NCBI GenBank assembly: GCA_019637855.1
Contig: JAHBUX010000001.1
Span: 767,337-831,336 of the forward strand
DNA: 64,000 bases
Reading direction: 5' to 3'
Source of the DNA: Bdellovibrionales bacterium
Lineage (GTDB): Bacteria > Bdellovibrionota > Bdellovibrionia > Bdellovibrionales > UBA1609
In this document: positions 1 to 64,000 of the stretch, one piece after another
Numbering within the stretch: the first letter of the stretch is position 1
Layout of the letters: every line of letters begins with the position of its first letter
Program-made: the position numbers and the translations under genes
Notes under the pieces: model-generated
The model's input: only the letters and a program-made list of their open reading frames with translations
Database searches by the model: none
Told to the model about the DNA's origin: nothing

Positions 1-48
1 GACAGCATCCGCCCACAGACTGCGTCCTTTGTTAGCGATGCTCACCAT
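1..48 (-). CDS. ABC transporter permease, OppC/DppC type (N-terminal fragment)
   Basis: Only the first 16 codons lie in the window; the gene runs off the left edge. The start ATG overlaps the TGA stop of the upstream permease gene by one base (TGATG), which suggests translational coupling. The visible residues (MVSIANKGRSLWADAV) resemble the cytoplasmic N-terminus of the second permease of oligopeptide/dipeptide importers, where an S-L-W-x-D-A segment precedes the first membrane helix. The assignment rests mainly on its position after an OppB-type permease. Confidence 0.6.
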   Translation of the reverse strand, partial: MVSIANKGRSLWADAV

Positions 49-983
49 CAGCTCAACCTAATCTTGGGATCGACCAGTGCATACAACACATCACTGATCA
101 GTTGAAAGACCATGTAGGAGATCGCGCCGATCAGCACCATGGCCTTAATCACCGGAAAGTCGGCCTCTTGAATGGCTTGGTAAATCAGACCGCCAAGACC
201 GGGAATGCCGAAGAAGGACTCAATCAGGAGCGAGCCGGTGATCAAAAACGGAATTTGCAAAACCACGGCTGTGATAATCGGGACCATACCGTTTTTCAGC
301 ACGTGTTTGAGCAGGATCTTTGCATTCGAAAGACCCTTCGAACGGGCGGTGCGCACATAGTCTTGAAACATCTCTTCTACAAATACCGTCCGGAAAAACA
401 AAATGTCAGCGCCCAAAGACAGCGACACCATAATCAAAATGGGTAAAGTGGCGTACTGCCAGCGCCCGTCCCAGCTGGGGTCCCAGCCCGACACTGGAAA
501 CCATCCTAGCTTGTAAGCCAAAAAATACTGCCCGGCGAGAACGTAAACCACCGAGCTGATGGAAATCAGCCCCAGGCAAGTCACCATCGTGCCTTTGTCG
601 ATGGCTGTATTGCGCTTGGCCGCCAGTAGAAGCGAAAACGGGATCGTGATCAGCAACGAAAGCACAAAGGCCGGGAACGTCACACTCAAAGAGGGCCCGA
701 TGCCAGCCCAAATCAGGCCCGAGATCTCTTGGCGCGAGGACCACGAACGACCGAAGTCGAAGGTGGCCAACTGCTTCACCATGTGCAGGTACTGTTCGAG
801 AAGGGGTTTATCTAAACCCATCTGTTCGCGGATCTGCGCCAGACGTTCAGGTGTCGCATAACGGCCCGCCGCCTGCGCAGCCGGATCACCACCGGCAACG
901 TTGAACAGCAGAAAGGTGACGAGCGTGATCCCGAACAGAATGGGGATCATATACAGCATCCGTCGCGCGACGTATCTCCACAT
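48..983 (-). CDS. Oligopeptide/dipeptide ABC transporter permease, OppB/DppB type
   Basis: A 311-residue inner-membrane permease. The N-terminus (MWRYVARRMLYMIPILFGITLVTF) is the classical first helix of DppB/OppB permeases, followed by the G-x-D-P-A segment and the 'MGLDKPLLEQYL' periplasmic region. The EAA-type loop that docks the ATPase is visible near residues 205-225 (DYVRTARSKGLS). About six membrane helices can be seen, the usual number. The ATG lies one base inside the stop of the upstream binding-protein gene, and the stop overlaps the next permease start, so the three genes form one operon. Substrate class (peptides) follows from the family; exact specificity cannot be read from the sequence. 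Confidence 0.93.
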   Translation of the reverse strand: MWRYVARRMLYMIPILFGITLVTFLLFNVAGGDPAAQAAGRYATPERLAQIREQMGLDKPLLEQYLHMVKQLATFDFGRSWSSRQEISGLIWAGIGPSLSVTFPAFVLSLLITIPFSLLLAAKRNTAIDKGTMVTCLGLISISSVVYVLAGQYFLAYKLGWFPVSGWDPSWDGRWQYATLPILIMVSLSLGADILFFRTVFVEEMFQDYVRTARSKGLSNAKILLKHVLKNGMVPIITAVVLQIPFLITGSLLIESFFGIPGLGGLIYQAIQEADFPVIKAMVLIGAISYMVFQLISDVLYALVDPKIRLS

Positions 984-2755
984 TACAGTTTCGCCTTGAG
1001 CTCAGCCTTCTTGGCTTGATCGACGCGAATGTATTTGTAGCTGTTGCGAATAATATCATGGCGTTTCAAGTTGTTGATCCAGCCCTGATAGATGATGTCG
1101 TTTAAACGGTGTACTGTAGGAATCCAAGGCACGTCTTTGACGAACTGATCGCGCATCTTATGAAAAAGAGCGATGCGTGCAGGGCCGGGCGGGATTTTCT
1201 CCGACTGCTCAAACAAGGCGTCGAACTCTTTGCTGTTGTAGTTGGAGTTGTTGGGGCCCGGTGCGGCGCTCTTGCTATACAAGGTCTGCAGCATATTGCC
1301 CTGATCGGGATAGTCCGCGACCCACGCGATGCCGAACATCTGCGCCTTCTTCTGGTTCAGGCGCTCAATAAACTGGGGCCACGAGCTCGAGATGATGTTC
1401 ACCTGCACGCCAATCTTTTGAAACTGCTGCTGCACGTACTCGCCCATCTGACGATCGGTCGAGCTGCCCGAGATATTGTACTCGATCGCAGGCAAACCTT
1501 TGCCTTCAGGGTAGCCGGCCTTTTTCAGGTGCTCTTTGGCTTTCTCGACATTGAACTCTTTCCACGGATTCACGAACTTCGCATCGTAACCGTCGATGTC
1601 GGGAGAAAGCGGTGACATCGCGATGGTGGCGCGGTCGTTATAAAACTTTTTGCGCGCCGTCTGGCCATCGTAAGCCAGGGACAAAGCGCGACGCAGCTCC
1701 AGGTTTTTGCCCAAGAGCGGATCAGCCATATTGAAGCCGATATAAACGACCTCGAGTGATGGAAAGGTCCATAGCTTCATACCCTTCGACACCATTTCGG
1801 GTTTCAACTTGCCATCGGTGATGGTGTTGTCGAAGTTGTCCTTAGGAATTCCGCCGAAATCCAAAGCGCCTTTCATCAGGTTCAGCCAGCGTGGCTGAGC
1901 TTCGGGGATTTCGTGGAACACAAGCTTATCGGCAAAGGGGAGCGGCTTTCCAGCATCGGCCAACAAACCGGCCTCTTGATCGCCCGGCGCGCCTTCATTC
2001 GGGTAGGTGCCACCGTGCCAATTGGGATTGCGCACCAATGTGACTTTGTTGCCGCGAATCCAACTCTCAAATTTATATGGCCCGGTGCCGACCGGGTGGT
2101 TCATAAACTCTTCGCCGTACTTGTCGACGGCCTCTTTGGGCACGACGGAGGCAAAGGGCATCGCCAACACATTGTTGAGTTGGTAAAACGGTTTGGCCAG
2201 TTTGATGACGATTGTGTAGTCGTCGGGCGCTTGCAAACCTGAGATCGGAGCGTTGAACGCCTCGTTCACCTCTTCGGGTTTGCCGCCTTTGGCAAGTTTG
2301 GCATTCCAATCGTTGATGCCTTCAATCTTGCCGTCGAAGATCCACCAGCCTTCGCCTTTGTTGCGCGGATCCGCGATGCGCTTCCATGAATAGATGAAGT
2401 CTTGCGCTTTCACCTCACGGCCCTTCCCGTCGGGGAAGACCTCTGAGTCTTGGAAGCGAATGCCTTTTTTGATTTTGATCGTGTACGTACGGCCGTCTTT
2501 TGAAACGGTCGGCATGGCTTCAGCCAAGAGCGGTTGTAAAACCACCGGGCGTTTAAGGTAATGGTACTCAAACAGCGTTTCGAAAATGTTGGGGATGATC
2601 TCGTTGGCCGAGGTTTCGGAACCTTGTTCCGGATCGAGCGCTTTTAAGTTTGTGCGCAGTCCGTAGTTGATGGTGTTGTCGTTTTCGGGGGCTTTCTTTG
2701 TACACGCCGCCAACGCTAACGAAGTAGCTAGAATCACAAAAATATTTTTGAACAT
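983..2755 (-). CDS. Peptide ABC transporter substrate-binding lipoprotein (OppA/DppA family)
   Basis: A 590-residue periplasmic binding protein of the SBP_bac_5 type. It begins with a lipoprotein signal peptide ending in the lipobox LAAC (Cys18). Family hallmarks follow: 'LDPEQGSETSA' near the N-terminus, 'YTIKIKKGIRFQD', 'VGTGPYKFE' and 'RRALSLAYD'. It is expected to deliver oligopeptides to the permeases encoded just downstream. The SD (GGAGG) before the ATG lies within a short GGGCC/GGCCC inverted repeat at 2758-2775, so initiation could be structure-sensitive. A HAD phosphatase gene lies upstream on the same strand, with a 74-base gap. Confidence 0.92.
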   Translation of the reverse strand: MFKNIFVILATSLALAACTKKAPENDNTINYGLRTNLKALDPEQGSETSANEIIPNIFETLFEYHYLKRPVVLQPLLAEAMPTVSKDGRTYTIKIKKGIRFQDSEVFPDGKGREVKAQDFIYSWKRIADPRNKGEGWWIFDGKIEGINDWNAKLAKGGKPEEVNEAFNAPISGLQAPDDYTIVIKLAKPFYQLNNVLAMPFASVVPKEAVDKYGEEFMNHPVGTGPYKFESWIRGNKVTLVRNPNWHGGTYPNEGAPGDQEAGLLADAGKPLPFADKLVFHEIPEAQPRWLNLMKGALDFGGIPKDNFDNTITDGKLKPEMVSKGMKLWTFPSLEVVYIGFNMADPLLGKNLELRRALSLAYDGQTARKKFYNDRATIAMSPLSPDIDGYDAKFVNPWKEFNVEKAKEHLKKAGYPEGKGLPAIEYNISGSSTDRQMGEYVQQQFQKIGVQVNIISSSWPQFIERLNQKKAQMFGIAWVADYPDQGNMLQTLYSKSAAPGPNNSNYNSKEFDALFEQSEKIPPGPARIALFHKMRDQFVKDVPWIPTVHRLNDIIYQGWINNLKRHDIIRNSYKYIRVDQAKKAELKAKL

Positions 2756-2829
2756 GAGGGCCTCCTCAAAGGCCCTTGTTGTGTAGCGTTAGTGGCCTTG
2801 GGAAGTCAAAAGAAGGCCTATTGGATGCG

Positions 2830-3489
2830 CTATGTTATCGAGGCGATCAAGCCTTTCAAGTCGTTGAAGGAACGCAGCGTTTTCCAGGCCCCGAGCTGCA
2901 TTAAGAAATCGCTCGGCGTGTAACCAAATTCAACTGCAGCACAGAGGCTGCCGACATTTTTAGCCCCCTCCACATCGGGAATGCCGTCACCCACAATCAG
3001 AGTCTGTTCCGGAGTCACGCCGGCCCTGTGCATGGCCCGTAAAAAAGGTTCTGGGTGCGGTTTCATTTTGGGCAGGGTATCGCCGCCCACGATGTCGACC
3101 CAGGGCAAATGAAGAATGTTCAGCTGTTCGAGAATAGGCGTAATAAAACGCGAGCGTTTATTCGACACGATGGCGATGGAGCGATCCCAGGAATGCAGGA
3201 ACTCTTCGGCGCCGTCGTAGAGTACGGGCGTCTTTAAGAACTCCTTCTCATAGGACTCGGTGAATTGAGTGTAGATTTCGGTCTGCTTTTTCTCACTTAG
3301 GTTTTTATCGGGGTAGATGTCGGTGAGTAAGCGTTTTAGCCCCATACCGATTTCGCTACGAATGCGAGCTTCCGACAACGGCTCAAAGCCTTTGGAAGTG
3401 AGGTAGTTGTTGGTGGCCCGTACGATATCGGGAGCGGTGTCGACAAGCGTACCGTCGAAATCAAAGATAACCAGTTCGATTCGAGACAT
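2830..3489 (-). CDS. HAD-superfamily phosphatase, phosphoglycolate phosphatase-like
   Basis: A 219-residue HAD hydrolase with all four motifs: I 'VIFDFDGTLVDT' (nucleophile Asp9, acid Asp11), II 'AIVSNK', III the lysine in 'KPHPEPF', and IV 'VGDGIPDVEGAKN'. The helical cap between motifs I and II is of the Gph/PGMB type. Likely substrates are small phosphate esters such as 2-phosphoglycolate; the sequence does not fix this. The gene is divergent from the methyltransferase gene at 3527, with a 37-base shared promoter region, and precedes the peptide transporter operon on the same strand. Confidence 0.85.
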   Translation of the reverse strand: MSRIELVIFDFDGTLVDTAPDIVRATNNYLTSKGFEPLSEARIRSEIGMGLKRLLTDIYPDKNLSEKKQTEIYTQFTESYEKEFLKTPVLYDGAEEFLHSWDRSIAIVSNKRSRFITPILEQLNILHLPWVDIVGGDTLPKMKPHPEPFLRAMHRAGVTPEQTLIVGDGIPDVEGAKNVGSLCAAVEFGYTPSDFLMQLGAWKTLRSFNDLKGLIASIT

Positions 3490-3526
3490 CCTTGAGTTTT
3501 ACCATTTTCTTGCTAGATTGCGAGCC

Positions 3527-4180
3527 ATGCGCGTCGGAAATGATGAAGAAAAATATTTGAACGAAGTCTTTGGTTTGTCAGATGCCGATCTCTTGGCCGT
3601 CAAAGCGGAACTCGAGCGCGCGCAGCTGAATTTTATGTCCATCTCTACGCATGAAGCGCGGATGCTGCAGTTTCTGATTCGATTGTCGGGAGCGCGCAAG
3701 GTGGTCGAAGTCGGAACGCTGTTTGGCTTTTCGGCTCTGGCCATGGCCAAAGCGCTTCCCTCTGATGGGCGCGTTTTTACCTTGGACAATAACCGCACCA
3801 ATTGGGAAGTGGCGCAAAAGGGTTTTCAAGCCGCGTCTGAGGGCCGCAAGATCACCTCTCTTTGTGGTGAAGGTCAGGCCCTCTTGGCGGAGATTGAAAA
3901 AGAAGGTCCGTTTGATATGTGTTTCATCGACGCCAACAAGGGTGGCTACTGCGGCTACCTAGATTGGGCTGAGAAGAATGTGCGCCAAGGTGGATTGATC
4001 GTCGGTGACAACACTTTCTTGTGGGGCGGTGTCTACGGTCAACCGCGTGATCGCGATATCGGTCCGAATCAAATCCGCGTGATGAAAGAATTCAACCAGC
4101 GCTTGGCCGATCCGAGCCGTTACAACTCGACGATGATTCCCACCAGCGAAGGCCTTACGGTCGGGCAAAAACTATTTTAG
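3527..4180 (+). CDS. SAM-dependent O-methyltransferase (CCoAOMT-like, class I)
   Basis: A 217-residue methyltransferase of the caffeoyl-CoA/catechol O-methyltransferase family. The SAM motif I is 'VVEVGTLFGFSALAMA', followed by the acidic ribose-binding 'FTLDNN' and the metal-site segment 'FDMCFIDANKGGYCGYLDWAEKN', with 'GGLIVGDNTFLWGG' further on. The ATG at 3527 fits the family length; the frame is open upstream to 3407, but that part antisenses the HAD gene and lacks similarity. The 3' end overlaps the converging hydrolase gene by 26 bases. The acceptor substrate is unknown; related bacterial enzymes methylate catechols and other diols in a Mg-dependent manner. Confidence 0.87.
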   Translation: MRVGNDEEKYLNEVFGLSDADLLAVKAELERAQLNFMSISTHEARMLQFLIRLSGARKVVEVGTLFGFSALAMAKALPSDGRVFTLDNNRTNWEVAQKGFQAASEGRKITSLCGEGQALLAEIEKEGPFDMCFIDANKGGYCGYLDWAEKNVRQGGLIVGDNTFLWGGVYGQPRDRDIGPNQIRVMKEFNQRLADPSRYNSTMIPTSEGLTVGQKLF

Positions 4181-4892
4181 AAGCTAGAAACTCGTGCACG
4201 CGATGGGTGTAGATTTTTGGCGCTACACTCAGCCCATCCAAATGTCCGCGGCTTTCAATGGTCAGCCGTTCGGGTTGAAGCTCTGGTCCTCCAAGGGCGA
4301 AGAACTTATCAATCGCGCGCATGGGCACCAGGGGATCCTGCGTGTTGCGAATACTTAAAATCGGGAGGGGTTGCATAAGGGCCAAGTTGCGGCGTACCCA
4401 GCTGTCGTAGCGCCAACCGCCGGCCGCAAAGAAGTTCCGGCTGGTGGCGAAGAAACGTGGAATTGGGTGGCCGATTTTAAAATGGGTGAGCAGATTCCAA
4501 TAGCAGCGCCAGATCTCGCTGAACGGGCCACCGTCACAGATCCATGCCTTCACATCCTCACGTGGGGCCCGTGCCAAAAGTGTGGGTACACTGACCGAAG
4601 GAAATGAAAAGCTATACAGAATCTTCGGTCCTTCGACTGCATCTAGTACGGCGCCTAGCTCGTCAGCCCAGATGGGGATGGAAGCATCACGCAGACGGGG
4701 GGTCAGGTTAAACGAAAAACTATTGAAGCCCATCGCCAACACCATGTCCTGATGCTGGCGGGAAGAGTCGCGGTTACCCGCGTACTGATGAACAAAAACA
4801 ACGGTTGCAGGACTGGCGGTTTTAGCTTCGCGAAAGAGGCCGTTGCCCGGCCACTCGCTTACTTGCCGCCGGCCGGCCACAGACCGCGCCAC
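4155..4892 (-). CDS. Alpha/beta-hydrolase-like protein, GTG start overlapping aceE
   Basis: A 245-residue cytoplasmic protein with an alpha/beta-hydrolase layout: first strand 'TVVFVHQYAGN' (oxyanion-hole region), a putative nucleophile segment 'YSFSFPS' near residue 95, a candidate acid 'NTQDPLVP' and a candidate histidine 'SRGHLDG'. The nucleophile elbow lacks the usual G-x-S-x-G glycines, so activity is uncertain. The best start is GTG at 4892, 34 bases inside the upstream E1 gene (another GTG exists at 4880). No strong SD is seen, consistent with translation coupled to aceE. Function unknown. Confidence 0.72.
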   Translation of the reverse strand: MARSVAGRRQVSEWPGNGLFREAKTASPATVVFVHQYAGNRDSSRQHQDMVLAMGFNSFSFNLTPRLRDASIPIWADELGAVLDAVEGPKILYSFSFPSVSVPTLLARAPREDVKAWICDGGPFSEIWRCYWNLLTHFKIGHPIPRFFATSRNFFAAGGWRYDSWVRRNLALMQPLPILSIRNTQDPLVPMRAIDKFFALGGPELQPERLTIESRGHLDGLSVAPKIYTHRVHEFLASKIVFARP

Positions 4893-7663
4893 TCGTCACT
4901 GGGGCGATTACCGCTCGTACTGCTGGCGCGCGGGCTCTCACCGGGAAGCACGATGTTCTCCAGGGCGGTTTCTGCCAAAACCCGGCCGCAGGCTTCCAGA
5001 ACAGAATCGGCGTCGATATGGTGGTAACGGTACACATCACTTGGACGGCCGCACTTCGAGTGTTTGCGTACAGCCAAAGTCTCTTGGCGCACGCCGATCA
5101 GCGAACCGATGTTATCGAGCAGACCGATTTCACCGTCATGCACGCTCACTACCGGAATCCGACGACCTGCTAGAGTGCGGAGTTCACCGGCGTCGTTGGC
5201 GTCGACGCTCTTTAAGAACAGATCGGCGTTGATGCCGAGCTTCTGACGCAACTGATGGTAGTCGTTCTCGTGCGCCAGGTTGCCGAGTAGGAGATCCGGC
5301 GAGGTGACCACGATCACATTGGCGTAAATGCCCTTCTCCAGAAGGGCGCGTGAAGCTTTGATGGCTTCGGTCGCAGGCGAACCCATGGCAAAAACGTTGA
5401 TCACGTTGTCGCCAGGTTCGTAACCCGCATATCCGCGATAGTCGATCAGATAGTAGCCGCCGGCCAAAACATCCTCGCGCACTTGTTCAAGGATTTGCGC
5501 TTCATCTAGAGCCGGGATCGAGGACTCGTCTGTACCACCGGCCACCTCTACACCTTGTGGCGCAAGTTTGATCGATTCGTCCCAGCCGGCCTTGTAACGG
5601 GCTTGGGTTTTCAACAGTCCCATAAACATCTTCTGATCCACACCACGGGTCACACCCCGAATAACCACACCATTGCGATCGTGATCATCGAAAGTGAGGA
5701 TGCGCTTCAAGGCGTCGCTGAAAATCCAGTCGAGTTCTTGTACAAACAGCGGCTCCCAAGTGATCTGGCCGGGAATTTGGAAGTCTGACTTCCAGCCGTG
5801 CTGCGCACCTTCAGGCGACAGAGTCACACCGGATGGCGTACCCACCAAAATAAATGAAGAGCGCCAATACAGGTTATAGAACAGCTGATCGTGCGCACGT
5901 TTGATAAAAAAGTCGTACACCGTCATCAGAGGAATCAGCGGAATGCCCAGCGTGTCGCGGATCTTGCCGAACGATCCCACGCAAGACATCACGTTGGCTT
6001 CAGCGATATCGAAACGCAAGAAACGATCCGAGACCTCTTCGCCGCTCACTAGATCCGGCACGGAGCGATCTTTCACGCCCATGCGCGTCTCTTCGTCTTC
6101 GAAATTGTCGGGACCGTAGATCTTGCCGTCCATGGACGGATTTAAGTTGGTCGAGGTGCCCACATCAGGCGCCATTGAAATCAACATTTCGGCCGCGAGT
6201 TTAAAGCGCTTTTCGCTCTCCGTGAGCGGCTTTTGTTTGTCCTTCAGCTTTTTCTCATCCAGGGGGGTGTTGGCCAAACGCGTGAGCTTGGCGGTCAATT
6301 GACCCAGCATCCACTGCGTGTGCGGGTAATTGGCCATTTTAAAGTTGATGTCCATGCTGTCACTCAAGCCGCCGAGTTCGTTGGCCATCTGAGTGAAGTA
6401 AGATTTGTTTTTCTCTTTCAGCGCCTGTTGCCCGCGCATGTCGGAGAGGATCTTTTCACCGCGCGCTTTCATAAACTTGCCTTCGGGCGACTTGTCGTCG
6501 AAGCGAGCAAAGTCCACGCCTTCCGGGATGCCGGCCTTGGCGGCCAGCTCTTTCAGTTCGGCCTCGTCGGGAATGGCCGAATGGTTGCCCGGGTTGGCTG
6601 CCATCTTCAGCCCCCAACCTTTGATCGTATGTGCGATCACCATGGTCGGCCGCTCGGTTTCCAAACGTGAAGCTTCGTAAGCTTGAATCAGAGTTTCGAA
6701 ATCGTGACCGCCAAAATCATGCACGGCCGTGCGCAATTCCTCAGCGCCGAGGCCTTTCAAAAATTTCTCTAGCTTCGGGGCGTGCTCAAGCAAGTAGGCG
6801 CGCAGAGCTTTGTCATCGGGCAATAGCAACATCACCTGTAGCTCATAGTCAGACAACAGACCTTCAAAGACCTCCAGGAACAGTTGGCCGCCGTCTTTTT
6901 TAGCGAGCTTCAAACGTTTCTGACCGTGACGGGCGTGCACCACATGCCAGCCATTGGCTTCCATCATGCGCTCAATGCGCACGTCATCGTTGCCCTGAAA
7001 GGCTTTTTTATTGGTGATACGAAAACCGTCCAAGCTTTGGCGGTTGAAATCCAAAATCCATGTGAGGTTGCCGACCTGACGTTCACCCAAATCCGGAATG
7101 GCTTCCGACAAAGAGCCTTCGCGGAATTCCGAATCACCCATGATCGACCAAAAATGCGCGCCTTTCGGAACCTCAAAACCATGGCGCTCAGCATAGTTGT
7201 AGGCCAAGGCCATATAGCCCGCGTTGACTGGAGGAATGCCGACAGTTCCCGACGGATAGAAGTTGTGATTATCGGGATCGTAGGCGGAATGGTACGATTG
7301 AAACACAGGTTCGCCATCGGTCGGGAAGGCCCGCAACGAACGCATAGCATGATTGCACTGATCCAAAGTCAGACGGTTCAAATCCTTGTCGACCAGAACA
7401 TCCATCAGATAGTTGTAGGCATGATCGGCCGGTGAAGCGTGCGGCTTGTTGGCGATCCAGTCGTAGCCGGACTTCATCACCATGTGCAGAGCACCTAAGA
7501 TGTGCAACGCACTCGAGCTTGCGGAGGAGTGTCCGCCGATTTTAGGGTCGCCCTTTTCCACATTGCCACGGGTATTTGCCGTGTAGATCATTTTGTTGGC
7601 CAGATAGTGGGCCCGGCGTGCGATCGAGTTTAAAACGTTAAAGTCCAACTGAGTCTTGGACAT
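4859..7663 (-). CDS. aceE: Pyruvate dehydrogenase E1 component, homodimeric AceE type
   Basis: A 934-residue thiamine-diphosphate enzyme that decarboxylates pyruvate and transfers the acetyl group to lipoyl-E2. Visible features are 'GGHSSASSSA' (residues 43-52), 'PSGTVGIPPVNAGY', the ThDP-binding stretch beginning GDSE at 176 and ending D-F-N at 207, 'IAHTIKGWGL', and a C-terminal transketolase-like domain ('NVFAMGSPATEAIKAS', 'RYHHIDADSVL'). The ThDP motif starts GDS rather than the usual GDG, a minor oddity. SD GGGAGAG precedes the ATG. It is the third gene of a TonB-like / nucleotidyltransferase / aceE / hydrolase run, while its partners E2 and E3 are encoded at 24.8-27.7 kb on the other strand. 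Confidence 0.87.
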   Translation of the reverse strand: MSKTQLDFNVLNSIARRAHYLANKMIYTANTRGNVEKGDPKIGGHSSASSSALHILGALHMVMKSGYDWIANKPHASPADHAYNYLMDVLVDKDLNRLTLDQCNHAMRSLRAFPTDGEPVFQSYHSAYDPDNHNFYPSGTVGIPPVNAGYMALAYNYAERHGFEVPKGAHFWSIMGDSEFREGSLSEAIPDLGERQVGNLTWILDFNRQSLDGFRITNKKAFQGNDDVRIERMMEANGWHVVHARHGQKRLKLAKKDGGQLFLEVFEGLLSDYELQVMLLLPDDKALRAYLLEHAPKLEKFLKGLGAEELRTAVHDFGGHDFETLIQAYEASRLETERPTMVIAHTIKGWGLKMAANPGNHSAIPDEAELKELAAKAGIPEGVDFARFDDKSPEGKFMKARGEKILSDMRGQQALKEKNKSYFTQMANELGGLSDSMDINFKMANYPHTQWMLGQLTAKLTRLANTPLDEKKLKDKQKPLTESEKRFKLAAEMLISMAPDVGTSTNLNPSMDGKIYGPDNFEDEETRMGVKDRSVPDLVSGEEVSDRFLRFDIAEANVMSCVGSFGKIRDTLGIPLIPLMTVYDFFIKRAHDQLFYNLYWRSSFILVGTPSGVTLSPEGAQHGWKSDFQIPGQITWEPLFVQELDWIFSDALKRILTFDDHDRNGVVIRGVTRGVDQKMFMGLLKTQARYKAGWDESIKLAPQGVEVAGGTDESSIPALDEAQILEQVREDVLAGGYYLIDYRGYAGYEPGDNVINVFAMGSPATEAIKASRALLEKGIYANVIVVTSPDLLLGNLAHENDYHQLRQKLGINADLFLKSVDANDAGELRTLAGRRIPVVSVHDGEIGLLDNIGSLIGVRQETLAVRKHSKCGRPSDVYRYHHIDADSVLEACGRVLAETALENIVLPGESPRASSTSGNRPSDEWRGLWPAGGK

Positions 7664-7698
7664 AATCTCTCCCTATAAGTGTTTTCAAACGCTTGAAT

Positions 7699-8271
7699 CT
7701 ATGCGGGGTTGGCCGAGGACGCAAGAGTGGACTCGGCTGGATATATAAGATGTAGGTAGTTCAGCCGCGTATCGGCGAGGGACTTTAAATCGGGGAGTTC
7801 GCGCAAATGACCGCCGCCCAAGCGGGTGGCCAAGAGGGGAAATCCATAGTGCAGCGGTGTACCCTGTGCGTCACGGACTTGCACCAGGTTGAGTCCGCGC
7901 TCGAACGCGTAGTGGCGGTAGCGATCCTTTATGAACTCCCAAATTTCCGTAGGTGGCAAGGTCAGCTCTAGGGGTTGAATATAGACCGCTTGTTTTTCAC
8001 AGACGGCGAGCCCGGCTTTGATGTTGGTCATCAGGCTCACGTCACTGCCGTTGGTGTCGAACACCAGCTCAGTGCTTAAGATCGTGCGGCAGTGGCGTAA
8101 AAGATCGTCCGCTTGATCACCGGCCAAAACGCAGACCACCTGATGACCGAGCACCTGCAGTTCACGAATGCGGCGATCCAGCAAGGTGCGGCCGCTGTCG
8201 TCGCGTTGAAGACCGAGAGGTGTTTCACCGTCAGTGCAGGTGCGATAGCCGCACAGAAGGAGTGTCTTCAT
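7699..8271 (-). CDS. Nucleotidyltransferase-like protein (MobA/GlmU N-terminal fold)
   Basis: A 190-residue protein. Its N-terminus 'MKTLLLCGYRT' followed by 'TLLDRRIRELQVLG' resembles the start of MobA/GlmU/IspD-type nucleotidyltransferases, which open with a hydrophobic strand, L-x-G-x-x-R and a K/R-P-x-x turn. The usual lysine after the glycine-rich loop is not evident and the second metal-binding Asp is unclear, so it may be divergent or inactive. Its ATG overlaps the stop of the TonB-like gene by four bases (ATGA), and aceE follows after 35 bases. No substrate can be proposed. Confidence 0.6.
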   Translation of the reverse strand: MKTLLLCGYRTCTDGETPLGLQRDDSGRTLLDRRIRELQVLGHQVVCVLAGDQADDLLRHCRTILSTELVFDTNGSDVSLMTNIKAGLAVCEKQAVYIQPLELTLPPTEIWEFIKDRYRHYAFERGLNLVQVRDAQGTPLHYGFPLLATRLGGGHLRELPDLKSLADTRLNYLHLIYPAESTLASSANPA

Positions 8272-9173
8272 GCTTCCAACACGAAATCCCAGCGGATTTT
8301 GATCGTGCCGTCGGGTTCCACCATGCCCTTAGGCGGATTGGGAAAGGGGGCGGCATTGCGGAAGGCTTCAACGGCGGCGTTGTCCAAATCAATCACTCCG
8401 CTTTGAGTCAGCACTTCGACTTTGATCAACTCGCCCTCTTTGTTCAATGTCACCAGAACCTGTGTCACACGATCTTTAGCCGACGCGATCGTGCGCCCCT
8501 GACGGTAGATGATCTTTACTTTCTCGCGCACGTTGGGTTCCCAATGGTGGCGTAAAGCTTCTTTGATGCGATTGTAGTATGTGTAGTAGACGAACTCGCG
8601 CGTGCTCAGCAGCGTCTGTAGGCCGCTCTGCACGTCTTTCAGGTAGTCATCAGTGGCGGAAGGATTGCCGTTTTCGTCGAGCTTCGGGCCCTCTTGGCCG
8701 GGGTCCATGGAAAACTTGGGAGTAAGATCTTTGAGTTCGGGAAGATCGCCCATGTCGTCGGGGGTTTTCTCTGCGATCTGTTTCTTGTCTTTCTTGCCGG
8801 TCTTCGAGCCTTCAGTTTTGGTCGAGCCTTGAGCGGTGTTGTTGAACTTGCCCGAGTTTTCCGCGCGTGTTTGTTTGATCACCTTTTGGTTGAAGGCGCT
8901 TAAGAAACGCGAGTCCTTGTCGACTTCCTCGTTGATCTGTTTCAATTGCTCAACAATCTGATCGCGTGAAACGGCAGGCTGCTTCTGACGTTTGAGGGCG
9001 CGTTTGTCACTCGGCGGAATGAGTTCTTCAGGGCTTTTGAATTCGATTTCGACGCGTTCAATTGGGGGCGGGCCTTGCACGCGCGAGAGCGTGAACACCA
9101 GGACGACGGAAAGGTGGATAAACAGCGACAGCAGTATAAAAATCGCTGTCGGTTTTTTAAGCTTCCGGATCAT
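8268..9173 (-). CDS. TonB-like energy-transducer protein
   Basis: A 301-residue protein with a short basic cytoplasmic N-terminus, one membrane helix (about residues 9-28, 'TAIFILLSLFIHLSVVLVFTL'), a long charged periplasmic linker rich in K/E/Q/G, and a C-terminal TonB domain ('KIIYRQGRTIASAKDRVTQ', 'LDNAAVEAFRNAAPFPNPP'). This is the layout of TonB/TolA proteins that transmit inner-membrane proton-motive energy to the envelope. The ATG at 9173 has GAGG six bases upstream; an in-frame GTG at 9191 would place that SD inside the gene. ExbB/ExbD-type partners are encoded at 28.9-30.0 kb. The outer-membrane client is unknown. Confidence 0.82.
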   Translation of the reverse strand: MIRKLKKPTAIFILLSLFIHLSVVLVFTLSRVQGPPPIERVEIEFKSPEELIPPSDKRALKRQKQPAVSRDQIVEQLKQINEEVDKDSRFLSAFNQKVIKQTRAENSGKFNNTAQGSTKTEGSKTGKKDKKQIAEKTPDDMGDLPELKDLTPKFSMDPGQEGPKLDENGNPSATDDYLKDVQSGLQTLLSTREFVYYTYYNRIKEALRHHWEPNVREKVKIIYRQGRTIASAKDRVTQVLVTLNKEGELIKVEVLTQSGVIDLDNAAVEAFRNAAPFPNPPKGMVEPDGTIKIRWDFVLEA

Positions 9174-9276
9174 CCTTAACCTCGAATCCACGTAGATATT
9201 TATCGGCGCGGACTTGCAGGCTCTTAAGTCTACGTTTCACTCGACAGTCGCAGTTTGGACGTGTCAAACTGACCGT

Positions 9277-10011
9277 ATGCGATTCGAAGTCTGGGCCCAG
9301 ACAGATGTGGGTCTTAAACGCGATATCAATCAGGACGCGATTCTCGTCGATCACGACTCGAACTTATTTATCGTGGCCGACGGTATGGGCGGACATAAGG
9401 GCGGGGAAGTGGCCTCGGCCTTGGCCGTGGAAACTGTGCAAGAGATCATCGCCAAGCGCCGTGTGGAACCTAAGCAATCGCCGCGCAAAGTTTTGTCGGA
9501 GTGCTATCGCGAAGCCTCTAGCCGCATTCACCATAAGAGCACGCATGAGTCTCCCGACCTTATGGGCATGGGTACGACCATGGTCCTGTTCTGGGAGTTC
9601 AAGGGCCGCATTTACATCGGCAATGTCGGTGATTCGCGCTGCTATGTCTTTATCGATCAGAATATGTGGCAGTTGACCGAAGACCACTCGCTGATTAACG
9701 AGCAGGTGCGAGCGGGCGTGATCTCGGAGGAAGAAGCTCCACATGTGGTGGGTCGTAACGTCATCACTCGCAGTGTCGGTTTCGAGCGCGACGTTATGGT
9801 GGATGTGCTCGAACGCGAGCCCACTCCCGGGGAAACTTATCTTTTGTGCTCGGATGGCCTGTCAGGTCTAGTGACCCCGGAGCGCATGCTCGAAATATTT
9901 TTACATACCCCCATCGAAGATGTGGTCGCCAAATGCATTAAAGAGGCGAAGGCCGCTGGCGGCGATGACAATATTTCCGTGATCGTGATTCGCCCTAAAA
10001 ATGCCGGTTGA
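9277..10011 (+). CDS. PP2C-family serine/threonine phosphatase
   Basis: A 244-residue cytoplasmic phosphatase with the full bacterial PP2C motif set: 'KRDINQDA', 'VADGMGGHKGGEVAS' (metal-binding Asp35), 'GMGTTMVL', 'GNVGDSRCYVF' (Asp119), 'LLCSDGLSGLV' and 'GGDDNISVIVI'. It should dephosphorylate phospho-Ser/Thr proteins using two Mg/Mn ions. The ATG at 9277 begins directly before the conserved domain; the frame is open to 9214 but that part has no similarity. Because FHA domains bind phosphothreonine, this enzyme is a plausible antagonist of the FHA proteins encoded at 33-38 kb; that link is inference. Confidence 0.93.
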   Translation: MRFEVWAQTDVGLKRDINQDAILVDHDSNLFIVADGMGGHKGGEVASALAVETVQEIIAKRRVEPKQSPRKVLSECYREASSRIHHKSTHESPDLMGMGTTMVLFWEFKGRIYIGNVGDSRCYVFIDQNMWQLTEDHSLINEQVRAGVISEEEAPHVVGRNVITRSVGFERDVMVDVLEREPTPGETYLLCSDGLSGLVTPERMLEIFLHTPIEDVVAKCIKEAKAAGGDDNISVIVIRPKNAG

Positions 10012-10077
10012 CGCACTACGGTGATGAACCCTAAATTCGGGCTTCCGGGTCTCATCCAAAAGGGCATAAAGTAAGGC

Positions 10078-11115
10078 ATGGAAAACAAGAGCTACACGCT
10101 GCTGATCGCCAGCAACCGGCATGGCGAAACCACCAAAATTACCATTCGCGCAAGCTGGCTTAAGGCACTAAGTTTCCTAGGCTTTTGCGCCGTTTTGTTG
10201 GCTGCCACCGCATCGTTGGATTACGTCGGTTTGCTATTGCAGGCCAATGAGAACCGGTCTTTGAAGCAAGAAAACGCGGCTCTCAAAAAGCAATTCCAGG
10301 TAGCTGATGAAAAACTCTCCAGTTTAGAGTCCAGTCTTGAGCGTATTCAGAATTTTACGAAGAAGCTCAATCTGATCACCAACGTGGATGACGATTCTCG
10401 TGCCATGAAACTGGCCATGAACCCCGACGCCCGTCCGGGGGGAATGATCGATCCCAACACACCGACCTCCGAACCGGCCCCTCAGGGAACGCAAGCGGTA
10501 ACGCGAATGCCGTCGTCTGAGTTTATGATTCGCGAGCCGATGCCGAACGAACATCCGTTTAGTGATGAGAAGAACGGCGAGTTGGGCGTCGTGCGTGAAG
10601 AGTCGCGCGACTACGCTTCGCTTTCTGTGCGCATTGATCGCGCTTTAAAACAATCGCAGCTGCGTGAACAGGGTGTTCTGCAGCTGTGGGATTCTTTGGC
10701 TGAGCGGCAGAGTTTGTTGCTGGCTACGCCCTCTATTAAGCCGACGCGCGGTTGGTTCACTTCGCGCTTTGGCTATCGCTTTGATCCGTTCAACAACCGC
10801 GCGACCATGCACGCGGGGATTGATATGGCCGCTCCTCCGGGAACTCCAGTTTACGCTCCGGCCGATGGCGTGGTGTCTTACGTCGGTTATGAGGCGGGTT
10901 ACGGCAAGCTGGTATCGATCGATCATGGATATGGTGTGATCACGCGCTTCGGTCACAACTCGCGCGTGTTCGTGGAGCAGGGCCAGAAGGTGCATCGCTG
11001 GGATGTGATATCGGCAGTCGGTAGCACGGGGCGTTCGACCGGCGCGCATTTGCATTATGAAGTGCGCATTCACGGCATCGCTGTTGATCCCATCAACTAC
11101 ATCCTGACCGAATAA
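10078..11115 (+). CDS. Membrane-anchored M23 (LytM-type) peptidase
   Basis: A 345-residue protein. About 30 cytoplasmic residues are followed by one membrane helix ('ALSFLGFCAVLLAATASLDYVGLLL'), a periplasmic coiled coil (roughly 60-105, 'ENRSLKQENAALKKQF'), a linker, and a C-terminal M23 domain (about 220-340). The metal-binding motifs are intact: HAGID (H-x3-D) and HLHYE (H-x-H), with 'GVITRFGHNSRV' before them, so it could be an active peptidoglycan endopeptidase. Coiled coil plus M23 is also typical of EnvC/NlpD-like and MepM-like division factors. The stop overlaps the next gene's ATG by one base (TAATG), indicating coupling. Confidence 0.9.
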   Translation: MENKSYTLLIASNRHGETTKITIRASWLKALSFLGFCAVLLAATASLDYVGLLLQANENRSLKQENAALKKQFQVADEKLSSLESSLERIQNFTKKLNLITNVDDDSRAMKLAMNPDARPGGMIDPNTPTSEPAPQGTQAVTRMPSSEFMIREPMPNEHPFSDEKNGELGVVREESRDYASLSVRIDRALKQSQLREQGVLQLWDSLAERQSLLLATPSIKPTRGWFTSRFGYRFDPFNNRATMHAGIDMAAPPGTPVYAPADGVVSYVGYEAGYGKLVSIDHGYGVITRFGHNSRVFVEQGQKVHRWDVISAVGSTGRSTGAHLHYEVRIHGIAVDPINYILTE

Positions 11116-11522
11116 TGTCGGCGACAAGGTTTCCCACGCTGGTGCAGCTCGATGATCTTGAAAAGGCTCTCGCCGTCGAGTTCCCAGACTCATTTCGCCG
11201 CTTGGTGGCTGAGCCCCAGAATGCGGCTAGGGTTGTGGTGTTGCAGTCGTTCCCTGATTTTATTTGTGTGCCCACGCTTGCGGACGTGCAGAGTCTGCAG
11301 GAACTCACGGGCAATGATATGCTCCCGTTTCTAGTGACGGGCAGCCTTCAAGACGGGGATATCTACTGCTTTCATATCCAGAACGGGGTTTTGGCGCCGC
11401 AGGTTTCCACGGTCTCGGATGGCGCGGTGGTGGCCACCTGGGGCAGTTTCGAGCTGTTTATTCAATGGGCCAACGAACTGCTTGAGCCGCTGCCTCCCGA
11501 AGAACTTTATTTCGTAGATTAG
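11115..11522 (+). CDS. SMI1/KNR4-like (SUKH) protein
   Basis: A 135-residue soluble protein without a signal peptide. It has the SMI1/KNR4 pattern: 'LEKALAVEFPDSFRRLVAEP' (compare the L-P-x-x-Y/F-x-x-F helix), a central 'MLPFLVTGSLQDGDIYCFHI' strand pair and a terminal 'ATWGSFELFIQWANELL' helix. In other bacteria this superfamily includes immunity proteins that neutralise toxins, but many members have unknown roles. It is translationally coupled to the M23 peptidase gene. It is predicted cytoplasmic whereas the peptidase domain is periplasmic, so direct inhibition is not obvious. Its stop overlaps the stop of the converging gene. Confidence 0.6.
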   Translation: MSATRFPTLVQLDDLEKALAVEFPDSFRRLVAEPQNAARVVVLQSFPDFICVPTLADVQSLQELTGNDMLPFLVTGSLQDGDIYCFHIQNGVLAPQVSTVSDGAVVATWGSFELFIQWANELLEPLPPEELYFVD

Positions 11523-11983
11523 TTTGTCAAAGCTGGTGCGCGCTTAAGCATGTATTCGCGACGTGAGCGCGGCTGGTTGCTGGCGGTGTCCCAAAGTTCC
11601 GAAACCACCTTCAACGTATCCGCGTCCAATAGTTCTTCCGTCACCACAGCGGCACGATCATGCAGGCGTGGATGCATTTCACGTTTCACCAGACGGGTGG
11701 GGCTGATCTCGACGATCTCGACGGGCCCAGCGCCGTATTCACTGGAAGCACGAAACATCGACTCGTTTTCTAGCTCGTAATCTTGATCAATAACACCGCA
11801 GAGGCGAGGCTTCCCGTTGTCACACTCTTCACCCTTCACGAGAACTTGCGAGCGAGTGACTAAATAGGAGAGCTCGGGACCTTCCCACCGTCCGATCAGC
11901 TGACGATAGTAGTCGCTGGGAGTGGCGGTCTGACCGACAACCGGTAAAGAGGCAAACAGAAGCGTACACAACAGCCGTTTCAT
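11519..11983 (-). CDS. Small exported protein of unknown function
   Basis: A 154-residue protein with a cleavable signal peptide (MKRLLCTLLFASLPVVGQTA, cleavage after TA). The ATG at 11983 is preceded by GGAGG with 5-base spacing. The mature part begins 'YYRQLIGRWEG', reminiscent of lipocalin-like or DUF-type domains that open with a G-x-W, and contains one cysteine pair ('EECDNGKPRLCG') that could form a disulfide in the periplasm. It converges on the SMI1/KNR4-like gene with overlapping stop codons. I cannot assign a family. Confidence 0.75.
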   Translation of the reverse strand: MKRLLCTLLFASLPVVGQTATPSDYYRQLIGRWEGPELSYLVTRSQVLVKGEECDNGKPRLCGVIDQDYELENESMFRASSEYGAGPVEIVEISPTRLVKREMHPRLHDRAAVVTEELLDADTLKVVSELWDTASNQPRSRREYMLKRAPALTN

Positions 11984-12330
11984 CAAATCCTCCGTATGTG
12001 ATTTGCCTTTCGTTTACAGGTCGTGGGTTCGGCAGTCAAAATTCTCACCGATAGAATGAAACATCTTTAGCGGTATGCGGGGCACGGGGTCGGAATTTCG
12101 CAGGCGCGGAAGGAGCTTCGTCGACTCGGGCTCCTGCCCTCGCATCGGCGGCTCGCGCATCGTGCGCGAGGTCCGCTTCGCGGACTGCCCGCCGCTGAGG
12201 TCGACGAAGCTCCTTCCGCGCCTGCGAAATTCCGACCTTCTACATACCCGCCCTTTGGATACCCATTCACGGTTATCGACTATGGTCAGATGCTCCGAGA
12301 CTTAGACACATTGGAGCACTCCAACAAGAA
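11984..12330. other. Intergenic region with no gene; holds the 37-bp inverted repeat
   Basis: No convincing open frame is seen in 11984-12330. The stretch contains the upstream region of the small exported-protein gene (11984-12069), the large inverted repeat (12070-12252) and an AT-richer tail with a short TTGGAG/CTCCAA palindrome at 12311-12324, just past the stop of the small peptide gene. Confidence 0.7.
12070..12252. repeat. Long perfect inverted repeat (37-bp arms) with branched loop
   Basis: The arms at 12088-12124 and 12201-12237 are exact reverse complements over 37 bases, separated by 76 bases. The loop holds two perfect hairpins (CTCGCGCA/TGCGCGAG near 12152-12170 and GTCCGC/GCGGAC at 12171-12185) and a CGGCGG/CCGCCG pairing. 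Imperfect pairing continues outside the arms (CGGTATG near 12071 against CATACCCG near 12243). As RNA it would be a multi-branched cruciform of about 180 nt. No T-tract follows on either strand, so it is not a simple terminator. It could be a REP/BIME-like or MITE-like element, or a structured RNA. Confidence 0.85.
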
Positions 12331-12435
12331 TTACAGAAGTTGCTGCAGAAGTTCTACGACGTACAAAATAATCCGCAACATGACTTCAGCGATTCTCAAG
12401 ATTCGCCGAATAAACAAGAACTTCTTTTTGTTCAT
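12331..12435 (-). CDS. Small membrane-peptide ORF (34 aa)
   Basis: ATG at 12435 is preceded by a strong SD (GAAGGAGA, spacing about 6). It encodes a 34-residue peptide starting MNKKKFLFIRRILRIAEVM, then a continuous Leu/Ile/Val-rich segment ending ELLQQLL. A basic N-terminus plus a single hydrophobic or amphipathic helix is the composition of small membrane proteins and of type I toxin peptides such as TisB. It stands alone: the ribosomal operon upstream ends at a terminator (12741-12768), and a strong leader hairpin (12474-12502) sits about 40 bases before the ATG. Coding status is inferred from the SD and composition only. Confidence 0.5.
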   Translation of the reverse strand: MNKKKFLFIRRILRIAEVMLRIILYVVELLQQLL

Positions 12436-12473
12436 AAGGTTCTCCTTCACAGTTATGTGAATGAGAGCCAAGA

Positions 12474-12502
12474 GGGCGAATCTGCCAAAAGCAGCTTCGC
12501 CC
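12474..12502 (-). other. Leader hairpin upstream of the 34-aa ORF
   Basis: GGGCGAA and CTGC pair with GCAG and TTCGCCC around a 5-base loop, with one opposed mismatch; 11 base pairs in all. On the minus strand it lies about 40 bases before the small ORF. The bases after the stem (TCTTGG) are not a T-tract, so an attenuator is possible but weak; a 5' stabilising or translation-control structure is equally possible. Confidence 0.55.
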
Positions 12503-12740
12503 TTTGCATTTTCCGCCCCACCCCCTAGGTCCCGCGAAAAGCAATTCCTACCATCCGCCAAATCCGCGATCCGTACACGTGAAGCGCGCCCTATATTCAA
12601 CTATGACGCACCGGTTTTCCGCAGGGGGAAGTAACAGTATTTGTTTAGTTAGATCTACATGCAGACGGCCGAGTCGACGGAATTCCCTCCCCGCATATCT
12701 CGACCATCCGAAACAAACGCCAGAGTAGGTGACCAGAAAA

Positions 12741-12768
12741 CAAAAAACCCACGCCAAAGACGTGGGTT
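12741..12768 (-). terminator. Rho-independent terminator of the rplM-rpsI operon
   Basis: An 8-bp perfect stem (AACCCACG/CGTGGGTT, 7-base loop) is followed on the minus strand by a run of six T. It sits 32 bases past the rpsI stop. Confidence 0.92.
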
Positions 12769-12799
12769 CTTGCAAGCAAACAAAGTTGTAAGAAACGAA

Positions 12800-13195
12800 C
12801 TAGCGTTTCGAGAACTGAGTGCTACGACGAGCTTTATGTTTACCGTATTTCTTACGCTCAACCATGCGGGAATCGCGAGTGAGCAAACCGGCTTTTTTCA
12901 AAACGCCGCGCAGTTCGGGATTCAAAGCCACAAGGGCGCGAGCCACACCGTGACGGATGGCCTCGGATTGGCCAGTGACGCCGCCGCCTTCAACGGTCAC
13001 GCGAGCATCGAACTGATTTTTAGTGTCAGTCAGCGCGAAGGGCAAAGTGCAGGTGGTGCGCGAAACCGGTGTCGGCATGTAGGTTTCGAGAGTTTTGCCG
13101 TTCACCGTCATTTTGCCAGAGCCGGACTTCAAGAAGACGCGGGCGGCGGAAGTTTTGCGGCGGCCAGTTGCGTAGAAAACTTGTTCTTTAGCCAT
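12800..13195 (-). CDS. rpsI: 30S ribosomal protein S9
   Basis: A 131-residue protein with the S9 signature: 'YATGRRKTSAARVFLKSGSGKMTVNGK' at the start, 'VTVEGGGVTGQSEAIRHGVARAL' in the middle, and the basic tail ending KARRSTQFSKR, whose terminal S-K-R contacts the P-site tRNA in known structures. It lies 16 bases downstream of rplM, the conserved bacterial pairing, and is followed by a strong terminator. Confidence 0.99.
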   Translation of the reverse strand: MAKEQVFYATGRRKTSAARVFLKSGSGKMTVNGKTLETYMPTPVSRTTCTLPFALTDTKNQFDARVTVEGGGVTGQSEAIRHGVARALVALNPELRGVLKKAGLLTRDSRMVERKKYGKHKARRSTQFSKR

Positions 13196-13211
13196 TTGTA
13201 AAAGTGCTCCC

Positions 13212-13640
13212 TTAGATATTCAGAGCTTCGGGTTTTTGCGAAGCGTGCGGGTGGTTGGGGCCAGCGTAGGCTTTCAATTTGTGAATCAAACGCTTGGACA
13301 GCTTGTTCTTGGGCAACATGCCGGCCACTGCTTCGACCACCACTTGAGCGGCGTCTTTTTGGCGCAGTTGAGCGGCGCTCAGCTCTTTCAAAGAACCGAA
13401 GTAGCGCGAGTGAGAATAGAATTTCTCGTCATCCCACTTGTTACCGGACATTTCGACTTTTTCGGAGTTCACAACCACCACGAAATCGCCTGTATCGACG
13501 TGCGGAGTGAAGGTGGGTTTGTTTTTACCGCGCAAAATTTTGGCGATTTCAGTGGCCATACGGCCCAGAGTTTTGCCGGAAGCGTCCACGATGTACCACT
13601 TGTGCTCTACGGAGCCGGCTTGCGCATTCCACGTTTTCAT
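13212..13640 (-). CDS. rplM: 50S ribosomal protein L13
   Basis: A 142-residue protein of standard length. Recognisable segments are 'WYIVDASGKTLGRMATEIAKILRGKNKPTF', 'GDFVVVVNSEK' and 'MLPKNKLSKRLIHKLKAYAG'. It is an early-assembling 50S protein. It lies between truA (43 bases upstream) and rpsI, with no terminator in between, so it is probably co-transcribed with truA. Confidence 0.99.
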   Translation of the reverse strand: MKTWNAQAGSVEHKWYIVDASGKTLGRMATEIAKILRGKNKPTFTPHVDTGDFVVVVNSEKVEMSGNKWDDEKFYSHSRYFGSLKELSAAQLRQKDAAQVVVEAVAGMLPKNKLSKRLIHKLKAYAGPNHPHASQKPEALNI

Positions 13641-13682
13641 GAGTGCTTGAGTCCTTATGTCTTCGGTTTGAAAAGGGAAGTC

Positions 13683-14456
13683 TTAGAGTTTAAGGCACTT
13701 CTTGTCAAGGGCCGGGGGGTACTCCACGCGATAAAGATAAAGCCCGTGAGCCGCTGCCGTAGCCTTTGCCGCCTGGCGGTCATGGGCTGCGAAAATGGCC
13801 CGAAAATCGGCGATCGAGCCCTGATTTCGCTCCAAATGCAGCATGGTGCCCACCAAATTGCGCACCATTTGTTTCAAAAACCCGTTTCCGCGGATCTGCA
13901 GGTCGATCATATGTTTGGAGCGCTGCTCAAAATGACAGCGATCGACCGTGCGAACTGTCGATTTTACAGGAGTTCCAGTGGTTTGGAAGCTGGCGAAATC
14001 CTTGGTTCCGAGCACCTGACGGGCCAGAGAATTGAGGAACTTTACGTCCAATTCATGGGGGACCCACAAGGCACGGTGATGCCACAACGCTGAGCGAACG
14101 GGGTTGCTCCAAATACGATAGAGATACGTTTTGCGGCGAGCCGAAGCCAGGGAGTGGAAGTCCTCAGGCGCCAGCCAGGCCCCCCGAACCACGATTTCGG
14201 GGGGTAAAAGTGCGTTCAGGGAACGCATCAGTTTGGGCTCGGAACTTAAGATCTTGGGGGCTTCAAAGTGAGCGACTTGCTGAACGGCATGAGTACCGGC
14301 ATCAGTCCGCCCTGAGCCCACCACGCGCACCGGTTCGGCATAAAGCTGTGTGAGCACTTCTTCTAATGTGCCTTGGACCGTGCTGCGCCCCGGCTGTTTT
14401 TGCCAACCTTGGAAGTTGCTGCCGTCGTAGGAAAGATGGAGGCGGATTTTGCGCAT
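13683..14456 (-). CDS. truA: tRNA pseudouridine(38-40) synthase
   Basis: A 257-residue TruA. It shows 'LSYDGSNFQGWQKQPGRSTVQGTLEEVL' at the N-terminus, the catalytic aspartate in 'GSGRTDAGTHA' (residue 52), 'KTYLYRIW' and 'GNGFLKQMVRNLVGTML'. It isomerises uridines 38-40 in the anticodon arm of many tRNAs. It precedes rplM-rpsI, a common arrangement, and follows the outer membrane protein gene by 17 bases on the same strand. Confidence 0.98.
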   Translation of the reverse strand: MRKIRLHLSYDGSNFQGWQKQPGRSTVQGTLEEVLTQLYAEPVRVVGSGRTDAGTHAVQQVAHFEAPKILSSEPKLMRSLNALLPPEIVVRGAWLAPEDFHSLASARRKTYLYRIWSNPVRSALWHHRALWVPHELDVKFLNSLARQVLGTKDFASFQTTGTPVKSTVRTVDRCHFEQRSKHMIDLQIRGNGFLKQMVRNLVGTMLHLERNQGSIADFRAIFAAHDRQAAKATAAAHGLYLYRVEYPPALDKKCLKL

Positions 14457-14473
14457 GAAGCTGACTTCGTACC

Positions 14474-15547
14474 TTAGTACTCCATCAGAAAGCCAGCGTT
14501 TATAAAATCCGAAGTGAAGTCGTAGCGCTGCATACTGACGATGGCGCGGTACTCGGCGGTCAAATAGACCGAATTGATGCCGTATTCCGAGTCCAAACGG
14601 ATGCGTGAAAGCGCGTCGAAGTAGGTGAGGTTAATGCCTAAGCCACCGGCAAAGTAACCGCCGAGCGATCCGCCAAACTTGGGAGCTTTGTCATCGTCGC
14701 GCAGTTCGGTGAATGGAAACGCCGTACCGCCACCTTCTGCATAAGGCACAAAGAGCTGACGTTTTGACCACTGCATACGATAGACGGCGCCAATGTTTAT
14801 CGGAATAACTACAAACGTAAAGATCTCGCGTGGCTCTAGGCCAGCGTTCACGGCGCCTTCAAAGTGACCGTTGCCTTGGGCGACAAAAGTGCCGGCGCCA
14901 GCTCTTAAACCCCATTTTCCGATGGGCGAGTTCCACAGCTGCCATTCATAAGTGAAAAGAAATGCGGGGTTCTGGTCCGAGTGAGTGTAGTTGTTGGCGA
15001 AAGTTTGATCGGGATTGTCAGGGTTTTTCAGGTTGATCGGATTGAACATGCCGATGCGGAAATCAAAAGCGCGGTTCTGTTCGCTCTCGTCGACTTTGTA
15101 GATGTAGTCTTTGTCGCGCGTGATACGGATCAAACCCTTTTCGCGAAACGGGTGAGGCACTTCTTTGGCATTGGGATACTTCGACCAATCAAAGATCTTT
15201 TCGCCCTGTTCGGCGGAGGGACGGGGCGGTTCTTCATAGCGTTGCCCCATCTGCACTTCGGGCGCAGGCGCAGGCTCGGGCTGCAGGTCGGCAGGCGGAA
15301 TCAGGGAGTCCTCTTCAGCGCTGAAGTCGGATTCGTCGGGAGTGCTTGGCGTGGCCGGCGTAACGACGGTCTCTTCCGTGCTAAAGTCGTCCTCGATTTC
15401 GTCTTCCACGCCGCCTTCGTCATTGGGCGTGAACTGCGCTATGGAGCGAGAAGGCGGCGGCGTGGCCGCGACTTTTTTCTGCGCGGTTGCAGCCGAGCTT
15501 TGTGCGTGCACCAATATAAGAGCGACAGTGAGTAAGAGTTTATTCAC
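14474..15547 (-). CDS. Outer membrane beta-barrel-like protein with Pro/Glu-rich N-terminal region
   Basis: A 357-residue exported protein. A signal peptide (about 1-20) is followed by a low-complexity acidic, Pro-rich stretch (about 30-110, repeated TPD/SAEED-like segments), then a C-terminal part with alternating strands ('GKWGLRAGAGTFVAQGNGHFEG', 'RIRLDSEYGINSVYLTAEYR') ending in M-E-Y, typical of outer membrane barrels. The start is GTG at 15547, overlapping the stop of the upstream gene by 8 bases, so it is probably coupled. Together with the CFI-box protein it forms a two-gene envelope unit. Function unknown. Confidence 0.75.
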   Translation of the reverse strand: MNKLLLTVALILVHAQSSAATAQKKVAATPPPSRSIAQFTPNDEGGVEDEIEDDFSTEETVVTPATPSTPDESDFSAEEDSLIPPADLQPEPAPAPEVQMGQRYEEPPRPSAEQGEKIFDWSKYPNAKEVPHPFREKGLIRITRDKDYIYKVDESEQNRAFDFRIGMFNPINLKNPDNPDQTFANNYTHSDQNPAFLFTYEWQLWNSPIGKWGLRAGAGTFVAQGNGHFEGAVNAGLEPREIFTFVVIPINIGAVYRMQWSKRQLFVPYAEGGGTAFPFTELRDDDKAPKFGGSLGGYFAGGLGINLTYFDALSRIRLDSEYGINSVYLTAEYRAIVSMQRYDFTSDFINAGFLMEY

Positions 15548-16877
15548 GCGCGCGCAGTCTCCTCACGCTATACCAGGGAAGTGCAAGCAGCGATGAAAGC
15601 AGCACGAGAGAGACGGCGAACGCTGAAGCAAAGCCAATTTTCAAAGCCATATAGCTGAAACCATAAAAGGGCCACAATAGGCCGCGCATGATGGAGCGTA
15701 GGATCGGTTTATCCGCAATGTAGCGAGCGGCGTAGGGCCCGTATTTGTAATACGTTTTAACGAATTCAAGGCCCCACTTGTTCTGCACCAATATCTTGTA
15801 GCGGAAATCGCGGAACACTTTGAGCTTTGGCTCCATCACTGAACCGTAGGCGGCGGTAGCGACGAAGCAGTTCACGTCTTTTGACAGAAGGCCTAGCACT
15901 TCTGACGGAGTGGCCGAGAAGGCACATGTGCTGTCGGGCGCAGTTGTACATTCCGCCCCCAGAATGGCCGGCGCAGGATAAAACTGAACAACATTGTTGG
16001 CTTCGTCGAGGAGCGAGATACGGAAGAAATAGAGAGTGCCGTTGTCCAAACCGTCGACGACATTGCGTTCCAAGTTGTCGCCGCTGTCTGTAAGGGAAAT
16101 GTCCGCAGGATAATTTTCAGCCCCCAATGGGGTAGCATTGTCCATGCTGGTGTTTGATATGAACACGCGCACCTTTTTAGCTTTGGTGCTGTAGTTTAGA
16201 AATGGAAACGAATTCGAGGTGACAGGGTCCTCTATATAGACCTTCCCATCGCCCGGGTAGGGCTTGAAGCCGGAGATGCCCTCATCGCTATTGCCCGCGG
16301 CGCCGATCACTTCGTAGTTACTCGGCGGATTGAGAATCTTGAAGGTGACATCTACGGTCTCGTCACCGGTCGTGACGGTGCCGCTGTTGTCTTTATCAAA
16401 GCCGATGCGAATAACTACGGAGCCTCCATTTGGCATACCTGTCGAATCGCAGCCACCCGTGCTGCCGGCTTTAGCGCAAATGTTGGACCAATAAAAATCG
16501 ATAAAGCGCCCGCCGTTATTCGGAGTAAGAGGGGGGAAGTCCGTGCCCGTGCCTGTCGTACCCGAAGCCACTTGCGCGACCGCATTGTAGGTGTTGGCGT
16601 TGTCAGTTTTAAGATTGATCCGCACCACCATGCCGTCCCAGATACGAGCCGTGTTGCATGGGCATAAAGGCGCATTGGTACAGGAAGGGGTCACGTCGCA
16701 GCTATTGCACGTTAAGCTCGTATCGCTGCCCGTGCAGCTGCCTGCGATGCCGCCGTAGATAGTGACCGCACCGGTGGTGACGTAGTTGGAAGCGCCGCCG
16801 ACAGTATCGATAGCGGGTGCTGCGGCTAGCGCAGAGAAACTATAGATCGTCAGGCCAAGGAGGAGTGCACGCAACAT
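15540..16877 (-). CDS. Exported protein with CFI-box C-terminal domain
   Basis: A 445-residue protein with a signal peptide (to about residue 19), a Cys-rich N-terminal region ('CTGSDTSLTCNSCDVTPSCTNAPLCPCN', about 48-75), probable Ig/fibronectin-like beta domains, and a C-terminal block starting NCFVATAAYGS (near residue 338). This is followed by 'VFRDFRYKIL', 'YYKYGPYAARYIADKP', a hydrophobic helix and a basic end (RRLRARE). That block matches the CFI-box-CTERM pattern seen on surface proteins of several delta-proteobacterial lineages and looks like a sorting or anchoring module. The substrate is unknown. It is co-transcribed with the barrel protein that follows. Confidence 0.78.
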   Translation of the reverse strand: MLRALLLGLTIYSFSALAAAPAIDTVGGASNYVTTGAVTIYGGIAGSCTGSDTSLTCNSCDVTPSCTNAPLCPCNTARIWDGMVVRINLKTDNANTYNAVAQVASGTTGTGTDFPPLTPNNGGRFIDFYWSNICAKAGSTGGCDSTGMPNGGSVVIRIGFDKDNSGTVTTGDETVDVTFKILNPPSNYEVIGAAGNSDEGISGFKPYPGDGKVYIEDPVTSNSFPFLNYSTKAKKVRVFISNTSMDNATPLGAENYPADISLTDSGDNLERNVVDGLDNGTLYFFRISLLDEANNVVQFYPAPAILGAECTTAPDSTCAFSATPSEVLGLLSKDVNCFVATAAYGSVMEPKLKVFRDFRYKILVQNKWGLEFVKTYYKYGPYAARYIADKPILRSIMRGLLWPFYGFSYMALKIGFASAFAVSLVLLSSLLALPWYSVRRLRARE

Positions 16878-16889
16878 GCACTCATGACA

Positions 16890-17906
16890 TCACGGAGGGC
16901 TGGGGATGTCAAAAATCCTCTCGGCGATTTGAATGCCGTTGAGAGCGGCACCTTTGCGTAAATTGTCGGCCACAATCCACATCAACCAGGTTTGCGGATC
17001 GTCCAAATCTTCATGTACACGGCCTACGGCGACAGGATTCTTGCCGCTGAACTCAAGGGCATGCGGATAATGATCCTCTTTCACCACCAAGCCTTGTTGT
17101 GAACGCAAACTCATTAAAACTTCTTCGCGTGGCACGGCTTTTTTCAATCTGACCCACGCGGCTTCCGAATGCGCGTTCCATGCAGGGATGCGTACGGTAA
17201 ATGCACTCACGCGGACCGAGTTGTCGCCTAGGATTTTTTTGGTCTCGCGCATGATCTTAACTTCTTCCGAACAGTAACCATCGCTATTGAAGGAACCGAT
17301 CTGCGGAATGCAATTCATGGCGATCGAATGTGGAAAGACCTGTGGAGACGGAGGATTCACGCCTTCACTCCAGGCTTTAGTCTGGCTTTCAAGCTCGTTC
17401 TGGCCGTCACGGCCAGCGCCGCTGACCGCCTGATAGGTCGCCACATGTACGGACTCTAGACCAAAGTCCTTGCGCAAGGGATTGAGAGCCATCACCAGTT
17501 GAATGGTCGAACAGTTGGGGTTGGCGATCAACGCCGGCGTTCCCGCTTTGGGCAGAAGATGGCCGTTCACCTCGGGGACACATAAAATCTTATCAGGATC
17601 AGTACGGAAGGCGGCCGAGTTGTCGACAGCAACCGCACCGGCTTTTACCGCAATCGGCGCCCACTCTTTGCTGATGTCGTCGCCGGATGAGAAGAACACG
17701 AGATCAAGACCGTGGAAACCTGCAACAGAGAGAGTTTCAACCTCGACATCGATGCCCTGAAAACGCCGAGTTTGTCCTTGCGAGCGCGAGCTGGCGAACA
17801 GCTTAAGTTTACCCACAGGGAATTTTCGCTCTTCCAGTAGGTTTAAGAAAACTTCACCCACCATTCCGGTGGCGCCAACGATTCCGACGTTAAGGGTTCG
17901 GCTCAT
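16890..17906 (-). CDS. asd: Aspartate-semialdehyde dehydrogenase
   Basis: A 338-residue enzyme that reduces aspartyl-4-phosphate to aspartate semialdehyde with NADPH, for lysine/diaminopimelate, threonine and methionine synthesis. Visible are the Rossmann loop 'GIVGATGMVGEVFLNLLEERKFP', 'FFSSGDDISKEWAP', the catalytic cysteine in 'NPNCSTIQLV', and 'RIPAWNAHSEAAWV'. ATG at 17906 is preferred; TTG at 17918 is also in frame. The start lies within the end of pssA (17-base overlap). Confidence 0.95.
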   Translation of the reverse strand: MSRTLNVGIVGATGMVGEVFLNLLEERKFPVGKLKLFASSRSQGQTRRFQGIDVEVETLSVAGFHGLDLVFFSSGDDISKEWAPIAVKAGAVAVDNSAAFRTDPDKILCVPEVNGHLLPKAGTPALIANPNCSTIQLVMALNPLRKDFGLESVHVATYQAVSGAGRDGQNELESQTKAWSEGVNPPSPQVFPHSIAMNCIPQIGSFNSDGYCSEEVKIMRETKKILGDNSVRVSAFTVRIPAWNAHSEAAWVRLKKAVPREEVLMSLRSQQGLVVKEDHYPHALEFSGKNPVAVGRVHEDLDDPQTWLMWIVADNLRKGAALNGIQIAERIFDIPSPP

Positions 17907-18714
17907 GCTCTTCAACAACCTCTTGCTCGTCTCCCAATTCGGGGGAGTAATTCACCGTGTTTCGCGGGTGACGACTGCCGAGTCGCCAGATCCCGAAAAC
18001 GGCGCCCAAAGTAGCATAGGTTAAGAAGAGTACAAAGAGGGTTGTTTCCGGGCGAATGGCGACAATGGCGAAGATAAACACACCCACCACCAAATATTGA
18101 AACGGGCGGCGGTGGCGTAAGTCGATGTCTTTGAAACTGCGGTAACGGAAGTTAGACACCATCACGAAGCCCAGCAGAAAGGTCATGGCGAGCAACGCCC
18201 ATGAGCGTGTGGCATCGAGCTCAAGATCTTCGAAGGCCAGAACTGACGAGGCCACGATACCGGCCGCCATAGGAATCGGAAGCCCTTGAAAATAAGCTTT
18301 TTCCACCGAGGCCGCCTGGACATTAAAGCGCGCCAGGCGCAGAGCTCCGCAAGCCAGATAGAAAAAGCAGGCCAGCCAACCGACGCGGCCGAAAGGCTCA
18401 AGCGACCACAGAAAGAGCAAGAGGCCTGGGGCCAAACCAAAACTGATCAGATCCGAAAGGGAGTCGTATTCGGCACCAAAGCGCGAGGTGGAGTTGGTAA
18501 AGCGGGCCACGCGTCCGTCAAGCTGGTCGAATACAGCGGCGACAACGATGGCGTAGGCGGCCCAAGTGAAGTTGCCATTGATGGCGTAGATGATGGCAAA
18601 GAAACCAAAGAACATGTTAACGGTGGTCAGCAGATTGGGCAGCACATAGATGTGCATTCCCACCTTGCGCGGTTTGATTTCGGCTTCAGCGTCAGCTGGC
18701 AATGATGGGCCCAT
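17890..18714 (-). CDS. pssA: CDP-diacylglycerol-serine O-phosphatidyltransferase
   Basis: A 274-residue integral membrane enzyme making phosphatidylserine, the precursor of phosphatidylethanolamine. The CDP-alcohol phosphotransferase signature D-G-x2-A-R-x8-G-x3-D-x3-D is complete at about residues 66-87 (DGRVAR...GAEYDSLSD). About eight helices are visible, the length expected for the PssA type rather than PgsA. The start overlaps the end of the lipid-kinase-like gene by 23 bases. The downstream asd gene overlaps it as well, forming a tightly packed operon. Confidence 0.93.
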   Translation of the reverse strand: MGPSLPADAEAEIKPRKVGMHIYVLPNLLTTVNMFFGFFAIIYAINGNFTWAAYAIVVAAVFDQLDGRVARFTNSTSRFGAEYDSLSDLISFGLAPGLLLFLWSLEPFGRVGWLACFFYLACGALRLARFNVQAASVEKAYFQGLPIPMAAGIVASSVLAFEDLELDATRSWALLAMTFLLGFVMVSNFRYRSFKDIDLRHRRPFQYLVVGVFIFAIVAIRPETTLFVLFLTYATLGAVFGIWRLGSRHPRNTVNYSPELGDEQEVVEEHEPNP

Positions 18715-19339
18715 TCAATCCTCCGAAAACGTAAAAGAGACCGGTGAGCAGGGTCGCCGCCATCACCGGAAAGACAAAGTTATCGTCCAAACGCCCCACC
18801 GGCATCAATTCTGAGGCGGCGCCGATCAAAGCTGACAGCAAACAAACAATAAACAAGCGTTCGGTCATTAAACCGAAGCCGCTGTAGAACGCAAGTGCCA
18901 CCAGGAAACAGGCGACGAATGCGGCCGCGCTGCCTTGCAGGCTTTTATTCCCGATCAGTTTGTCCTTGCCGTAAAGGATACCGAAAAAACTGGCCAGTGG
19001 ATCGGCCACGCTAAAAAACAAGAGAGTCAACAGCACCACATCACGCGGAAAAACCAGAATGATCAGTGTGATTCCCGCCATCATCGCCGTTGAGGCCGTA
19101 GGTTTGCGCCGCTCACTTTCACGCAAGAACGGGCCGAACAGCCAGGTGAAGAAGCGATTTAAACGTTTCGAAAAGAGACGGGCACTGTCGAAAGAGATCA
19201 TGAAGCCGCTGCACAAAATCGCGAGCAAGGCGGCATTGCGCGGAGCCATGAAATAATAAAGTGCGGCGATAAACAAAACGCCTAAGAAGTGCCAGATTCG
19301 ACGGGCCAAATGGATGTCGTTACGCTCGCGAAAACTCAT
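18692..19339 (-). CDS. CTP-dependent lipid kinase-like membrane protein (dolichol kinase/DGK1/VTE5-like)
   Basis: A 215-residue protein with about six membrane helices. It begins 'DIHLARRIWHFLGVLF', matching the 'R-K-x-x-H' start of SEC59/DGK1/VTE5-type CTP-dependent kinases, and contains 'DPLASFFGILYGKDKLIGNKSLQGS', their conserved D-P/x-A-x-x-x-G-...-G-x-K-S-x-x-G-S block. It probably phosphorylates a lipid alcohol (diacylglycerol, polyprenol or phytol class). Overlap with pssA supports a phospholipid role; the exact substrate is unknown. Confidence 0.8.
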   Translation of the reverse strand: MSFRERNDIHLARRIWHFLGVLFIAALYYFMAPRNAALLAILCSGFMISFDSARLFSKRLNRFFTWLFGPFLRESERRKPTASTAMMAGITLIILVFPRDVVLLTLLFFSVADPLASFFGILYGKDKLIGNKSLQGSAAAFVACFLVALAFYSGFGLMTERLFIVCLLSALIGAASELMPVGRLDDNFVFPVMAATLLTGLFYVFGGLNGPIIAS

Positions 19340-19392
19340 TCACTCTATAGATGTCTCAATATGGGACCAAGTCAAAGGATTTCAGATATTTA

Positions 19393-19401
19393 TGCTATAA
19401 T
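19393..19401 (+). promoter_or_regulatory. Extended -10 promoter directly abutting the start codon
   Basis: TGC followed by a perfect TATAAT (19396-19401) makes an extended -10. Only six bases separate it from the ATG at 19408, so transcription would begin at or next to the A of the start codon. The -35 region (near 19373-19378) is weak, as is usual with extended -10 promoters. The implied mRNA is leaderless. Confidence 0.6.
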
Positions 19402-19407
19402 CGAGGC

Positions 19408-20235
19408 ATGCGTTTTTGGGCTCTCTTGTTTGCCCTCATCATGACTCACATCGCAGCCGCCGAAGACGCGCGCGACTTGCCGCATCCTGCGGTCTACGGC
19501 AAACATTATGGCTACACTTTTGAAGTCGCTGAAGAAAAAAACAAACGCGATATTGAGCTGGTAATGATTGATCAGCCAGTGGATTTGCGCCCGCGTGGAA
19601 ACAGTCAGCTGGTGAACGAAAAGCTCTCTAAAGAATTTCAAGAGCAGTACAAATATCGTTTTGGTCAAACGCAGGCGGAGCAGGTGATCAACTCGCCCGC
19701 GCGTACGGACGAGTATACGGTTTACACCGGCCAAAACGTCACTCTGCAGGACTATCAGATGTATCAGCGCCAGTTTGCCGAGTATATGGGCCGGCGCTTG
19801 ACTGAATATCACGTCGACAATTGGGTGAAAAACGACCCGGGATTGCGGCCCGTGTATGAGCTCAAGGACCGTGTCAGTAATTTGAATGTGGAAATGAAGA
19901 AGGGCTATAAGCTGAATTGGCGTTACAATTTCGCAGGTCCATCGATGGATGCCTCAGTTGAAAACCCCTACGACGTTTTGTTTAAGGTGCGCGTAGAAAT
20001 GACGGGGATCATCTCTTCGCCAGCCGAAACGATTTACACCTTGGGCTATCCGTTGAGTCCGCGTCTGCGCGTCGAGGGACTGTGGCGCCAAGTCGATGGT
20101 CTCTACCAAGTGGTCTTTACGCGCCAAATGAGTCGGCAAATCGGAGTTTCGTTAACAGGTTCAATGGATCGTCGCCCCGAAGGCCCCACAGTCCAACAAG
20201 ATCTAGTCCTAGTGGGCTTCTCCTGGTCTGAATAA
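19408..20235 (+). CDS. Exported protein of unknown function, likely leaderless mRNA
   Basis: A 275-residue protein with a signal peptide (MRFWALLFALIMTHIAAAEDA, cleavage near residue 18). The mature part has an N-terminal charged, helical region (about 40-150) and a C-terminal beta-rich region ('VEMTGIISSPAETIYTLGYPLSPRLRVEGLWRQ', '...VLVGFSWSE') that resembles a small membrane or periplasmic barrel. The ATG at 19408 is chosen because it begins the signal peptide; a longer frame from 19351 would cross the promoter. No family recognised. Confidence 0.8.
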   Translation: MRFWALLFALIMTHIAAAEDARDLPHPAVYGKHYGYTFEVAEEKNKRDIELVMIDQPVDLRPRGNSQLVNEKLSKEFQEQYKYRFGQTQAEQVINSPARTDEYTVYTGQNVTLQDYQMYQRQFAEYMGRRLTEYHVDNWVKNDPGLRPVYELKDRVSNLNVEMKKGYKLNWRYNFAGPSMDASVENPYDVLFKVRVEMTGIISSPAETIYTLGYPLSPRLRVEGLWRQVDGLYQVVFTRQMSRQIGVSLTGSMDRRPEGPTVQQDLVLVGFSWSE

Positions 20236-20258
20236 CGTATCAAATTGAGAACCGATAA
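20233..20258 (+). promoter_or_regulatory. Sigma-28-like promoter upstream of an unknown membrane protein gene
   Basis: TAACGTAT (20233-20240) and ACCGATAA (20251-20258) match the sigma-28 (FliA) consensus TAAAGTTT and GCCGATAA at 6/8 and 7/8 positions, with 10-base instead of 11-base spacing. The spacer (CAAATTGAGA) is nearly identical to the spacer of the sigma-28-like promoter before the second flagellin at 62047-62073. The -35 overlaps the stop codon of the previous gene. Confidence 0.45.
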
Positions 20259-20312
20259 AACTCCGGTCTTTGGCTCGTGTAGCGGCTTTGCGGGATTGCC
20301 GATTCGTCTTGT

Positions 20313-20840
20313 ATGGACCTGCATCAGGTGCGCTGGGCGCTTCTAAAAATTTCGGTTCTGGTTCTGGCGGGCACCACCTGGGTATTCTCCGGCTTTATTT
20401 TGGAGTCGCGGCCGGAAGAGGATGCGGCAGCCGATCCAATTTCGCAGCTGGTGCGCCTGCCGGCCAGTTTGCCTTCGCAGTTGCCGCAAAAGATCGAAAA
20501 GATTCCGGAGGTTTTTGGACCGGCGGCTAAGCCTCCCGAGCCAGTGAAAATGGATGTTGTTCGCTTGCCTTGCTGGGATCGTCAGATTGGTTCTGAGCAG
20601 AAGGTGGAGGCGCGTTGGGTGCGGTTGGTGGGTAAGGCTTGTCAGAGTGATTTTGGAGTTGAGTCGGTGACTGTGCGCAATCAGGCCAACGGCTATATGG
20701 GCACTGTGTTTGAGCCAGGGGAGAGCAGCAGTTTAACCACCGACTATATTCCGCTTGAGAGCGGCAAGAATGAAATTGTGATTCGCTTTGAACCTGAGCC
20801 GGGCGTCAAGCTTGAGACTCAGGTTTTCCTCATTCGTTAG
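20313..20840 (+). CDS. Membrane-anchored periplasmic protein of unknown function
   Basis: A 175-residue protein: a short cytoplasmic N-terminus, one uncleaved membrane helix (about 8-28, 'LLKISVLVLAGTTWVFSGFIL'), a Pro/Glu-rich linker, and a periplasmic beta-sandwich-like domain with one cysteine pair ('LPCWDR' and 'GKACQSDF'). The end has alternating strands ('KNEIVIRFEPEPGVKLETQVFLIR') like Ig-fold domains. It has a sigma-28-like promoter about 55 bases upstream, so it may belong to the flagellar regulon. No homologous family recognised. Confidence 0.72.
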   Translation: MDLHQVRWALLKISVLVLAGTTWVFSGFILESRPEEDAAADPISQLVRLPASLPSQLPQKIEKIPEVFGPAAKPPEPVKMDVVRLPCWDRQIGSEQKVEARWVRLVGKACQSDFGVESVTVRNQANGYMGTVFEPGESSSLTTDYIPLESGKNEIVIRFEPEPGVKLETQVFLIR

Positions 20841-20842
20841 TT

Positions 20843-21532
20843 CTATTTCTTCTTTTTATTCTGCGCCTGATAAGTCTTAAGGATAGCCTTGGCTTCATCC
20901 GACGGATTTTTCGTCAGGAACATTCCGCGCAGGCGGCGATCTTTTCTCACTTCATCCGTGATTTTGAGGTTGGCATCGGCCACACGCTCAACAATGCGCA
21001 GAAATGCTTGGTTGTTGCTATTGATTACGGATGGTCGGATTTCACGCAAGATGTTCTCTAAAATCACCAGCGCTGTGGATTGCACGGAGACCGGCGTGTT
21101 CTTATCACTGGCGTTGCGAATGGCTTCATCGGCGATGCCGGCAAAGGTGTCTTCGTAACTATTGAAACCTTGTAACTCCCGGCGCACTTCGTTGAGCAGC
21201 TTCGCGACCATGTTGTCACTGTCGGGACGCGAGAAAATCAACTTTGTGGCGCGGCCTAACCACTCTACGGCTTCGCCTTCTCCGCCTGTGTCGTCCTTGC
21301 TAGTGGCGGTTTGCGACTTTTTGACCAGGTCTTGTACCATGGTCATCATCTCATCGTAGTCTTTGATCATAAGTTCGTTGTATTTGAAGTTCGGACCGAA
21401 CTGCGCCGGGATCAGATTGTTTCTTTCCTGCGGCGTTTCCGTCGAGCCGGAACCTGAGCTTTTACCACCGGACTTACAAGCTGTTAACGCAAGGCTGGAC
21501 ACCACGAGCATAAGTACAATCAGTGTTTGCAT
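20843..21532 (-). CDS. Lipoprotein of unknown function
   Basis: A 229-residue predicted lipoprotein: MQTLIVLMLVVSSLALTAC with a lipobox L-T-A-C (Cys19), a Gly/Ser linker, and a mostly helical mature domain (about 40-225) with evenly spaced amphipathic helices. It ends in a lysine run (QNKKKK). It converges on the gene at 20313-20840 and is divergent from the DsbA-like lipoprotein gene. No family recognised. Confidence 0.75.
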   Translation of the reverse strand: MQTLIVLMLVVSSLALTACKSGGKSSGSGSTETPQERNNLIPAQFGPNFKYNELMIKDYDEMMTMVQDLVKKSQTATSKDDTGGEGEAVEWLGRATKLIFSRPDSDNMVAKLLNEVRRELQGFNSYEDTFAGIADEAIRNASDKNTPVSVQSTALVILENILREIRPSVINSNNQAFLRIVERVADANLKITDEVRKDRRLRGMFLTKNPSDEAKAILKTYQAQNKKKK

Positions 21533-21588
21533 AGTAGTGATTCTATGTCAGAATGTTCGAGCAATTCTATATTAAAAAGGAGTTCCTT

Positions 21589-22392
21589 TTGAAAAAGTCA
21601 TCTTTGTTGTGGGGCGCGCTGGCCGTTCTTGTGGTCACTGGCTGTACCTCTAAGTCACAACTCGAAAAGACCCTGGCGGATAACCCGGATATCGTTTTCG
21701 ACGTCATCAAAAAGAACCCGAAAAAGTTCGTTGAAGTCGTGAACGAAGCCGTCCGCACAGCGCAAGAAACGTCGCGTGAAGACGACGCCAAAGAAGAACA
21801 AGCTCGCCTCGAAGAGGAAATCAAGAACCCGAAGACGCCGGTGATCGAAGAAGGCCGCGTGATTTTCGGTAAAAAAGACGCGCCGATCACCATTGTTGAA
21901 TACTCCGATTTCCAGTGCCCGTACTGCAGCCGCGGTTACAACACGATCAAAGAAGTGCACAAAATGTATGGCGATAAAGTGCGCGTCGTGTTCAAACACT
22001 TGCCTTTGGATTTCCACCCGATGGCTATGCCTGCCGCTCGTTACTTCGAAGCCATCGCCATCCAAGATCACGGCAAAGCTGAGAAATTCCACGATGAGAT
22101 CTTCACCAACCAAACCAAGTTGAACCAAGAGGGCGAAAAGTTCTTGAAAGCCGCGGCTAAAAAAGTCGGTGCGAACTTGGCTAAACTGGAAAAAGACATT
22201 GCTTCGGAAGGCGTGCAAAAACGCATCGCTGCCGATATGGAAGAAGCGAAGAAGTTCGAGTTCTCGGGCACTCCCGGTTTCTTGATCAACGGTGTTTCGT
22301 TGCGCGGCGCCTATCCCGCTCCGGAATTCAAAAAGATCATCGATCGCCAGATGGCCTCGGCCGGTTCGGCGGGCGACAAAAAAGCTGAATAG
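21589..22392 (+). CDS. DsbA/DsbG-like thioredoxin-fold lipoprotein (TTG start)
   Basis: A 267-residue protein starting at TTG 21589, which has AAGGAG six bases upstream; an ATG at 21553 is in frame but has no SD and spoils the signal peptide. The lipobox is V-V-T-G-C (Cys19). A charged helical region (about 25-85) precedes a DsbA-type thioredoxin domain: 'APITIVEYSDFQCPYCSRGY' with active site C-P-Y-C, 'VFKHLPLDFHPMA' and the cis-proline loop 'FSGTPGFLING'. It probably oxidises or isomerises disulfides in exported proteins from a membrane-anchored position. A bidirectional terminator follows. Confidence 0.9.
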   Translation: MKKSSLLWGALAVLVVTGCTSKSQLEKTLADNPDIVFDVIKKNPKKFVEVVNEAVRTAQETSREDDAKEEQARLEEEIKNPKTPVIEEGRVIFGKKDAPITIVEYSDFQCPYCSRGYNTIKEVHKMYGDKVRVVFKHLPLDFHPMAMPAARYFEAIAIQDHGKAEKFHDEIFTNQTKLNQEGEKFLKAAAKKVGANLAKLEKDIASEGVQKRIAADMEEAKKFEFSGTPGFLINGVSLRGAYPAPEFKKIIDRQMASAGSAGDKKAE

Positions 22393-22416
22393 GCTTTTGT
22401 TTTCGATTTCAATTGG

Positions 22417-22446
22417 AAAAGCCGCGGTGAAAACTGCGGCTTTTTT
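22417..22446. terminator. Bidirectional rho-independent terminator
   Basis: A 9-bp stem (AAAAGCCGC/GCGGCTTTT, 10-base loop) is followed by six T on the plus strand; on the minus strand it ends in four T. It serves the converging DsbA-like lipoprotein gene and sfsA. Confidence 0.88.
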
Positions 22447-22449
22447 ATT

Positions 22450-23163
22450 TTAAAGCGTCAGTTCAAGAGTTGTGGAGCTTAGCCGCACACCGGTCAGCGG
22501 CTCGATCTCGCAGCTCAAGGCTCGCACTGTCACACCGGCGGCGTGGGCTGCACGCAAAAGGCGGCCGTATTCAGGGTCGATGTCGTCAGCCGGTGCGAAG
22601 TGTGTGCAGTCCTGCCTTTGTACGACGAACAAAATCTCAGCCGTATGGCCTTGTTTGACTAACTCCATCAGTTCGCGCAGATGCTTTTGGCCGCGCTCGG
22701 TGACGGCGTCGGGAAAGCGGGCCGTAGTGCCATCGGCTAAGGTGACATTCTTGATCTCGACGTGATGCAATTCACGTTTGGCCGCGAGTGCCGCTTCGTC
22801 CTTGGCCAACACAAAATCCAGGCGCGTTTCTTTAGAGATTTTGTATTCGCGCTTGGCGGCTTTGAAGTCTGTCCACTGGCGCTGCTCTTCCCAAGCCTCA
22901 AAGGCGATCAGGTTCGGCAGACTGGTGTCCACTCCGATCCAGCTGGTTGGGGCTTTGACGAAATGCAAAGTGGCTTTGAGTTTACGGGCTGGATTGTCGC
23001 TCTTGGTGACGATGCACGGGGAGTCCTCAAACAGGCATGTTTTCAAACTTCCGGTGTTGGGCACATGGGCCACCACCACTTCGCCGTCCAGGCGGACGTC
23101 GGCGAAAAAGCGTTTGTAGCGTTTGAGAAAACGAGCTTCGTGGACCGGGTTGGTGAATTTCAT
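22450..23163 (-). CDS. sfsA: SfsA family protein (sugar fermentation stimulation A)
   Basis: A 237-residue SfsA of standard length. Recognisable segments are 'EARFLKRYKRFFADV', 'VVAHVPNTGSLKTCLF', 'IGVDTSLPNLIAFEAW' and 'HHVEIKNVTL' with 'ARFPDAVTERGQKHLREL', which contains the PD-(D/E)XK-like nuclease core reported for the family. The physiological role is unclear; it was named from E. coli maltose metabolism and binds nucleic acid. It is alone on its strand here. Confidence 0.95.
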   Translation of the reverse strand: MKFTNPVHEARFLKRYKRFFADVRLDGEVVVAHVPNTGSLKTCLFEDSPCIVTKSDNPARKLKATLHFVKAPTSWIGVDTSLPNLIAFEAWEEQRQWTDFKAAKREYKISKETRLDFVLAKDEAALAAKRELHHVEIKNVTLADGTTARFPDAVTERGQKHLRELMELVKQGHTAEILFVVQRQDCTHFAPADDIDPEYGRLLRAAHAAGVTVRALSCEIEPLTGVRLSSTTLELTL

Positions 23164-23330
23164 GGCTCTAGTGATAGCGTGAAGAGCCGCCGCGGTTCAA
23201 GTCGGCTTCAACGGGCATGGGTCTTGCGATACTCCGCTCCGTTCGGCCTTAAGTGGCAATAAATTAATTGTGGCAGCAGGGTGGATTCCCAATTTCGGCC
23301 TGCCACGGAAGAAATACAAGGAGGTCTTTC

Positions 23331-23795
23331 TTGAGATCATTTCAGTTCGTTTCGGCGACAACGCTCGCCCTAACATTGGCCGCCTGCTCGGGCGGTGGCA
23401 GCGGTGGTGTTAAAGCCCCTCGCAATGTGTCGCATAAAGCGGAAAGCTGTCCCTCGATCAATGGGGAATTTAATGCTTCCGGCAGCACTCCGGAAAGACG
23501 GGTCTATAAGACGATCCTCACAGAGAAGACGCCCACGGGCCTCCGTTTGACGGACACTCAGTCGGTATTTGAGATCGACGGAAAAATTCATACTAGCCCT
23601 GATATCACTGAAAAAGGCGTCACTTATCGCGGCTCTTGCGCCAACAGCACAATCACTTTGGATGGCCTTCAGAATGGCAAATCCATCGCTCGTTTCCAGT
23701 ATTCGCTGAACGAAGCGGGCGACTTGGTTGTCGTGACGACCTCTTTCGATGCGCGGGTTCAAGAGCGAGGCGCGCAAGTCTGGACTAAGAACTAA
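23331..23795 (+). CDS. Small lipoprotein of unknown function (TTG start)
   Basis: A 154-residue predicted lipoprotein starting at TTG 23331, preceded by AAGGAGG with 6-base spacing. The signal peptide MRSFQFVSATTLALTLAAC ends in a lipobox (Cys19) followed by a Gly/Ser linker (SGGGSGG). The mature part contains a cysteine pair (about 42 and 104) and a beta-rich pattern ('LRLTDTQSVFEIDGKIHTS', 'AGDLVVVTTSFDARVQERG'). No family recognised. A GC-rich foldable stretch (23810-23858) separates it from lipA. Confidence 0.75.
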   Translation: MRSFQFVSATTLALTLAACSGGGSGGVKAPRNVSHKAESCPSINGEFNASGSTPERRVYKTILTEKTPTGLRLTDTQSVFEIDGKIHTSPDITEKGVTYRGSCANSTITLDGLQNGKSIARFQYSLNEAGDLVVVTTSFDARVQERGAQVWTKN

Positions 23796-23905
23796 AAGAC
23801 GTTTGCGACGCGGGGTTTAACCGCTGTGGTTAAGCGCTGCGAAATGGACAATCCCCGCCTCAGACATTAAAACCTCAAGGTATTTATAGGACGAAAGAGG
23901 CTTTC

Positions 23906-24829
23906 ATGTCTGAGGCTCTACCGAAGGCGCCCCGTAAGCGCCTGCCCAAACCGAGCTGGATCAAAATGCGCGCTCCCGCCGGTGAGCGCTATCTGCAAAT
24001 CAAAGATCTCTTAAAAGGTTTGAACCTGGCGACTGTTTGTCAGGAAGCTCAGTGCCCAAACATCGGCGAGTGTTGGGGTGGCGGTACGGCCACCATCATG
24101 CTGATGGGTGAAGTGTGCACGCGCGGCTGCCGTTTTTGCAATGTGAAGACTGGCAATCCCAAAGGCAAATTGGATCTCGAAGAGCCACAAAAGGTGGCCT
24201 ATGCGGTTTCTAAGATGGGGCTGGATTACGTCGTGCTGACCAGTGTGGATCGCGATGATTTGCCTGATGAAGGTTCCTCGCATTTCGCTAAAACGGTACG
24301 CCAAATGAAACTGCTGTCGCCTGAATTGATCGTTGAAGTTTTGACTCCTGACTTTAAAGGCAACGAAGAGTACATCGCCAACATCGTGGATGCGGAGCCC
24401 GACGTTTTTGCTCACAATGTCGAAACGGTCGAGCGCCTGCAGAAGCGGGTGCGTGATCCCCGCGCCGGCTATGCGCAGTCGCTGCGTGTGCTCGAGTTTG
24501 TTAAAGAACGCGATGAAACTCGCTACACCAAAACCTCCATCATGTTGGGCTTGGGCGAGAGCGACGAAGAGGTGCGGCAAACTCTCAAGGATTTGCGTTC
24601 CGTGGGTTGCGATGTGGTGACCTTTGGTCAATACTTACAGCCACAGAAACGCCATCTTCCGGTTGAACAGTTTGTCACGCCTGAGAAGTTTCAAGAGTGG
24701 CAGACCGAAGCTGAGGGCATGGGGTTTATGTATGTGGCCAGCGGGCCTCTGGTGCGCAGTTCTTATCGCGCCGGCGAGTTCTTTATGAAGGGTGTAATTG
24801 AAAAACGCAAAGCGGAAGGGAGCCTCTAG
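23906..24829 (+). CDS. lipA: Lipoyl synthase
   Basis: A 307-residue radical SAM enzyme that inserts sulfur at C6 and C8 of protein-bound octanoyl groups. Both cluster motifs are intact: the auxiliary C-x4-C-x5-C ('CQEAQCPNIGEC') and the radical SAM C-x3-C-x2-C ('CTRGCRFC'). Other conserved parts are 'TSVDRDDLPDEGSSHFA', 'FAHNVETVERL' and 'RSSYRAGEF'. It is the first gene of an operon with E2, E3 and lipB; its TAG stop is immediately followed by the ATG of the E2 gene. Confidence 0.98.
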   Translation: MSEALPKAPRKRLPKPSWIKMRAPAGERYLQIKDLLKGLNLATVCQEAQCPNIGECWGGGTATIMLMGEVCTRGCRFCNVKTGNPKGKLDLEEPQKVAYAVSKMGLDYVVLTSVDRDDLPDEGSSHFAKTVRQMKLLSPELIVEVLTPDFKGNEEYIANIVDAEPDVFAHNVETVERLQKRVRDPRAGYAQSLRVLEFVKERDETRYTKTSIMLGLGESDEEVRQTLKDLRSVGCDVVTFGQYLQPQKRHLPVEQFVTPEKFQEWQTEAEGMGFMYVASGPLVRSSYRAGEFFMKGVIEKRKAEGSL

Positions 24830-26191
24830 ATGGCAACTCAAAATGTGAAACTTCCTGATGTGGGTGAAGGTGTAACCGAGGGCGAATTGGTCAAGTGGCT
24901 GGTGAAAGTCGGCGATACTGTGAAAGCCGATCAGCCCGTGGTTGAGGTGATGACCGACAAAGCCACTGTTGAAGTCCCCAGCCCCTACGCTGGCGTGGTG
25001 AAAGAGCTTAAGTTCAAAGAGGGCGATGTTATTCCGATTGAAACTGTGATTTTGATTTTAGATGCCGACGGCGCTAAGCCCGCCGGTGCTTCTGCGGCGC
25101 CACCGCAGCAGTTGAAAACGCCGAGCGCCGTCGAATCGCAACCTGGTCAAATGGCGAAACCGGCCACTGCGCCGGTGTCGGCAGCAGCTCTGAACAAAGT
25201 GGGTACGGCCAGCGCCGCTATGGGTGCGGGCGCGACTGCAGGTATGGATGTGTATCCTCCGGCTGCGGATTCGCGCGTGTTGGCGACACCGGCCACGCGT
25301 CGTCTGGCGCGCGAGACCGGCGTAGACATCAATCAGCTGAGCGGTACCGGTATGGCCGGCCGTGTGACTCGTGACGATGTTGTGAAAGCCAAAGGTTCGA
25401 ATGGAACGGGCGGGGGCGCAGGTGCGGTCAGTGCTCGTGCGCCGATCATGGATATTCCGCGCCCGGCAGTGATCTCTCAGCCTGGTGCTTTGGAAGAGCG
25501 GGTTCCGTTGCGCGGTATTCGCAAGAAGATCGCCGAGAACATGCAAATGGCCAAGCATGTGATTCCTCATTTCACGTTGATGGAAGAGGTGCGGGTCGAC
25601 GAATTGGTCAAGCTACGCGCGCAAGCCAAAGAGGCCGCCGAAAAATATGGCGTGAAGGTCACTTACCTGCCGTTCATCATGAAGGCTTTGATCGCCACTT
25701 GCCGTGAGTTCCCGATGTTTAACGCTTCGATGGACGACCAGGCGCAAGAGATCGTTTACAAAAAATCTTTCAACGTCGGTTTTGCCGCCGACACGCCGAC
25801 GGGCCTGATGGTCCCGGTGGTGAAAAATGCCGATTTCAAGACCATGCTGCAGATCTCGCAAGAGATTCAGCAACTGGCGGGCAAGGCGCGTGACGGTAAA
25901 CTGGCGCTCGAAGATATGCGAGGCGCGACCATCACCGTGACCAATATCGGTAGCGTGGGCGGTGTTTACGCCACTCCCATTATCAATCACCCTGAAGTGG
26001 CGATTTTGGGCGTTTATAAAATCCAAGATAAACCGATTTGGAATGGCAAGGAGTTCACTCGTGGCCAAGTGATGAATTTCACTATCACCTGTGACCATCG
26101 TTTGATCGATGGTGCCGTGGCTGCGAACTTTATGAAATCGTTCGCTGGCCGTATCGAAAACCCGAGCCAGCTGATGCTGGACATGATTTAA
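24830..26191 (+). CDS. Dihydrolipoamide acyltransferase (E2 of pyruvate dehydrogenase)
   Basis: A 453-residue E2 with one lipoyl domain (1-80, lipoylated Lys44 in 'MTDKATVEVPS'), an Ala/Pro-rich linker (about 85-145), a peripheral subunit-binding domain (about 150-187, 'ATPATRRLARETGVDINQLSG') and a catalytic domain ending with the active-site 'DHRLIDG' (His423, Asp427). It carries acyl groups from E1 to CoA. Placement with lipA, lipB and E3 fits a pyruvate dehydrogenase role; a branched-chain E2 cannot be fully excluded because the E1 gene is not adjacent. Confidence 0.93.
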   Translation: MATQNVKLPDVGEGVTEGELVKWLVKVGDTVKADQPVVEVMTDKATVEVPSPYAGVVKELKFKEGDVIPIETVILILDADGAKPAGASAAPPQQLKTPSAVESQPGQMAKPATAPVSAAALNKVGTASAAMGAGATAGMDVYPPAADSRVLATPATRRLARETGVDINQLSGTGMAGRVTRDDVVKAKGSNGTGGGAGAVSARAPIMDIPRPAVISQPGALEERVPLRGIRKKIAENMQMAKHVIPHFTLMEEVRVDELVKLRAQAKEAAEKYGVKVTYLPFIMKALIATCREFPMFNASMDDQAQEIVYKKSFNVGFAADTPTGLMVPVVKNADFKTMLQISQEIQQLAGKARDGKLALEDMRGATITVTNIGSVGGVYATPIINHPEVAILGVYKIQDKPIWNGKEFTRGQVMNFTITCDHRLIDGAVAANFMKSFAGRIENPSQLMLDMI

Positions 26192-26206
26192 GAAGAGGCT
26201 TTGAGC

Positions 26207-27661
26207 GTGGCAGAAAAGTTTGATGTTTGTGTCGTCGGTGCTGGACCCGGTGGATATGTGGCCGCGATTCGTGCCGCTCAGCTGGGTAAAAAAACCTGCA
26301 TTGTTGAGCGCGAGTTCTTGGGTGGCGTGTGCTTGAACGTGGGCTGTATCCCTTCAAAGGCCATGATCACAGCGGGTCATTTTTATCACCGCATGCAGCA
26401 CGACGCCCCGGAAATGGGCTTCGATATCCCAAAGAGCATCAAGCTGGACTTCAAAAAGTTGCAAGAGTGGAAGCAATCCGTGTGCAACAAGATGTCGGGC
26501 GGTGTGGCTCAGTTGCTCAAAGGCAATAGTGTCACCGTGTTTATGGGCGAGGCCACGTTCACCAGTCCCAAGGTAATCTCGGTCAAGAGCAAGGAAGGCA
26601 CAAAGACGATCGAGGCGGCCAACTACATTATCGCCACCGGCTCGCGTCCGATTGAAATTCCGGGGTTTGCTGTCGATGAAAAAGACGTGATGACCTCCAC
26701 AGGCGCTTTGGCGCTGGATAAAAAAGTCGATCGTTTGGTGGTGATCGGCGGGGGTTACATCGGTCTTGAGATCGGCTCCTATATGCAAAAGTTCGGGACG
26801 CAAGTGACTGTGGTCGAAGCTGGCCCCGCACTTCTGAACGGCGTGGCGGACCCGGATTGTGTGCAGGTCGTGGCTCGCAAACTAAAAAAGAGCGGTGTTG
26901 AAGTTCTGACCGGTGCAAAAGCCAAAGGTTTTAAAAAAGGCAAAGATGGTTTGGAAGTCACCATCGACGTGGGTGGTAAAGAGCAAGTATTGAAAGCTGA
27001 TAAGATCTTGATGACCGTGGGTCGCAAGCCCAACTCGGATCAAAGTGGTTTGAAGAATATAGGCCTCGCCATCGATGAGCGCGGTTTTATCAAAGTGAAC
27101 GCTCAACGCAAAACCAATCTGCCGGGCATTTACGCCATCGGCGACATATGCGGCCAACCTATGTTGGCGCACAAAGCTTCGCATGAAGGCGTGTTGGTGG
27201 CCGAAGTGATCGCCGGTCAAAACCGCGCCTACGATGCCAAGACCGTTCCCGCCGTAATCTTTGTAGATCCCGAAATCGCTTCTGCGGGTCTTTTGGAGAG
27301 TGAATGCAAAGCGAAGGGCTTTAACGATCTGAAGATCGGGAAGTTTCCTTTTGCTGCCAACGGCCGCGCGGTTTCGATGATGGAGACCGAAGGTTTTGTG
27401 AAGATCATCGCTGATGCAAAGACCAGCGTAGTTTTAGGTATTCATATTGTTGGTCCCGAAGCTTCGAATCTGATTTCGGAAGCCGCTTTGGCTATCGAGA
27501 TGGGTGCGCGCGTAGAGGATCTTGCTCTTACGATTCATCCGCATCCGACATTAGGTGAAACCATGATGGAGGCCGCCGAGGCCACGCTTGGCCACGCGAT
27601 TCACATCATTCAGAAACCTCTCACTCGCGCGTCGTCAAACGGTCATCGGCCGACGGCATGA
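26207..27661 (+). CDS. lpd: Dihydrolipoamide dehydrogenase (E3)
   Basis: A 484-residue flavoprotein that reoxidises dihydrolipoyl-E2 with NAD. It shows the FAD loop 'VVGAGPGGYVAAIRAAQLG', the redox disulfide in 'GGVCLNVGCIPSKA' (Cys42/Cys47), the NAD loop 'VIGGGYIGLEIGSYMQK', 'YAIGDICGQPMLAHKASHEG', and the C-terminal His-Glu pair in 'HPHPTLGE'. GTG at 26207 (SD GAGG, 8-base spacing) is preferred over TTG at 26201, which is only two bases from the SD. The last bases overlap lipB. Confidence 0.96.
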   Translation: MAEKFDVCVVGAGPGGYVAAIRAAQLGKKTCIVEREFLGGVCLNVGCIPSKAMITAGHFYHRMQHDAPEMGFDIPKSIKLDFKKLQEWKQSVCNKMSGGVAQLLKGNSVTVFMGEATFTSPKVISVKSKEGTKTIEAANYIIATGSRPIEIPGFAVDEKDVMTSTGALALDKKVDRLVVIGGGYIGLEIGSYMQKFGTQVTVVEAGPALLNGVADPDCVQVVARKLKKSGVEVLTGAKAKGFKKGKDGLEVTIDVGGKEQVLKADKILMTVGRKPNSDQSGLKNIGLAIDERGFIKVNAQRKTNLPGIYAIGDICGQPMLAHKASHEGVLVAEVIAGQNRAYDAKTVPAVIFVDPEIASAGLLESECKAKGFNDLKIGKFPFAANGRAVSMMETEGFVKIIADAKTSVVLGIHIVGPEASNLISEAALAIEMGARVEDLALTIHPHPTLGETMMEAAEATLGHAIHIIQKPLTRASSNGHRPTA

Positions 27662-28296
27662 GGATCGACGACTGGGGGCTGGTCGAGTATCAGTCCGCAG
27701 TGGATCGCCAATTGGCCGCCGTCGATGACGTCGCCGGCGGTGGCGAAGAGCGTTTGATCTTTTGCACGCATCCTCCAGTGGTGACTTTGGGACGAGCTAC
27801 GCCGTCGGAAGACTTGATCGGTTGGCAAGGTTCGACCGTAGAGTCGTCGCGAGGTGGGCGTGCCACCTATCACGGACCCAATCAAATCGTGATCTATCCG
27901 ATTCTGGATCTGCGCCGCGCGCGTGGTTTTGGAATTCCCGCACGTGACATTCACGCCTACTTGCGCGGTTTGGAGTCTGCGACCGTCATGGCTTTGCGTG
28001 AACTTGGCATGACTCGCGCGGAAGCCCGAACGACACAGGTGGGAGAAATTTCTCTGACCGGTGTCTGGATTGGTGAGCGTAAGATCGCTTCGATGGGGAT
28101 CGCGGTTCGTAAATGGGTGACCTATCACGGCGTGGCCATCAACATCATCGATGACCCCAAAGCCTTTGTTGGAATTCGCCCCTGCGGTTTTGCGGCTGAT
28201 GTGATGACCTCCGCTGAAAAAGAGTTGGGCCGTCCACTGGTTATTGAAGACTGCAAGCGGCTCTTCGCATCGGTTTTTGGCTCGACCTTCGCTTAG
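27658..28296 (+). CDS. lipB: Octanoyl-ACP:protein N-octanoyltransferase
   Basis: A 212-residue LipB. It has 'HPPVVTLGRATP', the substrate loop 'RGGRATYHGPNQIVIYPILDL', 'VWIGERKIASMGIAVRKW' with its conserved lysine, and the catalytic cysteine 'GIRPCGF' (Cys176). It transfers octanoate from acyl carrier protein to the E2 lysine, which LipA then converts to lipoate. The ATG overlaps the E3 stop by four bases (ATGA). The stop overlaps the converging lipocalin gene. Confidence 0.96.
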   Translation: MRIDDWGLVEYQSAVDRQLAAVDDVAGGGEERLIFCTHPPVVTLGRATPSEDLIGWQGSTVESSRGGRATYHGPNQIVIYPILDLRRARGFGIPARDIHAYLRGLESATVMALRELGMTRAEARTTQVGEISLTGVWIGERKIASMGIAVRKWVTYHGVAINIIDDPKAFVGIRPCGFAADVMTSAEKELGRPLVIEDCKRLFASVFGSTFA

Positions 28297-28820
28297 CTTC
28301 CGGCGGGGTAAACACACTCTTTTTGCTCAGTGGCTTTTAGCTGGTGGGTGTCCACTTCCTCGGCCGCCTGTCGAACGACGTCTTTGTAAATGGTCTCGTC
28401 CATCTGGGGAGTGCGTGACAGAATGAAAAGCGATTCTCCCTTGGAGTCGGTCACCACCGACCAGCTATAGTCTTTGGCGATCGCAATAACCCAATATTCC
28501 CCCGTGCGACCCAAACCAAAATCCACGCTGAGTTTGGCATTGCTTTTTAAGTCCACCACGCGGGCTTCACCGCGGACTTCTGACAAAGTGCCTCCGGGCT
28601 TTTGCAGGTTGCAAGAGTTGTAAACGGTGAGATTGCCGTTGTCCGCGCGCCCTAAGGTCTGTTGCGAACACACGCATCCGTATTGGTAAATCATGGGATT
28701 CGCGGCAATCTGGTACCAACGCCCCATGTAGCGGTTCACATCAAGTTCTGGAACTGTTTCGATGGCGAAGGCTGAAGAACCAAAAAGTGCAAAAGCCCAC
28801 CCGAGTATCATGGATGACAT
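28293..28820 (-). CDS. Exported lipocalin (Blc/apolipoprotein D-like)
   Basis: About 175 residues with a signal peptide (MSSMILGWAFALFGSSAFA) and the lipocalin signature G-x-W in 'LDVNRYMGRWYQIA'. Later parts follow the Blc pattern: 'NGNLTVYNSCNL', 'GEARVVD', 'GEYWVIAIAKDYSWSVV' and 'LFILSRTPQMDE'. There is no lipobox, so unlike E. coli Blc it is probably soluble in the periplasm. ATG at 28820 follows a GGGGGG run; 28811 and 28853 are alternative in-frame ATGs. Bacterial lipocalins of this type bind lysophospholipids or fatty acids. Confidence 0.86.
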   Translation of the reverse strand: MSSMILGWAFALFGSSAFAIETVPELDVNRYMGRWYQIAANPMIYQYGCVCSQQTLGRADNGNLTVYNSCNLQKPGGTLSEVRGEARVVDLKSNAKLSVDFGLGRTGEYWVIAIAKDYSWSVVTDSKGESLFILSRTPQMDETIYKDVVRQAAEEVDTHQLKATEQKECVYPAGS

Positions 28821-28934
28821 ACATCCCCCCTTATCAGGGCGAGAAAGATGCATACCGCGTGCCGCTTTGGAAACTCTTCAGTAAACAAAATAAGAGTAAG
28901 CGAAATGGGGTGAAGGGGAATCTAGGAACGTTGC

Positions 28935-28963
28935 AAAATCTGGCGACCATTTCGATGGTCGCC
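28935..28963 (-). terminator. Probable terminator of the exbB-exbD operon
   Basis: A perfect 9-bp stem (GGCGACCAT/ATGGTCGCC) with a 4-base loop begins six bases past the exbD stop on the minus strand and is followed by AGATTTTG, a short T-rich tail. Confidence 0.7.
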
Positions 28964-28968
28964 TCGGT

Positions 28969-29376
28969 TTATTTCTTATCGATGGTGATGGCGAAGCGTT
29001 TCACTCCGCCGGCTTTCACTGAATCGATGATCGTTACCACGCGCCCGTGCGGGACTTCTTTGTCGGCCGATATGATGGCCTGCACATCGGGCCGTTTGGT
29101 GGCTAGGTCTTGCGAATAGGTGGTGATCGTGGCTTCGTCACTGACCTTGCCGTTCAGAAAGACTCCACCGGCGCTTGAGATCGATATGGTCAGCTCGCTC
29201 GGTGTGGTGTCGTCACCGCTACCGGCCTTAGGCAGATTCACCTGGATAGATTTGCTCATGATCAACGGTGTAGCCACCATAAAGATGATCAACACCACGA
29301 GAATGATGTCCACGAAGGGGACAATGTTAATATCGGCTATGGGTTCGTCGTCATCGCCTGCGATTTTACCGGCCAT
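28969..29376 (-). CDS. exbD: ExbD/TolR-type biopolymer transport protein
   Basis: A 135-residue protein with the ExbD/TolR plan: a short cytoplasmic N-terminus, one membrane helix carrying the proton-accepting aspartate ('NIVPFVDIILVVLIIFMVATP', Asp about 27), then a periplasmic domain ('PLIMSKSIQVNLPKAGSG', 'DKEVPHGRVVTIIDSVKAGGVKRFAI'). It follows exbB by three bases. With ExbB it converts proton flow into mechanical work for a TonB- or TolA-like protein; the TonB-like protein at 8268-9173 is a candidate partner. Confidence 0.93.
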   Translation of the reverse strand: MAGKIAGDDDEPIADINIVPFVDIILVVLIIFMVATPLIMSKSIQVNLPKAGSGDDTTPSELTISISSAGGVFLNGKVSDEATITTYSQDLATKRPDVQAIISADKEVPHGRVVTIIDSVKAGGVKRFAITIDKK

Positions 29377-29379
29377 GGA

Positions 29380-30006
29380 TTAAACCTTCTTGATGCCCGA
29401 CTTGGCGTAAGCCAAGCACAGATCTTTTACGCTTTCGAGATTGAGCATCACGCCCTTCACTTGCTTTTGGAAGTAGTTGTAGGCGATGACGGCCGGAATG
29501 GCCACAATCAGGCCTACGGCGGTGGCGACCAGAGATTGCGAGATCCCGATCATCACCGCTTTGGTGTCGCCTTGTTCACCCAAGGCGCGGAAGGCATCCA
29601 TCACACCGAACACCGTACCAAGCAGTCCGATGAATGGAGCGTTCGAGCCGACGGTAGCCAAGAAGCCTAAATGACGGTCCAGCGAGGGGCGCTCGATGTT
29701 GGCGAATGAACTGAAAATCTCTTCCAGGCCCGCAACACCTTTTTCGCGCACATGACGAAGACCGTAGGAGAGGGCGCGGGACTCCAGAGCGGTTTTGTCG
29801 CGGCTCAATTCTTCCAGTTCGGTCAGATTATTGGACTGCAGGATCTCTTTTAGCCTGCCCGAAACCTTTTCGCTCTCTTTGCGCACGCGGCTGAGTGTGA
29901 AGAAACGCTCAAGAATAAATGCCAGAGACAGCACGCTCAAGATAATGAGCAGCCACAGCGTGACTTCGTGTGCGACTTGCGCAATAGCAAAAAACTTATC
30001 GGTCAT
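29380..30006 (-). CDS. exbB: ExbB/TolQ-type proton channel protein
   Basis: A 208-residue MotA/TolQ/ExbB family protein. It has three membrane helices: one near the N-terminus ('HEVTLWLLIILSVLSLAFILERFF') and two in the C-terminal block ('LATVGSNAPFIGLLGTVFGVMDAF' and 'SLVATAVGLIVAIPAVIAYN'), the family signature. The ATG at 30006 is preceded by GGAGG with 5-base spacing; the frame stays open to 30054 but that part lacks an SD. The SD is part of an inverted repeat (30010-30040). Confidence 0.93.
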   Translation of the reverse strand: MTDKFFAIAQVAHEVTLWLLIILSVLSLAFILERFFTLSRVRKESEKVSGRLKEILQSNNLTELEELSRDKTALESRALSYGLRHVREKGVAGLEEIFSSFANIERPSLDRHLGFLATVGSNAPFIGLLGTVFGVMDAFRALGEQGDTKAVMIGISQSLVATAVGLIVAIPAVIAYNYFQKQVKGVMLNLESVKDLCLAYAKSGIKKV

Positions 30007-30009
30007 GGA

Positions 30010-30040
30010 AGCCTCCAAAACGTAATTATCTCTGGAGGCT
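30010..30040 (-). promoter_or_regulatory. Inverted repeat covering the exbB ribosome-binding site
   Basis: AGCCTCC (minus strand 30040-30034) and GGAGGCT (30016-30010) are exact complements of seven bases with a 17-base AT-rich loop. The second arm is the exbB SD itself, so pairing would mask the ribosome-binding site. Confidence 0.5.
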
Positions 30041-30060
30041 AGAGTTACGGTCAAGGTAGG

Positions 30061-31863
30061 ATGGGGTTGATGAGGCGAGTCGTCTGGCCGGCGTTGATAC
30101 TGCCGGCGCTCTTGTGGATTAACGGTTGCGAATTTAATCGCGATCGCAAGCCGTCCATTCTGGTCATTGCCGTCGAAGGTCTTGCTTTCGAGACCTTAAG
30201 CTGTGATTCCGAACAGGGCGAGCCTGAGGTAGGTTTGCGTGCTTTCTGCGAAGAGGCCGTACGCTTTTCGCATGCCTACACACCAAGCACGCTAAGTCAG
30301 GCGTCCATGTCTTCGCTTTTGACGGGGCTTTATCCCGTGGACCATGGCGTGCGCCACAACGGCAATGATTTCTTGTCGGCGCGCTTTAAAACTCTGGGCG
30401 AAACCGCCTTAGGCAAAAGGTATCACACTCTATTCGTTTCCGGCGGCCCGCCGATTTGGCGTAAGTCGGGCCTGGCCCAGGGCTTTGAGATTTTTGAAGA
30501 CCAAGTCGATATCACGCCCGGGATGTACTATCGCCGGGCCGAGGACGTGTTCAAGATCGCGACCAATTGGATTGAACACGATACAGGCGGTCAGCCGTTT
30601 CTTGCGGTCTTGTTTTTAGCGGATCTGCAGTTTCCCAATGTGCCGACCAAGACCGATGAAGGAGAAGTGCGCGAGAAGAGCGAGGCAGCACAGGTCGAAG
30701 AGGTGAGTGAGTCGATTGGCACTCTGGTGCGCTGGTTGAAACAAAAGCGATTGTGGAATTCGACAAACATTGTTCTGGTCGGATTGAACTCTCTCAGTCG
30801 CAGCGAAACCGACACAGAGCCGCCGCCACTGTCGTTGCGTTCGGATAGCACACAGGTCGCGCTGTTTATCAAACCGGCCCGCAAAGAGCGCGACAATGTG
30901 ATTCAGTGGGGCGTGGATCGCAATGTCAGCTTGGTCGATGTCGGCCTGACCATGTTCGAGTGGTTGGGTGCGGAAGTCCCGCGCAGCTCCCTGGCGGAAG
31001 TGCAGCCGCAGAGCTTGTCGAGTGTGCTGGTGAAATCCGAGCCCAAGTGGGAAGAAGACCGGTTGATCCTAAGTGAGACCGCGTGGCCCGATTGGCTTGA
31101 AGGCGGAGGCGTACGTTGGGCCGTACGGCAAAATCAATTCTTGTATATTCACGACACGCGTCCGTTGATCTTCAATACGCGCACGGACCGTATGGAGAGC
31201 TTGCGCCTGAAGCCCAGTGATCCATTGTGGAACTCGCTCAATGGCGATGTGTTGGATCTGTTTCGGCACGCGCAGACGCAACCCTTCAAAGGTATGACGC
31301 CGCACTGGCCAGAGCAGTTGGAAGTGGCGCGCGAATTGTGGCGTGACGGCACTATGACTCGTAAACCCAAAGGGGCTGAGGCGTGGAGCAAGTGGTACCT
31401 ACGGCAGGCTCTGAGCACACGCGACTGGAAGAGCGTAAAGCAGTTGTCACAAGCACTGGGCGAGCCGGTTGGCAGCTATGTGGCGGCGAAACAGCTGGGT
31501 GAGAATTTGCCGATGCCGCGCAATCCGTGCGTGCGTCTAGTGTTATCCACCAAAGGCGATAAAAAATCGCAGCAGTCCGACTGTGCCGATGAAAAGGTTT
31601 TGGCGTTGCATGCCTGGCAGATCGCGAAAAGCGACGACGACAGACAGAGCGCTCAAGATCGTTTCACTCGGTTGTACGTGCAAACGTGGATGGATCAAGA
31701 CATCGGGCGTATGAATTATTTAACGGATTTACGTTGGGACGTGTTCCGCGAATTGCCAGAAGGCCCGCAACTGGCCGACTATCTGCTGACTTTGAAGGAA
31801 TTTGAACCGTTCGCCCGTAAGATGTCAGGTCTTCTGAATGCTAAAGACGCTCGCTTCCAATGA
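30061..31863 (+). CDS. Sulfatase/alkaline-phosphatase-superfamily lipoprotein, probably degenerate
   Basis: A 600-residue predicted lipoprotein (lipobox W-I-N-G-C, Cys23). Residues about 30-330 follow the sulfatase/LtaS layout: 'SILVIAVEGLAFETL', 'YTPSTLSQASMSSLLTGLYPVDHGVR', 'FLAVLFLADLQFP' and 'NIVLVGLNSLSRSE'. Key residues differ. At the C/S-x-P/A-x-R nucleophile motif the segment reads S79-Q-A-S-M83 (Arg lost), and the late D-H-G metal motif is replaced by N-S-L. The C-terminal 270 residues match nothing I recognise. It may be a non-catalytic, substrate-binding relative. It is divergent from exbB, and its 3' end overlaps the radical SAM gene by 39 bases. Confidence 0.72.
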   Translation: MGLMRRVVWPALILPALLWINGCEFNRDRKPSILVIAVEGLAFETLSCDSEQGEPEVGLRAFCEEAVRFSHAYTPSTLSQASMSSLLTGLYPVDHGVRHNGNDFLSARFKTLGETALGKRYHTLFVSGGPPIWRKSGLAQGFEIFEDQVDITPGMYYRRAEDVFKIATNWIEHDTGGQPFLAVLFLADLQFPNVPTKTDEGEVREKSEAAQVEEVSESIGTLVRWLKQKRLWNSTNIVLVGLNSLSRSETDTEPPPLSLRSDSTQVALFIKPARKERDNVIQWGVDRNVSLVDVGLTMFEWLGAEVPRSSLAEVQPQSLSSVLVKSEPKWEEDRLILSETAWPDWLEGGGVRWAVRQNQFLYIHDTRPLIFNTRTDRMESLRLKPSDPLWNSLNGDVLDLFRHAQTQPFKGMTPHWPEQLEVARELWRDGTMTRKPKGAEAWSKWYLRQALSTRDWKSVKQLSQALGEPVGSYVAAKQLGENLPMPRNPCVRLVLSTKGDKKSQQSDCADEKVLALHAWQIAKSDDDRQSAQDRFTRLYVQTWMDQDIGRMNYLTDLRWDVFRELPEGPQLADYLLTLKEFEPFARKMSGLLNAKDARFQ

Positions 31864-32580
31864 TGTGCGTTTCTTTAGCTTAAAAGCGATTCCGTAAAGA
31901 GCATCCTCGTCGGCCGGTTGCAGCCCGGGAAAGGCGGGCGAGGGACGGCTCAACGTGCAGATCTGTACCGCCTTCGGTTTGATCATACCTAAAACTTCGA
32001 TCCACTCGTCGACCGCATCGGCGGCCGTGTTGTCGAACTCGCCCAAGCAGAAGAGCGACTGCACGGTGTAGTCTTTGAGCTTGCGAAAGCCCGACAGAAA
32101 TTTCGCCATGTTGATGCGGATCAAGGGATCGTTGAATTTCTGCATAAGCACATCGTTGCCGGCATCGATCTTAATCACGCGCTCATCCGCCAGGTTCAGT
32201 CCATTGACGACCTTTTTATTGTCGAGATGCGCGCCGTTGGTCAAAACGACGACTTTGACTCCGGGCAAATGCTCGTCGCGTAGACTCGTGATTAGCTTCA
32301 TGGCCTCTTCAAATTCGGCGTGCAAGGTGGGTTCGCCATTGCCACTGACCACTACGGCTTCCGACGGCACGGACTTTTTAATGTACTCTTTAAAAGCGTT
32401 GCGTACTTGGTCCAGAGAGGGAAAAACGTAGTCCTTACGGATCTTATTCATCGTCAGCTGTGTAGGACCAAGGCTGCAATAGACGCAGTTATAGGAACAC
32501 ACCTTCTCTGCGCCCAGCAGATTGATCCCCAAAGTGCTGCCATAGCGTTGTGATTTCACTGGGCCGTAGACGATGTCCAT
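31825..32580 (-). CDS. Radical SAM protein (COG0731-like)
   Basis: A 251-residue radical SAM enzyme with the C-x3-C-x2-C cluster motif 'CSYNCVYC' (Cys28/32/35), preceded by 'YGPVKSQRYGSTLGINLL', the typical opening of this uncharacterised family related to Tyw1. The SAM-binding glycine/glutamate pair is in 'VVVSGNGEPTLHAEFEEAM'. The barrel ends at about residue 230. The reaction is unknown. It is the last gene on the minus strand after the FHA operon, separated by about 69 bases, so co-transcription is possible but not shown. Confidence 0.86.
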   Translation of the reverse strand: MDIVYGPVKSQRYGSTLGINLLGAEKVCSYNCVYCSLGPTQLTMNKIRKDYVFPSLDQVRNAFKEYIKKSVPSEAVVVSGNGEPTLHAEFEEAMKLITSLRDEHLPGVKVVVLTNGAHLDNKKVVNGLNLADERVIKIDAGNDVLMQKFNDPLIRINMAKFLSGFRKLKDYTVQSLFCLGEFDNTAADAVDEWIEVLGMIKPKAVQICTLSRPSPAFPGLQPADEDALYGIAFKLKKRTSLEASVFSIQKT

Positions 32581-32649
32581 TGGCTAAATTATCCGGTGAC
32601 GAAGCCGGGATTTCAATGCTGCGCGCGGGTCTAGTCGAGGGCCCATAGC

Positions 32650-33336
32650 TTATGGCAGCTCGAGAACGCCCAGCCAAAAGGGAAGATTCGGGTACTGTGA
32701 AGCCAACGTGGCGCTGACTTGATCAAGCGAAGTGCTTTCATAGGGTAGATGAAAGAGTGGATTCGAAACTACGGTGTGACTTAAGAAAACCAGGCGGTCG
32801 TGGGCTTGCGTTTTAAAACTGGCCACATTCATATTGGTTGTGCTGTGTAAGCCGATGAGGTTTTGTGGCAGTGGCGGTAGAATCTCGGGCGGCTGGCTAA
32901 GCTCGGTGGACAGATCGATCTGCACACTCAGAGGGATCCACGGCATTCCTTGGCGCGCCAAGAAAAAGTGCGGGTAGCCGACCTGTGCAAAGGAGAGTTC
33001 GCCCTCTTGATGGGCGAATACCAAAACCTCAACACCGGACATGTATTCCGACTTATTCTCCTCGCGATAAATGGAATCGTTGGCCAGCATCACGCCGACG
33101 CGCAAACTGTTGGCCAGGCCCGACAGGCAGGTGAGCTTTTGAAACGGCGAAGTGGCTTCTAAATCTTGCCGTGCCGAAAGCACATAGTCTTTCAACGTTT
33201 CGATCACCTTCTTGGCCGCATTGCGGTTGCCCCAAGGGGTGGCAATCACGCCAAATGAACCATCTTCTTCCAGATAGATTTCGGGCGCTGGGCGAAAGAG
33301 TTGGCCGCCGTAAGAGCGTTCGAGCAAGCTGATCAC
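32650..33336 (-). CDS. PP2C-fold pseudophosphatase-like protein
   Basis: A 228-residue protein that I read as a diverged PP2C. The strand-turn-strand 'GVEVLVFAHQEGELSFAQVGYPHFFLARQGMPWIPL' follows the PP2C pattern in which G-T-T...V-G-D-S-R-x-Y-L precedes the 'LT' strand, and 'DRLVFLSHTVVSNP' occupies the place of 'DxLLLCSDGL'. All metal-binding acids are missing: V-G-Y-P replaces V-G-D-S, L-S-H replaces C-S-D, and 'TPWGNRN' stands where 'DGMGGH' would be. A phosphatase activity is therefore unlikely; a binding or regulatory role is inferred. Its ATG overlaps the FHA gene stop by four bases. Confidence 0.55.
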   Translation of the reverse strand: MISLLERSYGGQLFRPAPEIYLEEDGSFGVIATPWGNRNAAKKVIETLKDYVLSARQDLEATSPFQKLTCLSGLANSLRVGVMLANDSIYREENKSEYMSGVEVLVFAHQEGELSFAQVGYPHFFLARQGMPWIPLSVQIDLSTELSQPPEILPPLPQNLIGLHSTTNMNVASFKTQAHDRLVFLSHTVVSNPLFHLPYESTSLDQVSATLASQYPNLPFWLGVLELP

Positions 33337-35324
33337 GGCATGGCTCCATACTTTAAAAGTTTGCTCTTGGCTTTCTTGGCGTAGTCGTTGAACTCCAGAT
33401 CCTCAGCCAAAATTTTCTTCCACTTCTCTTTGGCCGAATCCACATTGCCCAAGCTTTCCTCTAAAACGCTATCTTCGTAGATGGCCTTCATCTCCCGGCG
33501 CAGTTCCTTCAGCATCTTGTCCTTAGTGGCTTTGGCTTCACTATTGCTCGGGTCTTCTTTGCTGGCCTTGTCGCAGGCCAGATAGGCTGCTTTATATTGG
33601 GATTTGCTGCCTTGCTGACGGCACTCCTCCATAAAACCGCCGACTTTGACCTTCAGTTTCTCTTGGATTGAAGCAATCTGGCGGCGTGCTTCTTCTTTCA
33701 GGCCGGCGGCGCGTGGATAGTTCGAATTCACGAATTTCTCCAAGGCACGTTGCGAAGCCAGGAGGTCATCCTTCTTCAATGTGGCCATGGCGCGGTTGAA
33801 ATGCGCCTGTCCGCGCGCGACCTTGGCGTCCTCGATGCGTCTTTGTTCGTCATTAAATTTCTTTTCGTCTTCGTGCATCTGGGCCGAGTGAATCATTTCA
33901 ATCACTAGGTTGTGCTCGGGTGAAAGCTCGATGGCCGGGGCCAAACAGAGGCGGGTTTCGTCGATGGTCGCGCCTGCTTTCAAAGTGGACTTGCACTGTT
34001 CCACATAGCCTAGGATGCGCTGCTCGACTTCTTCCTTTTCACGCTGTTGGCGCATGCGTTCTTCATCACGGCGGACCAGCTCTAAACCTTGTTCGCAGAA
34101 AGATTGCAACTCTTTGGAGTTTTCAAATTGGGGCAAGATCTCGTGCAGCTTCGCCAGTTCGGTTAGGCAAAGAGCGTATTTCCCGCCCACGTAAAGTGAG
34201 CGCGCTAGATTGAATGAGTCTTTGACCACCAGCTTCTGCTCTTTGCTTAGCGTATCGAAGCTTAAACTGCTGGCTGGATCGCGGGGAGCGACCTTGGCCT
34301 CTTCTTTTTTATCGGGTAATAGCGAGCCTATCAACAAGATCGGGATCAGAACCACCAATGCTAAACGCACTTTGTTTTTCTTGAGCTTGCGCCATTGGCG
34401 TCGCCAACCCTTTTTCTCCGGTCGCTCTGGGCGCGCCGCTTGATACTGCGTTGGTTCATAGGCCGCCGGTAGATTTGCTGGGTACCAGGGTTCGGCCGGC
34501 TCTTGCATCAGCTGAGGATCGAAGGCTGGCACCGGCAAGCGGTCCACACGATTGTTGAACTGGACGTCGCGAATCTCAAAAGTCATGTCGATGTTCATCA
34601 CACGAATTTCATCGCCGCTCTCGAGGCGGGTCGGTTCGTGTGACGGAATTTTATTTCCGTTCACCTTGGTGCCGTTCGAGCTCCCCAAATCGGTGATAAA
34701 GAAACCCTCTGGAGTGCGCGCGATCTCGAAGTGTTTGCGGCTGATGTGCGGCGAATTGATCGGAATCTCGCTGTCGGACTCACGCCCGGCCACCCACAGG
34801 TCGCCTTCTAGTTTCAAAACTTCATCGTCGGCGGTGTTTGGATAGGAGATGCGGAAGTAGGGCACCAATTTCGAGGCGCCGGCGACGGTGGCTTCATTGT
34901 TCGGACGGGGAGCTGTGTTGTCCACGGCCTGTGGAGCGGGTCCCTCTGCAGGCGTCGGCGCATTGGTGCCAATGCGCGGCTGGAAGAAGGTTGGTAGATT
35001 GCGTGAGGGCTCGGGCTTTTCTTCCTCAGCAAGGTCCGCTTCGAATCCGAACTCGTAGGGTGCGACGATAAACACGCACGCTTCGGTCAACTCTATCACC
35101 TGCACAGTTTCCGAGCCCTTTTGAATCAGCCCGAATTTCGAGAGCGCTTCGCACACCCAAATGCCGTCGCGCTCATAAAACTTCAAATGCTGACGTGAGA
35201 TGCCCTTCTCTGTGCCCAGAGGAATCTGGGCATCTTGAGCGCGGCCGGCCACGTACTCTTTGCCGTTCTCGAGCTGAATGCGGTGAAGTTCTTCGCCATG
35301 CAGTTTCACGGTTAAGATGGCCAT
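33333..35324 (-). CDS. Tandem-FHA membrane protein with helical-repeat C-terminus
   Basis: A 663-residue protein. The first FHA-like domain (about 1-95; 'VAGRAQDAQIPLGTEKGISRQHLKF') keeps G-R and S-R-x-H but lacks the second Asn-Gly pair. The second (about 150-250; 'VAGRESDSEIPINSPHISRKHFEI', 'GSSNGTKVNG') is canonical. A proline-rich linker, a basic stretch and one membrane helix ('VRLALVVLIPILLIGSLL', about 320-340) follow, then about 320 residues of charged TPR/Sel1-like helices with cysteines. The FHA domains are on one side of the membrane and the repeats on the other. It sits directly behind the next FHA gene (adjacent stop and start). Confidence 0.88.
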   Translation of the reverse strand: MAILTVKLHGEELHRIQLENGKEYVAGRAQDAQIPLGTEKGISRQHLKFYERDGIWVCEALSKFGLIQKGSETVQVIELTEACVFIVAPYEFGFEADLAEEEKPEPSRNLPTFFQPRIGTNAPTPAEGPAPQAVDNTAPRPNNEATVAGASKLVPYFRISYPNTADDEVLKLEGDLWVAGRESDSEIPINSPHISRKHFEIARTPEGFFITDLGSSNGTKVNGNKIPSHEPTRLESGDEIRVMNIDMTFEIRDVQFNNRVDRLPVPAFDPQLMQEPAEPWYPANLPAAYEPTQYQAARPERPEKKGWRRQWRKLKKNKVRLALVVLIPILLIGSLLPDKKEEAKVAPRDPASSLSFDTLSKEQKLVVKDSFNLARSLYVGGKYALCLTELAKLHEILPQFENSKELQSFCEQGLELVRRDEERMRQQREKEEVEQRILGYVEQCKSTLKAGATIDETRLCLAPAIELSPEHNLVIEMIHSAQMHEDEKKFNDEQRRIEDAKVARGQAHFNRAMATLKKDDLLASQRALEKFVNSNYPRAAGLKEEARRQIASIQEKLKVKVGGFMEECRQQGSKSQYKAAYLACDKASKEDPSNSEAKATKDKMLKELRREMKAIYEDSVLEESLGNVDSAKEKWKKILAEDLEFNDYAKKAKSKLLKYGAMP

Positions 35325-36308
35325 TTAAAACCGCCCTTCCGTCAGACGGTCACAAGCTTCATAGTTGGCCTTGGCCTCTTGATATATAGGACTGCTTGCG
35401 TCTTTCACCATCACGATCACGTTGCGGAAGGCCGCGCGACAGGCTTTGTACTGGTTTTGCTCGCGATATTTGCGACCGAGTACCACTTGATACTGAATCA
35501 GCTCGTCGAACTTACGTTGCGAGAGACGTTGGTAGCGGTTGCACAATACGTGTTCCGGATTTAGAGCCAAGCAGGCCTGAAAGCTGGTCAAAGAGCGTTC
35601 GAATTGGCCCTTCTTGAAGTCGCGGAAGCCGCGTACGTAGTTCTCCTGCGCCTGACGAGCCGTTACGCTATTGTTCATTTTCTTCAAGGAGACCGCCTCG
35701 GCCGCCTCGCGCAGTTTGTTGGCGGTTTCGATATCGGCTTGAATCTGTTTTTCGCTACGGATCTGTTGCTCTTTCTTTTTGGCTGGTGAGCCAGAGAATA
35801 GCCAAAAGCCGAGCAGTCCCAGCACTCCATATATAATGAGGCGATTGGTTCCGGCCTTCTTACTGGTTTTCGGCCGCCCACTTTTCGAAGAGCGTGGGCG
35901 CGAAGGAGCTGAGGCGCCGCCGTACATCGCAGGCGAACCGCCGTAGTCTTGGTGAACCACCGATAGCGGTGAGCCCGAAACCGCCGTTTGATTGAACTGC
36001 ACTTCGGTATCGCCAAAGGTCACCACGTCGCCGTCTTGTAAGATTGCACGCTCCACACCTTTGCCATTCACTTGCACCAGATTTTTATCGTTCAGGCTGA
36101 TCACTTCGCAGCTGAAGCCATCGGATTCCACCTGCGCATGCTTGCGGCTGCATTTCGGATCGTTGACGATCACAAAACCGCAATCCGGACTACGGCCGAC
36201 GTCAAACGACGGCGCGTTCATCAGGCGCACCGAGCCCTTCATGGTCCCGCTGATCACGGTCCACTTCGTAGCTGCGGCAGGAGAGATGGCGACTGCGGAA
36301 TTGCTCAT
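35325..36308 (-). CDS. FHA-domain membrane protein with TPR-like C-terminus
   Basis: A 327-residue protein. One FHA domain (about 15-105; 'FDVGRSPDCGFVIVNDPKCSRKHAQVE', 'NLVQVNGKGVERAILQDGDVVTFG') has the phosphothreonine-binding G-R, S-R-K-H and N-G residues. A Ser/Arg/Lys-rich linker, one membrane helix ('RLIIYGVLGLLGFWLFSG', about 160-177) and a helical C-terminal domain (TPR-like, 'YVRGFRDFKKGQFERSLTSFQACLALNPEH') follow. The architecture repeats that of its downstream neighbour. Its ATG overlaps the stop of the upstream FHA gene by four bases. Confidence 0.9.
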   Translation of the reverse strand: MSNSAVAISPAAATKWTVISGTMKGSVRLMNAPSFDVGRSPDCGFVIVNDPKCSRKHAQVESDGFSCEVISLNDKNLVQVNGKGVERAILQDGDVVTFGDTEVQFNQTAVSGSPLSVVHQDYGGSPAMYGGASAPSRPRSSKSGRPKTSKKAGTNRLIIYGVLGLLGFWLFSGSPAKKKEQQIRSEKQIQADIETANKLREAAEAVSLKKMNNSVTARQAQENYVRGFRDFKKGQFERSLTSFQACLALNPEHVLCNRYQRLSQRKFDELIQYQVVLGRKYREQNQYKACRAAFRNVIVMVKDASSPIYQEAKANYEACDRLTEGRF

Positions 36309-37933
36309 CCTTCTCCTTCCATAGGCAAGAGAACGATCAGGTAGTAGGCAAGCTTGGCGCTGCCGTAAATGCCCTGTGCCACCACTTGGAAGTTCGAGCC
36401 CGAGAACTCGAGTTCATTAGTGGCCAATTCGTCGGGATTTTTGTCCACGCGTTCGATCAGATCTTTCAAACTGAGTTTCAGCGCTTGATCGTTGATATCG
36501 TTCACACTTTGTAGAGTGAGAGTGGCGGCCGGCAAACCGATACGGGCTTCAAAAGCCTGATTGACCGCAGCAATCGAAAGATCGTGCGTGCGCACGCCCA
36601 TGGCGGCAAAGCCCATCAGCTCGACTAAGTTCCCGATCTCGCGATTGCGGTCATGTTCAACGGCACGATTGACGCCCGCGCTCTGCACCGGATTGGCCGC
36701 GCGGGTCAGCGCGCTAGACACGTTCGAGGCTAGAAGCTGCAGGGCGGGAAACTGATATTCGACGTGCACGGTCTCGCCGCCATCTTTGAGCGCCGTGTCC
36801 AGTTGCACGTTGATATTGCGGATCGGATATTCGATCAGCTTGTACAGGAAGTAGAAGAGCACAAAGCCCAGCACCAACGAGATACAGAGCGTAATGATAA
36901 AGAGGCTCAAAACGTCGCCGTCTTTGACGGCCAACGAACGCATGTCATACAGCACCACGGCCCAATGGGTGACCGCTTGATTGCCGGAGTCTTGGTTGAA
37001 CACCATCACCGGATACATGGCGACGACGGTGTCGTCGTCGATTTGCTTCACAGCTTCACTATTGAATTTGCGAGCTTCATGTACAAATGGGATGTCGGGA
37101 TAAGAGCCTGCTTGCGAAGCCGGAGAAACGATGTTGCCGTCGATGTTGGAGATGATCATGGCCTTTTTCACGCCGGGGCGGGCCGTGGCGATGTCCACCG
37201 AGGCAGCGCTGATCTGGTCGCTGGTTAAGTAAGGCCGATTCACGCGCGCCAGAGTGGTGGCGATCGTCATGGCGTGATGTTGGCTCTCTTCTTCGATACT
37301 GCTCTTAAGGATTCGCACCAAAGGAATCGTCGATAGTGTGGTGACCAGAAGAATAAAGGCCGCCATAAAGCCAGCGAGCACCCATTTGAAATCAAACAGT
37401 TCGGGCAGCTTGACCATTCCGGGCAGAACCACGCGATCCATGTATTCTTGAAATACAGCTGCCCAACGCGGGAACTTGCTCTGCATGAGTTCGGCGCTCT
37501 CGGCCTGCGGAGCCGAGAATTCTTCGCTGTCGTCGCGGTCACGCCGACGCGAGCGCGGCGGTGACTGCTGATAAGCCACGTTGCCATAAGAGGGCTGCTG
37601 TTGGCCTCCGTACATCTGCTGCTGGAAGCGTGCGGCCCAGTTCTCTGGCACCTTTTGAACTTCAAAGAACACGTCGTGCAACGCGATCTTGTCGCCCGAG
37701 TTGGCTTTGCTCGAACGCACCTGCACGCCGTTGATGAAGGTGCCGTTGCGTGAACCGGCGTCGGTGACGATAACTTTGTCGTCAAAGATCTCGATACGAG
37801 TATGCTCTTTTGAAATGCTGCCACTCGGGATCTTGATGTCGCAGCCGGGCGCTCGTCCAATCAACGTGGAGTTTTTGGTGAGCGGCACAACTTGTCCGGC
37901 CAAAGGGCCGTTAAGAAAGCGGATGATCCACAT
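36305..37933 (-). CDS. FHA-domain membrane sensor protein with extracytoplasmic and PAS-like domains
   Basis: A 542-residue protein. It has an N-terminal FHA domain (about 1-95; 'LIGRAPGCDIKIPSGSISKEHTRI', 'AGSRNGTFINGVQV') with all phosphothreonine-binding residues, a Gln/Arg-rich linker, and a first membrane helix near 195-220. An extracytoplasmic sensor-like domain (about 225-350; 'VKKAMIISNIDGNIVSPASQ', Cache-like) is followed by a second helix near 355-380, a HAMP-like stretch, and a C-terminal PAS-like domain ('MGVRTHDLSIAAVNQAFEARIG'). No kinase or cyclase output domain is present. ATG at 37933 is chosen; it lies inside the DUF192 gene (23-base overlap). Confidence 0.87.
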   Translation of the reverse strand: MWIIRFLNGPLAGQVVPLTKNSTLIGRAPGCDIKIPSGSISKEHTRIEIFDDKVIVTDAGSRNGTFINGVQVRSSKANSGDKIALHDVFFEVQKVPENWAARFQQQMYGGQQQPSYGNVAYQQSPPRSRRRDRDDSEEFSAPQAESAELMQSKFPRWAAVFQEYMDRVVLPGMVKLPELFDFKWVLAGFMAAFILLVTTLSTIPLVRILKSSIEEESQHHAMTIATTLARVNRPYLTSDQISAASVDIATARPGVKKAMIISNIDGNIVSPASQAGSYPDIPFVHEARKFNSEAVKQIDDDTVVAMYPVMVFNQDSGNQAVTHWAVVLYDMRSLAVKDGDVLSLFIITLCISLVLGFVLFYFLYKLIEYPIRNINVQLDTALKDGGETVHVEYQFPALQLLASNVSSALTRAANPVQSAGVNRAVEHDRNREIGNLVELMGFAAMGVRTHDLSIAAVNQAFEARIGLPAATLTLQSVNDINDQALKLSLKDLIERVDKNPDELATNELEFSGSNFQVVAQGIYGSAKLAYYLIVLLPMEGEG

Positions 37934-38261
37934 GCAATTGCTCACCGATGGCGACCGGATGTTTCTCTAGAAATCCGGGCGCGAGTTCAATAACGCTGGC
38001 GGCGCCCCACACGGGCAGCACCAGGCGGGCGGGTTTGACCCGCGAGTAAGTTTTCTTCACCACCATCTTGCGATCAACGAAGACCAAGTCGATGGCGAAC
38101 TTCATAAAAAACGTATGAATCGAGTTACACCGCAAAATCCACAAAGCTTGATCGTCGGGCAGATGAGTGCGGCCGATCAAACCCTTGGTGCGCGGCCACC
38201 AAGTGGACGCGACTTCGAGATACGGAATCAAAGTGGAGCGGGCGTTACGCAACTGCATCAC
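37911..38261 (-). CDS. DUF192 family protein
   Basis: A 116-residue protein of the DUF192 family, recognised from 'TWWPRTKGLIGRTHLPDDQALWILRCNSIHTFFMKFAIDLVFVDRKMVV', with the conserved R-x-x-G-L-M/I-x-R and the I-H-T-F/x-x-M motif, and a C-terminal 'VIELAPGF'. Family members are small beta proteins, often exported, sometimes linked to stress or secretion; no activity is known. No signal peptide is seen here. Both ends overlap their neighbours (tadC by four bases, FHA gene by 23), so it is an integral part of this operon. Confidence 0.85.
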   Translation of the reverse strand: MMQLRNARSTLIPYLEVASTWWPRTKGLIGRTHLPDDQALWILRCNSIHTFFMKFAIDLVFVDRKMVVKKTYSRVKPARLVLPVWGAASVIELAPGFLEKHPVAIGEQLHVDHPLS

Positions 38262-39163
38262 GTGCCCCCGTAGAAGAACTGCAGCACGACGGGTGCGAAC
38301 ACCATGATCATCACCGCGGGTAGAATCAGAAACATCAGGGGAATCAACATGGCTTGCGAGGCCCGGGCGCCGGCCTTTTCGGCGCGAACAAAACGCTCTA
38401 AGCGCATTTGGATCGATTGGTCTTTCAATACCTGGGCGATGCTGGCACCAGTCTCGTCCGCATCGCGTACGACGGCGACCACACTGGTGATCTCGGAGAT
38501 GTCGAGGCGGTCGGCCAAGCGGGTGAGCGCCTCTTTGCGTGAAGAGCCGAGTTTGATGTCTTTCAAAACCAGATTGAACTCTTCAGCCAAAGTGCTGGCT
38601 TCGGCCTTGTCGACGATGCGTTGAAGTGCACCCATGAAGTCCAGACCGGCTTCTGTCGAAAGGGCCATCAGGTCGATGAAGAAGGGTAGGTCGACAACGA
38701 CATCGATGTAGCGCTTCTTGCGCGCTTGGTTGGCGTGAATGGTTGGAAACATCCAGCCCGCCACCGCGAGGGCGGGGAACATCAGCATGGGCATATCCAT
38801 CTGCAGGGCAAAGTTCATAACGAAGAAGCCGATGGGAAAGAAAACCCCCCACAGGATCTGTAGGCCGATGAATTCATCTTCGTTCAGCTCTTGCGACAGG
38901 CCGGCTGTCAGCAAGCGCCGCCGGATACGTTCACGATAGGCTTTGCCTTGAATACGTTGTGCGTGCTGAAGAGTGAAATTGTGCACCAGCGGGCGCGAGA
39001 AATTGATTAAACCACTTTTGGATTTGGCGGGTTCATTTCCTGAGGCCCAAGCCAACGCTTCAGCGTCGGTGTTGTTGGTGAACACGGCGGTCGAAAACAG
39101 GTACACGCTCAATGCGGCGAGCCCTAGTCCGGTCACCAGAATAAAAAATTCGAACGTGAACAT
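38258..39163 (-). CDS. tadC: TadC-type secretion/pilus inner membrane protein (T2SS F family)
   Basis: A 301-residue type II secretion F-domain protein of the TadC class: an N-terminal helix, a cytoplasmic stretch ('RIRRRLLTAGLSQELNEDEFIGLQ'), two central helices, the T2SSF domain ('VVDLPFFIDLMALSTEAGLDFMGALQRIV', 'EFNLVLKDIKLGSSRKEAL', 'DADETGASIAQVLKDQS') and a C-terminal helix ending GGT. TadC works with TadB and the TadA ATPase in Flp-type pili. None of those partners is in the window. ATG at 39163 has AAGGG upstream. It is the first gene of the FHA operon and is divergent from maf. Confidence 0.9.
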   Translation of the reverse strand: MFTFEFFILVTGLGLAALSVYLFSTAVFTNNTDAEALAWASGNEPAKSKSGLINFSRPLVHNFTLQHAQRIQGKAYRERIRRRLLTAGLSQELNEDEFIGLQILWGVFFPIGFFVMNFALQMDMPMLMFPALAVAGWMFPTIHANQARKKRYIDVVVDLPFFIDLMALSTEAGLDFMGALQRIVDKAEASTLAEEFNLVLKDIKLGSSRKEALTRLADRLDISEITSVVAVVRDADETGASIAQVLKDQSIQMRLERFVRAEKAGARASQAMLIPLMFLILPAVMIMVFAPVVLQFFYGGT

Positions 39164-39197
39164 TCCCAACCCTTCGAAATTCCCTTACAACGAAGAC

Positions 39198-39812
39198 ATG
39201 TTGAAACTTGTTTTGGCGTCCCAATCACCGCGTCGCCGCGAACTGCTGAATTCGGCCGCTTACGAGTTCACTGTCTCCACAGTAAAAGTATCGGAAATCT
39301 TTGATGAAAGTTTGAATCCGCAGGAAGTGGCGTCTCATCTTGCGACACTCAAGGCGCGCGCCTGTCTGGACCAGCACAAGTCATTGAATTCACCAGGCTA
39401 TTTGATTCTCTCGGCCGACACAATCGTGGTGCTGGGTGACCAAATCTTAGGCAAGCCCGAATCGGCGGCCCAAGCCGAGGATTTTTTGCGCCGACTTTCT
39501 TCAAATACTCACCGCGTCATGACCGGTGTAGCTCTCCTTGAGTCGGGCTCGACCAAGACCTGGACCGGGGTTGAAATCACCGAAGTGAAGTTTCGCGAGC
39601 TGAGTGCAGAAGAGATTCGCACCTATGTGGCCGACGGGGAACCGATGGACAAAGCGGGGGCTTACGGGATTCAGGGCGACGGTGGTAAATTTGTTTCGTC
39701 AGTGCATGGCTCGTGGAGTAATGTGGTCGGCTTGCCGCTCGAGCGGCTGGAAAGAGCTCTGAAGGAAAATGGCTGGACAGTCGGTCGGCACTCGCCTCAA
39801 AAATCTGAATGA
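39198..39812 (+). CDS. maf: Maf-type nucleoside triphosphate pyrophosphatase
   Basis: A 204-residue Maf/HAM1-like protein. It has the opening 'LVLASQSPRRRELLN' and the central 'LILSADTIVVLGDQILGKP' with the catalytic aspartate, then 'EPMDKAGAYGIQGDGGKFV' and 'GSWSNVVGLPLERLERAL'. The family hydrolyses dTTP/UTP or modified nucleotides; which group this one belongs to cannot be read with confidence. ATG at 39198; the frame is open upstream only as antisense of tadC. It overlaps the next gene by 44 bases. Confidence 0.95.
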   Translation: MLKLVLASQSPRRRELLNSAAYEFTVSTVKVSEIFDESLNPQEVASHLATLKARACLDQHKSLNSPGYLILSADTIVVLGDQILGKPESAAQAEDFLRRLSSNTHRVMTGVALLESGSTKTWTGVEITEVKFRELSAEEIRTYVADGEPMDKAGAYGIQGDGGKFVSSVHGSWSNVVGLPLERLERALKENGWTVGRHSPQKSE

Positions 39813-40479
39813 GAAAGTTCGCGCGGCCTGTATCGCCTGGGGCCGTGATCCCGCGACGGTCAAGGTTCTTGCGGTTTCTAAACTGCAACCGTTGAGCGCC
39901 ATACGTGAAGCTTATGAAAGTGGCCAGCGCGACTTTGCTGAAAACTATGTGCAAGAGGCGGTCGACAAACAAGATCAGCTGCACAGTCTCCCGGTCGACT
40001 GGCATTTCATCGGTCGTATTCAATCCAACAAGGTCAAAGCTCTAGCGGGTCGTTTTAACATCATTCATTCGGTCGATCGTTCCTCGATCGCCGAGGCCTT
40101 GCAAAAGGCGACGCAAAACGGTCGCCGGCAAGACATTTTTTTGCAGTTCAATGTGGCCGCCGAAGCCAGCAAGGGCGGGGTCGGTGAAAATGAGCTGAAA
40201 GATTTGGTTCACTTTGTTGTTGAGAGCTGTTCGAGCCTTCGTGTGTTAGGCTTAATGGTGATGCCCCCTTTGGATACGCAGGCCCGCGTTTATTTTCGGC
40301 GTGCGCGCGAATTGCAAGATGCCTTGCGTTCGGCGCTCAGCGCGGAACAGAGGGCGGCGCATCCGTTCAATGAGCTGTCCATGGGAACCACCGCCGACTA
40401 CGCCGAGGCGATTGCTGAGGGCGCGACATGGATTCGCATCGGAACGGAAATTTTCGGGGCACGTGAGGAAAAGGAATAG
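39769..40479 (+). CDS. YggS-type pyridoxal-phosphate homeostasis protein
   Basis: A 236-residue PLP-binding protein of the YggS/PLPBP family. It has the PLP lysine in 'VLAVSKLQP' (Lys38), 'FAENYVQEAVDK', 'WHFIGRIQSNKVK', 'HSVDR' and the C-terminal 'LSMGTTADYAEAIAEGATWIRIGTEIFG'. It lacks known catalytic activity and buffers intracellular PLP. AAGGAAA directly precedes the ATG. Overlap with maf and five-base spacing to proC put all three in one operon, a widely conserved yggS-proC pairing. Confidence 0.95.
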   Translation: MAGQSVGTRLKNLNEKVRAACIAWGRDPATVKVLAVSKLQPLSAIREAYESGQRDFAENYVQEAVDKQDQLHSLPVDWHFIGRIQSNKVKALAGRFNIIHSVDRSSIAEALQKATQNGRRQDIFLQFNVAAEASKGGVGENELKDLVHFVVESCSSLRVLGLMVMPPLDTQARVYFRRARELQDALRSALSAEQRAAHPFNELSMGTTADYAEAIAEGATWIRIGTEIFGAREEKE

Positions 40480-40484
40480 GCAAA

Positions 40485-41297
40485 ATGAAAGAGAACATCG
40501 GATTTATTGGCGCCGGTAACATGTGCCAAGCTCTTGTAGAAGGTTGGTTGTCGGAAAACCTAGTGACCCCGGGCGAAGTGTTCGTCAGTAACCGCACGCC
40601 GGGAAAAATCCAGCGCCTTACGGAGCAGTTTAAAATCAACGCCTGTGCCACCAATGAAGAGGTGGTCGACAAAGCCGACGTTGTGATTGTCGCAGTGAAG
40701 CCTCAGGATCTTGAGGCGGCCATTGAACCCATCGCTTCAAGTTTCAATGAGGATCAGATTGTCATCAGCTTGGCGGCGGGAATCCAATTGCACAAACTCA
40801 AGCGTTTGCTGCCCAAAAACAAAAACCTCGTGCGCGTCATGGCCAACACCCCGGCAAAAGTAAAAAGGGGAGCTTTTGCCTACTGCACGGCCGCCTCCAA
40901 CATTCGCGTCGATCGCTGGATGGAAAGAATGTTCAAACCGCTTGGTTACACGATAAAACTTGATGAGGGTGATGCTTTCGAAGCCTTCACAGTCGCCAGC
41001 AGTGCTGGCATCGGTTTCATTTTCGAATTGATGGTTTATTGGCAAGAATGGATCGAAGAGCATGGCATCGACGCCAAAACCGCCCAACAGATCACAGTGA
41101 ACACCTTTTTAGGCGCCAGCCAACTGGCCACCCAAAGCCCGACTCAAACCCTAGAGGAGTTGCAAGCCAAGGTGACCTCCAAAAAAGGAATTACCCACGC
41201 TGGCTTAGAGAGCATGCGTGAGCTCGAAGTGGAGCGCCTGCTAAGATACTCCTTCGAGAAAAGCGCCCTAAGAGACCGCGAACTCTCCGAGAACTAA
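40485..41297 (+). CDS. proC: Pyrroline-5-carboxylate reductase
   Basis: A 270-residue enzyme performing the last step of proline synthesis (NAD(P)H-dependent reduction). It shows the Rossmann loop 'IGFIGAGNMCQALVEGWL', 'SNRTPGK', 'VIVAVKPQDLEAAI', 'VRVMANTPAKVKRGA' and the C-terminal catalytic segment 'KVTSKKGITHAGLESM', which corresponds to the usual T-S-P-G-G-T-T (the Pro-Gly-Gly is here Lys-Lys-Gly). Length is standard. Confidence 0.95.
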   Translation: MKENIGFIGAGNMCQALVEGWLSENLVTPGEVFVSNRTPGKIQRLTEQFKINACATNEEVVDKADVVIVAVKPQDLEAAIEPIASSFNEDQIVISLAAGIQLHKLKRLLPKNKNLVRVMANTPAKVKRGAFAYCTAASNIRVDRWMERMFKPLGYTIKLDEGDAFEAFTVASSAGIGFIFELMVYWQEWIEEHGIDAKTAQQITVNTFLGASQLATQSPTQTLEELQAKVTSKKGITHAGLESMRELEVERLLRYSFEKSALRDRELSEN

Positions 41298-41408
41298 AAC
41301 AAAGCCACGCGCTAACCACGGAGGCTTGAGGCCAGGGGGCCGGGGTCCAGGGGCCAGAAGTCAGCTGCCGGAAACGCTTCGCAAGCATAAATACTTGCAG
41401 AGACCAAG

Positions 41409-41445
41409 CCCCCCTCGTAACCTAAAAGAGTCTTCCAAGAGGGGG
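41409..41445 (+). promoter_or_regulatory. Inverted repeat covering the divIVA ribosome-binding site
   Basis: CCCCCTC (41410-41416) is the exact complement of GAGGGGG (41439-41445), which is the SD of divIVA eight bases before its ATG. The 22-base loop is AT-rich. Folding would hide the SD. A GCAAG/CTTGC repeat (41388-41405) lies just upstream. Confidence 0.45.
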
Positions 41446-41453
41446 AAAACCAA

Positions 41454-42008
41454 ATGCGTATAGCGCCCATCGATATCGCCCACAAAACCTTCCACCGCAA
41501 AATGATGGGCTTCGACCCCGACGAGGTCATGGACTTCCTCCGCCTTGTAGCTGAAGAACTCGAAAGCTTAATCAAAGAAAGAAATTCTCTAAAAGAAACC
41601 CTGCGCGAAAAAGAACTCTCCATCGCCGAGTACCGCGAGCGCGACGAGCTTTTGAAGTCCACGATCACGACGGCCACCCGTATGTCGGAAAAAATGCAAG
41701 TCGACGCCGAACGCGAAGCTAAATTGATCATCAACGACGCCAATCAAAAGGCCGAAATGATCGTGCGTGAATCGCGTGACTCGTTAAAACGCATTTATGG
41801 CGATATCTCTGAGCTCAAAAAAGTCCGCATGCAGTTCGAAAACAACCTGCGCGCCTTGGTACAAAGCCATTTGACCATGCTGGAGCAGGCGCAAAAAATC
41901 ATGCCCAATCCGGTGATCGAGCCCAAGATCAGCAGCGATATTCGCGAGAATGACGACGCCCAGGCGTTGAAAGCCAAGATCGCCGAAGCTATTCAAAAGA
42001 ATCTGTAA
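41454..42008 (+). CDS. divIVA: DivIVA-domain cell-pole/division protein
   Basis: A 184-residue protein with the DivIVA lipid-binding N-terminus 'MRIAPIDIAHKTFHRKMMGFDPDEVMDFL' and long coiled coils (about 30-150; 'EELESLIKERNSLKETLREKELSIAEYRERDELL'). DivIVA proteins bind negatively curved membrane at poles and septa and recruit partners. Position after proC and before a DUF167 gene is the arrangement also common in Gram-positives and found in Bdellovibrio-like genomes. Its SD is GAGGGGG, within an inverted repeat. Confidence 0.93.
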   Translation: MRIAPIDIAHKTFHRKMMGFDPDEVMDFLRLVAEELESLIKERNSLKETLREKELSIAEYRERDELLKSTITTATRMSEKMQVDAEREAKLIINDANQKAEMIVRESRDSLKRIYGDISELKKVRMQFENNLRALVQSHLTMLEQAQKIMPNPVIEPKISSDIRENDDAQALKAKIAEAIQKNL

Positions 42009-42024
42009 ATTAAAGGGAGGCGCT

Positions 42025-42333
42025 ATTCCATCCGCCCCCCTCCCTTATCTTGAGGCTACCGCGGACGATTCCACAGTCCGCCTAAAGATTCACGCCCAGC
42101 CCAATGCCTCCCGCAATCAAATCGTGGGCCTACACGGTGATGCGCTTAAGATTAAAATCAAAGCGGTTCCTGAAGATGGTAAAGCCAATACCGAGCTTAT
42201 CGCTTTTTTGGCTAAGACACTGGGCCTTCCTAAAAGGCACTTTGAGTTGATCAGCGGTCAAGCCTCACGTGTTAAGGTAGTGCAGATTCACGGTGTAACG
42301 CTGGCGCAGTTGGCGGCGGCCATTAAGGTTTAG
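42025..42333 (+). CDS. DUF167 (YggU-type) protein with a probable ATT start
   Basis: A 102-residue DUF167 protein. Read from ATT at 42025 the frame gives PSAPLPYLEATADDSTVRLKIHAQPNASRNQIVGLHGDALK, which aligns along its whole length with E. coli YggU ('L-x-I-Q-P-x-A-S-R-x-x-I-V-G-L-H-G-D'). No ATG, GTG or TTG exists upstream in this frame before GTG 42124, which would delete the first conserved strands. An AAAGGGAGG SD ends four bases before the ATT. The gene follows divIVA by 16 bases. DUF167 function is unknown. Confidence 0.78.
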   Translation: MPSAPLPYLEATADDSTVRLKIHAQPNASRNQIVGLHGDALKIKIKAVPEDGKANTELIAFLAKTLGLPKRHFELISGQASRVKVVQIHGVTLAQLAAAIKV

Positions 42334-42409
42334 ACGACCCTATCCTTCTTTCTCAAATGCGGCCCTGCGATTGACAGTAAATGACTGAAATGATTGAAGC
42401 ATTGTCCAA

Positions 42410-43726
42410 ATGCGTTTCATTCCTATGGTTTTTCTGTTTATGGCGGCGTTGCCGGCTTTCGCCCACAACAGCCGCTGCGAGACTTTGCTCGATCCGCGCG
42501 AGCATCGAATGGCCACTCTGTTGCACGAAATGGTTCTTCTCAAACGCGAACCTGCCACTCCACGAATTATCACACTGCTCAATGTTGTGAACGACGAGAT
42601 TCTCGCGATTGCTTCCGAACAGCTCACGCGCCATGAAGTTAATCACGTGGTAGTCGCCGCGGATGCCGACGCTCCTTTTGGCATAGTCACCGAGGAAGAT
42701 TATGAGCGCTGGGAGAGTGAGATTGCCTTCTTAAAATGGCAGATCCAAGAACATCAGAAGACGGCCGTGGAAAGTCGATCCGTGTCAGAGCGCGACTTGG
42801 CCAAGCACAAACTCTTCAAGGCTCAACAAAAGAAAGTGGAGACGGAAAAACTTTTGGCTGCCCCAGCCCCGTCATTTTCTAAAATCAGTGCAGCTAGTTA
42901 CGCCTACGCTAAGCCGCATATTCGGCTTGTCCCTTCGGACGACAATCCATCGATGTTGCAACACGTGCAGTCCATGTACCCGGCGATACCGATCCTACTG
43001 TCGGCCCAGTACATCTCGCATACTCCTGAAGTGCTGGGGAGTGTGCACAACGGGATCTTGTTCTATTCGCTAGCGCAAACATTTTCCGCCAACTTTGGTA
43101 ATGATCAGCTGCTCGCCCACGAAGCTACGCATCTCGAACATGGTGCTGCTTTACATGCGGGTGAAGAGCTGCCCTATTTCGTGGCGGTGGTGGCGCGCGA
43201 AGGCGAGACGCTACCGGGTGCGAGTCATGGTTTTTACGACCAGGCCTTTGACCTTGGCGAGTTGGACACTTGGGATCGCGACATGACGGCCGCCGGGCGG
43301 TCCGATTATATTCCGCTGCGCCGACATTTCGGCGGTCATGTTTATATTCATTCTGCGCCAGATGCGGTGAACTACACCTCCGCCGAAAGCCTGCTCCAGT
43401 TGGCCGCAATGTCCAAGCAAGCTGTGGACGCCATTGTCCAAGTGCTTGAAGAGCGTCCGCAAGACATTGCCTTTTTCCATAATCCGAGTGGGCCGAGCAC
43501 GGCGAGGGTGGAGTGGAAAGCGGCAGATGGGCGAGTGATTGCCGATATTTCGGTTCATCTCGTGAAGCTCTCGCCCGCCACCTATGCGGATCGCTTTTTG
43601 ATTCTTTCTCAGTATCTAGAAAAGGTGGAGAGCGCCATTCGCCTGCATCGTTTTCGCGCGACAGATACGATTGCTTCCTATGGCGGAAAGCCGCCGCCGC
43701 AGCGTTGGCTGCAGCTCGATCGGTAA
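42410..43726 (+). CDS. Secreted protein with HEXXH metallopeptidase-like motif
   Basis: A 438-residue exported protein: signal peptide MRFIPMVFLFMAALPAFA, a helical N-terminal region (about 20-160) with a coiled-coil part ('EIAFLKWQIQEHQKTAVESR'), then a domain with 'LLAHEATHLEHGAALHAGEELPYF'. His237-Glu-Ala-Thr-His241 is a canonical zinc-protease HEXXH, followed at once by E243 and H244. A third zinc ligand could be E248 or a downstream Glu/His, which I cannot fix. No family recognised, so a new or highly diverged metallopeptidase is possible. SD is weak. Its stop is two bases from the converging gene's stop. Confidence 0.75.
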   Translation: MRFIPMVFLFMAALPAFAHNSRCETLLDPREHRMATLLHEMVLLKREPATPRIITLLNVVNDEILAIASEQLTRHEVNHVVVAADADAPFGIVTEEDYERWESEIAFLKWQIQEHQKTAVESRSVSERDLAKHKLFKAQQKKVETEKLLAAPAPSFSKISAASYAYAKPHIRLVPSDDNPSMLQHVQSMYPAIPILLSAQYISHTPEVLGSVHNGILFYSLAQTFSANFGNDQLLAHEATHLEHGAALHAGEELPYFVAVVAREGETLPGASHGFYDQAFDLGELDTWDRDMTAAGRSDYIPLRRHFGGHVYIHSAPDAVNYTSAESLLQLAAMSKQAVDAIVQVLEERPQDIAFFHNPSGPSTARVEWKAADGRVIADISVHLVKLSPATYADRFLILSQYLEKVESAIRLHRFRATDTIASYGGKPPPQRWLQLDR

Positions 43727-43727
43727 T

Positions 43728-44777
43728 CTAGTTTCCTTTTTGCAGATCTTTTTCAGTCTCGTGCAGAAGTTTATCGACGCTCGGCTGTTTGCGTACTTTG
43801 CGTTTTACTTTGCGGGCGCCTTCTTCTTCAAACAGAGTTTCGTCGTACTGATCTTGCTCAATTTCAAACTGCTCTTCGGGATGCTCCTCCACCGCCGTTC
43901 GCGGCGTGAGCTTGATGCGCCCGCTATAGGAAATGCCTGCGTAGATCAGATTGCCATCGGCGGAATTGCTACCGCTGGTGGTGGTGGCGAAGCCGCCGTA
44001 AAATCCGAAACCGCGATAGCGAAAGCCAGTTTCAATCGCCGCTTCGGCGCTCTCCGGATTGACAGCGTAATAGCGAAAGCTGCCGCCGTTGACGGCGGTT
44101 GTGTAAGTGAGGCGCGGGATTTGATCGTTGTTGTCGGTGTCATCGCTGACTGTGACCGTTCCGCGATATTCACCTTGAATCCACCAATTGCGGATGCGAA
44201 AGTTCAAACCGGCACGGTAGGGAAAGAGTGTGGAGCGTCCACCATCGCGGTAGTTATAGCCAGCAAATACGAAGGGTTCAAACTGCCCTAAGCGCCAAAT
44301 GCCCCAGCTGCCGGCAAGAACTTGCATAGCCCCTTCGCCGAGCAACGGATCTTCGGAATCTTCGTTTACGCGCCAAAATGGATAGGTGAGGGAGAGCGTT
44401 GGCGCCAATGCGATCGGGCCAAGATTAAACCAGCTCATCACACCCACGCTACCCTCATTAAGACCGGAGTTCGTGCGTGTGATGTTGTTAGTCAAAATCA
44501 GTGGATCGTTGCTGGTCGCCGAGGTGCTGGCGGCGGAAATGTTGGCGAACACTCGCCACATTTTGTCGAAATCGTAAGATCCTCCCAAGCCGAACTGCGT
44601 GTTGGAGAACTTGGCGCCGCGGAACAACGCCGTCGAGCTCCCGCCTGAGGAGAAATTGCGTGAGGTTGAAAAATAGTCCACGTCGCCACTGATGGTATAC
44701 GCGCCTGGGCGCGGAGCCCGTGGCCTTTCGGCGTGGGAAGGACACAATACGGCAAAAACCAATAAAAGGGTGAGCAT
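43728..44777 (-). CDS. Outer membrane beta-barrel-like protein
   Basis: A 349-residue exported protein with signal peptide MLTLLLVFAVLCPSHA. The mature sequence is a series of amphipathic strands rich in Tyr/Phe/Gly ('AKFSNTQFGLGGSYDFDKMWRVFANISAAS', 'GYNYRDGGRSTLFPYRAGLNFRIRNWWIQGEYRG', 'NLIYAGISYSGRIKLTPR'), typical of an outer membrane barrel. A charged C-terminal tail (about 305-349) follows. No specific porin family recognised. Confidence 0.75.
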   Translation of the reverse strand: MLTLLLVFAVLCPSHAERPRAPRPGAYTISGDVDYFSTSRNFSSGGSSTALFRGAKFSNTQFGLGGSYDFDKMWRVFANISAASTSATSNDPLILTNNITRTNSGLNEGSVGVMSWFNLGPIALAPTLSLTYPFWRVNEDSEDPLLGEGAMQVLAGSWGIWRLGQFEPFVFAGYNYRDGGRSTLFPYRAGLNFRIRNWWIQGEYRGTVTVSDDTDNNDQIPRLTYTTAVNGGSFRYYAVNPESAEAAIETGFRYRGFGFYGGFATTTSGSNSADGNLIYAGISYSGRIKLTPRTAVEEHPEEQFEIEQDQYDETLFEEEGARKVKRKVRKQPSVDKLLHETEKDLQKGN

Positions 44778-44838
44778 AGGTGTATACCGATGTTAACCTA
44801 CGCGCCATTTTAGACCAAGGCCTGATCCCAGGATCAAG

Positions 44839-46044
44839 ATGAAAGACAAGCGCCTCATCGTCATATTTTTAACCGTGTTTATCGACCTCGTCGGGTTCGG
44901 AATTATTATTCCGCTCAATCCGTACTTGGCCGAAAAGTTTGGCGCCTCACCGCTGATGGTCGGGCTGTTGATGAGCGTGTATTCGCTGATGCAGTTTATT
45001 TTTTCCCCGATCTGGGGGCAGATCAGCGACCGTGTTGGTCGCCGACCAGTGATCCTGATCAGTTTGCTGGGGGGCGCCATTGCCCATACAGCGTTCGCCT
45101 TCGCGGACAGTCTGACTATGCTGCTTTTGGCCCGCGCTTTTGCCGGTTTGTTCGGGGGCAATATTTCGACTGCGATGGCGTACATCGCCGATATCACTGA
45201 CGAGAAAAATCGCAGCAAGGGCATGGGGCTGGTAGGCGCGGCTTTCGGTTTGGGTTTTATTCTTGGCCCGGTTCTGGGTGGAGTGTTCGGCCTCGTCGGC
45301 AAGAACTTAGGCAGTGAACCTCCGTTGGGCGAGAGCTTTCCGGCATTGATTGCGGCCGGCATTTGCGCTTTGAACTTTCTGTTTGCGCTTAAGTTTTTGC
45401 CTGAGTCGCGTAAGTTTGGTGAGCAAGTGCCCGTGCGCGGTCATCGTTTCGCACGCATATGGCAAGCTCTCACTACTCCGCTATTGGGATTGCTCATGCT
45501 GATGGTGTTTTTGAACGGTTGTGCGATGGCCTTGATCGAGGCCCCGCTGTTTTTATTGGTGCAGGATAAGTTTCAGTGGACGGCGTGGACCGCGAGTTTT
45601 GGTTTTGGTTACATCGGCGTGATCATGGTGTTCACCCAGGGTTTTTTGATTCGTCGCCTTTTGCCCAAGTACGGAGAGCGTCATTTACTGACGGTGGGAC
45701 TATTGTTTATGGCCGCGGGTTTAGCTTTGGTCACGATCAGCGATACGGTGGCGTTGTTAGCTGTGGCGGTGACCGCTCTGGGGTTAGGCAATGGTTTCGT
45801 GAACCCCTCGCTCAATGGCAGCATTAGTCTGGCCAGTGGTGAGGAGGTGCAGGGCAATAACTTGGGCGTCTCGCAAAGCCTAAGCAGTCTGTCGCGCATC
45901 ATCGGTCCTGCCGTTGGTGGGGGGCTTTATCAACATAGCGGAATGACATCTCCCTTCTTTGCCGCGGCCGCGTTGGCCTTTGCCGGTTTTGTAGTGGCGT
46001 GGGTGGTGCGTTCTCAGCTTCCGCAGAGTGGGTTGAAGACATGA
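44839..46044 (+). CDS. Major facilitator superfamily transporter (DHA1/TetA-like)
   Basis: A 401-residue, 12-helix MFS protein. It has 'FIDLVGFGIIIPLNPYLAEKFGAS', motif A 'GQISDRVGRRPVI' between helices 2 and 3, and the helix-5 antiporter motif C 'GAAFGLGFILGPVLGG'. This is the drug:H+ antiporter-1 group; the efflux substrate is unknown. The stop overlaps the rhodanese gene start by four bases (ATGA). Confidence 0.92.
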   Translation: MKDKRLIVIFLTVFIDLVGFGIIIPLNPYLAEKFGASPLMVGLLMSVYSLMQFIFSPIWGQISDRVGRRPVILISLLGGAIAHTAFAFADSLTMLLLARAFAGLFGGNISTAMAYIADITDEKNRSKGMGLVGAAFGLGFILGPVLGGVFGLVGKNLGSEPPLGESFPALIAAGICALNFLFALKFLPESRKFGEQVPVRGHRFARIWQALTTPLLGLLMLMVFLNGCAMALIEAPLFLLVQDKFQWTAWTASFGFGYIGVIMVFTQGFLIRRLLPKYGERHLLTVGLLFMAAGLALVTISDTVALLAVAVTALGLGNGFVNPSLNGSISLASGEEVQGNNLGVSQSLSSLSRIIGPAVGGGLYQHSGMTSPFFAAAALAFAGFVVAWVVRSQLPQSGLKT

Positions 46045-46361
46045 GCGCTATGCCAATCGGTCTCTTTCAGCTCGAGAATTTAAGCATGACGGGAGCGCGG
46101 TTTGCATTTTTTGATTTGCGGGTGGAAGCCAAACCCGTCACTCCTCACATCGATCGCTTGCTTATGAAGGCAGAGCACGTGCGCGTGAATGAAGCGGAAG
46201 CGCGGCTCGGTAAAATCGTACCGGATAAAAGTGCTCCGGTGGTTTTGCTCTGTGAGAACGGCAAGACTTCGCGGGATTTAGCCCACCGTTTGGAATCGGC
46301 GGGCTACGCGAATGTTTATGTCGTCAGTGGCGGTGTCGAAGGTTTGTTGTCGGAACTTTGA
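46041..46361 (+). CDS. Rhodanese-like domain protein
   Basis: A 106-residue single-domain rhodanese: 'ARFAFFDLRVEAK', 'AEHVRVN' and the active-site loop C71-E-N-G-K-T-S ('LLCENGKTSRDLAHRLESAGYANVYVVSGGVEGL'). It may carry persulfide sulfur or act as a cysteine phosphatase-like protein. It is coupled to the MFS gene by ATGA overlap, and its 3' end overlaps the converging pspC-like gene by 46 bases. Confidence 0.85.
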   Translation: MSAMPIGLFQLENLSMTGARFAFFDLRVEAKPVTPHIDRLLMKAEHVRVNEAEARLGKIVPDKSAPVVLLCENGKTSRDLAHRLESAGYANVYVVSGGVEGLLSEL

Positions 46362-46711
46362 GACTTCTTGTTATCAAGAATGAAATACAAGACCACATAA
46401 CCGACCAGCGTTGCCCCCAGCGACAGGAACATCAAACATAGCGCTAGAAAACGAATGATCCCGACTTCAACATCGGTTCGCAGAGCCACTTTGGCGCAAA
46501 CGCCGAGCAGCCGCGGGTTCAGGGCTTGTACGACTTTGTCTTCACGCGGAAGCGCGATGGCCAGCAGCAGATAAAGGGCGAGGCCAGTGCCTAGAAACAG
46601 GATGCTGATCAACCAGAGCAGACGGAACAGCCCCACGGGGATATCCAGAGTGCGGGCCAAGCCTTTGCAGACTCCAAAAATTGCACCGTCTTTTGCGCGA
46701 ACCCATTTCAT
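46316..46711 (-). CDS. PspC-domain membrane protein, two-domain
   Basis: A 131-residue protein with two PspC-like units in tandem: 'WVRAKDGAIFGVCKGLARTLDIPVGLFRLLWLISILF' with a following helix, then 'LNPRLLGVCAKVALRTDVEVGIIRFLALCLMF'. Four membrane helices in all. The ATG at 46711 has GAGGAGG six bases upstream. PspC proteins respond to envelope stress. No pspA/pspB/pspF gene is nearby. Confidence 0.88.
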   Translation of the reverse strand: MKWVRAKDGAIFGVCKGLARTLDIPVGLFRLLWLISILFLGTGLALYLLLAIALPREDKVVQALNPRLLGVCAKVALRTDVEVGIIRFLALCLMFLSLGATLVGYVVLYFILDNKKSQSSDNKPSTPPLTT

Positions 46712-46789
46712 AATTACCCTCCTCTCGGGCTGTCCATGATACATAACATCCTTGAGTCCTCGTCGGCACTGGTGATAGGATGCTGACGC

Positions 46790-49468
46790 ATGGAATTACC
46801 CGATCGTTACAGTCCTAAAGACGTTGAAGGCCGCATCTACCAGTGGTGGATGGACCGCCACTATTTCAAGGCTCAGGAGACTTCGACTAAACCTCCGTTT
46901 AGCATCATCCTGCCACCGCCCAACGTCACGGGTAAGCTGCACTTGGGTCATGCCCTTAACCACAACATCCAAGACGCTTTGGCGCGCTGGAAGCGTATGA
47001 GCGGCTTCAACGTGCTGTGGTTGCCCGGCACGGATCACGCCGGCATCGCCACGCAGAGTGTGGTTGAGCGCGAGTTGAAAAAAGAAGGCACCAATCGCCA
47101 TGCTCTCGGCCGCGAGAAGTTTGTCGAGCGCGTTTGGAAATGGAAAGAAGAGTACGGCGGCAATATCGTCGATCAGATGCGCCGCTTAGGTGACTCGTGC
47201 GATTGGGACCGGCTGGTGTTCACCCTCGATGAGGGCGTTTCGAAAGCCGTGCGCAAGGTCTTCGTCGATCTCCACAACAAAGGTTTGATCTACAAAGGTT
47301 TGCGGCTGATCAATTGGAGCCCGGCCCTTGAGTCGGCAATTTCCGATTTGGAAGTCGACTACAAAGAAGTCAAAGGTTCGATCTGGCATATTCGCTATCC
47401 TCTGGCCGATGGTTCCGGAGAAATCGTTGTCGCCACCACTCGGCCCGAAACCATGCTCGGGGATACGGCCGTGGCCGTGCATCCGGATGACGAGCGCTAT
47501 CAGCAATGGATCGGTAAAGAGGTGCAGCTGCCTTTGACTGGTCGTAAAATTCCGGTGATCGCTGACAGCTATGTGGACAAAGAGTTTGGTTCGGGTGTGG
47601 TGAAGATCACGCCGGCACATGACTTCAATGACTATGCGGTTGGCCAGCGTCACAAATTGCCCATGATCAACATTCTGAACAAGAATGGCACGCTCAACGA
47701 AGCGGCAGGCGCCGTGTATCAAGGCATGAAGGTCGCGGACGCGCGCAAGAAAGTTCTGGAAGACCTCGAAGCTGGAAGTTTCTTGGTGAAGACTGAGCCG
47801 CACACGCATCAAGTCGGTCACTGTTCCCGCACCGGCTGCGTAGTCGAGCCCTTTTTGTCTGAGCAGTGGTTTGTGAAGATGGCGCCGCTTGCCGCTCCTG
47901 CCAAGCGCGTAGTGGAAAGTGGGACCATAAATTTCGAACCTGAATCGTGGACGAAGACGTACCTGCACTGGATGAACATCATTCAGGACTGGTGTATTTC
48001 GCGCCAACTATGGTGGGGGCATCGCATTCCCGCTTGGACCTGCGGGGGCTGTCAGAAAATCATCGTCAGCGAAACGGATCCAGCTCAATGCCCGCATTGT
48101 AAGAGCAAAGATCTGAAGCAAGAAGAAGACGTGCTCGATACATGGTTTAGCTCGGCCTTATGGCCGTTTTCGACAATGGGTTGGCCGGCCGACACGGAAT
48201 TGCAGAAGACTTTTTATCCCACCACTGTTTTGGTGACGGGCTTCGATATCATATTCTTCTGGGTCGCGCGTATGATCGTGATGGGCTTGGAGTTCAAAAA
48301 AGATGTTCCGTTCCGCACGGTCTACATTCATGGCGTGATTCGCGATGCTCAGGGTAAGAAGATGTCCAAGTCGACGGGCAACGCCGAAGATCCGGTGCAA
48401 CTGATTGAGGAGTATGGTTCGGATGCTCTTCGTTACACTCTCTTGGCGCAGATCGCCGGCGGTCGCGATCTGAAGTTTTCCACACAGCGTTTGGAAGGCT
48501 ATCGCAATTTCATGAACAAGATCTGGAACGCCACGCGCTTTTCTCTGAACGGACTGAAGGATTTTGAAGCGCCGGCTGACGGAGTGGAAGCGGTTCCCAA
48601 CAAAGTCGATTTGACCGATGCGGATCAGTGGCTGATTTATAAACTTGGCGTTTTGGAAAAAGACGTCGACGAGGCCTTGAAAGACTATCGCTTTTCGGAT
48701 GCGGCCAATGGCATTTATGCATTTGTGTGGAATATCTTTTGCGATTGGTACCTGGAGTTTATCAAGCCGATTTTCCAAGAGGGCGCCGATCCGGCGCAGA
48801 AGAAGGCAACGCAATTGGTGCTAGCGCAGGTGCTGAATCGTGTGATTCGTCTGCTACATCCCTTTGCGCCATTTATTACGGAAGAGATTTATCAGAAACT
48901 GCCGATTCGCGGTGAAGCTTTGATTGTCGACAGTTATCCCACGCCGAAGATCGACAAGACGCTGTTGGCTTTGGGATCTGAAGAAGTGGCACTTGAGCTC
49001 GATTTGGTGCGTGAAGTGATCACCGCTATTCGCAATATCCGCGGCGAGAACCGTATCAAGCCGGGGACTAAGATAAATGTGCGTTTGGCGCCGACAGAAG
49101 CGCGCGCGCAAAAGATTTTGGGCGAAAACAAGTCGTCGATCATGACCATGTCGCGTTTAGAGACCTGCGAAATCGGTGAAGCCGGAAACCTAGCCAAGTG
49201 TGCCGTTCAACCGGTGCAGATTGGCGGAATGAAGGTGGATGTGATTATTCCTTTAGAAGGACTTGTCGATATCGGCGAAGAGGTCGTTCGCATTCGCAAG
49301 AACATCGAGAAGTTGCAGAAAGACGTGGGTTCGCTGACTAACCGCATGGCAGACGCCAATTTCGTGTCACGCGCTGGTGAAGAGGTGGTGGCGGCCAGCA
49401 AACGCCAGCTCGAAGAGTCGCAAGCACAGATCGGAACTTTGGAGGCGGCGCTGGCGCGGTTGATGTGA
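46790..49468 (+). CDS. valS: Valine-tRNA ligase
   Basis: An 892-residue class I aminoacyl-tRNA synthetase. It has the nucleotide-binding 'HLGH' (51-54) in 'PPPNVTGKLHLGHALNH' and 'KMSKS' (524-528) in 'GKKMSKSTGNAEDP', an editing domain ('VATTRPETMLGDTAVAVHP'), a Zn-like C-x2-C pair ('CGGCQKI...CPHCKS'), and a C-terminal coiled-coil tRNA-binding arm ('GEEVVRIRKNIEKLQKDVGSL'). No T-box or other leader is seen before the ATG. A strong hairpin terminator follows. Confidence 0.98.
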   Translation: MELPDRYSPKDVEGRIYQWWMDRHYFKAQETSTKPPFSIILPPPNVTGKLHLGHALNHNIQDALARWKRMSGFNVLWLPGTDHAGIATQSVVERELKKEGTNRHALGREKFVERVWKWKEEYGGNIVDQMRRLGDSCDWDRLVFTLDEGVSKAVRKVFVDLHNKGLIYKGLRLINWSPALESAISDLEVDYKEVKGSIWHIRYPLADGSGEIVVATTRPETMLGDTAVAVHPDDERYQQWIGKEVQLPLTGRKIPVIADSYVDKEFGSGVVKITPAHDFNDYAVGQRHKLPMINILNKNGTLNEAAGAVYQGMKVADARKKVLEDLEAGSFLVKTEPHTHQVGHCSRTGCVVEPFLSEQWFVKMAPLAAPAKRVVESGTINFEPESWTKTYLHWMNIIQDWCISRQLWWGHRIPAWTCGGCQKIIVSETDPAQCPHCKSKDLKQEEDVLDTWFSSALWPFSTMGWPADTELQKTFYPTTVLVTGFDIIFFWVARMIVMGLEFKKDVPFRTVYIHGVIRDAQGKKMSKSTGNAEDPVQLIEEYGSDALRYTLLAQIAGGRDLKFSTQRLEGYRNFMNKIWNATRFSLNGLKDFEAPADGVEAVPNKVDLTDADQWLIYKLGVLEKDVDEALKDYRFSDAANGIYAFVWNIFCDWYLEFIKPIFQEGADPAQKKATQLVLAQVLNRVIRLLHPFAPFITEEIYQKLPIRGEALIVDSYPTPKIDKTLLALGSEEVALELDLVREVITAIRNIRGENRIKPGTKINVRLAPTEARAQKILGENKSSIMTMSRLETCEIGEAGNLAKCAVQPVQIGGMKVDVIIPLEGLVDIGEEVVRIRKNIEKLQKDVGSLTNRMADANFVSRAGEEVVAASKRQLEESQAQIGTLEAALARLM

Positions 49469-49470
49469 TT

Positions 49471-49494
49471 CAAGGGCCGACTTGTCGGCCCTTG
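49471..49494. terminator. Hairpin terminator downstream of valS
   Basis: A perfect palindrome with 11-bp arms (CAAGGGCCGAC/GTCGGCCCTTG, two-base centre) begins two bases past the valS stop; TTGTCTTG follows on the plus strand. Lack of a clean T-run makes it less typical. It lies between converging genes. Confidence 0.65.
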
Positions 49495-49515
49495 TCTTGC
49501 GCGCTCTGAAGCGGT

Positions 49516-50190
49516 CTACTCCGCGGCCTGGGCGATACCATCACCCTGTACGAAGTAGTGGTACGAACTATTGATGTCCTTCACGATGGTTTTCACCTGC
49601 CACTTCATGTTCAGCTCGAGACCGGCAATGGGATCTTCACTCGTACCGAGGTTCACCGCCTGGCCGACTTCAACAACCGCATTGAAGTTAAATCCCCAGC
49701 TCACATTCAGCTCTGCCGGCATCACTGTGACATTGGCTAGGTACTGACCTTTGCCCTTGCTGCCGCCGCCATAAGTGTAGTGCAGGCGAAAACGGAACTT
49801 CACTACTTCCATACCGAAACCGTTTTTATAAACTGTCTCGTAGGTTTGAACTTTTGGCGCTTTCCATTGTTCAAGGTCTGACCAGCAGCTCAGACCGCGC
49901 GGCAAAGCCGAAATCACCGGAGTCTTCACATTGACCACGGGTTTGTTGGCTTCCGCGATCTGCCAAACTTTTGTTCCGACGGCTACAATCTGATCCCAGT
50001 TCACCAATAGTTCATCGACTACGCCATTTAGCTTAACGCAATTGTCGTCGTCGGCCACTAGGCCCGAGGTCAATGTCTGCTCATCGATTTGTGTCGTGGT
50101 GACGGATGAAATTTCCCACGGCGCCCAAGTGCTGTCAGCCTGGGCCATGGATGCGCTAAACGCAGCGAAAACGAGTAACGAACGAAACAT
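49516..50190 (-). CDS. Exported protein of unknown function
   Basis: A 224-residue protein with signal peptide MFRSLLVFAAFSASMAQA and GGGAGGG as SD. The mature part has one cysteine pair (C52 and C101 approximately) and beta-rich segments ('EVVKFRFRLHYTYGGGSKGKGQYLANVTVMPAELNVSWGFNFNAVVEVGQAVN'). That pattern suggests a soluble beta-sandwich or a small barrel in the envelope. No family recognised. Faces valS tail to tail. Confidence 0.75.
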   Translation of the reverse strand: MFRSLLVFAAFSASMAQADSTWAPWEISSVTTTQIDEQTLTSGLVADDDNCVKLNGVVDELLVNWDQIVAVGTKVWQIAEANKPVVNVKTPVISALPRGLSCWSDLEQWKAPKVQTYETVYKNGFGMEVVKFRFRLHYTYGGGSKGKGQYLANVTVMPAELNVSWGFNFNAVVEVGQAVNLGTSEDPIAGLELNMKWQVKTIVKDINSSYHYFVQGDGIAQAAE

Positions 50191-50252
50191 AAAATCCCTC
50201 CCCTGATAGGGAGGGACTGTAATCGCGGGGCGCTTAGAAAAGCAAGGCGGGC

Positions 50253-50807
50253 TTAGAAATAGTAGCCGCCGGTGAGAGTCACGTGATTGACCAGGCTCGA
50301 ACTCGATACAATGATGTCGCGTGAGATGCGCGATGTGGACCAGTCCACGCCCAGCGCCAAGCCGGCGGAGAAATCATTTTTGAAACGGCGTGCATAACCA
50401 TAGGTCGCGCCCAGCATTGCAAAGGGGTCGGTGCCGTTGAGCGTGTCGGCGTTGAAAAAGCCCTGCGTGATAGCCGCTTCGATATAGATGATGTTCTCAG
50501 CGTTCAAGATTGGAAAGCGACCGAACACTTGACCCATGTACGTTTCCGAACCGCGACCGTAGTCGATCGGGATCAAGCCACGTGCGCCGAGGGTGAAGCC
50601 GTTGGCAAAGTCATGCGCGATCACCATGTTGGTGAAGCGGCTACCATTGTTGATGGAGCTCATAGAGAAGCCCACTTCGGTGAAGTTGTTCTTGGTGAAG
50701 TCGATAGACTTCTCGCCGGTGAGTTTATAAGTCACCGCACCAACTTCATCCTCAGCCAAAGCGGGAAGTGACAGAACGAACAGTAGAGAAAGAAAAAGCG
50801 CTTTCAT
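50253..50807 (-). CDS. Outer membrane protein, small beta-barrel
   Basis: A 184-residue exported protein (signal MKALFLSLLFVLSLPALA) with about eight amphipathic strands ('DFTKNNFTEVGFSMSSI', 'FTLGARGLIPIDYGRGSETYMGQVFGRF', 'AMLGATYGYARRFKNDFSAGLALGVDW') and the terminal 'VNHVTLTGGYYF' with C-terminal Phe, the BAM recognition residue. Resembles OmpA/OmpW-size barrels. ATG at 50807 chosen for the signal peptide. Confidence 0.8.
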   Translation of the reverse strand: MKALFLSLLFVLSLPALAEDEVGAVTYKLTGEKSIDFTKNNFTEVGFSMSSINNGSRFTNMVIAHDFANGFTLGARGLIPIDYGRGSETYMGQVFGRFPILNAENIIYIEAAITQGFFNADTLNGTDPFAMLGATYGYARRFKNDFSAGLALGVDWSTSRISRDIIVSSSSLVNHVTLTGGYYF

Positions 50808-50877
50808 AGTTGAGTCTCCTCGTAGATGTCCGATGACCGTACATTCGGACACCAGATCGCGTATATTTCCGGAAATG

Positions 50878-51831
50878 TTAGGCCCTACCTTTTTTAGGGT
50901 CAAGACCGATATCGCGGAGGCGTTCCATGAGGAAATCGTTGGCTAGGATGTCGGGGTATTTGGCATCGGTGCCGCGGCAAGAGGGGATGCAGCTCAGCAC
51001 GGCGTCTGGGTTGGGATGCATAAAGAACGGCATCGAGTAGCGGCTGGTGTTAGGGCCGCTCGGGTTGACCACGCGATGAGTGGTGGAGGGAATCACTTCG
51101 TTGGTGATCCGCGCCAACATATCGCCCGAGTCGACAATGATGTTGTCGGGAGCCGTGTCCACCGGCAGCCAATGGCCGTCGCGAGTGAGGAGTTCAAGCC
51201 CCGAGGTCGATGCACTCACCAATAAGGTGATCAGATTGATATCCTCGTGGGCAGCGGCGCGAATGCAGTTCTTGTAGGCGCCTTCTGGAATCGGTGGGTA
51301 GTGCAGTAGACGAAGGATCGAAGAGCCGCGATCGGTCATACGAGTGAAGTAGTCACGCTCCACATCGAGCGGCATCGTCAACGCCTGCAACATAATCCTT
51401 CCGGTATCGTCCAGCGCTTGAAACATACGTTTGAACACGGGCTCGAACTCGGGCAAAGCGGTCGGCCAGATATTGTCGGCGAAGAAGGACTTCAACGGAT
51501 CGCTGGCGGGAAGCTCGCGTCCCACATGCCAGAACTCCTTCAAATCGGGATACTTGTTGTTCTTAGCATGCTCTTTACCAAACGGCGTGTAACCGCGCAC
51601 ACCGCCGCCTGCAGGGGAGATGTAGGACTCTTTGACGTCTAAAGGCAGGGCAAAAAGCCTCTCACTGAGGTTGTAGGCCTGGCGCAGCAACCCGACATCG
51701 ATGGGGTGATCTTTCAGAATGATAAAACCGTACTCTTTCAATCCGCTAAACAACTGATCGATAAAGCGGGTCTTTTCAGCGGCACTGCCCTCGGTATAAG
51801 CGCGTAAGGATAACTCAGGAACCTTCTGCAT
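50878..51831 (-). CDS. Isopenicillin N synthase-like 2-oxoglutarate/Fe(II) dioxygenase
   Basis: A 317-residue non-haem iron oxygenase. The iron ligands are H-x-D in 'AAHEDINLITLL' and His in 'IPSTTHRVVNP', and the 2-oxoglutarate-binding R-x-S is in 'TSRYSMPFFMHP'. The N-terminal 'GFIILKDHPI' region is of the DIOX_N type. The substrate is unknown; relatives act in ethylene, antibiotic or xanthine pathways. ATG at 51831 has GGGGGA six bases upstream. The gene stands alone. Confidence 0.92.
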   Translation of the reverse strand: MQKVPELSLRAYTEGSAAEKTRFIDQLFSGLKEYGFIILKDHPIDVGLLRQAYNLSERLFALPLDVKESYISPAGGGVRGYTPFGKEHAKNNKYPDLKEFWHVGRELPASDPLKSFFADNIWPTALPEFEPVFKRMFQALDDTGRIMLQALTMPLDVERDYFTRMTDRGSSILRLLHYPPIPEGAYKNCIRAAAHEDINLITLLVSASTSGLELLTRDGHWLPVDTAPDNIIVDSGDMLARITNEVIPSTTHRVVNPSGPNTSRYSMPFFMHPNPDAVLSCIPSCRGTDAKYPDILANDFLMERLRDIGLDPKKGRA

Positions 51832-51934
51832 ACTCAATCCCCCTTCACGCCGGTTGTATATCTGCCTAATTAATTGTCAAGCGGCGCTCTTCTTAAGTAT
51901 CCTTATTGAAGCTTAAACATCGAGGAGTGCAAGG

Positions 51935-52726
51935 ATGCGCGTAAGACTCTCTATCTTCACCGTGGTGACGGCTGTTTCTGTTGTGGCTTGCGGTATTAAG
52001 CCAAACACAAAAGCGCGTGAACGCGGAGGTCTTTCCGAGACGGACTATCAAGCCATCAAAGGACTCAACGCCATGTTGATGGACAATGAAGATGCGATCA
52101 GCTTGGTGTTCCATCCTAAGTCCATGGTCAGCGGCAAAGCCACGGAGATGTCCAAGGCCATCGCGGCGGGCGATTGCGTCGCCACTCGTAATGAGTCGCC
52201 AGAAGATGGCTTCGACAAAGGCAAAGCGGTGCAGGAGTTCCAGGGCTCTGACAAATGCCCGATCTACAGCAAGCGTGAATGGGAATACCGTGCGGCTAAT
52301 CGAGAGTTTCTGATGCGTCATTTCTACTATGTAAAACCCGAGCACAAGGCTTTTTATAACGCCAGCGGCGTGCGCTCGCTGAGCTCAGGCAATGGCCGGC
52401 TCTGGGTCACGCGTTTAAATGATGGCACTCAGCGCATTCTTGGCCGTAAGAACTACGAACTCTTTCAGTTGGCCGATGGTCAAAAACTAAGGGTAGAGAT
52501 TGTCACCAACCAAACTTACCGTGGTAACGCGGGCGGTGGCGCTGTGACTATAGCGATCGCAGGCAGTGGTTGGTCTCGCAGCGGTTCGGTGACATGGAAA
52601 GCATCTGATTTCTCAGATCGCACTTACATGGCCGAGAGCGGTCAGATCGAGCGTGAGAACTTCCTGGAGCTGTTTTCCTTCTTCCGTCTGGATGAAATCG
52701 TGGATAATTCCGAGCGGATGCGGTAG
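51935..52726 (+). CDS. Lipoprotein of unknown function
   Basis: A 263-residue predicted lipoprotein: signal ending V-V-A-C (Cys19). A helical N-terminal part with a cysteine pair ('GDCVATRN' and 'DKCPIY') is followed by a beta-rich C-terminal half ('GRLWVTRLNDGTQRILGRKNYELFQLADGQKLRVEIV', 'VTIAIAGSGWSRSGSVTWKAS'). No family recognised. A GAGG-type SD precedes the ATG by about 11 bases. The RNase R gene starts 12 bases after its stop, so the two may be co-transcribed. Confidence 0.78.
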   Translation: MRVRLSIFTVVTAVSVVACGIKPNTKARERGGLSETDYQAIKGLNAMLMDNEDAISLVFHPKSMVSGKATEMSKAIAAGDCVATRNESPEDGFDKGKAVQEFQGSDKCPIYSKREWEYRAANREFLMRHFYYVKPEHKAFYNASGVRSLSSGNGRLWVTRLNDGTQRILGRKNYELFQLADGQKLRVEIVTNQTYRGNAGGGAVTIAIAGSGWSRSGSVTWKASDFSDRTYMAESGQIERENFLELFSFFRLDEIVDNSERMR

Positions 52727-52738
52727 AGCTAGAATCTG

Positions 52739-55114
52739 ATGAAGAAAAGCCATCGTGAATCCGAAGGCATAGTGAAGCGCCATCCCGATGGCTTCGGTTT
52801 TTTTATTCCTGACGATACGGACCATCCCGACGTTTACATTCCCCGCCCTAGCATGAAGGGCATAATGTCTAACGACCGCGTGCGTGTGCGCATAGAGCGT
52901 GAACGTGGCGGCGAACGCTTTCGCGGCGAAATCGTCGAGGTCCTTCACCGCGCCTTTACGCGGGTGATGGGACAGTATCATGAAACTTCCCCGCACAAAG
53001 GTATCTTACTCGACAAGAGCTTCTCTTGGGGTGAGGACCTGAACGTGACGGTGCCGTCTCACTTGCAGCCGAAAAAGGGCGAGTTGGTGGTCGTGCAGAT
53101 TGAAGACTATCCGGACTCTGCTCGTGGTTTTAGCGGCAAAGTGATTTCGGTGATCGGCGATGTGGCCGATCCACTCAACGATTCCCTACGTATGCTCCAT
53201 GCGCATTCGATTCCGTTTGAGTTCAGCAAGGCCACCATGAAAGAGGCCGAAGCGCTAGCTCCCGAAGTGACGGAGCGTGATTGGGCTGGGCGCGTGGATT
53301 TACGTGGATTGCCGATCATCACAATTGATGGCAAAACGGCCAAAGATTTTGATGATGCGGTTTTGACCGAGACCACATCGCGCGGTTTTCACCTTATCGT
53401 CGCCATTGCCGACGTCAGCCATTATGTCCGCCCGGGTTCGGCTATCGATGAAGACGCCTACTTACGTGGAACGTCGACCTACTTCCCGAACTTTGTATCG
53501 CCCATGTTGCCCGAGAAACTAAGCAACGAGCTGTGCTCACTTAAGCCGCACGTGCCGCGATTGGCTTTGGTGGCGGATATGCAGCTCGACTTTCAAGGTC
53601 AGCTGCTTGAAACCAAGCTTTACGAAGCGGTCATTCAAAGTGCGGCTCGCGTGACTTATGGTGAAGCACAACAGATTTTGGAAGGACATACTCCGCAGGA
53701 GTTCCAGCATGTGGCGCAAAATATCCAGCGTTGCGCCGATCTGGCCAAAGTTTTGATGGCCAAGCGTTTGCGCGAAGGTTCGCTGGATCTGGATTTGCCG
53801 GAAACCCAAATTGAAGTGGATGAGACCGGAGTTCCGGTCGATATCATGCAGTCCGAACGCCTCTTTGCCCATCGTTTGATCGAAGAGCTGATGTTGATGG
53901 CCAACGTGGCCGTGGCTCGCTTTTTCAAAGAGCAGAATGTCGATGCGCTTTATCGCATCCACGAAGAGCCGCGCGCGGAAGCCATGCAGAACTTCGCCAA
54001 CTTCCTCAAGGCTTTTGGTTACAAGCACAAGCTGAGCGGTGGCCACTTGGCTAAAAAGATTTCGCAAGCGTTGGAGCACTTCAAAGGCCACCCTAAAGAG
54101 CATATTCTGAATATGCTGGCGCTGCGTTCGTTGATGCAGGCCAAGTACTCGCCCAACAACGTAGGGCACTTTGGGTTGGGTTTTCCAGACTACACGCACT
54201 TCACTTCGCCGATTCGCCGCTATCCGGATTTGATTGTGCATCGGCTGATCAAAGCGGTGCTATATCCGAAGAAGGGTTACAGCCTAATGTCGATGGCGGA
54301 CCTTGAGACCGCGGGCACCATGACGAGTGCCTGTGAGCAGCGCTCGGTCAAAGCCGAACGACAGATCCACTCGATCAAAAAGTCGCGCTTTATGTCGACT
54401 CACCTGGGCGAAGAGTTCGATGGAGTGATCAGCTCAGTCACCAAATTCGGTCTGTTTGTTTTGCTACGCCAGTTTGATGTGGACGGCTTGATCCGCGTTG
54501 AAGATTTGGGGGGGGATCGGTTTGATTTTGATGAGGAGACCTTGCGTTTAGTGGGCCGACGCTCGGGCATGGTCTATGAGATCGGTGAGCCCCTGCGCGT
54601 GCAGGTGGCCAGCACGGATATCGAGCTTGGTCAGATTAATTTTGTTTTAGCGGATCAGGCGGTCAAAGGCCCCGATCGTATAAAACGCCTGTTCGGCGGC
54701 CAGGAAGAAGGAAGCCCCCGCCGTGGTGGTCAGACGAGGGAAGACTCGCGTTCGCGTAGAAGCGAATCGCGACCACGTCGCGAGGACTCGCGCCGAGAGG
54801 GTGCACGCCGGGAGGACTCGCGCCCTGGAAAAAAGAAATCGCGTAAGCTTGGTTTTCAACGCCACGATAGCGGTAAGCGATTTGCTCGTTCGCATGAGGA
54901 CGAAAATGAGCGTCCGCGCGAAGACAGCGGGGGCGAGAAAGCTCCCGGCCGTCGTTTTAGCTTTAGTGAAGCTTTCAAATCACGTAAGCAGTTCAAGGTC
55001 GGTTTCGTATCCAAGTTCGCTAAGAAAAAAGACAAGGATAAGGATCAAGGAGAAGGCCGTGGCAGTGGCGGCGGCTCTGGCGGCGGCAAATCTAAGCCTC
55101 GTAGAGGCAAGTAA
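52739..55114 (+). CDS. rnr: Ribonuclease R with long basic C-terminal tail
   Basis: A 791-residue 3'-5' exoribonuclease. Cold-shock-like domains occupy about 1-140 ('GIVKRHPDGFGFFIPDD'). The RNB catalytic domain has 'TIDGKTAKDFDDAV' (Asp198 and the D-F-D-D acids) and 'FTSPIRRYPDLIVHRLI', and the S1 domain lies near 550-640 ('GEEFDGVISSVTKFGLFVLL'). From about residue 645 to the end there is a 140-residue low-complexity tail of Arg/Glu/Ser/Lys/Gly with repeated R-R-E-D-S-R units. E. coli RNase R also has a basic tail, but a shorter one. The tail may bind structured RNA or ribosomes. Confidence 0.95.
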   Translation: MKKSHRESEGIVKRHPDGFGFFIPDDTDHPDVYIPRPSMKGIMSNDRVRVRIERERGGERFRGEIVEVLHRAFTRVMGQYHETSPHKGILLDKSFSWGEDLNVTVPSHLQPKKGELVVVQIEDYPDSARGFSGKVISVIGDVADPLNDSLRMLHAHSIPFEFSKATMKEAEALAPEVTERDWAGRVDLRGLPIITIDGKTAKDFDDAVLTETTSRGFHLIVAIADVSHYVRPGSAIDEDAYLRGTSTYFPNFVSPMLPEKLSNELCSLKPHVPRLALVADMQLDFQGQLLETKLYEAVIQSAARVTYGEAQQILEGHTPQEFQHVAQNIQRCADLAKVLMAKRLREGSLDLDLPETQIEVDETGVPVDIMQSERLFAHRLIEELMLMANVAVARFFKEQNVDALYRIHEEPRAEAMQNFANFLKAFGYKHKLSGGHLAKKISQALEHFKGHPKEHILNMLALRSLMQAKYSPNNVGHFGLGFPDYTHFTSPIRRYPDLIVHRLIKAVLYPKKGYSLMSMADLETAGTMTSACEQRSVKAERQIHSIKKSRFMSTHLGEEFDGVISSVTKFGLFVLLRQFDVDGLIRVEDLGGDRFDFDEETLRLVGRRSGMVYEIGEPLRVQVASTDIELGQINFVLADQAVKGPDRIKRLFGGQEEGSPRRGGQTREDSRSRRSESRPRREDSRREGARREDSRPGKKKSRKLGFQRHDSGKRFARSHEDENERPREDSGGEKAPGRRFSFSEAFKSRKQFKVGFVSKFAKKKDKDKDQGEGRGSGGGSGGGKSKPRRGK

Positions 55115-55157
55115 ATCTCGTTGTGCCGCGTAAATAGACCTGGTACTTCTCACCTCG

Positions 55158-56705
55158 ATGTGGAGAACCTCTCGCAGTCCATTTCGTAACGTGGCCCGCC
55201 TTCGCACAATCCTGGGTGTGTTGGCGGCGCACGGCTTTCACAACGCGGTCACGCGGGTCAAGCTGGGCAACTTTATTTTGGACCGTTTGATCGCCAAAGA
55301 TCTCGAGCATCTTTCGGCTCCCGAACGCGTTCGCATGGCCTTTGAACAGCTCGGTCCGACCTTTGTGAAATTGGGACAGCTGCTTGCCACGCGCCCGGAT
55401 TTGATTCCACTCGAGTATTCACAAGAATTTCGTAAGCTGCATGATCAGGTGAGTGGTGTTCCCTTTCCCGAGATCGAAGGCATATTGGTGCAGCATTTTG
55501 GCGCTCCTTTAAGTGAGATCTTCGCTAGCTTCGATGAAGTTCCGCTGGCGGCCGCCTCGATTGCGCAAGTGCACCGCGCCCGTTTGAAGGATGGCAGTTC
55601 GGTGGTGGTCAAAGTGCAGCGCCCGGGGATTGAGCGAATCATTCAAGATGATTTGCAAATTCTGCGCGGATTGGCTGAGTTGGCAAATCGCTATATTCCC
55701 GAGATTCGGGTTTACAATCCAAAGGGCATCATCGAAGAGTTTGGCCGCTCTATGGAGATGGAGATCAACTTCGTTATTGAAGCCAACAATGTGCGCCGCT
55801 TTGCTGCGAATTTTCAAGACGATCCCGATATTAAGATCCCCAATGTGTTTTCGGCTTACACGGGCCGCCGTGTTTTGGTTTTAGAGGCTTTAGAGGGCAT
55901 TCCGCTCAGCCAAAGCGGTGCGCTGAAGCAAGAGGGCATCGAGCCAGAGGAAATTCTGAAGCGGGGCCTGCGCGCTTATATGAAGATGGTTTACTCGGAC
56001 GGCCTTTTCCACGGCGATTTGCATGCGGGCAACGTTCTGCTTCTGCCCAATAACAAATTGGGTCTGATCGATTTTGGCATCGTCGGCCGTTTGAACCGTA
56101 AAACTCAAAATGCCATCGCCAATATGTTCCTGGCTCTTGCCGAAGAGGACTATGATCGCCTGGCATATCTGTACGTGGACCTCGCGCCGTTTACGGAGCG
56201 GGTAGATACGGATCAGTTTGCCCGGGACATTCGTGATCTGATCGCGCCCTACTTTGGTCTTACTCTTAAGAATGTGAATATGGGGCGAATGCTGATGGAT
56301 TCGACGGCGGTAGCCGCCCAACACGGTTTGGTTCTGCCCTCAGAACTGGTTATGTTCTTTAAATCGATGGTGTCGCTTGAGGGCATGGGACGCATGATCC
56401 TCAAGGATTTTGATTTCCTGACCTATTCATTGGAGTTTGCCAAAGATCTTGTGCACGTGCGTATGGAGCCGAAGCGCATGTTCTCTGATGCGTCCGTAGT
56501 GGCGCGCGATATGAATTCGTTAATAAGTACATTGCCGCGTCAACTAAAACAGGTTTTGCGAAAGCTAAATGATCCAGACTTTGCGCTTCAGATTCATACT
56601 CGTGATCTGGAGACTCTACGTAAGTCCATTGACCGCGCTTCATGGATTATTTTTTGGGGTCTGCTGCTTGCCGCACTTACTCTTGGGTTGCTCCTCAGGC
56701 CGTGA
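55158..56705 (+). CDS. UbiB/ABC1 (AarF) family atypical kinase
   Basis: A 515-residue ABC1/ADCK-type protein. It has the K-x-G-Q motif ('GPTFVKLGQLLATRPDLIP'), the Ala-rich nucleotide loop 'AAASIAQVHRARL', 'VVVKVQRPG' with the ATP lysine, 'HGDLHAGN' and 'LIDFGIVG' as catalytic and DFG motifs, and a C-terminal hydrophobic hairpin ('WIIFWGLLLAALTLGLLLRP') that anchors it in the inner membrane. UbiB supports ubiquinone biosynthesis, but the family also serves other lipids; no other ubi gene is nearby. Confidence 0.93.
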   Translation: MWRTSRSPFRNVARLRTILGVLAAHGFHNAVTRVKLGNFILDRLIAKDLEHLSAPERVRMAFEQLGPTFVKLGQLLATRPDLIPLEYSQEFRKLHDQVSGVPFPEIEGILVQHFGAPLSEIFASFDEVPLAAASIAQVHRARLKDGSSVVVKVQRPGIERIIQDDLQILRGLAELANRYIPEIRVYNPKGIIEEFGRSMEMEINFVIEANNVRRFAANFQDDPDIKIPNVFSAYTGRRVLVLEALEGIPLSQSGALKQEGIEPEEILKRGLRAYMKMVYSDGLFHGDLHAGNVLLLPNNKLGLIDFGIVGRLNRKTQNAIANMFLALAEEDYDRLAYLYVDLAPFTERVDTDQFARDIRDLIAPYFGLTLKNVNMGRMLMDSTAVAAQHGLVLPSELVMFFKSMVSLEGMGRMILKDFDFLTYSLEFAKDLVHVRMEPKRMFSDASVVARDMNSLISTLPRQLKQVLRKLNDPDFALQIHTRDLETLRKSIDRASWIIFWGLLLAALTLGLLLRP

Positions 56706-56751
56706 CAACCTTAATATAAGCGAAGAATCTCCACTCATTAAGGCGGCATGT

Positions 56752-57189
56752 ATGTTCCCGGTAGATTCCAAAATTCTCATCGTCGATGATTCGAGCTTCG
56801 CGCGCACGATTTTGAAGAACTCTCTTCGCGAGATGAAGTATTGGAAGATTTTAGAGGCTCAAGATAGCAAGTCCGCGCAGGACGTTTTGGTTGAGGCGGG
56901 CCAGATCGCCGACCCCGTTCATTTGGTGATTGCAGATATTCATATGCCCGAGTATTCGGGGCTCCAGCTGCTCAAATGGATTCGTGAACGTGAGGGGTTT
57001 AAGAGTTTACCGGTGATAATCCTGACCTCCTCACAGGACAAAGGCGACATATTGGAGGCGGGCAAGCTCGGCGCCAGCCACTTCATTATCAAGCCTTTTG
57101 ATGCTGAGGCTCTGCGTGATCGCTTGGCGGCCACCTGGGCTAAGCATGGGCTGAAGTACGTAGAGTCCTTGCCTCGCGCCAATAAATAA
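56752..57189 (+). CDS. Single-domain response regulator (CheY-like receiver)
   Basis: A 145-residue receiver domain with acid pocket Asp12-Asp13 ('ILIVDDSS'), phosphorylation site Asp62 ('IADIHMPEYSG'), switch Thr92 ('ILTSSQD') and Lys114 ('FIIKPFD'). No output domain follows, so it likely acts by protein-protein contact, as CheY does at the flagellar switch. It begins 47 bases after the UbiB-type gene. No cognate kinase is nearby. Confidence 0.92.
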   Translation: MFPVDSKILIVDDSSFARTILKNSLREMKYWKILEAQDSKSAQDVLVEAGQIADPVHLVIADIHMPEYSGLQLLKWIREREGFKSLPVIILTSSQDKGDILEAGKLGASHFIIKPFDAEALRDRLAATWAKHGLKYVESLPRANK

Positions 57190-57215
57190 ACAGGTGCGGC
57201 GCTTCGGCACGCGCT

Positions 57216-57230
57216 GTCTAAACTTTAGAC
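57216..57230. promoter_or_regulatory. Perfect palindrome upstream of a 3D-domain gene
   Basis: GTCTAAA C TTTAGAC, exact 7-bp arms with a single central base, lies 57 bases before the next ATG and 27 bases past the receiver stop. The size fits a dimeric regulator site. No T-tract follows, so it is not a terminator. Confidence 0.4.
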
Positions 57231-57287
57231 GATTCAATCTAAGCCAGTGCCTTCTCGCAGGAACAGGGGTTGCTCTGCTCCCGGGGT

Positions 57288-58118
57288 ATGAGAGTCATTG
57301 TCCGCCTTTTCGTGATTATGAGTCTTGTGATTAGCGTCGACGCGCAAGCGGCCCGCACGTCACAAAAAAGGAAGCCTACCGCTCAGAAATCGAGCAAGAG
57401 CAAGGCTAAGAAGAACAAGGGTTTTCGAGTGGCCGGCAAATCTAACCTAAGCAGGAGCTCTCGTAAGACCACGTCAAACAGGAAACCAGTGCAAAAATCC
57501 ACTAAGGTTGCTGGAGAAATATGTCCTGGCTCGGCTATGTCCAATTCGATGTACTATCTTCCTAAAGAAGGTGAGACCAGGAACTTCAAAGCTGAAGTGA
57601 AAATGCAAGGTTCGGGTATCTTGAAGAACGGGGATATCATTGACTATCGCGGTAGGGTCTCGCGTACGCCAGGCGACTGCCCCACCACGGTGAATTCGGC
57701 GAGCGGAGAATGTCTGTTGCCTTATTTTTCCATCGCTGCAGATTTGCGCTATCACCGTGCCGGCGACATTATCTATGTTCCCGAAGTGGCCGAGATGAAG
57801 TTGAAGGTCAAACTGCCGCCGTCCAATGTCGAGATCATTCATCCCGGATACTTCGTCGTGCATGATACGGGTGGAGCGATCAAAGGCTCCGATCGTTTCG
57901 ACTTCTTTACCGGAACCGATAAACCGTTGGATAAAGACAATCCTTTTTTGAATATCGGAATGGCCGACAGGAAAAGCTGTAAAAATCATTTCGTGAAACT
58001 GGAGCGTAATTCGGACAAAGCCCAACAGGCGATGGCTCAGATTGAGCGCCTCACCCCCAGTGCTCACATCAGGCTGGCCAGCGACCAATCGAACGACGTA
58101 GTCACGGTGGCGCAATGA
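57288..58118 (+). CDS. Exported 3D-domain protein with Lys/Ser-rich N-terminal region
   Basis: A 276-residue exported protein. The signal peptide (MRVIVRLFVIMSLVISVDAQA) is followed by a strongly basic, Ser/Lys/Arg-rich segment (about 22-75) that could bind cell-wall or nucleic-acid polymers. A C-terminal 3D-type domain follows: 'IIHPGYFVVHDTGGAIKGSDRFDFFTG', where Asp residues match the three catalytic aspartates of MltA/YabE-like 3D domains. It may cleave peptidoglycan glycan strands. Its stop overlaps the next gene's ATG (ATGA). Confidence 0.8.
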   Translation: MRVIVRLFVIMSLVISVDAQAARTSQKRKPTAQKSSKSKAKKNKGFRVAGKSNLSRSSRKTTSNRKPVQKSTKVAGEICPGSAMSNSMYYLPKEGETRNFKAEVKMQGSGILKNGDIIDYRGRVSRTPGDCPTTVNSASGECLLPYFSIAADLRYHRAGDIIYVPEVAEMKLKVKLPPSNVEIIHPGYFVVHDTGGAIKGSDRFDFFTGTDKPLDKDNPFLNIGMADRKSCKNHFVKLERNSDKAQQAMAQIERLTPSAHIRLASDQSNDVVTVAQ

Positions 58119-58477
58119 TGAGATCACTGCTGATGACATTGTTGCTGTTTTCGCTCAGCACTTCTGCGACAGAAATTTTTATGATGGATACGGTGGAATT
58201 CAAAACTGTGCGCAACGAGAAAGCCAAGCGCGAATACATAAAGGCGATCTTAGGTCCCTTACGCGCTCTCAAAGTGAAGCAAGGCGATTTTGATGCGACG
58301 AAGTCCGATCACCACGAAGTGTATGAGTTGGTGCTCTCTAGTGAGCGTTGGTCGGAAGTGATGAAGCAAGTCGATGAGCTTTGCCTACAGGCTTCCAATG
58401 CCAAATCATGTGTTATCCTGATGAGAGTTCGCCTCGATACTTTCGATTACATCAAGCGTAATCCACGGCAGAATTGA
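58115..58477 (+). CDS. Small exported protein, coupled to the 3D-domain gene
   Basis: A 120-residue protein with a signal peptide (MMRSLLMTLLLFSLSTSA) and a mature alpha/beta part of about 100 residues with two cysteines ('DELCLQASNAKSC') that can form a disulfide. It overlaps the preceding gene by four bases, suggesting the two proteins act together. No family recognised. Confidence 0.75.
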   Translation: MMRSLLMTLLLFSLSTSATEIFMMDTVEFKTVRNEKAKREYIKAILGPLRALKVKQGDFDATKSDHHEVYELVLSSERWSEVMKQVDELCLQASNAKSCVILMRVRLDTFDYIKRNPRQN

Positions 58478-58506
58478 AAAAGCCCGGCAGTACCAGCCTA
58501 CCGGGC
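58477..58506 (-). terminator. Terminator of the first flagellin gene
   Basis: GCCCGG plus three further pairs against CCGGGC, 7-base loop, then five T on the minus strand. It begins 31 bases past the flagellin stop and overlaps the end of the converging gene. Confidence 0.88.
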
Positions 58507-58537
58507 GTCAAAACATTCTAGACTATTGAAACAAGAC

Positions 58538-59371
58538 CTAACCCAACAGCTTGAGAGCCACTTGCTGCGCTTGATTCGCTTGGCCCAGTACGGATACACC
58601 GGCTTGGGTCAAAATCGAGTTGCGCGTCAGTTCGGCCGTCTCTTCTGCAACATCGGCGTCACGAATACGCGAGTTGGCAGCGGACAAGTTCTCATGCGCG
58701 ATCGCCAGGTTCGAGATCGTGGACTGAAGTCGGTTTTGCATGGCACCGAAGTTGGCGCGCATAGCGTTTACCGAAATCATGGAGTTATCCACGGTTCCCA
58801 AGCTCTGCTGAGCTTGCTCTTTGGTGGCCAAAGACTCGGCAGTGAGTCCAAGGCTTTCCAAAGAGGAGTTGGCGGCCGAAGCATTGAAGCTAATGCGATC
58901 TTTGAACGGGTCGTTGTGGGTTCCGACTTGGATGTCGAAAATCCCGCCCGTACCATTCAAAAGGTCGCGGCCGTTGAACTCAGTGACTTCAGCGATACGC
59001 TGAATCTCTGACTTCAATTGTTGGTATTCGACGTCGAGAAAGCGTCTCTCCGTCTCACCGACAGTATCTGAAGCCGCTTGCACACCGAGTTCGCGCAAAC
59101 GAATTAAGATACTCGAGATCTCATTCAAACCACCTTCGGCGACTTGAACTAGCGAGACACCGTCTTCGGAGTTTCGCGAGGCTTGTTTCATTCCGCGGAT
59201 TTGACCCCGCAGATTTTCGCTTATGGCCAAACCCGCGGCATCGTCAGCAGCTTGGTTAATTCTGTAACCCGAGCTGAGGCGAGCGAGGGAACGGTCCATC
59301 TGCAGACCCGTCCTGCGCAAGCTTTGTTGCGCATTGATGGACGCCACGTTAGTGGATATCCGTAAAGGCAT
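58538..59371 (-). CDS. fliC: Flagellin (first copy)
   Basis: A 277-residue flagellin consisting only of the conserved D0/D1 parts: N-terminus 'MPLRISTNVASINAQQSLRRTG', 'LSSGYRINQAADDAAGLAISENLRGQIRGMKQASRN' and C-terminus 'AEETAELTRNSILTQAGVSVLGQANQ...ALKLLG'. The surface-exposed D2/D3 region is short (about 120-170). It polymerises into the flagellar filament. ATG at 59371 has AAGGAGG six bases upstream. The leader has two hairpins and a mini-ORF. A second flagellin lies 1.7 kb upstream on the same strand. Confidence 0.97.
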   Translation of the reverse strand: MPLRISTNVASINAQQSLRRTGLQMDRSLARLSSGYRINQAADDAAGLAISENLRGQIRGMKQASRNSEDGVSLVQVAEGGLNEISSILIRLRELGVQAASDTVGETERRFLDVEYQQLKSEIQRIAEVTEFNGRDLLNGTGGIFDIQVGTHNDPFKDRISFNASAANSSLESLGLTAESLATKEQAQQSLGTVDNSMISVNAMRANFGAMQNRLQSTISNLAIAHENLSAANSRIRDADVAEETAELTRNSILTQAGVSVLGQANQAQQVALKLLG

Positions 59372-59373
59372 TG

Positions 59374-59388
59374 TTATCCTCCTTGCAT
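59374..59388 (-). CDS. Leader mini-ORF before flagellin (M-Q-G-G-stop)
   Basis: ATG-CAA-GGA-GGA-TAA is preceded by its own AAGGAGG (59402-59396, 7-base spacing). The GGA-GGA codons are the flagellin SD, and the stop ends two bases before the flagellin ATG. Ribosomes translating it would sit on, then release next to, the flagellin start. The second SD copy may instead be a chance duplication. Confidence 0.4.
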   Translation of the reverse strand: MQGG

Positions 59389-59407
59389 TCCACATCCTCC
59401 TTGATGC

Positions 59408-59443
59408 GTGCCATCCGTTGGCACAAGGGCACGTTCTGTGCCC
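59408..59443 (-). promoter_or_regulatory. Two tandem hairpins in the flagellin leader
   Basis: GGGCAC/GTGCCC (59427-59443, 5-base loop) and GTGCCA/TGGCAC (59408-59424, 5-base loop) are perfect 6-bp stems between the sigma-28-like promoter and the first SD. They may stabilise the mRNA or bind a regulator. Confidence 0.6.
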
Positions 59444-59469
59444 CAATTGTTATTTCGCTTCTATGTCTC

Positions 59470-59497
59470 AGATCGGCAATTCTTGCCGTCAAAATGA
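59470..59497 (-). promoter_or_regulatory. fliC: Sigma-28-like promoter of the first flagellin gene
   Basis: GCCGATCT (minus strand 59477-59470) matches six of eight positions of the sigma-28 -10 consensus GCCGATAA. The -35 region (TCATTTTG at 12-base spacing) is a weak match. It predicts a leader of about 90 bases. Confidence 0.6.
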
Positions 59498-59663
59498 GAC
59501 GGTCCAGTGCCAGAATGAGAAATTCTGGTCCTTGGTTTGAGACGTTTCTTCCTCTGAGGCGTCGATCTGTCAGGCGATTCGACTAGTTGGTGGACGGGTG
59601 AGTGAACGCTGGAAAGCAAGATGCTCGGGGCTGGGTGCGGGGTTTGCTCCTCTTAATTCTCGA

Positions 59664-60269
59664 ATGAAGACTCTGATGATGTCTCTTATTAGCGCACTGG
59701 TGTGGATCTCGCCGCAGGCTTCGGCGGCGCAGTCGGTGTCACTACGTATTGTGCTGATTTCAGAGACTCCCACTGGACCTGTGGTGCCGACGCCGGTGGA
59801 TGAGGAAGAGGTGCGTGCAGAGCCCTCAGCGCCGGAAGTCGTGTCCACGCGTATTGAGCGCCGGGCGAATAAAGCCATAAAGGCGAAGAAGATTGTCGCG
59901 GTACCTAAGAAGGTCACGGTTAAACGAGGTATAGCTTCATCTCCTGTTCCCGTTGCTAAGCCTAAGTCTGTGAAACCTGTTCCAAGATTGCTCGAGGTTT
60001 CCCCTCGTACCAATAGCGATATCAATTTCAACGGTTTGATCGACAGCAGCGGTCGGCATAAAAAAGGTTTAGAAAAGCGCATCAAGGTGAAAACCGCTGA
60101 TCAGCATAACGAAGCCGGTGAAGTGGCCGAGTTTGATTTTGACGATGTGAATGTGCAATGGGAACCGCAGGCCGAACCGATGAGAACCAGAGAGCCCGCC
60201 GCCGCAGCTCCGTCACGAGCTGCGACCTCTGGGCAAATGAATTTACAATTGCGGCCTAAAGGCAAATAG
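59664..60269 (+). CDS. Exported Pro/Lys-rich protein of unknown function
   Basis: A 201-residue protein with signal peptide MKTLMMSLISALVWISPQASA. The mature part is low-complexity: a basic, Pro/Val/Lys-rich stretch (about 50-115, 'KAIKAKKIVAVPKKVTVKR'), then 'TNSDINFNGLIDSSGRHKKGLEKRIKVKT', an acidic 'GEVAEFDFDDVNVQWEP' and a C-terminal 'MNLQLRPKGK'. The composition resembles periplasm-spanning linkers. ATG at 59664 is chosen for the signal peptide. It lies between the two flagellin genes on the opposite strand. No family recognised. Confidence 0.65.
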   Translation: MKTLMMSLISALVWISPQASAAQSVSLRIVLISETPTGPVVPTPVDEEEVRAEPSAPEVVSTRIERRANKAIKAKKIVAVPKKVTVKRGIASSPVPVAKPKSVKPVPRLLEVSPRTNSDINFNGLIDSSGRHKKGLEKRIKVKTADQHNEAGEVAEFDFDDVNVQWEPQAEPMRTREPAAAAPSRAATSGQMNLQLRPKGK

Positions 60270-60283
60270 CAAGTTAGTGCAGT

Positions 60284-60745
60284 TTAGTTCTTGTCCATCT
60301 CGGCCAAATCGCGCAGCAAAACCTCTTCATGTCCTTGCGGTGAAACGTTCTCATACACTTTACGTACAATGCCCTTACCATCGACAACAAACGTGGTGCG
60401 GTTCCAATACATCGTGCCTTTGTATTCGCTTTGCTCAACGCCCGCGGCCTTGAGCAGTTTTTTGTCGGGATCGGCTAAGAGGTCAATCGTGAATGAGTAT
60501 TTGGTGCAGAAGTCTTTATGTGAAGCTACGTCATCCTCACTCAAGCCTACGATGTTCACGCCCAGGCGATCGAACGCTGATTTTTGCGCGGTAAACGATT
60601 TGCCCTGAATCGTGCAGCCCGGGGTGTCGTCCTTTGGATACACATACAGCACCAGCCACTGGCCTGCGTAGTCCTTCAACGTCTTTGTCTTGCCGTCTTG
60701 ATTCTGTAACTGAAAGTCAGGAAACTTATCGCCGGTTTTCAACAT
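60284..60745 (-). CDS. bcp: Bcp/PrxQ-type peroxiredoxin
   Basis: A 153-residue thiol peroxidase. The peroxidatic Cys44 lies in 'YVYPKDDTPGCTIQGKSF'; 'FPDFQLQNQDGKTKTLKDYAG' precedes it and 'TMYWNRTTFVVDGKGIVRKVYENVSPQGH' follows. The second cysteine typical of helix 2 (five residues on) is absent; Cys in 'KDFCTKY' may be the resolving residue, or the enzyme uses one cysteine. ATG at 60745 has AGGAGG upstream. It reduces hydroperoxides using thioredoxin or another thiol. Confidence 0.93.
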   Translation of the reverse strand: MLKTGDKFPDFQLQNQDGKTKTLKDYAGQWLVLYVYPKDDTPGCTIQGKSFTAQKSAFDRLGVNIVGLSEDDVASHKDFCTKYSFTIDLLADPDKKLLKAAGVEQSEYKGTMYWNRTTFVVDGKGIVRKVYENVSPQGHEEVLLRDLAEMDKN

Positions 60746-60813
60746 AAGGCCTCCTTTGGCTGCCTTCGAATTCATTCCCAAATCGATCTTTAAGCAACAG
60801 ATAGGTAGGCGCA

Positions 60814-60906
60814 TTAAAAGGTACCAGCTTCCTTTCCGATTTCCGGAAAGAACGCGCCAATAGCGCGTTCTTTCCGGAAATCGGAAAGGAAGCTGGTACC
60901 TTTTAA
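60814..60906. repeat. Perfect 44-bp inverted repeat with 5-base loop
   Basis: 60814-60857 and 60863-60906 are exact reverse complements over 44 bases; the loop is CAATA. Both ends carry TTTT after GGTACC. The transcript of either strand would form one very stable 44-bp hairpin. It lies after the flagellin terminator and just before bcp. Possible identities are a terminator for read-through, a transposon-derived palindrome or a double-stranded RNA source; a sequencing or assembly artefact must also be considered. Confidence 0.9.
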
Positions 60907-60949
60907 AAATCGGATTGAGACGTCGATCGAGAAGGCCTCTCGAGACGAG

Positions 60950-60978
60950 AAAAAATGGGGGAGGGTTGGCCTCCCCCA
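60950..60978 (-). terminator. Rho-independent terminator of the second flagellin gene
   Basis: A perfect 9-bp GC-rich stem (TGGGGGAGG/CCTCCCCCA, 5-base loop) is followed by six T on the minus strand. It lies about 130 bases past the flagellin stop, giving a long 3' UTR. Confidence 0.9.
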
Positions 60979-61092
60979 AGTCGCAGGAAACTAATTAACG
61001 AATCTAGTCGCGTCCGAGTTGAACCCGGGGTGGATATGCCATCCATGGCACATCCTTGTGAGCTAAAGACCATTGAACCAAGACATTTAACT

Positions 61093-61111
61093 AGGCGTCA
61101 GAGAGACGCCT
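61093..61111 (-). other. Hairpin immediately after the flagellin stop
   Basis: AGGCGTC/GACGCCT, perfect 7-bp stem with 5-base loop, starts within the stop codon. It has no T-tract. It may protect the 3' end or act as a processing site ahead of the true terminator. Confidence 0.55.
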
Positions 61112-61956
61112 TAGCTAAACGTTTTGTTCAGCAGGCCGAGCGCTGTCTGAGCGGTCTGGTTCGCTTGAGCCAGTACGCTTGTACCCGCGTTCAACAAGAT
61201 GTTGTTGCGAGTCAGTTCAGCAGTCTCTTCAGCAACATCCACATCGCGAATACGCGAGTTGGCGGCTGACATGTTCTCCACGCTGACAGCAAGGTTGCTG
61301 ATCGTGGATTGCAAACGGTTTTGAATCGCACCAAAGTCTGCGCGCATAGCGGAGACGGAGACGATCGCTTGATCGATGGCAGACAGCGTGTTTTGGGCCG
61401 ACGCCTTATCTGCAACCGAGGTCAAGTTCACGCCCAACGCCGCGGAGTTCGCGTCGGCTTTGGAAGCGTCGAATGACAGACGGTCAATATTTGGATCGTT
61501 CCGCGTTCCCACTTGGAAATCGAGGATGGATCCGGTACCGCTGAGCAATTGCGTGCCGTTGAATTCCGTTCCATCGGCGATACGGTCAATCTCGGAGACG
61601 AGTTGATCGTATTCGACGTTTAGGAACTGGCGTTCTACGGGGCCGATCGTATCTGAAGCGGCCTGTACGCTGAGTTCGCGCAGTCGGATTAAGATGGAGC
61701 TGATCTCGTTCAAGCTGCCTTCAGCAACTTGCACAAGGGACACGCCATCGCTTGCGTTTCTTGAGGCTTGCTTAAGACCGCGGATCTGCGCTCTTAAGTT
61801 TTCTGAGATCGCCAAGCCGGCAGCATCGTCACCCGCGCGGTTGATACGATATCCTGAGCTCAAACGCTCAAGACTCTTATCCAAACCGAGCTTCGTGCCC
61901 ATCAAATTCCTTTGGGCATTAAGTGAAGCCGTATTGGTATTAATACGTAAACCCAT
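61111..61956 (-). CDS. fliC: Flagellin (second copy)
   Basis: A 281-residue flagellin: 'MGLRINTNTASLNAQRNLMGT', 'SLERLSSGYRINRAGDDAAGLAISENLRAQIRGLKQASRNASDG' and C-terminal 'AEETAELTRNNILLNAGTSVLAQANQTAQTALGLLNKTFS'. Like the first copy it lacks the large variable domain. The two proteins are similar but clearly distinct, as in the multi-flagellin filaments of Bdellovibrio-like bacteria. AAGGAGG lies seven bases before the ATG. A sigma-28-like promoter and two hairpins precede it. Confidence 0.97.
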   Translation of the reverse strand: MGLRINTNTASLNAQRNLMGTKLGLDKSLERLSSGYRINRAGDDAAGLAISENLRAQIRGLKQASRNASDGVSLVQVAEGSLNEISSILIRLRELSVQAASDTIGPVERQFLNVEYDQLVSEIDRIADGTEFNGTQLLSGTGSILDFQVGTRNDPNIDRLSFDASKADANSAALGVNLTSVADKASAQNTLSAIDQAIVSVSAMRADFGAIQNRLQSTISNLAVSVENMSAANSRIRDVDVAEETAELTRNNILLNAGTSVLAQANQTAQTALGLLNKTFS

Positions 61957-61978
61957 TTTACTTCCTCCTTGAAGATTC

Positions 61979-62020
61979 GGGCATCGTTCCTTGATGCCCG
62001 CGGATCACATCATGCGATCC
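61979..62020 (-). promoter_or_regulatory. Two tandem hairpins in the second flagellin leader
   Basis: GGGCATC/GATGCCC (61979-61999, perfect 7-bp stem, 7-base loop) and the imperfect palindrome GGATC...GATCC (62002-62020) lie between promoter and SD. The arrangement parallels the first flagellin leader although the sequences differ. Confidence 0.6.
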
Positions 62021-62046
62021 GGTAGGGTTATTACCTGTCAGGTAAC

Positions 62047-62073
62047 TGATCGGCTTCTCAATTTGAGACATGA
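62047..62073 (-). promoter_or_regulatory. fliC: Sigma-28-like promoter of the second flagellin gene
   Basis: On the minus strand TCATGTCT (62073-62066), 11-base spacer CAAATTGAGAA, then GCCGATCA (62054-62047). The -35 matches 5/8 and the -10 matches 7/8 of the sigma-28 consensus, with ideal spacing. It predicts a leader of about 85 bases. Confidence 0.72.
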
Positions 62074-62078
62074 GGGGT

Positions 62079-62100
62079 GATTTGTGGTTTTCCACAAATC
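62079..62100. repeat. Perfect hairpin just upstream of the flagellin promoter
   Basis: GATTTGTGG/CCACAAATC, 9-bp arms with a TTTT centre, lies six bases upstream of the -35. It may be a second, weak terminator for the glycosyltransferase gene or a regulator site. Confidence 0.55.
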
Positions 62101-62121
62101 TGGGCCTTGGGCTGGAAAGGC

Positions 62122-62146
62122 AAAAAGCCCGCAGGAGGCGAGCTTT
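62122..62146 (-). terminator. Terminator of the glycosyltransferase gene
   Basis: A 9-bp stem (AAAGCTCGC/GCGGGCTTT, one G-T pair, 5-base loop) overlaps the stop codon and ends in five T on the minus strand. Confidence 0.85.
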
Positions 62147-63851
62147 AGAAGCGGGGAACGATTTCGCAGTTAGGAATGGCGGCGCCCTTGGCTTTGGCGT
62201 CGGCTAAGAAGCGACCGATCTCGGCCTTTCCTTCTTCATTCTCGTAGTCCAAGTTGAACCAACGGCAGAAGTAGACGTTGGCTTTTGACCAGATGCCCAT
62301 CGACCAATAGGCACGCGCCGCCAGACGGTAAGCTGAGGCTAGCGCACGAGTCTCGGTTTGGTTAATGCGTTGGAACTCATCGTTTTCTAGAAGCGGTACG
62401 ACCTCTGAGGTCACGCGGTCGGGACGGCCCTGCAATAGATAGAGCTGGGCTAAATTTGTGCGTGGAATCACATCCATCGGGCGCAGCTTAACGGCGCGGT
62501 TCAAAACGTCTTCGGCTTCAGGCAAGCGATTGGCCAGGATGAACTCGACGCCAAGGGAGGATAGTGCCACGTGACTGCGCTCATTCTTAGCCAACATATC
62601 GCGGAAGAAAACCTCGTTGCCCTCCCAGACTTCAGCTCGGGAAATGGTCATGATGCTGAGGACGGCTATCCACAAAGCGCCGAAGATCCACATTTTGCGA
62701 TAGGCCAAGACTACACCAAAGAACAGGCCGGCGGCGATCAACGAAACATAGACATAGCGATCAGAAACGGTCGAGGTTCCCTGTGCCTGAAACGGAATAA
62801 TACCTAAGACGGGTGCCAGCAACAGTACAAACGTGCCTGCGAAGTAGTACATGCGTTGCGAAATCTGTTTGCGGAAAGCAAAAGCCAGAACACCGAGCCC
62901 GGCTGCACAACCGAGTCCGATAATCCAAAGGTTTTCAGCCAATGCGACTTCGCGCACGCGGCCGTAGTCCGAGGCCAACGGATAGGGAGCGAAGAACTTC
63001 ATAAGATAAAAGGTCAGCGTGTCGATGGCCACCAGAATGCGATCGCCCAATCCCATCGGAGTTAGGCGCAGATCCGCATCCAATTGCTGCACCATCTTGG
63101 TGACATAGGAGGCGGCTAGGGCGGGGATAAACCACAGTAGATAAACGATGGCCTTTGAACGCGTAAGCTGGTTGAGGCCGTAGGTGAGGAAAAGCATAGC
63201 GGCAGGGATCACGGCCACCGAGGGTTTGCTCAACAGTGAGGTGCAAAACAAAGCCGTAGCCAAAAGCCACACCAGCTTACGCTCGCTTGCGAGCATCAGG
63301 TACACCGCTCCTAACGCGAAGGCCGTAGATAGTACATCGCGGAAGGTGGAGATCCACGCCACTGTTTCTACTTGCAGCGGGTGACAGCCGAAGATCAAAG
63401 CTGCAAACAAAGCGGCGGTGCGTTCTTCGGGACGCAAGAGTTTGCGCGCCACCATGTACACCAACACCACATTCAGAGCGTGCAAAGCCACATTGGCTAG
63501 ATGAAACAGCCACGGTTGATTGGTGATATGCCACATGACCGTCCACAACGAATAGGTCACGGGGATGTACATGTTGTAGTAGGGACGAGTCCAAATAAGG
63601 TTCCAAGCTTTGTGTTCGATCCAGGGGTTGAGCAAAATATTCTGACGGTCATCCCAGCGCAAGAAATCGGCCCCGATGGAGAAAGCATAGATTCCCGCGG
63701 ACAAGGTCACCAGCAGGAGATACGGCCACCATTTGGCCAACCAGGCTCGCCCGCGCGGTACGACCGGCATCTGTGTGACTGTCTCATTTTGAATCGCTTT
63801 TAAATGCACTGACTTTTTCACCGCTGCTCTAACCGCTGCCTTTTTTCCCAT
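62145..63851 (-). CDS. TMTC-like membrane glycosyltransferase with TPR repeats
   Basis: A 568-residue protein. After a basic N-terminus there are about 10-11 membrane helices (40-420), with the GT-C type acidic motif in the first loop ('GADFLRWDDRQNILLNPWIE') and 'GCHPLQVETVAWISTFRDVLSTAFALGAVYL', the hallmark of DUF1736/TMTC O-mannosyltransferase-like proteins. TPR helices follow at about 430-540 ('LGVEFILANRLPEAEDVLNRAVKLRPMDVIPRTNLAQLYLLQGR'). It probably transfers a lipid-linked sugar to proteins or lipids outside the inner membrane. Position beside two flagellin genes makes filament glycosylation a candidate role, which is inference. Confidence 0.82.
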   Translation of the reverse strand: MGKKAAVRAAVKKSVHLKAIQNETVTQMPVVPRGRAWLAKWWPYLLLVTLSAGIYAFSIGADFLRWDDRQNILLNPWIEHKAWNLIWTRPYYNMYIPVTYSLWTVMWHITNQPWLFHLANVALHALNVVLVYMVARKLLRPEERTAALFAALIFGCHPLQVETVAWISTFRDVLSTAFALGAVYLMLASERKLVWLLATALFCTSLLSKPSVAVIPAAMLFLTYGLNQLTRSKAIVYLLWFIPALAASYVTKMVQQLDADLRLTPMGLGDRILVAIDTLTFYLMKFFAPYPLASDYGRVREVALAENLWIIGLGCAAGLGVLAFAFRKQISQRMYYFAGTFVLLLAPVLGIIPFQAQGTSTVSDRYVYVSLIAAGLFFGVVLAYRKMWIFGALWIAVLSIMTISRAEVWEGNEVFFRDMLAKNERSHVALSSLGVEFILANRLPEAEDVLNRAVKLRPMDVIPRTNLAQLYLLQGRPDRVTSEVVPLLENDEFQRINQTETRALASAYRLAARAYWSMGIWSKANVYFCRWFNLDYENEEGKAEIGRFLADAKAKGAAIPNCEIVPRF

Positions 63852-63905
63852 AGATATAGATTTTCATACAAGTGTGTGAAAGAGAATGCCTGACCGACAT
63901 AGGTC

Positions 63906-63919
63906 TCGACAGCTGTCGA
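63906..63919. promoter_or_regulatory. 14-bp perfect palindrome upstream of the glycosyltransferase gene
   Basis: TCGACAGCTGTCGA lies 55 bases before the ATG. The half-site CGACAG recurs on the same strand near 63979. This could be a repressor or activator site. The remaining bases to 64000 hold no recognisable gene start apart from a GAGGAG near the window edge. Confidence 0.35.
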
Positions 63920-64000
63920 ATCGATTTTCGCTGATAAACCTTGCGCATATCGCGACCAAGGTTTGTACGACTTGCCCTCGACAGAAGAGGAGCGGCGTTG

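Follow-up and report, generated by a model that had tools for sequence, protein, structure and literature searches.

The six-gene operon at positions 32650-39163 on the minus strand of the window, the 64,000-nucleotide stretch of Bdellovibrionales DNA analyzed here, very likely forms part of a Tad machine together with its FHA module. In our best overall explanation, which we regard as reasonably probable as a whole, the operon makes up half of one Tad machine whose genes are divided between two loci in this order, and its envelope-spanning FHA control module is gated by phosphothreonine. The analysis, which ties FHA proteins to the Tad machine throughout the phylum, bears on how prey contact leads to killing in a predatory bacterium. 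Three observations are new: the loss of the active site in a PP2C-fold protein, the predicted receptor chassis of the first FHA protein, and a near-invariant threonine, Thr146, in the third.

The ORF listing gives the order tadC, DUF192, FHA1, FHA2, FHA3 and a PP2C-like gene, all on the minus strand. The initial annotation had described these genes as overlapping or abutting, which is what the coordinates show: four junctions overlap, by 4 bp (tadC/DUF192), 35 bp (DUF192/FHA1), 4 bp (FHA1/FHA2) and 4 bp (FHA3/PP2C-like), and FHA2 and FHA3 abut without overlap. The tadC gene (38258-39163) starts with an ATG at 39163; the ORF list, which gives 38258-39169, uses an alternative TTG start at 39169. 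Its product is the inner-membrane platform protein TadC, with a T2SSF match (PF00482, 3.3e-16, 61.7 bits against a cut-off of 25.2), and the TadC profile, run against the sequences of the PDB, returned nothing. The DUF192 gene (37911-38261; PF02643, 9.6e-18) lies beside tadC in relatives too; comparison with the PDB gave no informative match for its product, and a literature search found no clear mention of a Tad role. FHA1 (36305-37945) matches the Pfam FHA family at 1e-15, FHA2 (35325-36308) at 3e-12, and FHA3 (33333-35324) at 7.6e-26 over two stretches; FHA2 and FHA3 also have weak TPR matches (TPR_2, 1.7e-5, in FHA2). The last gene (32650-33336) encodes a protein with no Pfam match. A candidate FliA-type promoter 5' of tadC was rejected: the single match, at 39288-39314, has three mismatches, and since 79 such matches occur across the 64-kb window, it constitutes no evidence for a promoter.

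The genome contains one tadC, that of the operon, and one tadB, located elsewhere. This tadB belongs to a second tad locus about 217 kb away, which lacks tadC and carries tadV, tadE-like genes, cpaB, a secretin gene and a tadZ-tadA fusion. TadB, the TadA/CpaF ATPase, the secretin, CpaB and a prepilin peptidase are thus all encoded in the genome (T2SSE and T2SSF matches; ORFs within 3590-11092 of locus L015), with the names CpaB, secretin and TadV assigned by reading and by homology within tad clusters. An ORF at L015:2136-2954, recognized by reading, has a Flp-like N-terminus (GQGLVEYLLVLVVAVAI) but encodes 272 amino acids; short Flp-like ORFs were noticed in the same way in the contiguous tad loci of other families. 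The absence of TadA, TadB, secretin and pilin genes noted in the initial annotation therefore holds for the operon itself and not for the genome, where TadA, TadB, secretin and pilin-like genes occur, and an operon without a machine can be ruled out.

Conservation across Bdellovibrionota points in the same direction. Of 99 relatives, 98 have a TadC match, as do all 144 phylum genomes, a few of these matches scoring only at the level of TadB. Within the order, all six genes occur in sequence in 98 of 124 locus records, some genomes being counted twice, and 21 more are collinear up to the end of the DNA. The six-gene order is kept across the phylum, on the same strand in nearly every relative examined, and this conservation of order and strand is above chance. 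Several families that do not belong to the order carry the six genes in one locus, directly upstream of pilin-like, tadV, tadE, cpaB, rcpA, tadZA and tadB genes. The main test proposed at the outset, a search across the phylum for tad genes just beyond tadC, thus gave a positive result, and nearly all relatives have their tadC linked to FHA genes; locus L242 carries tadC without them. As for transcription, Duncan 2019 (PMC6561027) describes Bd0470 and Bd0474, the Bdellovibrio bacteriovorus HD100 counterparts of tadC and FHA3, as one operon. Both refuting conditions named at the outset thus turned out in favor of the initial proposal.

The window operon is orthologous to HD100 Bd0470-Bd0475, gene by gene and in the same order (tadC, Bd0470; DUF192, Bd0471; FHA1 to FHA3, Bd0472 to Bd0474; PP2C-fold gene, Bd0475), with 60% identity for TadC and 31% for FHA3; in the FHA3 orthologue of HD100, 12 of 12 published Bd0474 interface residues stand at their published positions. 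This operon is already known to be essential for predation (PMC6561027). Transposon mutants of Bd0470 and Bd0474 do not kill prey, and both were complemented; Bd0470::tn, the tadC mutant, does not attach, whereas Bd0474::tn, the FHA mutant, attaches and cannot kill (PMC6561027). Because attachment fails only in the former, Bd0474 is dispensable for some TadC functions, a point against the overall explanation. These phenotypes come from the work of others on the Bd0470 and Bd0474 orthologues. Bd0474 binds the TPR protein Bd0075 in a two-hybrid assay (PMC12034629), and bd0108-0121 and bd0470 are jointly down-regulated in host-independent strains (PMC3818213). The papers cited here on Bd0470-Bd0475 label the FHA genes and Bd0475 as hypothetical proteins or as FHA proteins, and no mention of the PP2C fold, the active-site loss, Thr146 or the single-locus arrangement of other families was found in them.

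The proposal that all three FHA proteins share one architecture did not hold, as FHA1 differs from the other two. Its AlphaFold2 model (pLDDT 88.6) predicts two transmembrane helices with a periplasmic PDC/PAS sensor domain between them and a cytoplasmic PAS-like domain. The FHA domain (37649-37945) scores Z 17-19 against the FHA domains of GarA, OdhI and DgcB, and the predicted periplasmic domain (36917-37312) resembles the CitA sensor (8biy; Z 14.4, rmsd 2.5, 118 residues aligned). As modeled, FHA1 has the layout of a receptor, FHA-TM-CitA-like sensor-TM-PAS, but no kinase. FHA2 and FHA3 each have a single transmembrane helix (residues 157-175 and 319-337, respectively) followed by TPR-like repeats, and FHA3 comprises FHA-a, a linker, FHA-b, the helix and a TPR-like periplasmic part.

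Residue conservation over about 110-120 sequences suggests canonical, putatively phosphothreonine-binding pockets in FHA1 and in FHA3b, the FHA-b domain of FHA3. In FHA1, the pocket residues G30, R31, S45, H48, S65 and N67 are 98-100% conserved in 120 orthologues, and the Arg, Ser and Asn of FHA3b are 95-98% conserved across the phylum. In FHA2, R39 and S54 are 98-100% conserved and the Asn loop is not; this loop is lost in two of the four FHA domains, FHA2 and FHA3a. The linker between the two FHA domains of FHA3 contains a candidate phosphothreonine, Thr146 (codon at 34887-34889, minus strand), which is a threonine in 107 of 110 orthologues, most other linker columns being below 60%. The TadZ-TadA fusion also has a conserved threonine, Thr302, near its TadZ/TadA junction, a weaker candidate than Thr146 because only 16 TadZ-TadA sequences were compared.

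The label "PP2C-like pseudoenzyme" given to the last protein proved right. Its AlphaFold2 model (pLDDT 94.9) adopts a PP2C fold, matching tPphA (Z 19.9 over 209 residues), PstP (18.8) and the T6SS phosphatase PppA (6jkv; 17.9), and the catalytic metal-binding motifs NED, DGxGG, DG and DN are replaced by A-P, T-P, H-T and Y-P. These motifs are absent from the 77 sequences of the order, where only the DN column shows scattered D/N, and present in 9-17 of 22 sequences from other classes. Among the sister lineages with intact motifs are L222, L226, L233, L234, L237, L240 and L244; the protein is also degenerate in some lineages outside the order. Judged by these residues, the protein is catalytically dead throughout the order, with a putatively intact active site in relatives from other classes. 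An enzyme would thus have become a pseudoenzyme at a fixed genomic position, and phospho-cycling in this order cannot depend on a dead PP2C protein.

In the mechanism that we propose, the operon would supply TadC, the second inner-membrane platform protein, along with the control module. FHA1 would act as a receptor in which the periplasmic CitA-like sensor and the cytoplasmic PAS domain flank the membrane anchor, with an FHA domain rather than a kinase as output. FHA2 and FHA3 would place their FHA domains in the cytoplasm and their TPR-like repeats in the periplasm, where Bd0474 may bind Bd0075. A Hanks-type kinase encoded elsewhere in the genome would respond to prey contact by phosphorylating a threonine of the complex, the best candidate being Thr146; reading of this residue by the FHA domains would alter docking between the platform (TadB/TadC) and the motor (TadZ-TadA) and so permit pilus extension or post-attachment killing. 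The PP2C protein would be the ancestral phosphatase of the circuit, and what remains of it in this order would be a binding partner without catalytic activity. The genes and their order, the split locus, the orthology to an operon essential for predation and the residue conservation are established, as are the folds as predictions; we infer that phosphorylation takes place, that a kinase of this kind carries it out, which way control runs and that TadC is contacted. Hanks kinases are encoded elsewhere in the genome, and none was found near 160-odd loci searched with one narrow Hanks motif and one kinase query (one of four kinases). A search for phosphorylation data found none. The most specific version is a built-in switch in which kinase-less FHA1, once prey is contacted, picks up a periplasmic ligand or state, Thr146 is phosphorylated and read, and the former phosphatase is a non-catalytic partner in Bdellovibrionales and a working enzyme in sister classes; this we put forward tentatively, as somewhat doubtful in its full detail. 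With one candidate phosphosite and two FHA pockets named as targets for mutation, the gate can be put to a direct test in a predator amenable to laboratory work.

The initial idea that FHA proteins gate a Tad-type machine thus stands in its Tad part, given the sole tadC, the second tad locus and the contiguous loci elsewhere, whereas the phosphothreonine gate is plausible and, on residue patterns, favored. Its main rival is a phosphorylation-independent scaffold, in which the FHA proteins are structural inner-membrane parts of the Tad machine, comparable as a ring or scaffold to SctD/YscD or to the EssC-EssB pair of T7SSb, and the pseudophosphatase is a further piece. All three FHA proteins do match Yop-YscD_cpl above the Pfam cut-off, this family being the cytoplasmic, FHA-like domain found in the ring protein of type III systems; FHA domains serve as phosphorylation-independent scaffolds in T7SSb EssC (PMC11217815), and AlphaFold-Multimer pairs Bd0473 with Bd0475 (ipTM 0.604; PMC12034629). 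The lost Asn loops and the dead phosphatase fit this reading and, like the lack of a kinase near the examined loci, count against a gate. However, a pure scaffold would not need the conserved pockets of FHA1 and FHA3b, and both the near-invariance of Thr146 and the intact PP2C motifs that other classes keep at this genomic position speak against it; we consider it rather unlikely. Far less probable still is a reading in which co-transcription with tadC is a historical legacy and the operon controls another attack-phase process, such as gliding or, as DgcB does, c-di-GMP signaling. The genome has 12 FHA matches in all, B. bacteriovorus DgcB uses FHA signaling through a kinase not identified in that study (PMC6733907), and locus L242 has tadC but no FHA genes; yet the order is conserved over many families, in several of them directly contiguous with the remaining tad genes, and the killing defect fits a role after attachment.

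A phosphothreonine-gated Tad machine would have parallels in known systems. As in the T6SS threonine phosphorylation pathway (PpkA, PppA, Fha), FHA proteins and a PP2C-fold protein are tied to a contact-triggered envelope machine, and PppA is among the structural matches; here, however, the machine is Tad, no PpkA-type kinase is linked, and the phosphatase is, by its motifs, catalytically dead in the order. The T7SSf of Clostridia (PMC11217815) similarly combines an FHA protein and a PPM phosphatase with no genetically associated kinase, but its secretion machine is unrelated (FtsK-like ATPase, WXG100 substrates). The Myxococcus xanthus Kil system, a Tad-like apparatus for contact-dependent killing (PMC8460266, PMC12075869), also has its tad genes in two clusters and several FHA proteins, and it is needed for prey killing, a need that others have shown for the Bd0470 and Bd0474 orthologues. 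Compared by description, it differs in that KilG and KilH share one cluster, whereas tadB and tadC are apart here, and no phosphatase is mentioned in PMC8460266. Myxococcus KilF has an N-terminal FHA domain, whereas the ATPase here is fused to TadZ; the genome-wide FHA search gave no match at the TadZ-TadA gene, whose N-terminus reads as a MinD/TadZ-type ATPase. Kil-like systems have already been reported in Bdellovibrionales (PMC8460266, PMC12075869).

The six genes of the operon (positions 32650-39163, minus strand, of the window G000:C1:767337-831336) overlap or abut one another and encode, in order, TadC, a DUF192 protein, three FHA-domain membrane proteins (FHA1, FHA2 and FHA3) and a PP2C-fold protein. 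All but the last have Pfam support; the sixth protein returned no Pfam family match. A maf-like gene is the divergent neighbour of tadC, its start about 35 bp away, and a sulfatase-superfamily gene (window 30061-31863, plus strand), convergent with the operon, adjoins it in about 80 loci of relatives.

The initial annotation reported no TadA, TadB or secretin; this holds for the operon itself but not for the cell, which carries these genes in a tad locus (L015) about 217 kb away. The source genome (G000) has a single tadC, in the operon, and a single tadB at G000:C1:588213-589091. The latter lies with tadV, three tadE-like genes, cpaB, a secretin gene, a tadZ-tadA fusion and an RHS-like gene, in a locus where tadC is absent; the names CpaB, secretin and TadV derive from reading of the sequence and homology among loci. 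The eight tadB loci of relatives that we looked at share this arrangement. The TadV-type prepilin peptidase gene (L015:3590-4087, motif GGGDVKL) contrasts with the reported absence of TadV from Bdellovibrio genomes (Avidan 2017, PMC5430801). Following tadB, L015:11089-13062 encodes the RHS-like protein (563 aa) and a secreted-looking protein (90 aa), which by position may be counterparts of Bd0109 and Bd0108 of the hit locus; the RHS-like gene adjoins tadB in 8/8 tadB loci of relatives.

TadC matches were present in 98 of 99 relatives and in all 144 genomes of the phylum, a few of these matches at TadB-like scores only. Within Bdellovibrionales, 124 locus records, from two sets overlapping in genomes, comprised 98 with the complete six-gene order on one strand, 21 collinear up to the end of the DNA and 5 without a call for one gene. 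Among 32 loci of other families, 17 contained all six genes and 4 were collinear up to the DNA end; most of the other 11 retain tadC-DUF192-FHA1-FHA2-FHA3 with a different last position, and one (L242) has tadC alone. Downstream of the six-gene block and on its strand, loci L221, L225, L227, L229, L230, L236 and L238 carry pilin-like ORFs, tadE, cpaB and rcpA, usually with tadZA and tadB as well. Because this arrangement is widely spread and tadA, tadB and tadC are usually linked, we infer that a single contiguous locus was probably ancestral. Locus L218 resembles these loci but lacks tadB: a longer TadZ-TadA (L218:15125-17878, 917 aa) is directly followed by the RHS-like gene, with a TadB-like match on a different contig.

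In the orthologous block of B. bacteriovorus HD100, one ORF has 12/12 of the interface residues published for Bd0474, each where the publication places it, which identifies FHA3 as Bd0474 and tadC as Bd0470; by gene order, the remaining genes correspond to Bd0471, Bd0472, Bd0473 and Bd0475. Another HD100 locus holds Bd0075, with 13/14 published interface residues, and the Bd0075 orthologue in the source genome (G000:C1:512869-515628) is 40% identical. Binding between Bd0474 and Bd0075 was reported by two-hybrid assay (PMC12034629). For HD100, both the operon and its involvement in predation are already known: Bd0470::tn shows no prey attachment, killing or rounding, Bd0474::tn retains attachment and loses killing and rounding, and complementation restores killing in both (Duncan et al. 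2019, PMC6561027). The tad operon and bd0470 are also jointly down-regulated (Capeness 2013, PMC3818213). Linkage, orthology and these mutants together argue strongly that the operon belongs to the Tad machine. Seef 2021 (PMC8460266) described the Tad-like Kil system of Myxococcus xanthus, with its FHA proteins and its genes split between clusters, as well as Kil-like systems of Bdellovibrionales. Relative to the open-licence literature, and with earlier mention elsewhere possible, the apparently new elements are the phylum-wide single-locus arrangement including the FHA block, the predicted PP2C identity of Bd0475 with its putative loss of catalysis, the receptor architecture of FHA1 and the near-invariant FHA3 threonine.

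The sixth protein has a high-confidence predicted PP2C fold (pLDDT 94.9), whose model matches tPphA (Z 19.9), PstP (Z 18.8) and the T6SS phosphatase PppA (Z 17.9). None of the NED, DGxGG and TDG motifs occurs in the 77 sequences from the order, in which the DN column varies. Among 22 same-position proteins of other classes, NED and DGxGG are kept in 17, the TDG Asp in about 10 and the DN Asp in 9, and Pfam recognises several as PP2C/SpoIIE, some weakly. The window protein thus derives from a phosphatase at this position, provided that the position is truly orthologous, as structure and gene order support.

FHA1 keeps G30, R31, S45, H48, S65 and N67 at 98-100% (120 sequences), and the second FHA domain of FHA3 (FHA3b) keeps G180, R181, S195, S215 and N217 at 95-100%; FHA2 and the first domain of FHA3 (FHA3a) retain Gly-Arg and Ser, not the Asn loop. 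Between the two domains of FHA3, Thr146 is T in 107/110 sequences, the exceptions being apparent alignment offsets, and the other linker columns are mostly <60% conserved. A recognised site would be expected to show such a pattern, and we infer that Thr146 may be phosphorylated. Phosphothreonine gating has moderate support, from the conserved pockets, from Thr146 and from the phosphatase ancestry of the sixth protein. The main rival, in which the FHA proteins form a phosphorylation-independent scaffold, draws on the degenerate pockets of FHA2 and FHA3a, the Yop-YscD_cpl matches and the dead phosphatase. The source genome has four Pkinase matches above the cut-off, and a Hanks motif search together with one kinase query found no kinase near the 160-odd loci.

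The predicted FHA1 model (pLDDT 88.6) matches the FHA domains of GarA, OdhI and DgcB, with a further match to the CitA sensor over residues 215-343 (Z 14.4). The alignment of residues 178-546 with WalK is loose (rmsd 14.2) and allows domain order alone to be compared, and Pfam found no kinase domain in FHA1. The TadZ-TadA fusion (L015:7929-10217), one protein of 762 aa, is common to the tad loci of every relative looked at (713-917 aa); in a comparison of only 16 sequences it has a conserved threonine, Thr302, close to where TadZ joins TadA, which could be another phosphosite.
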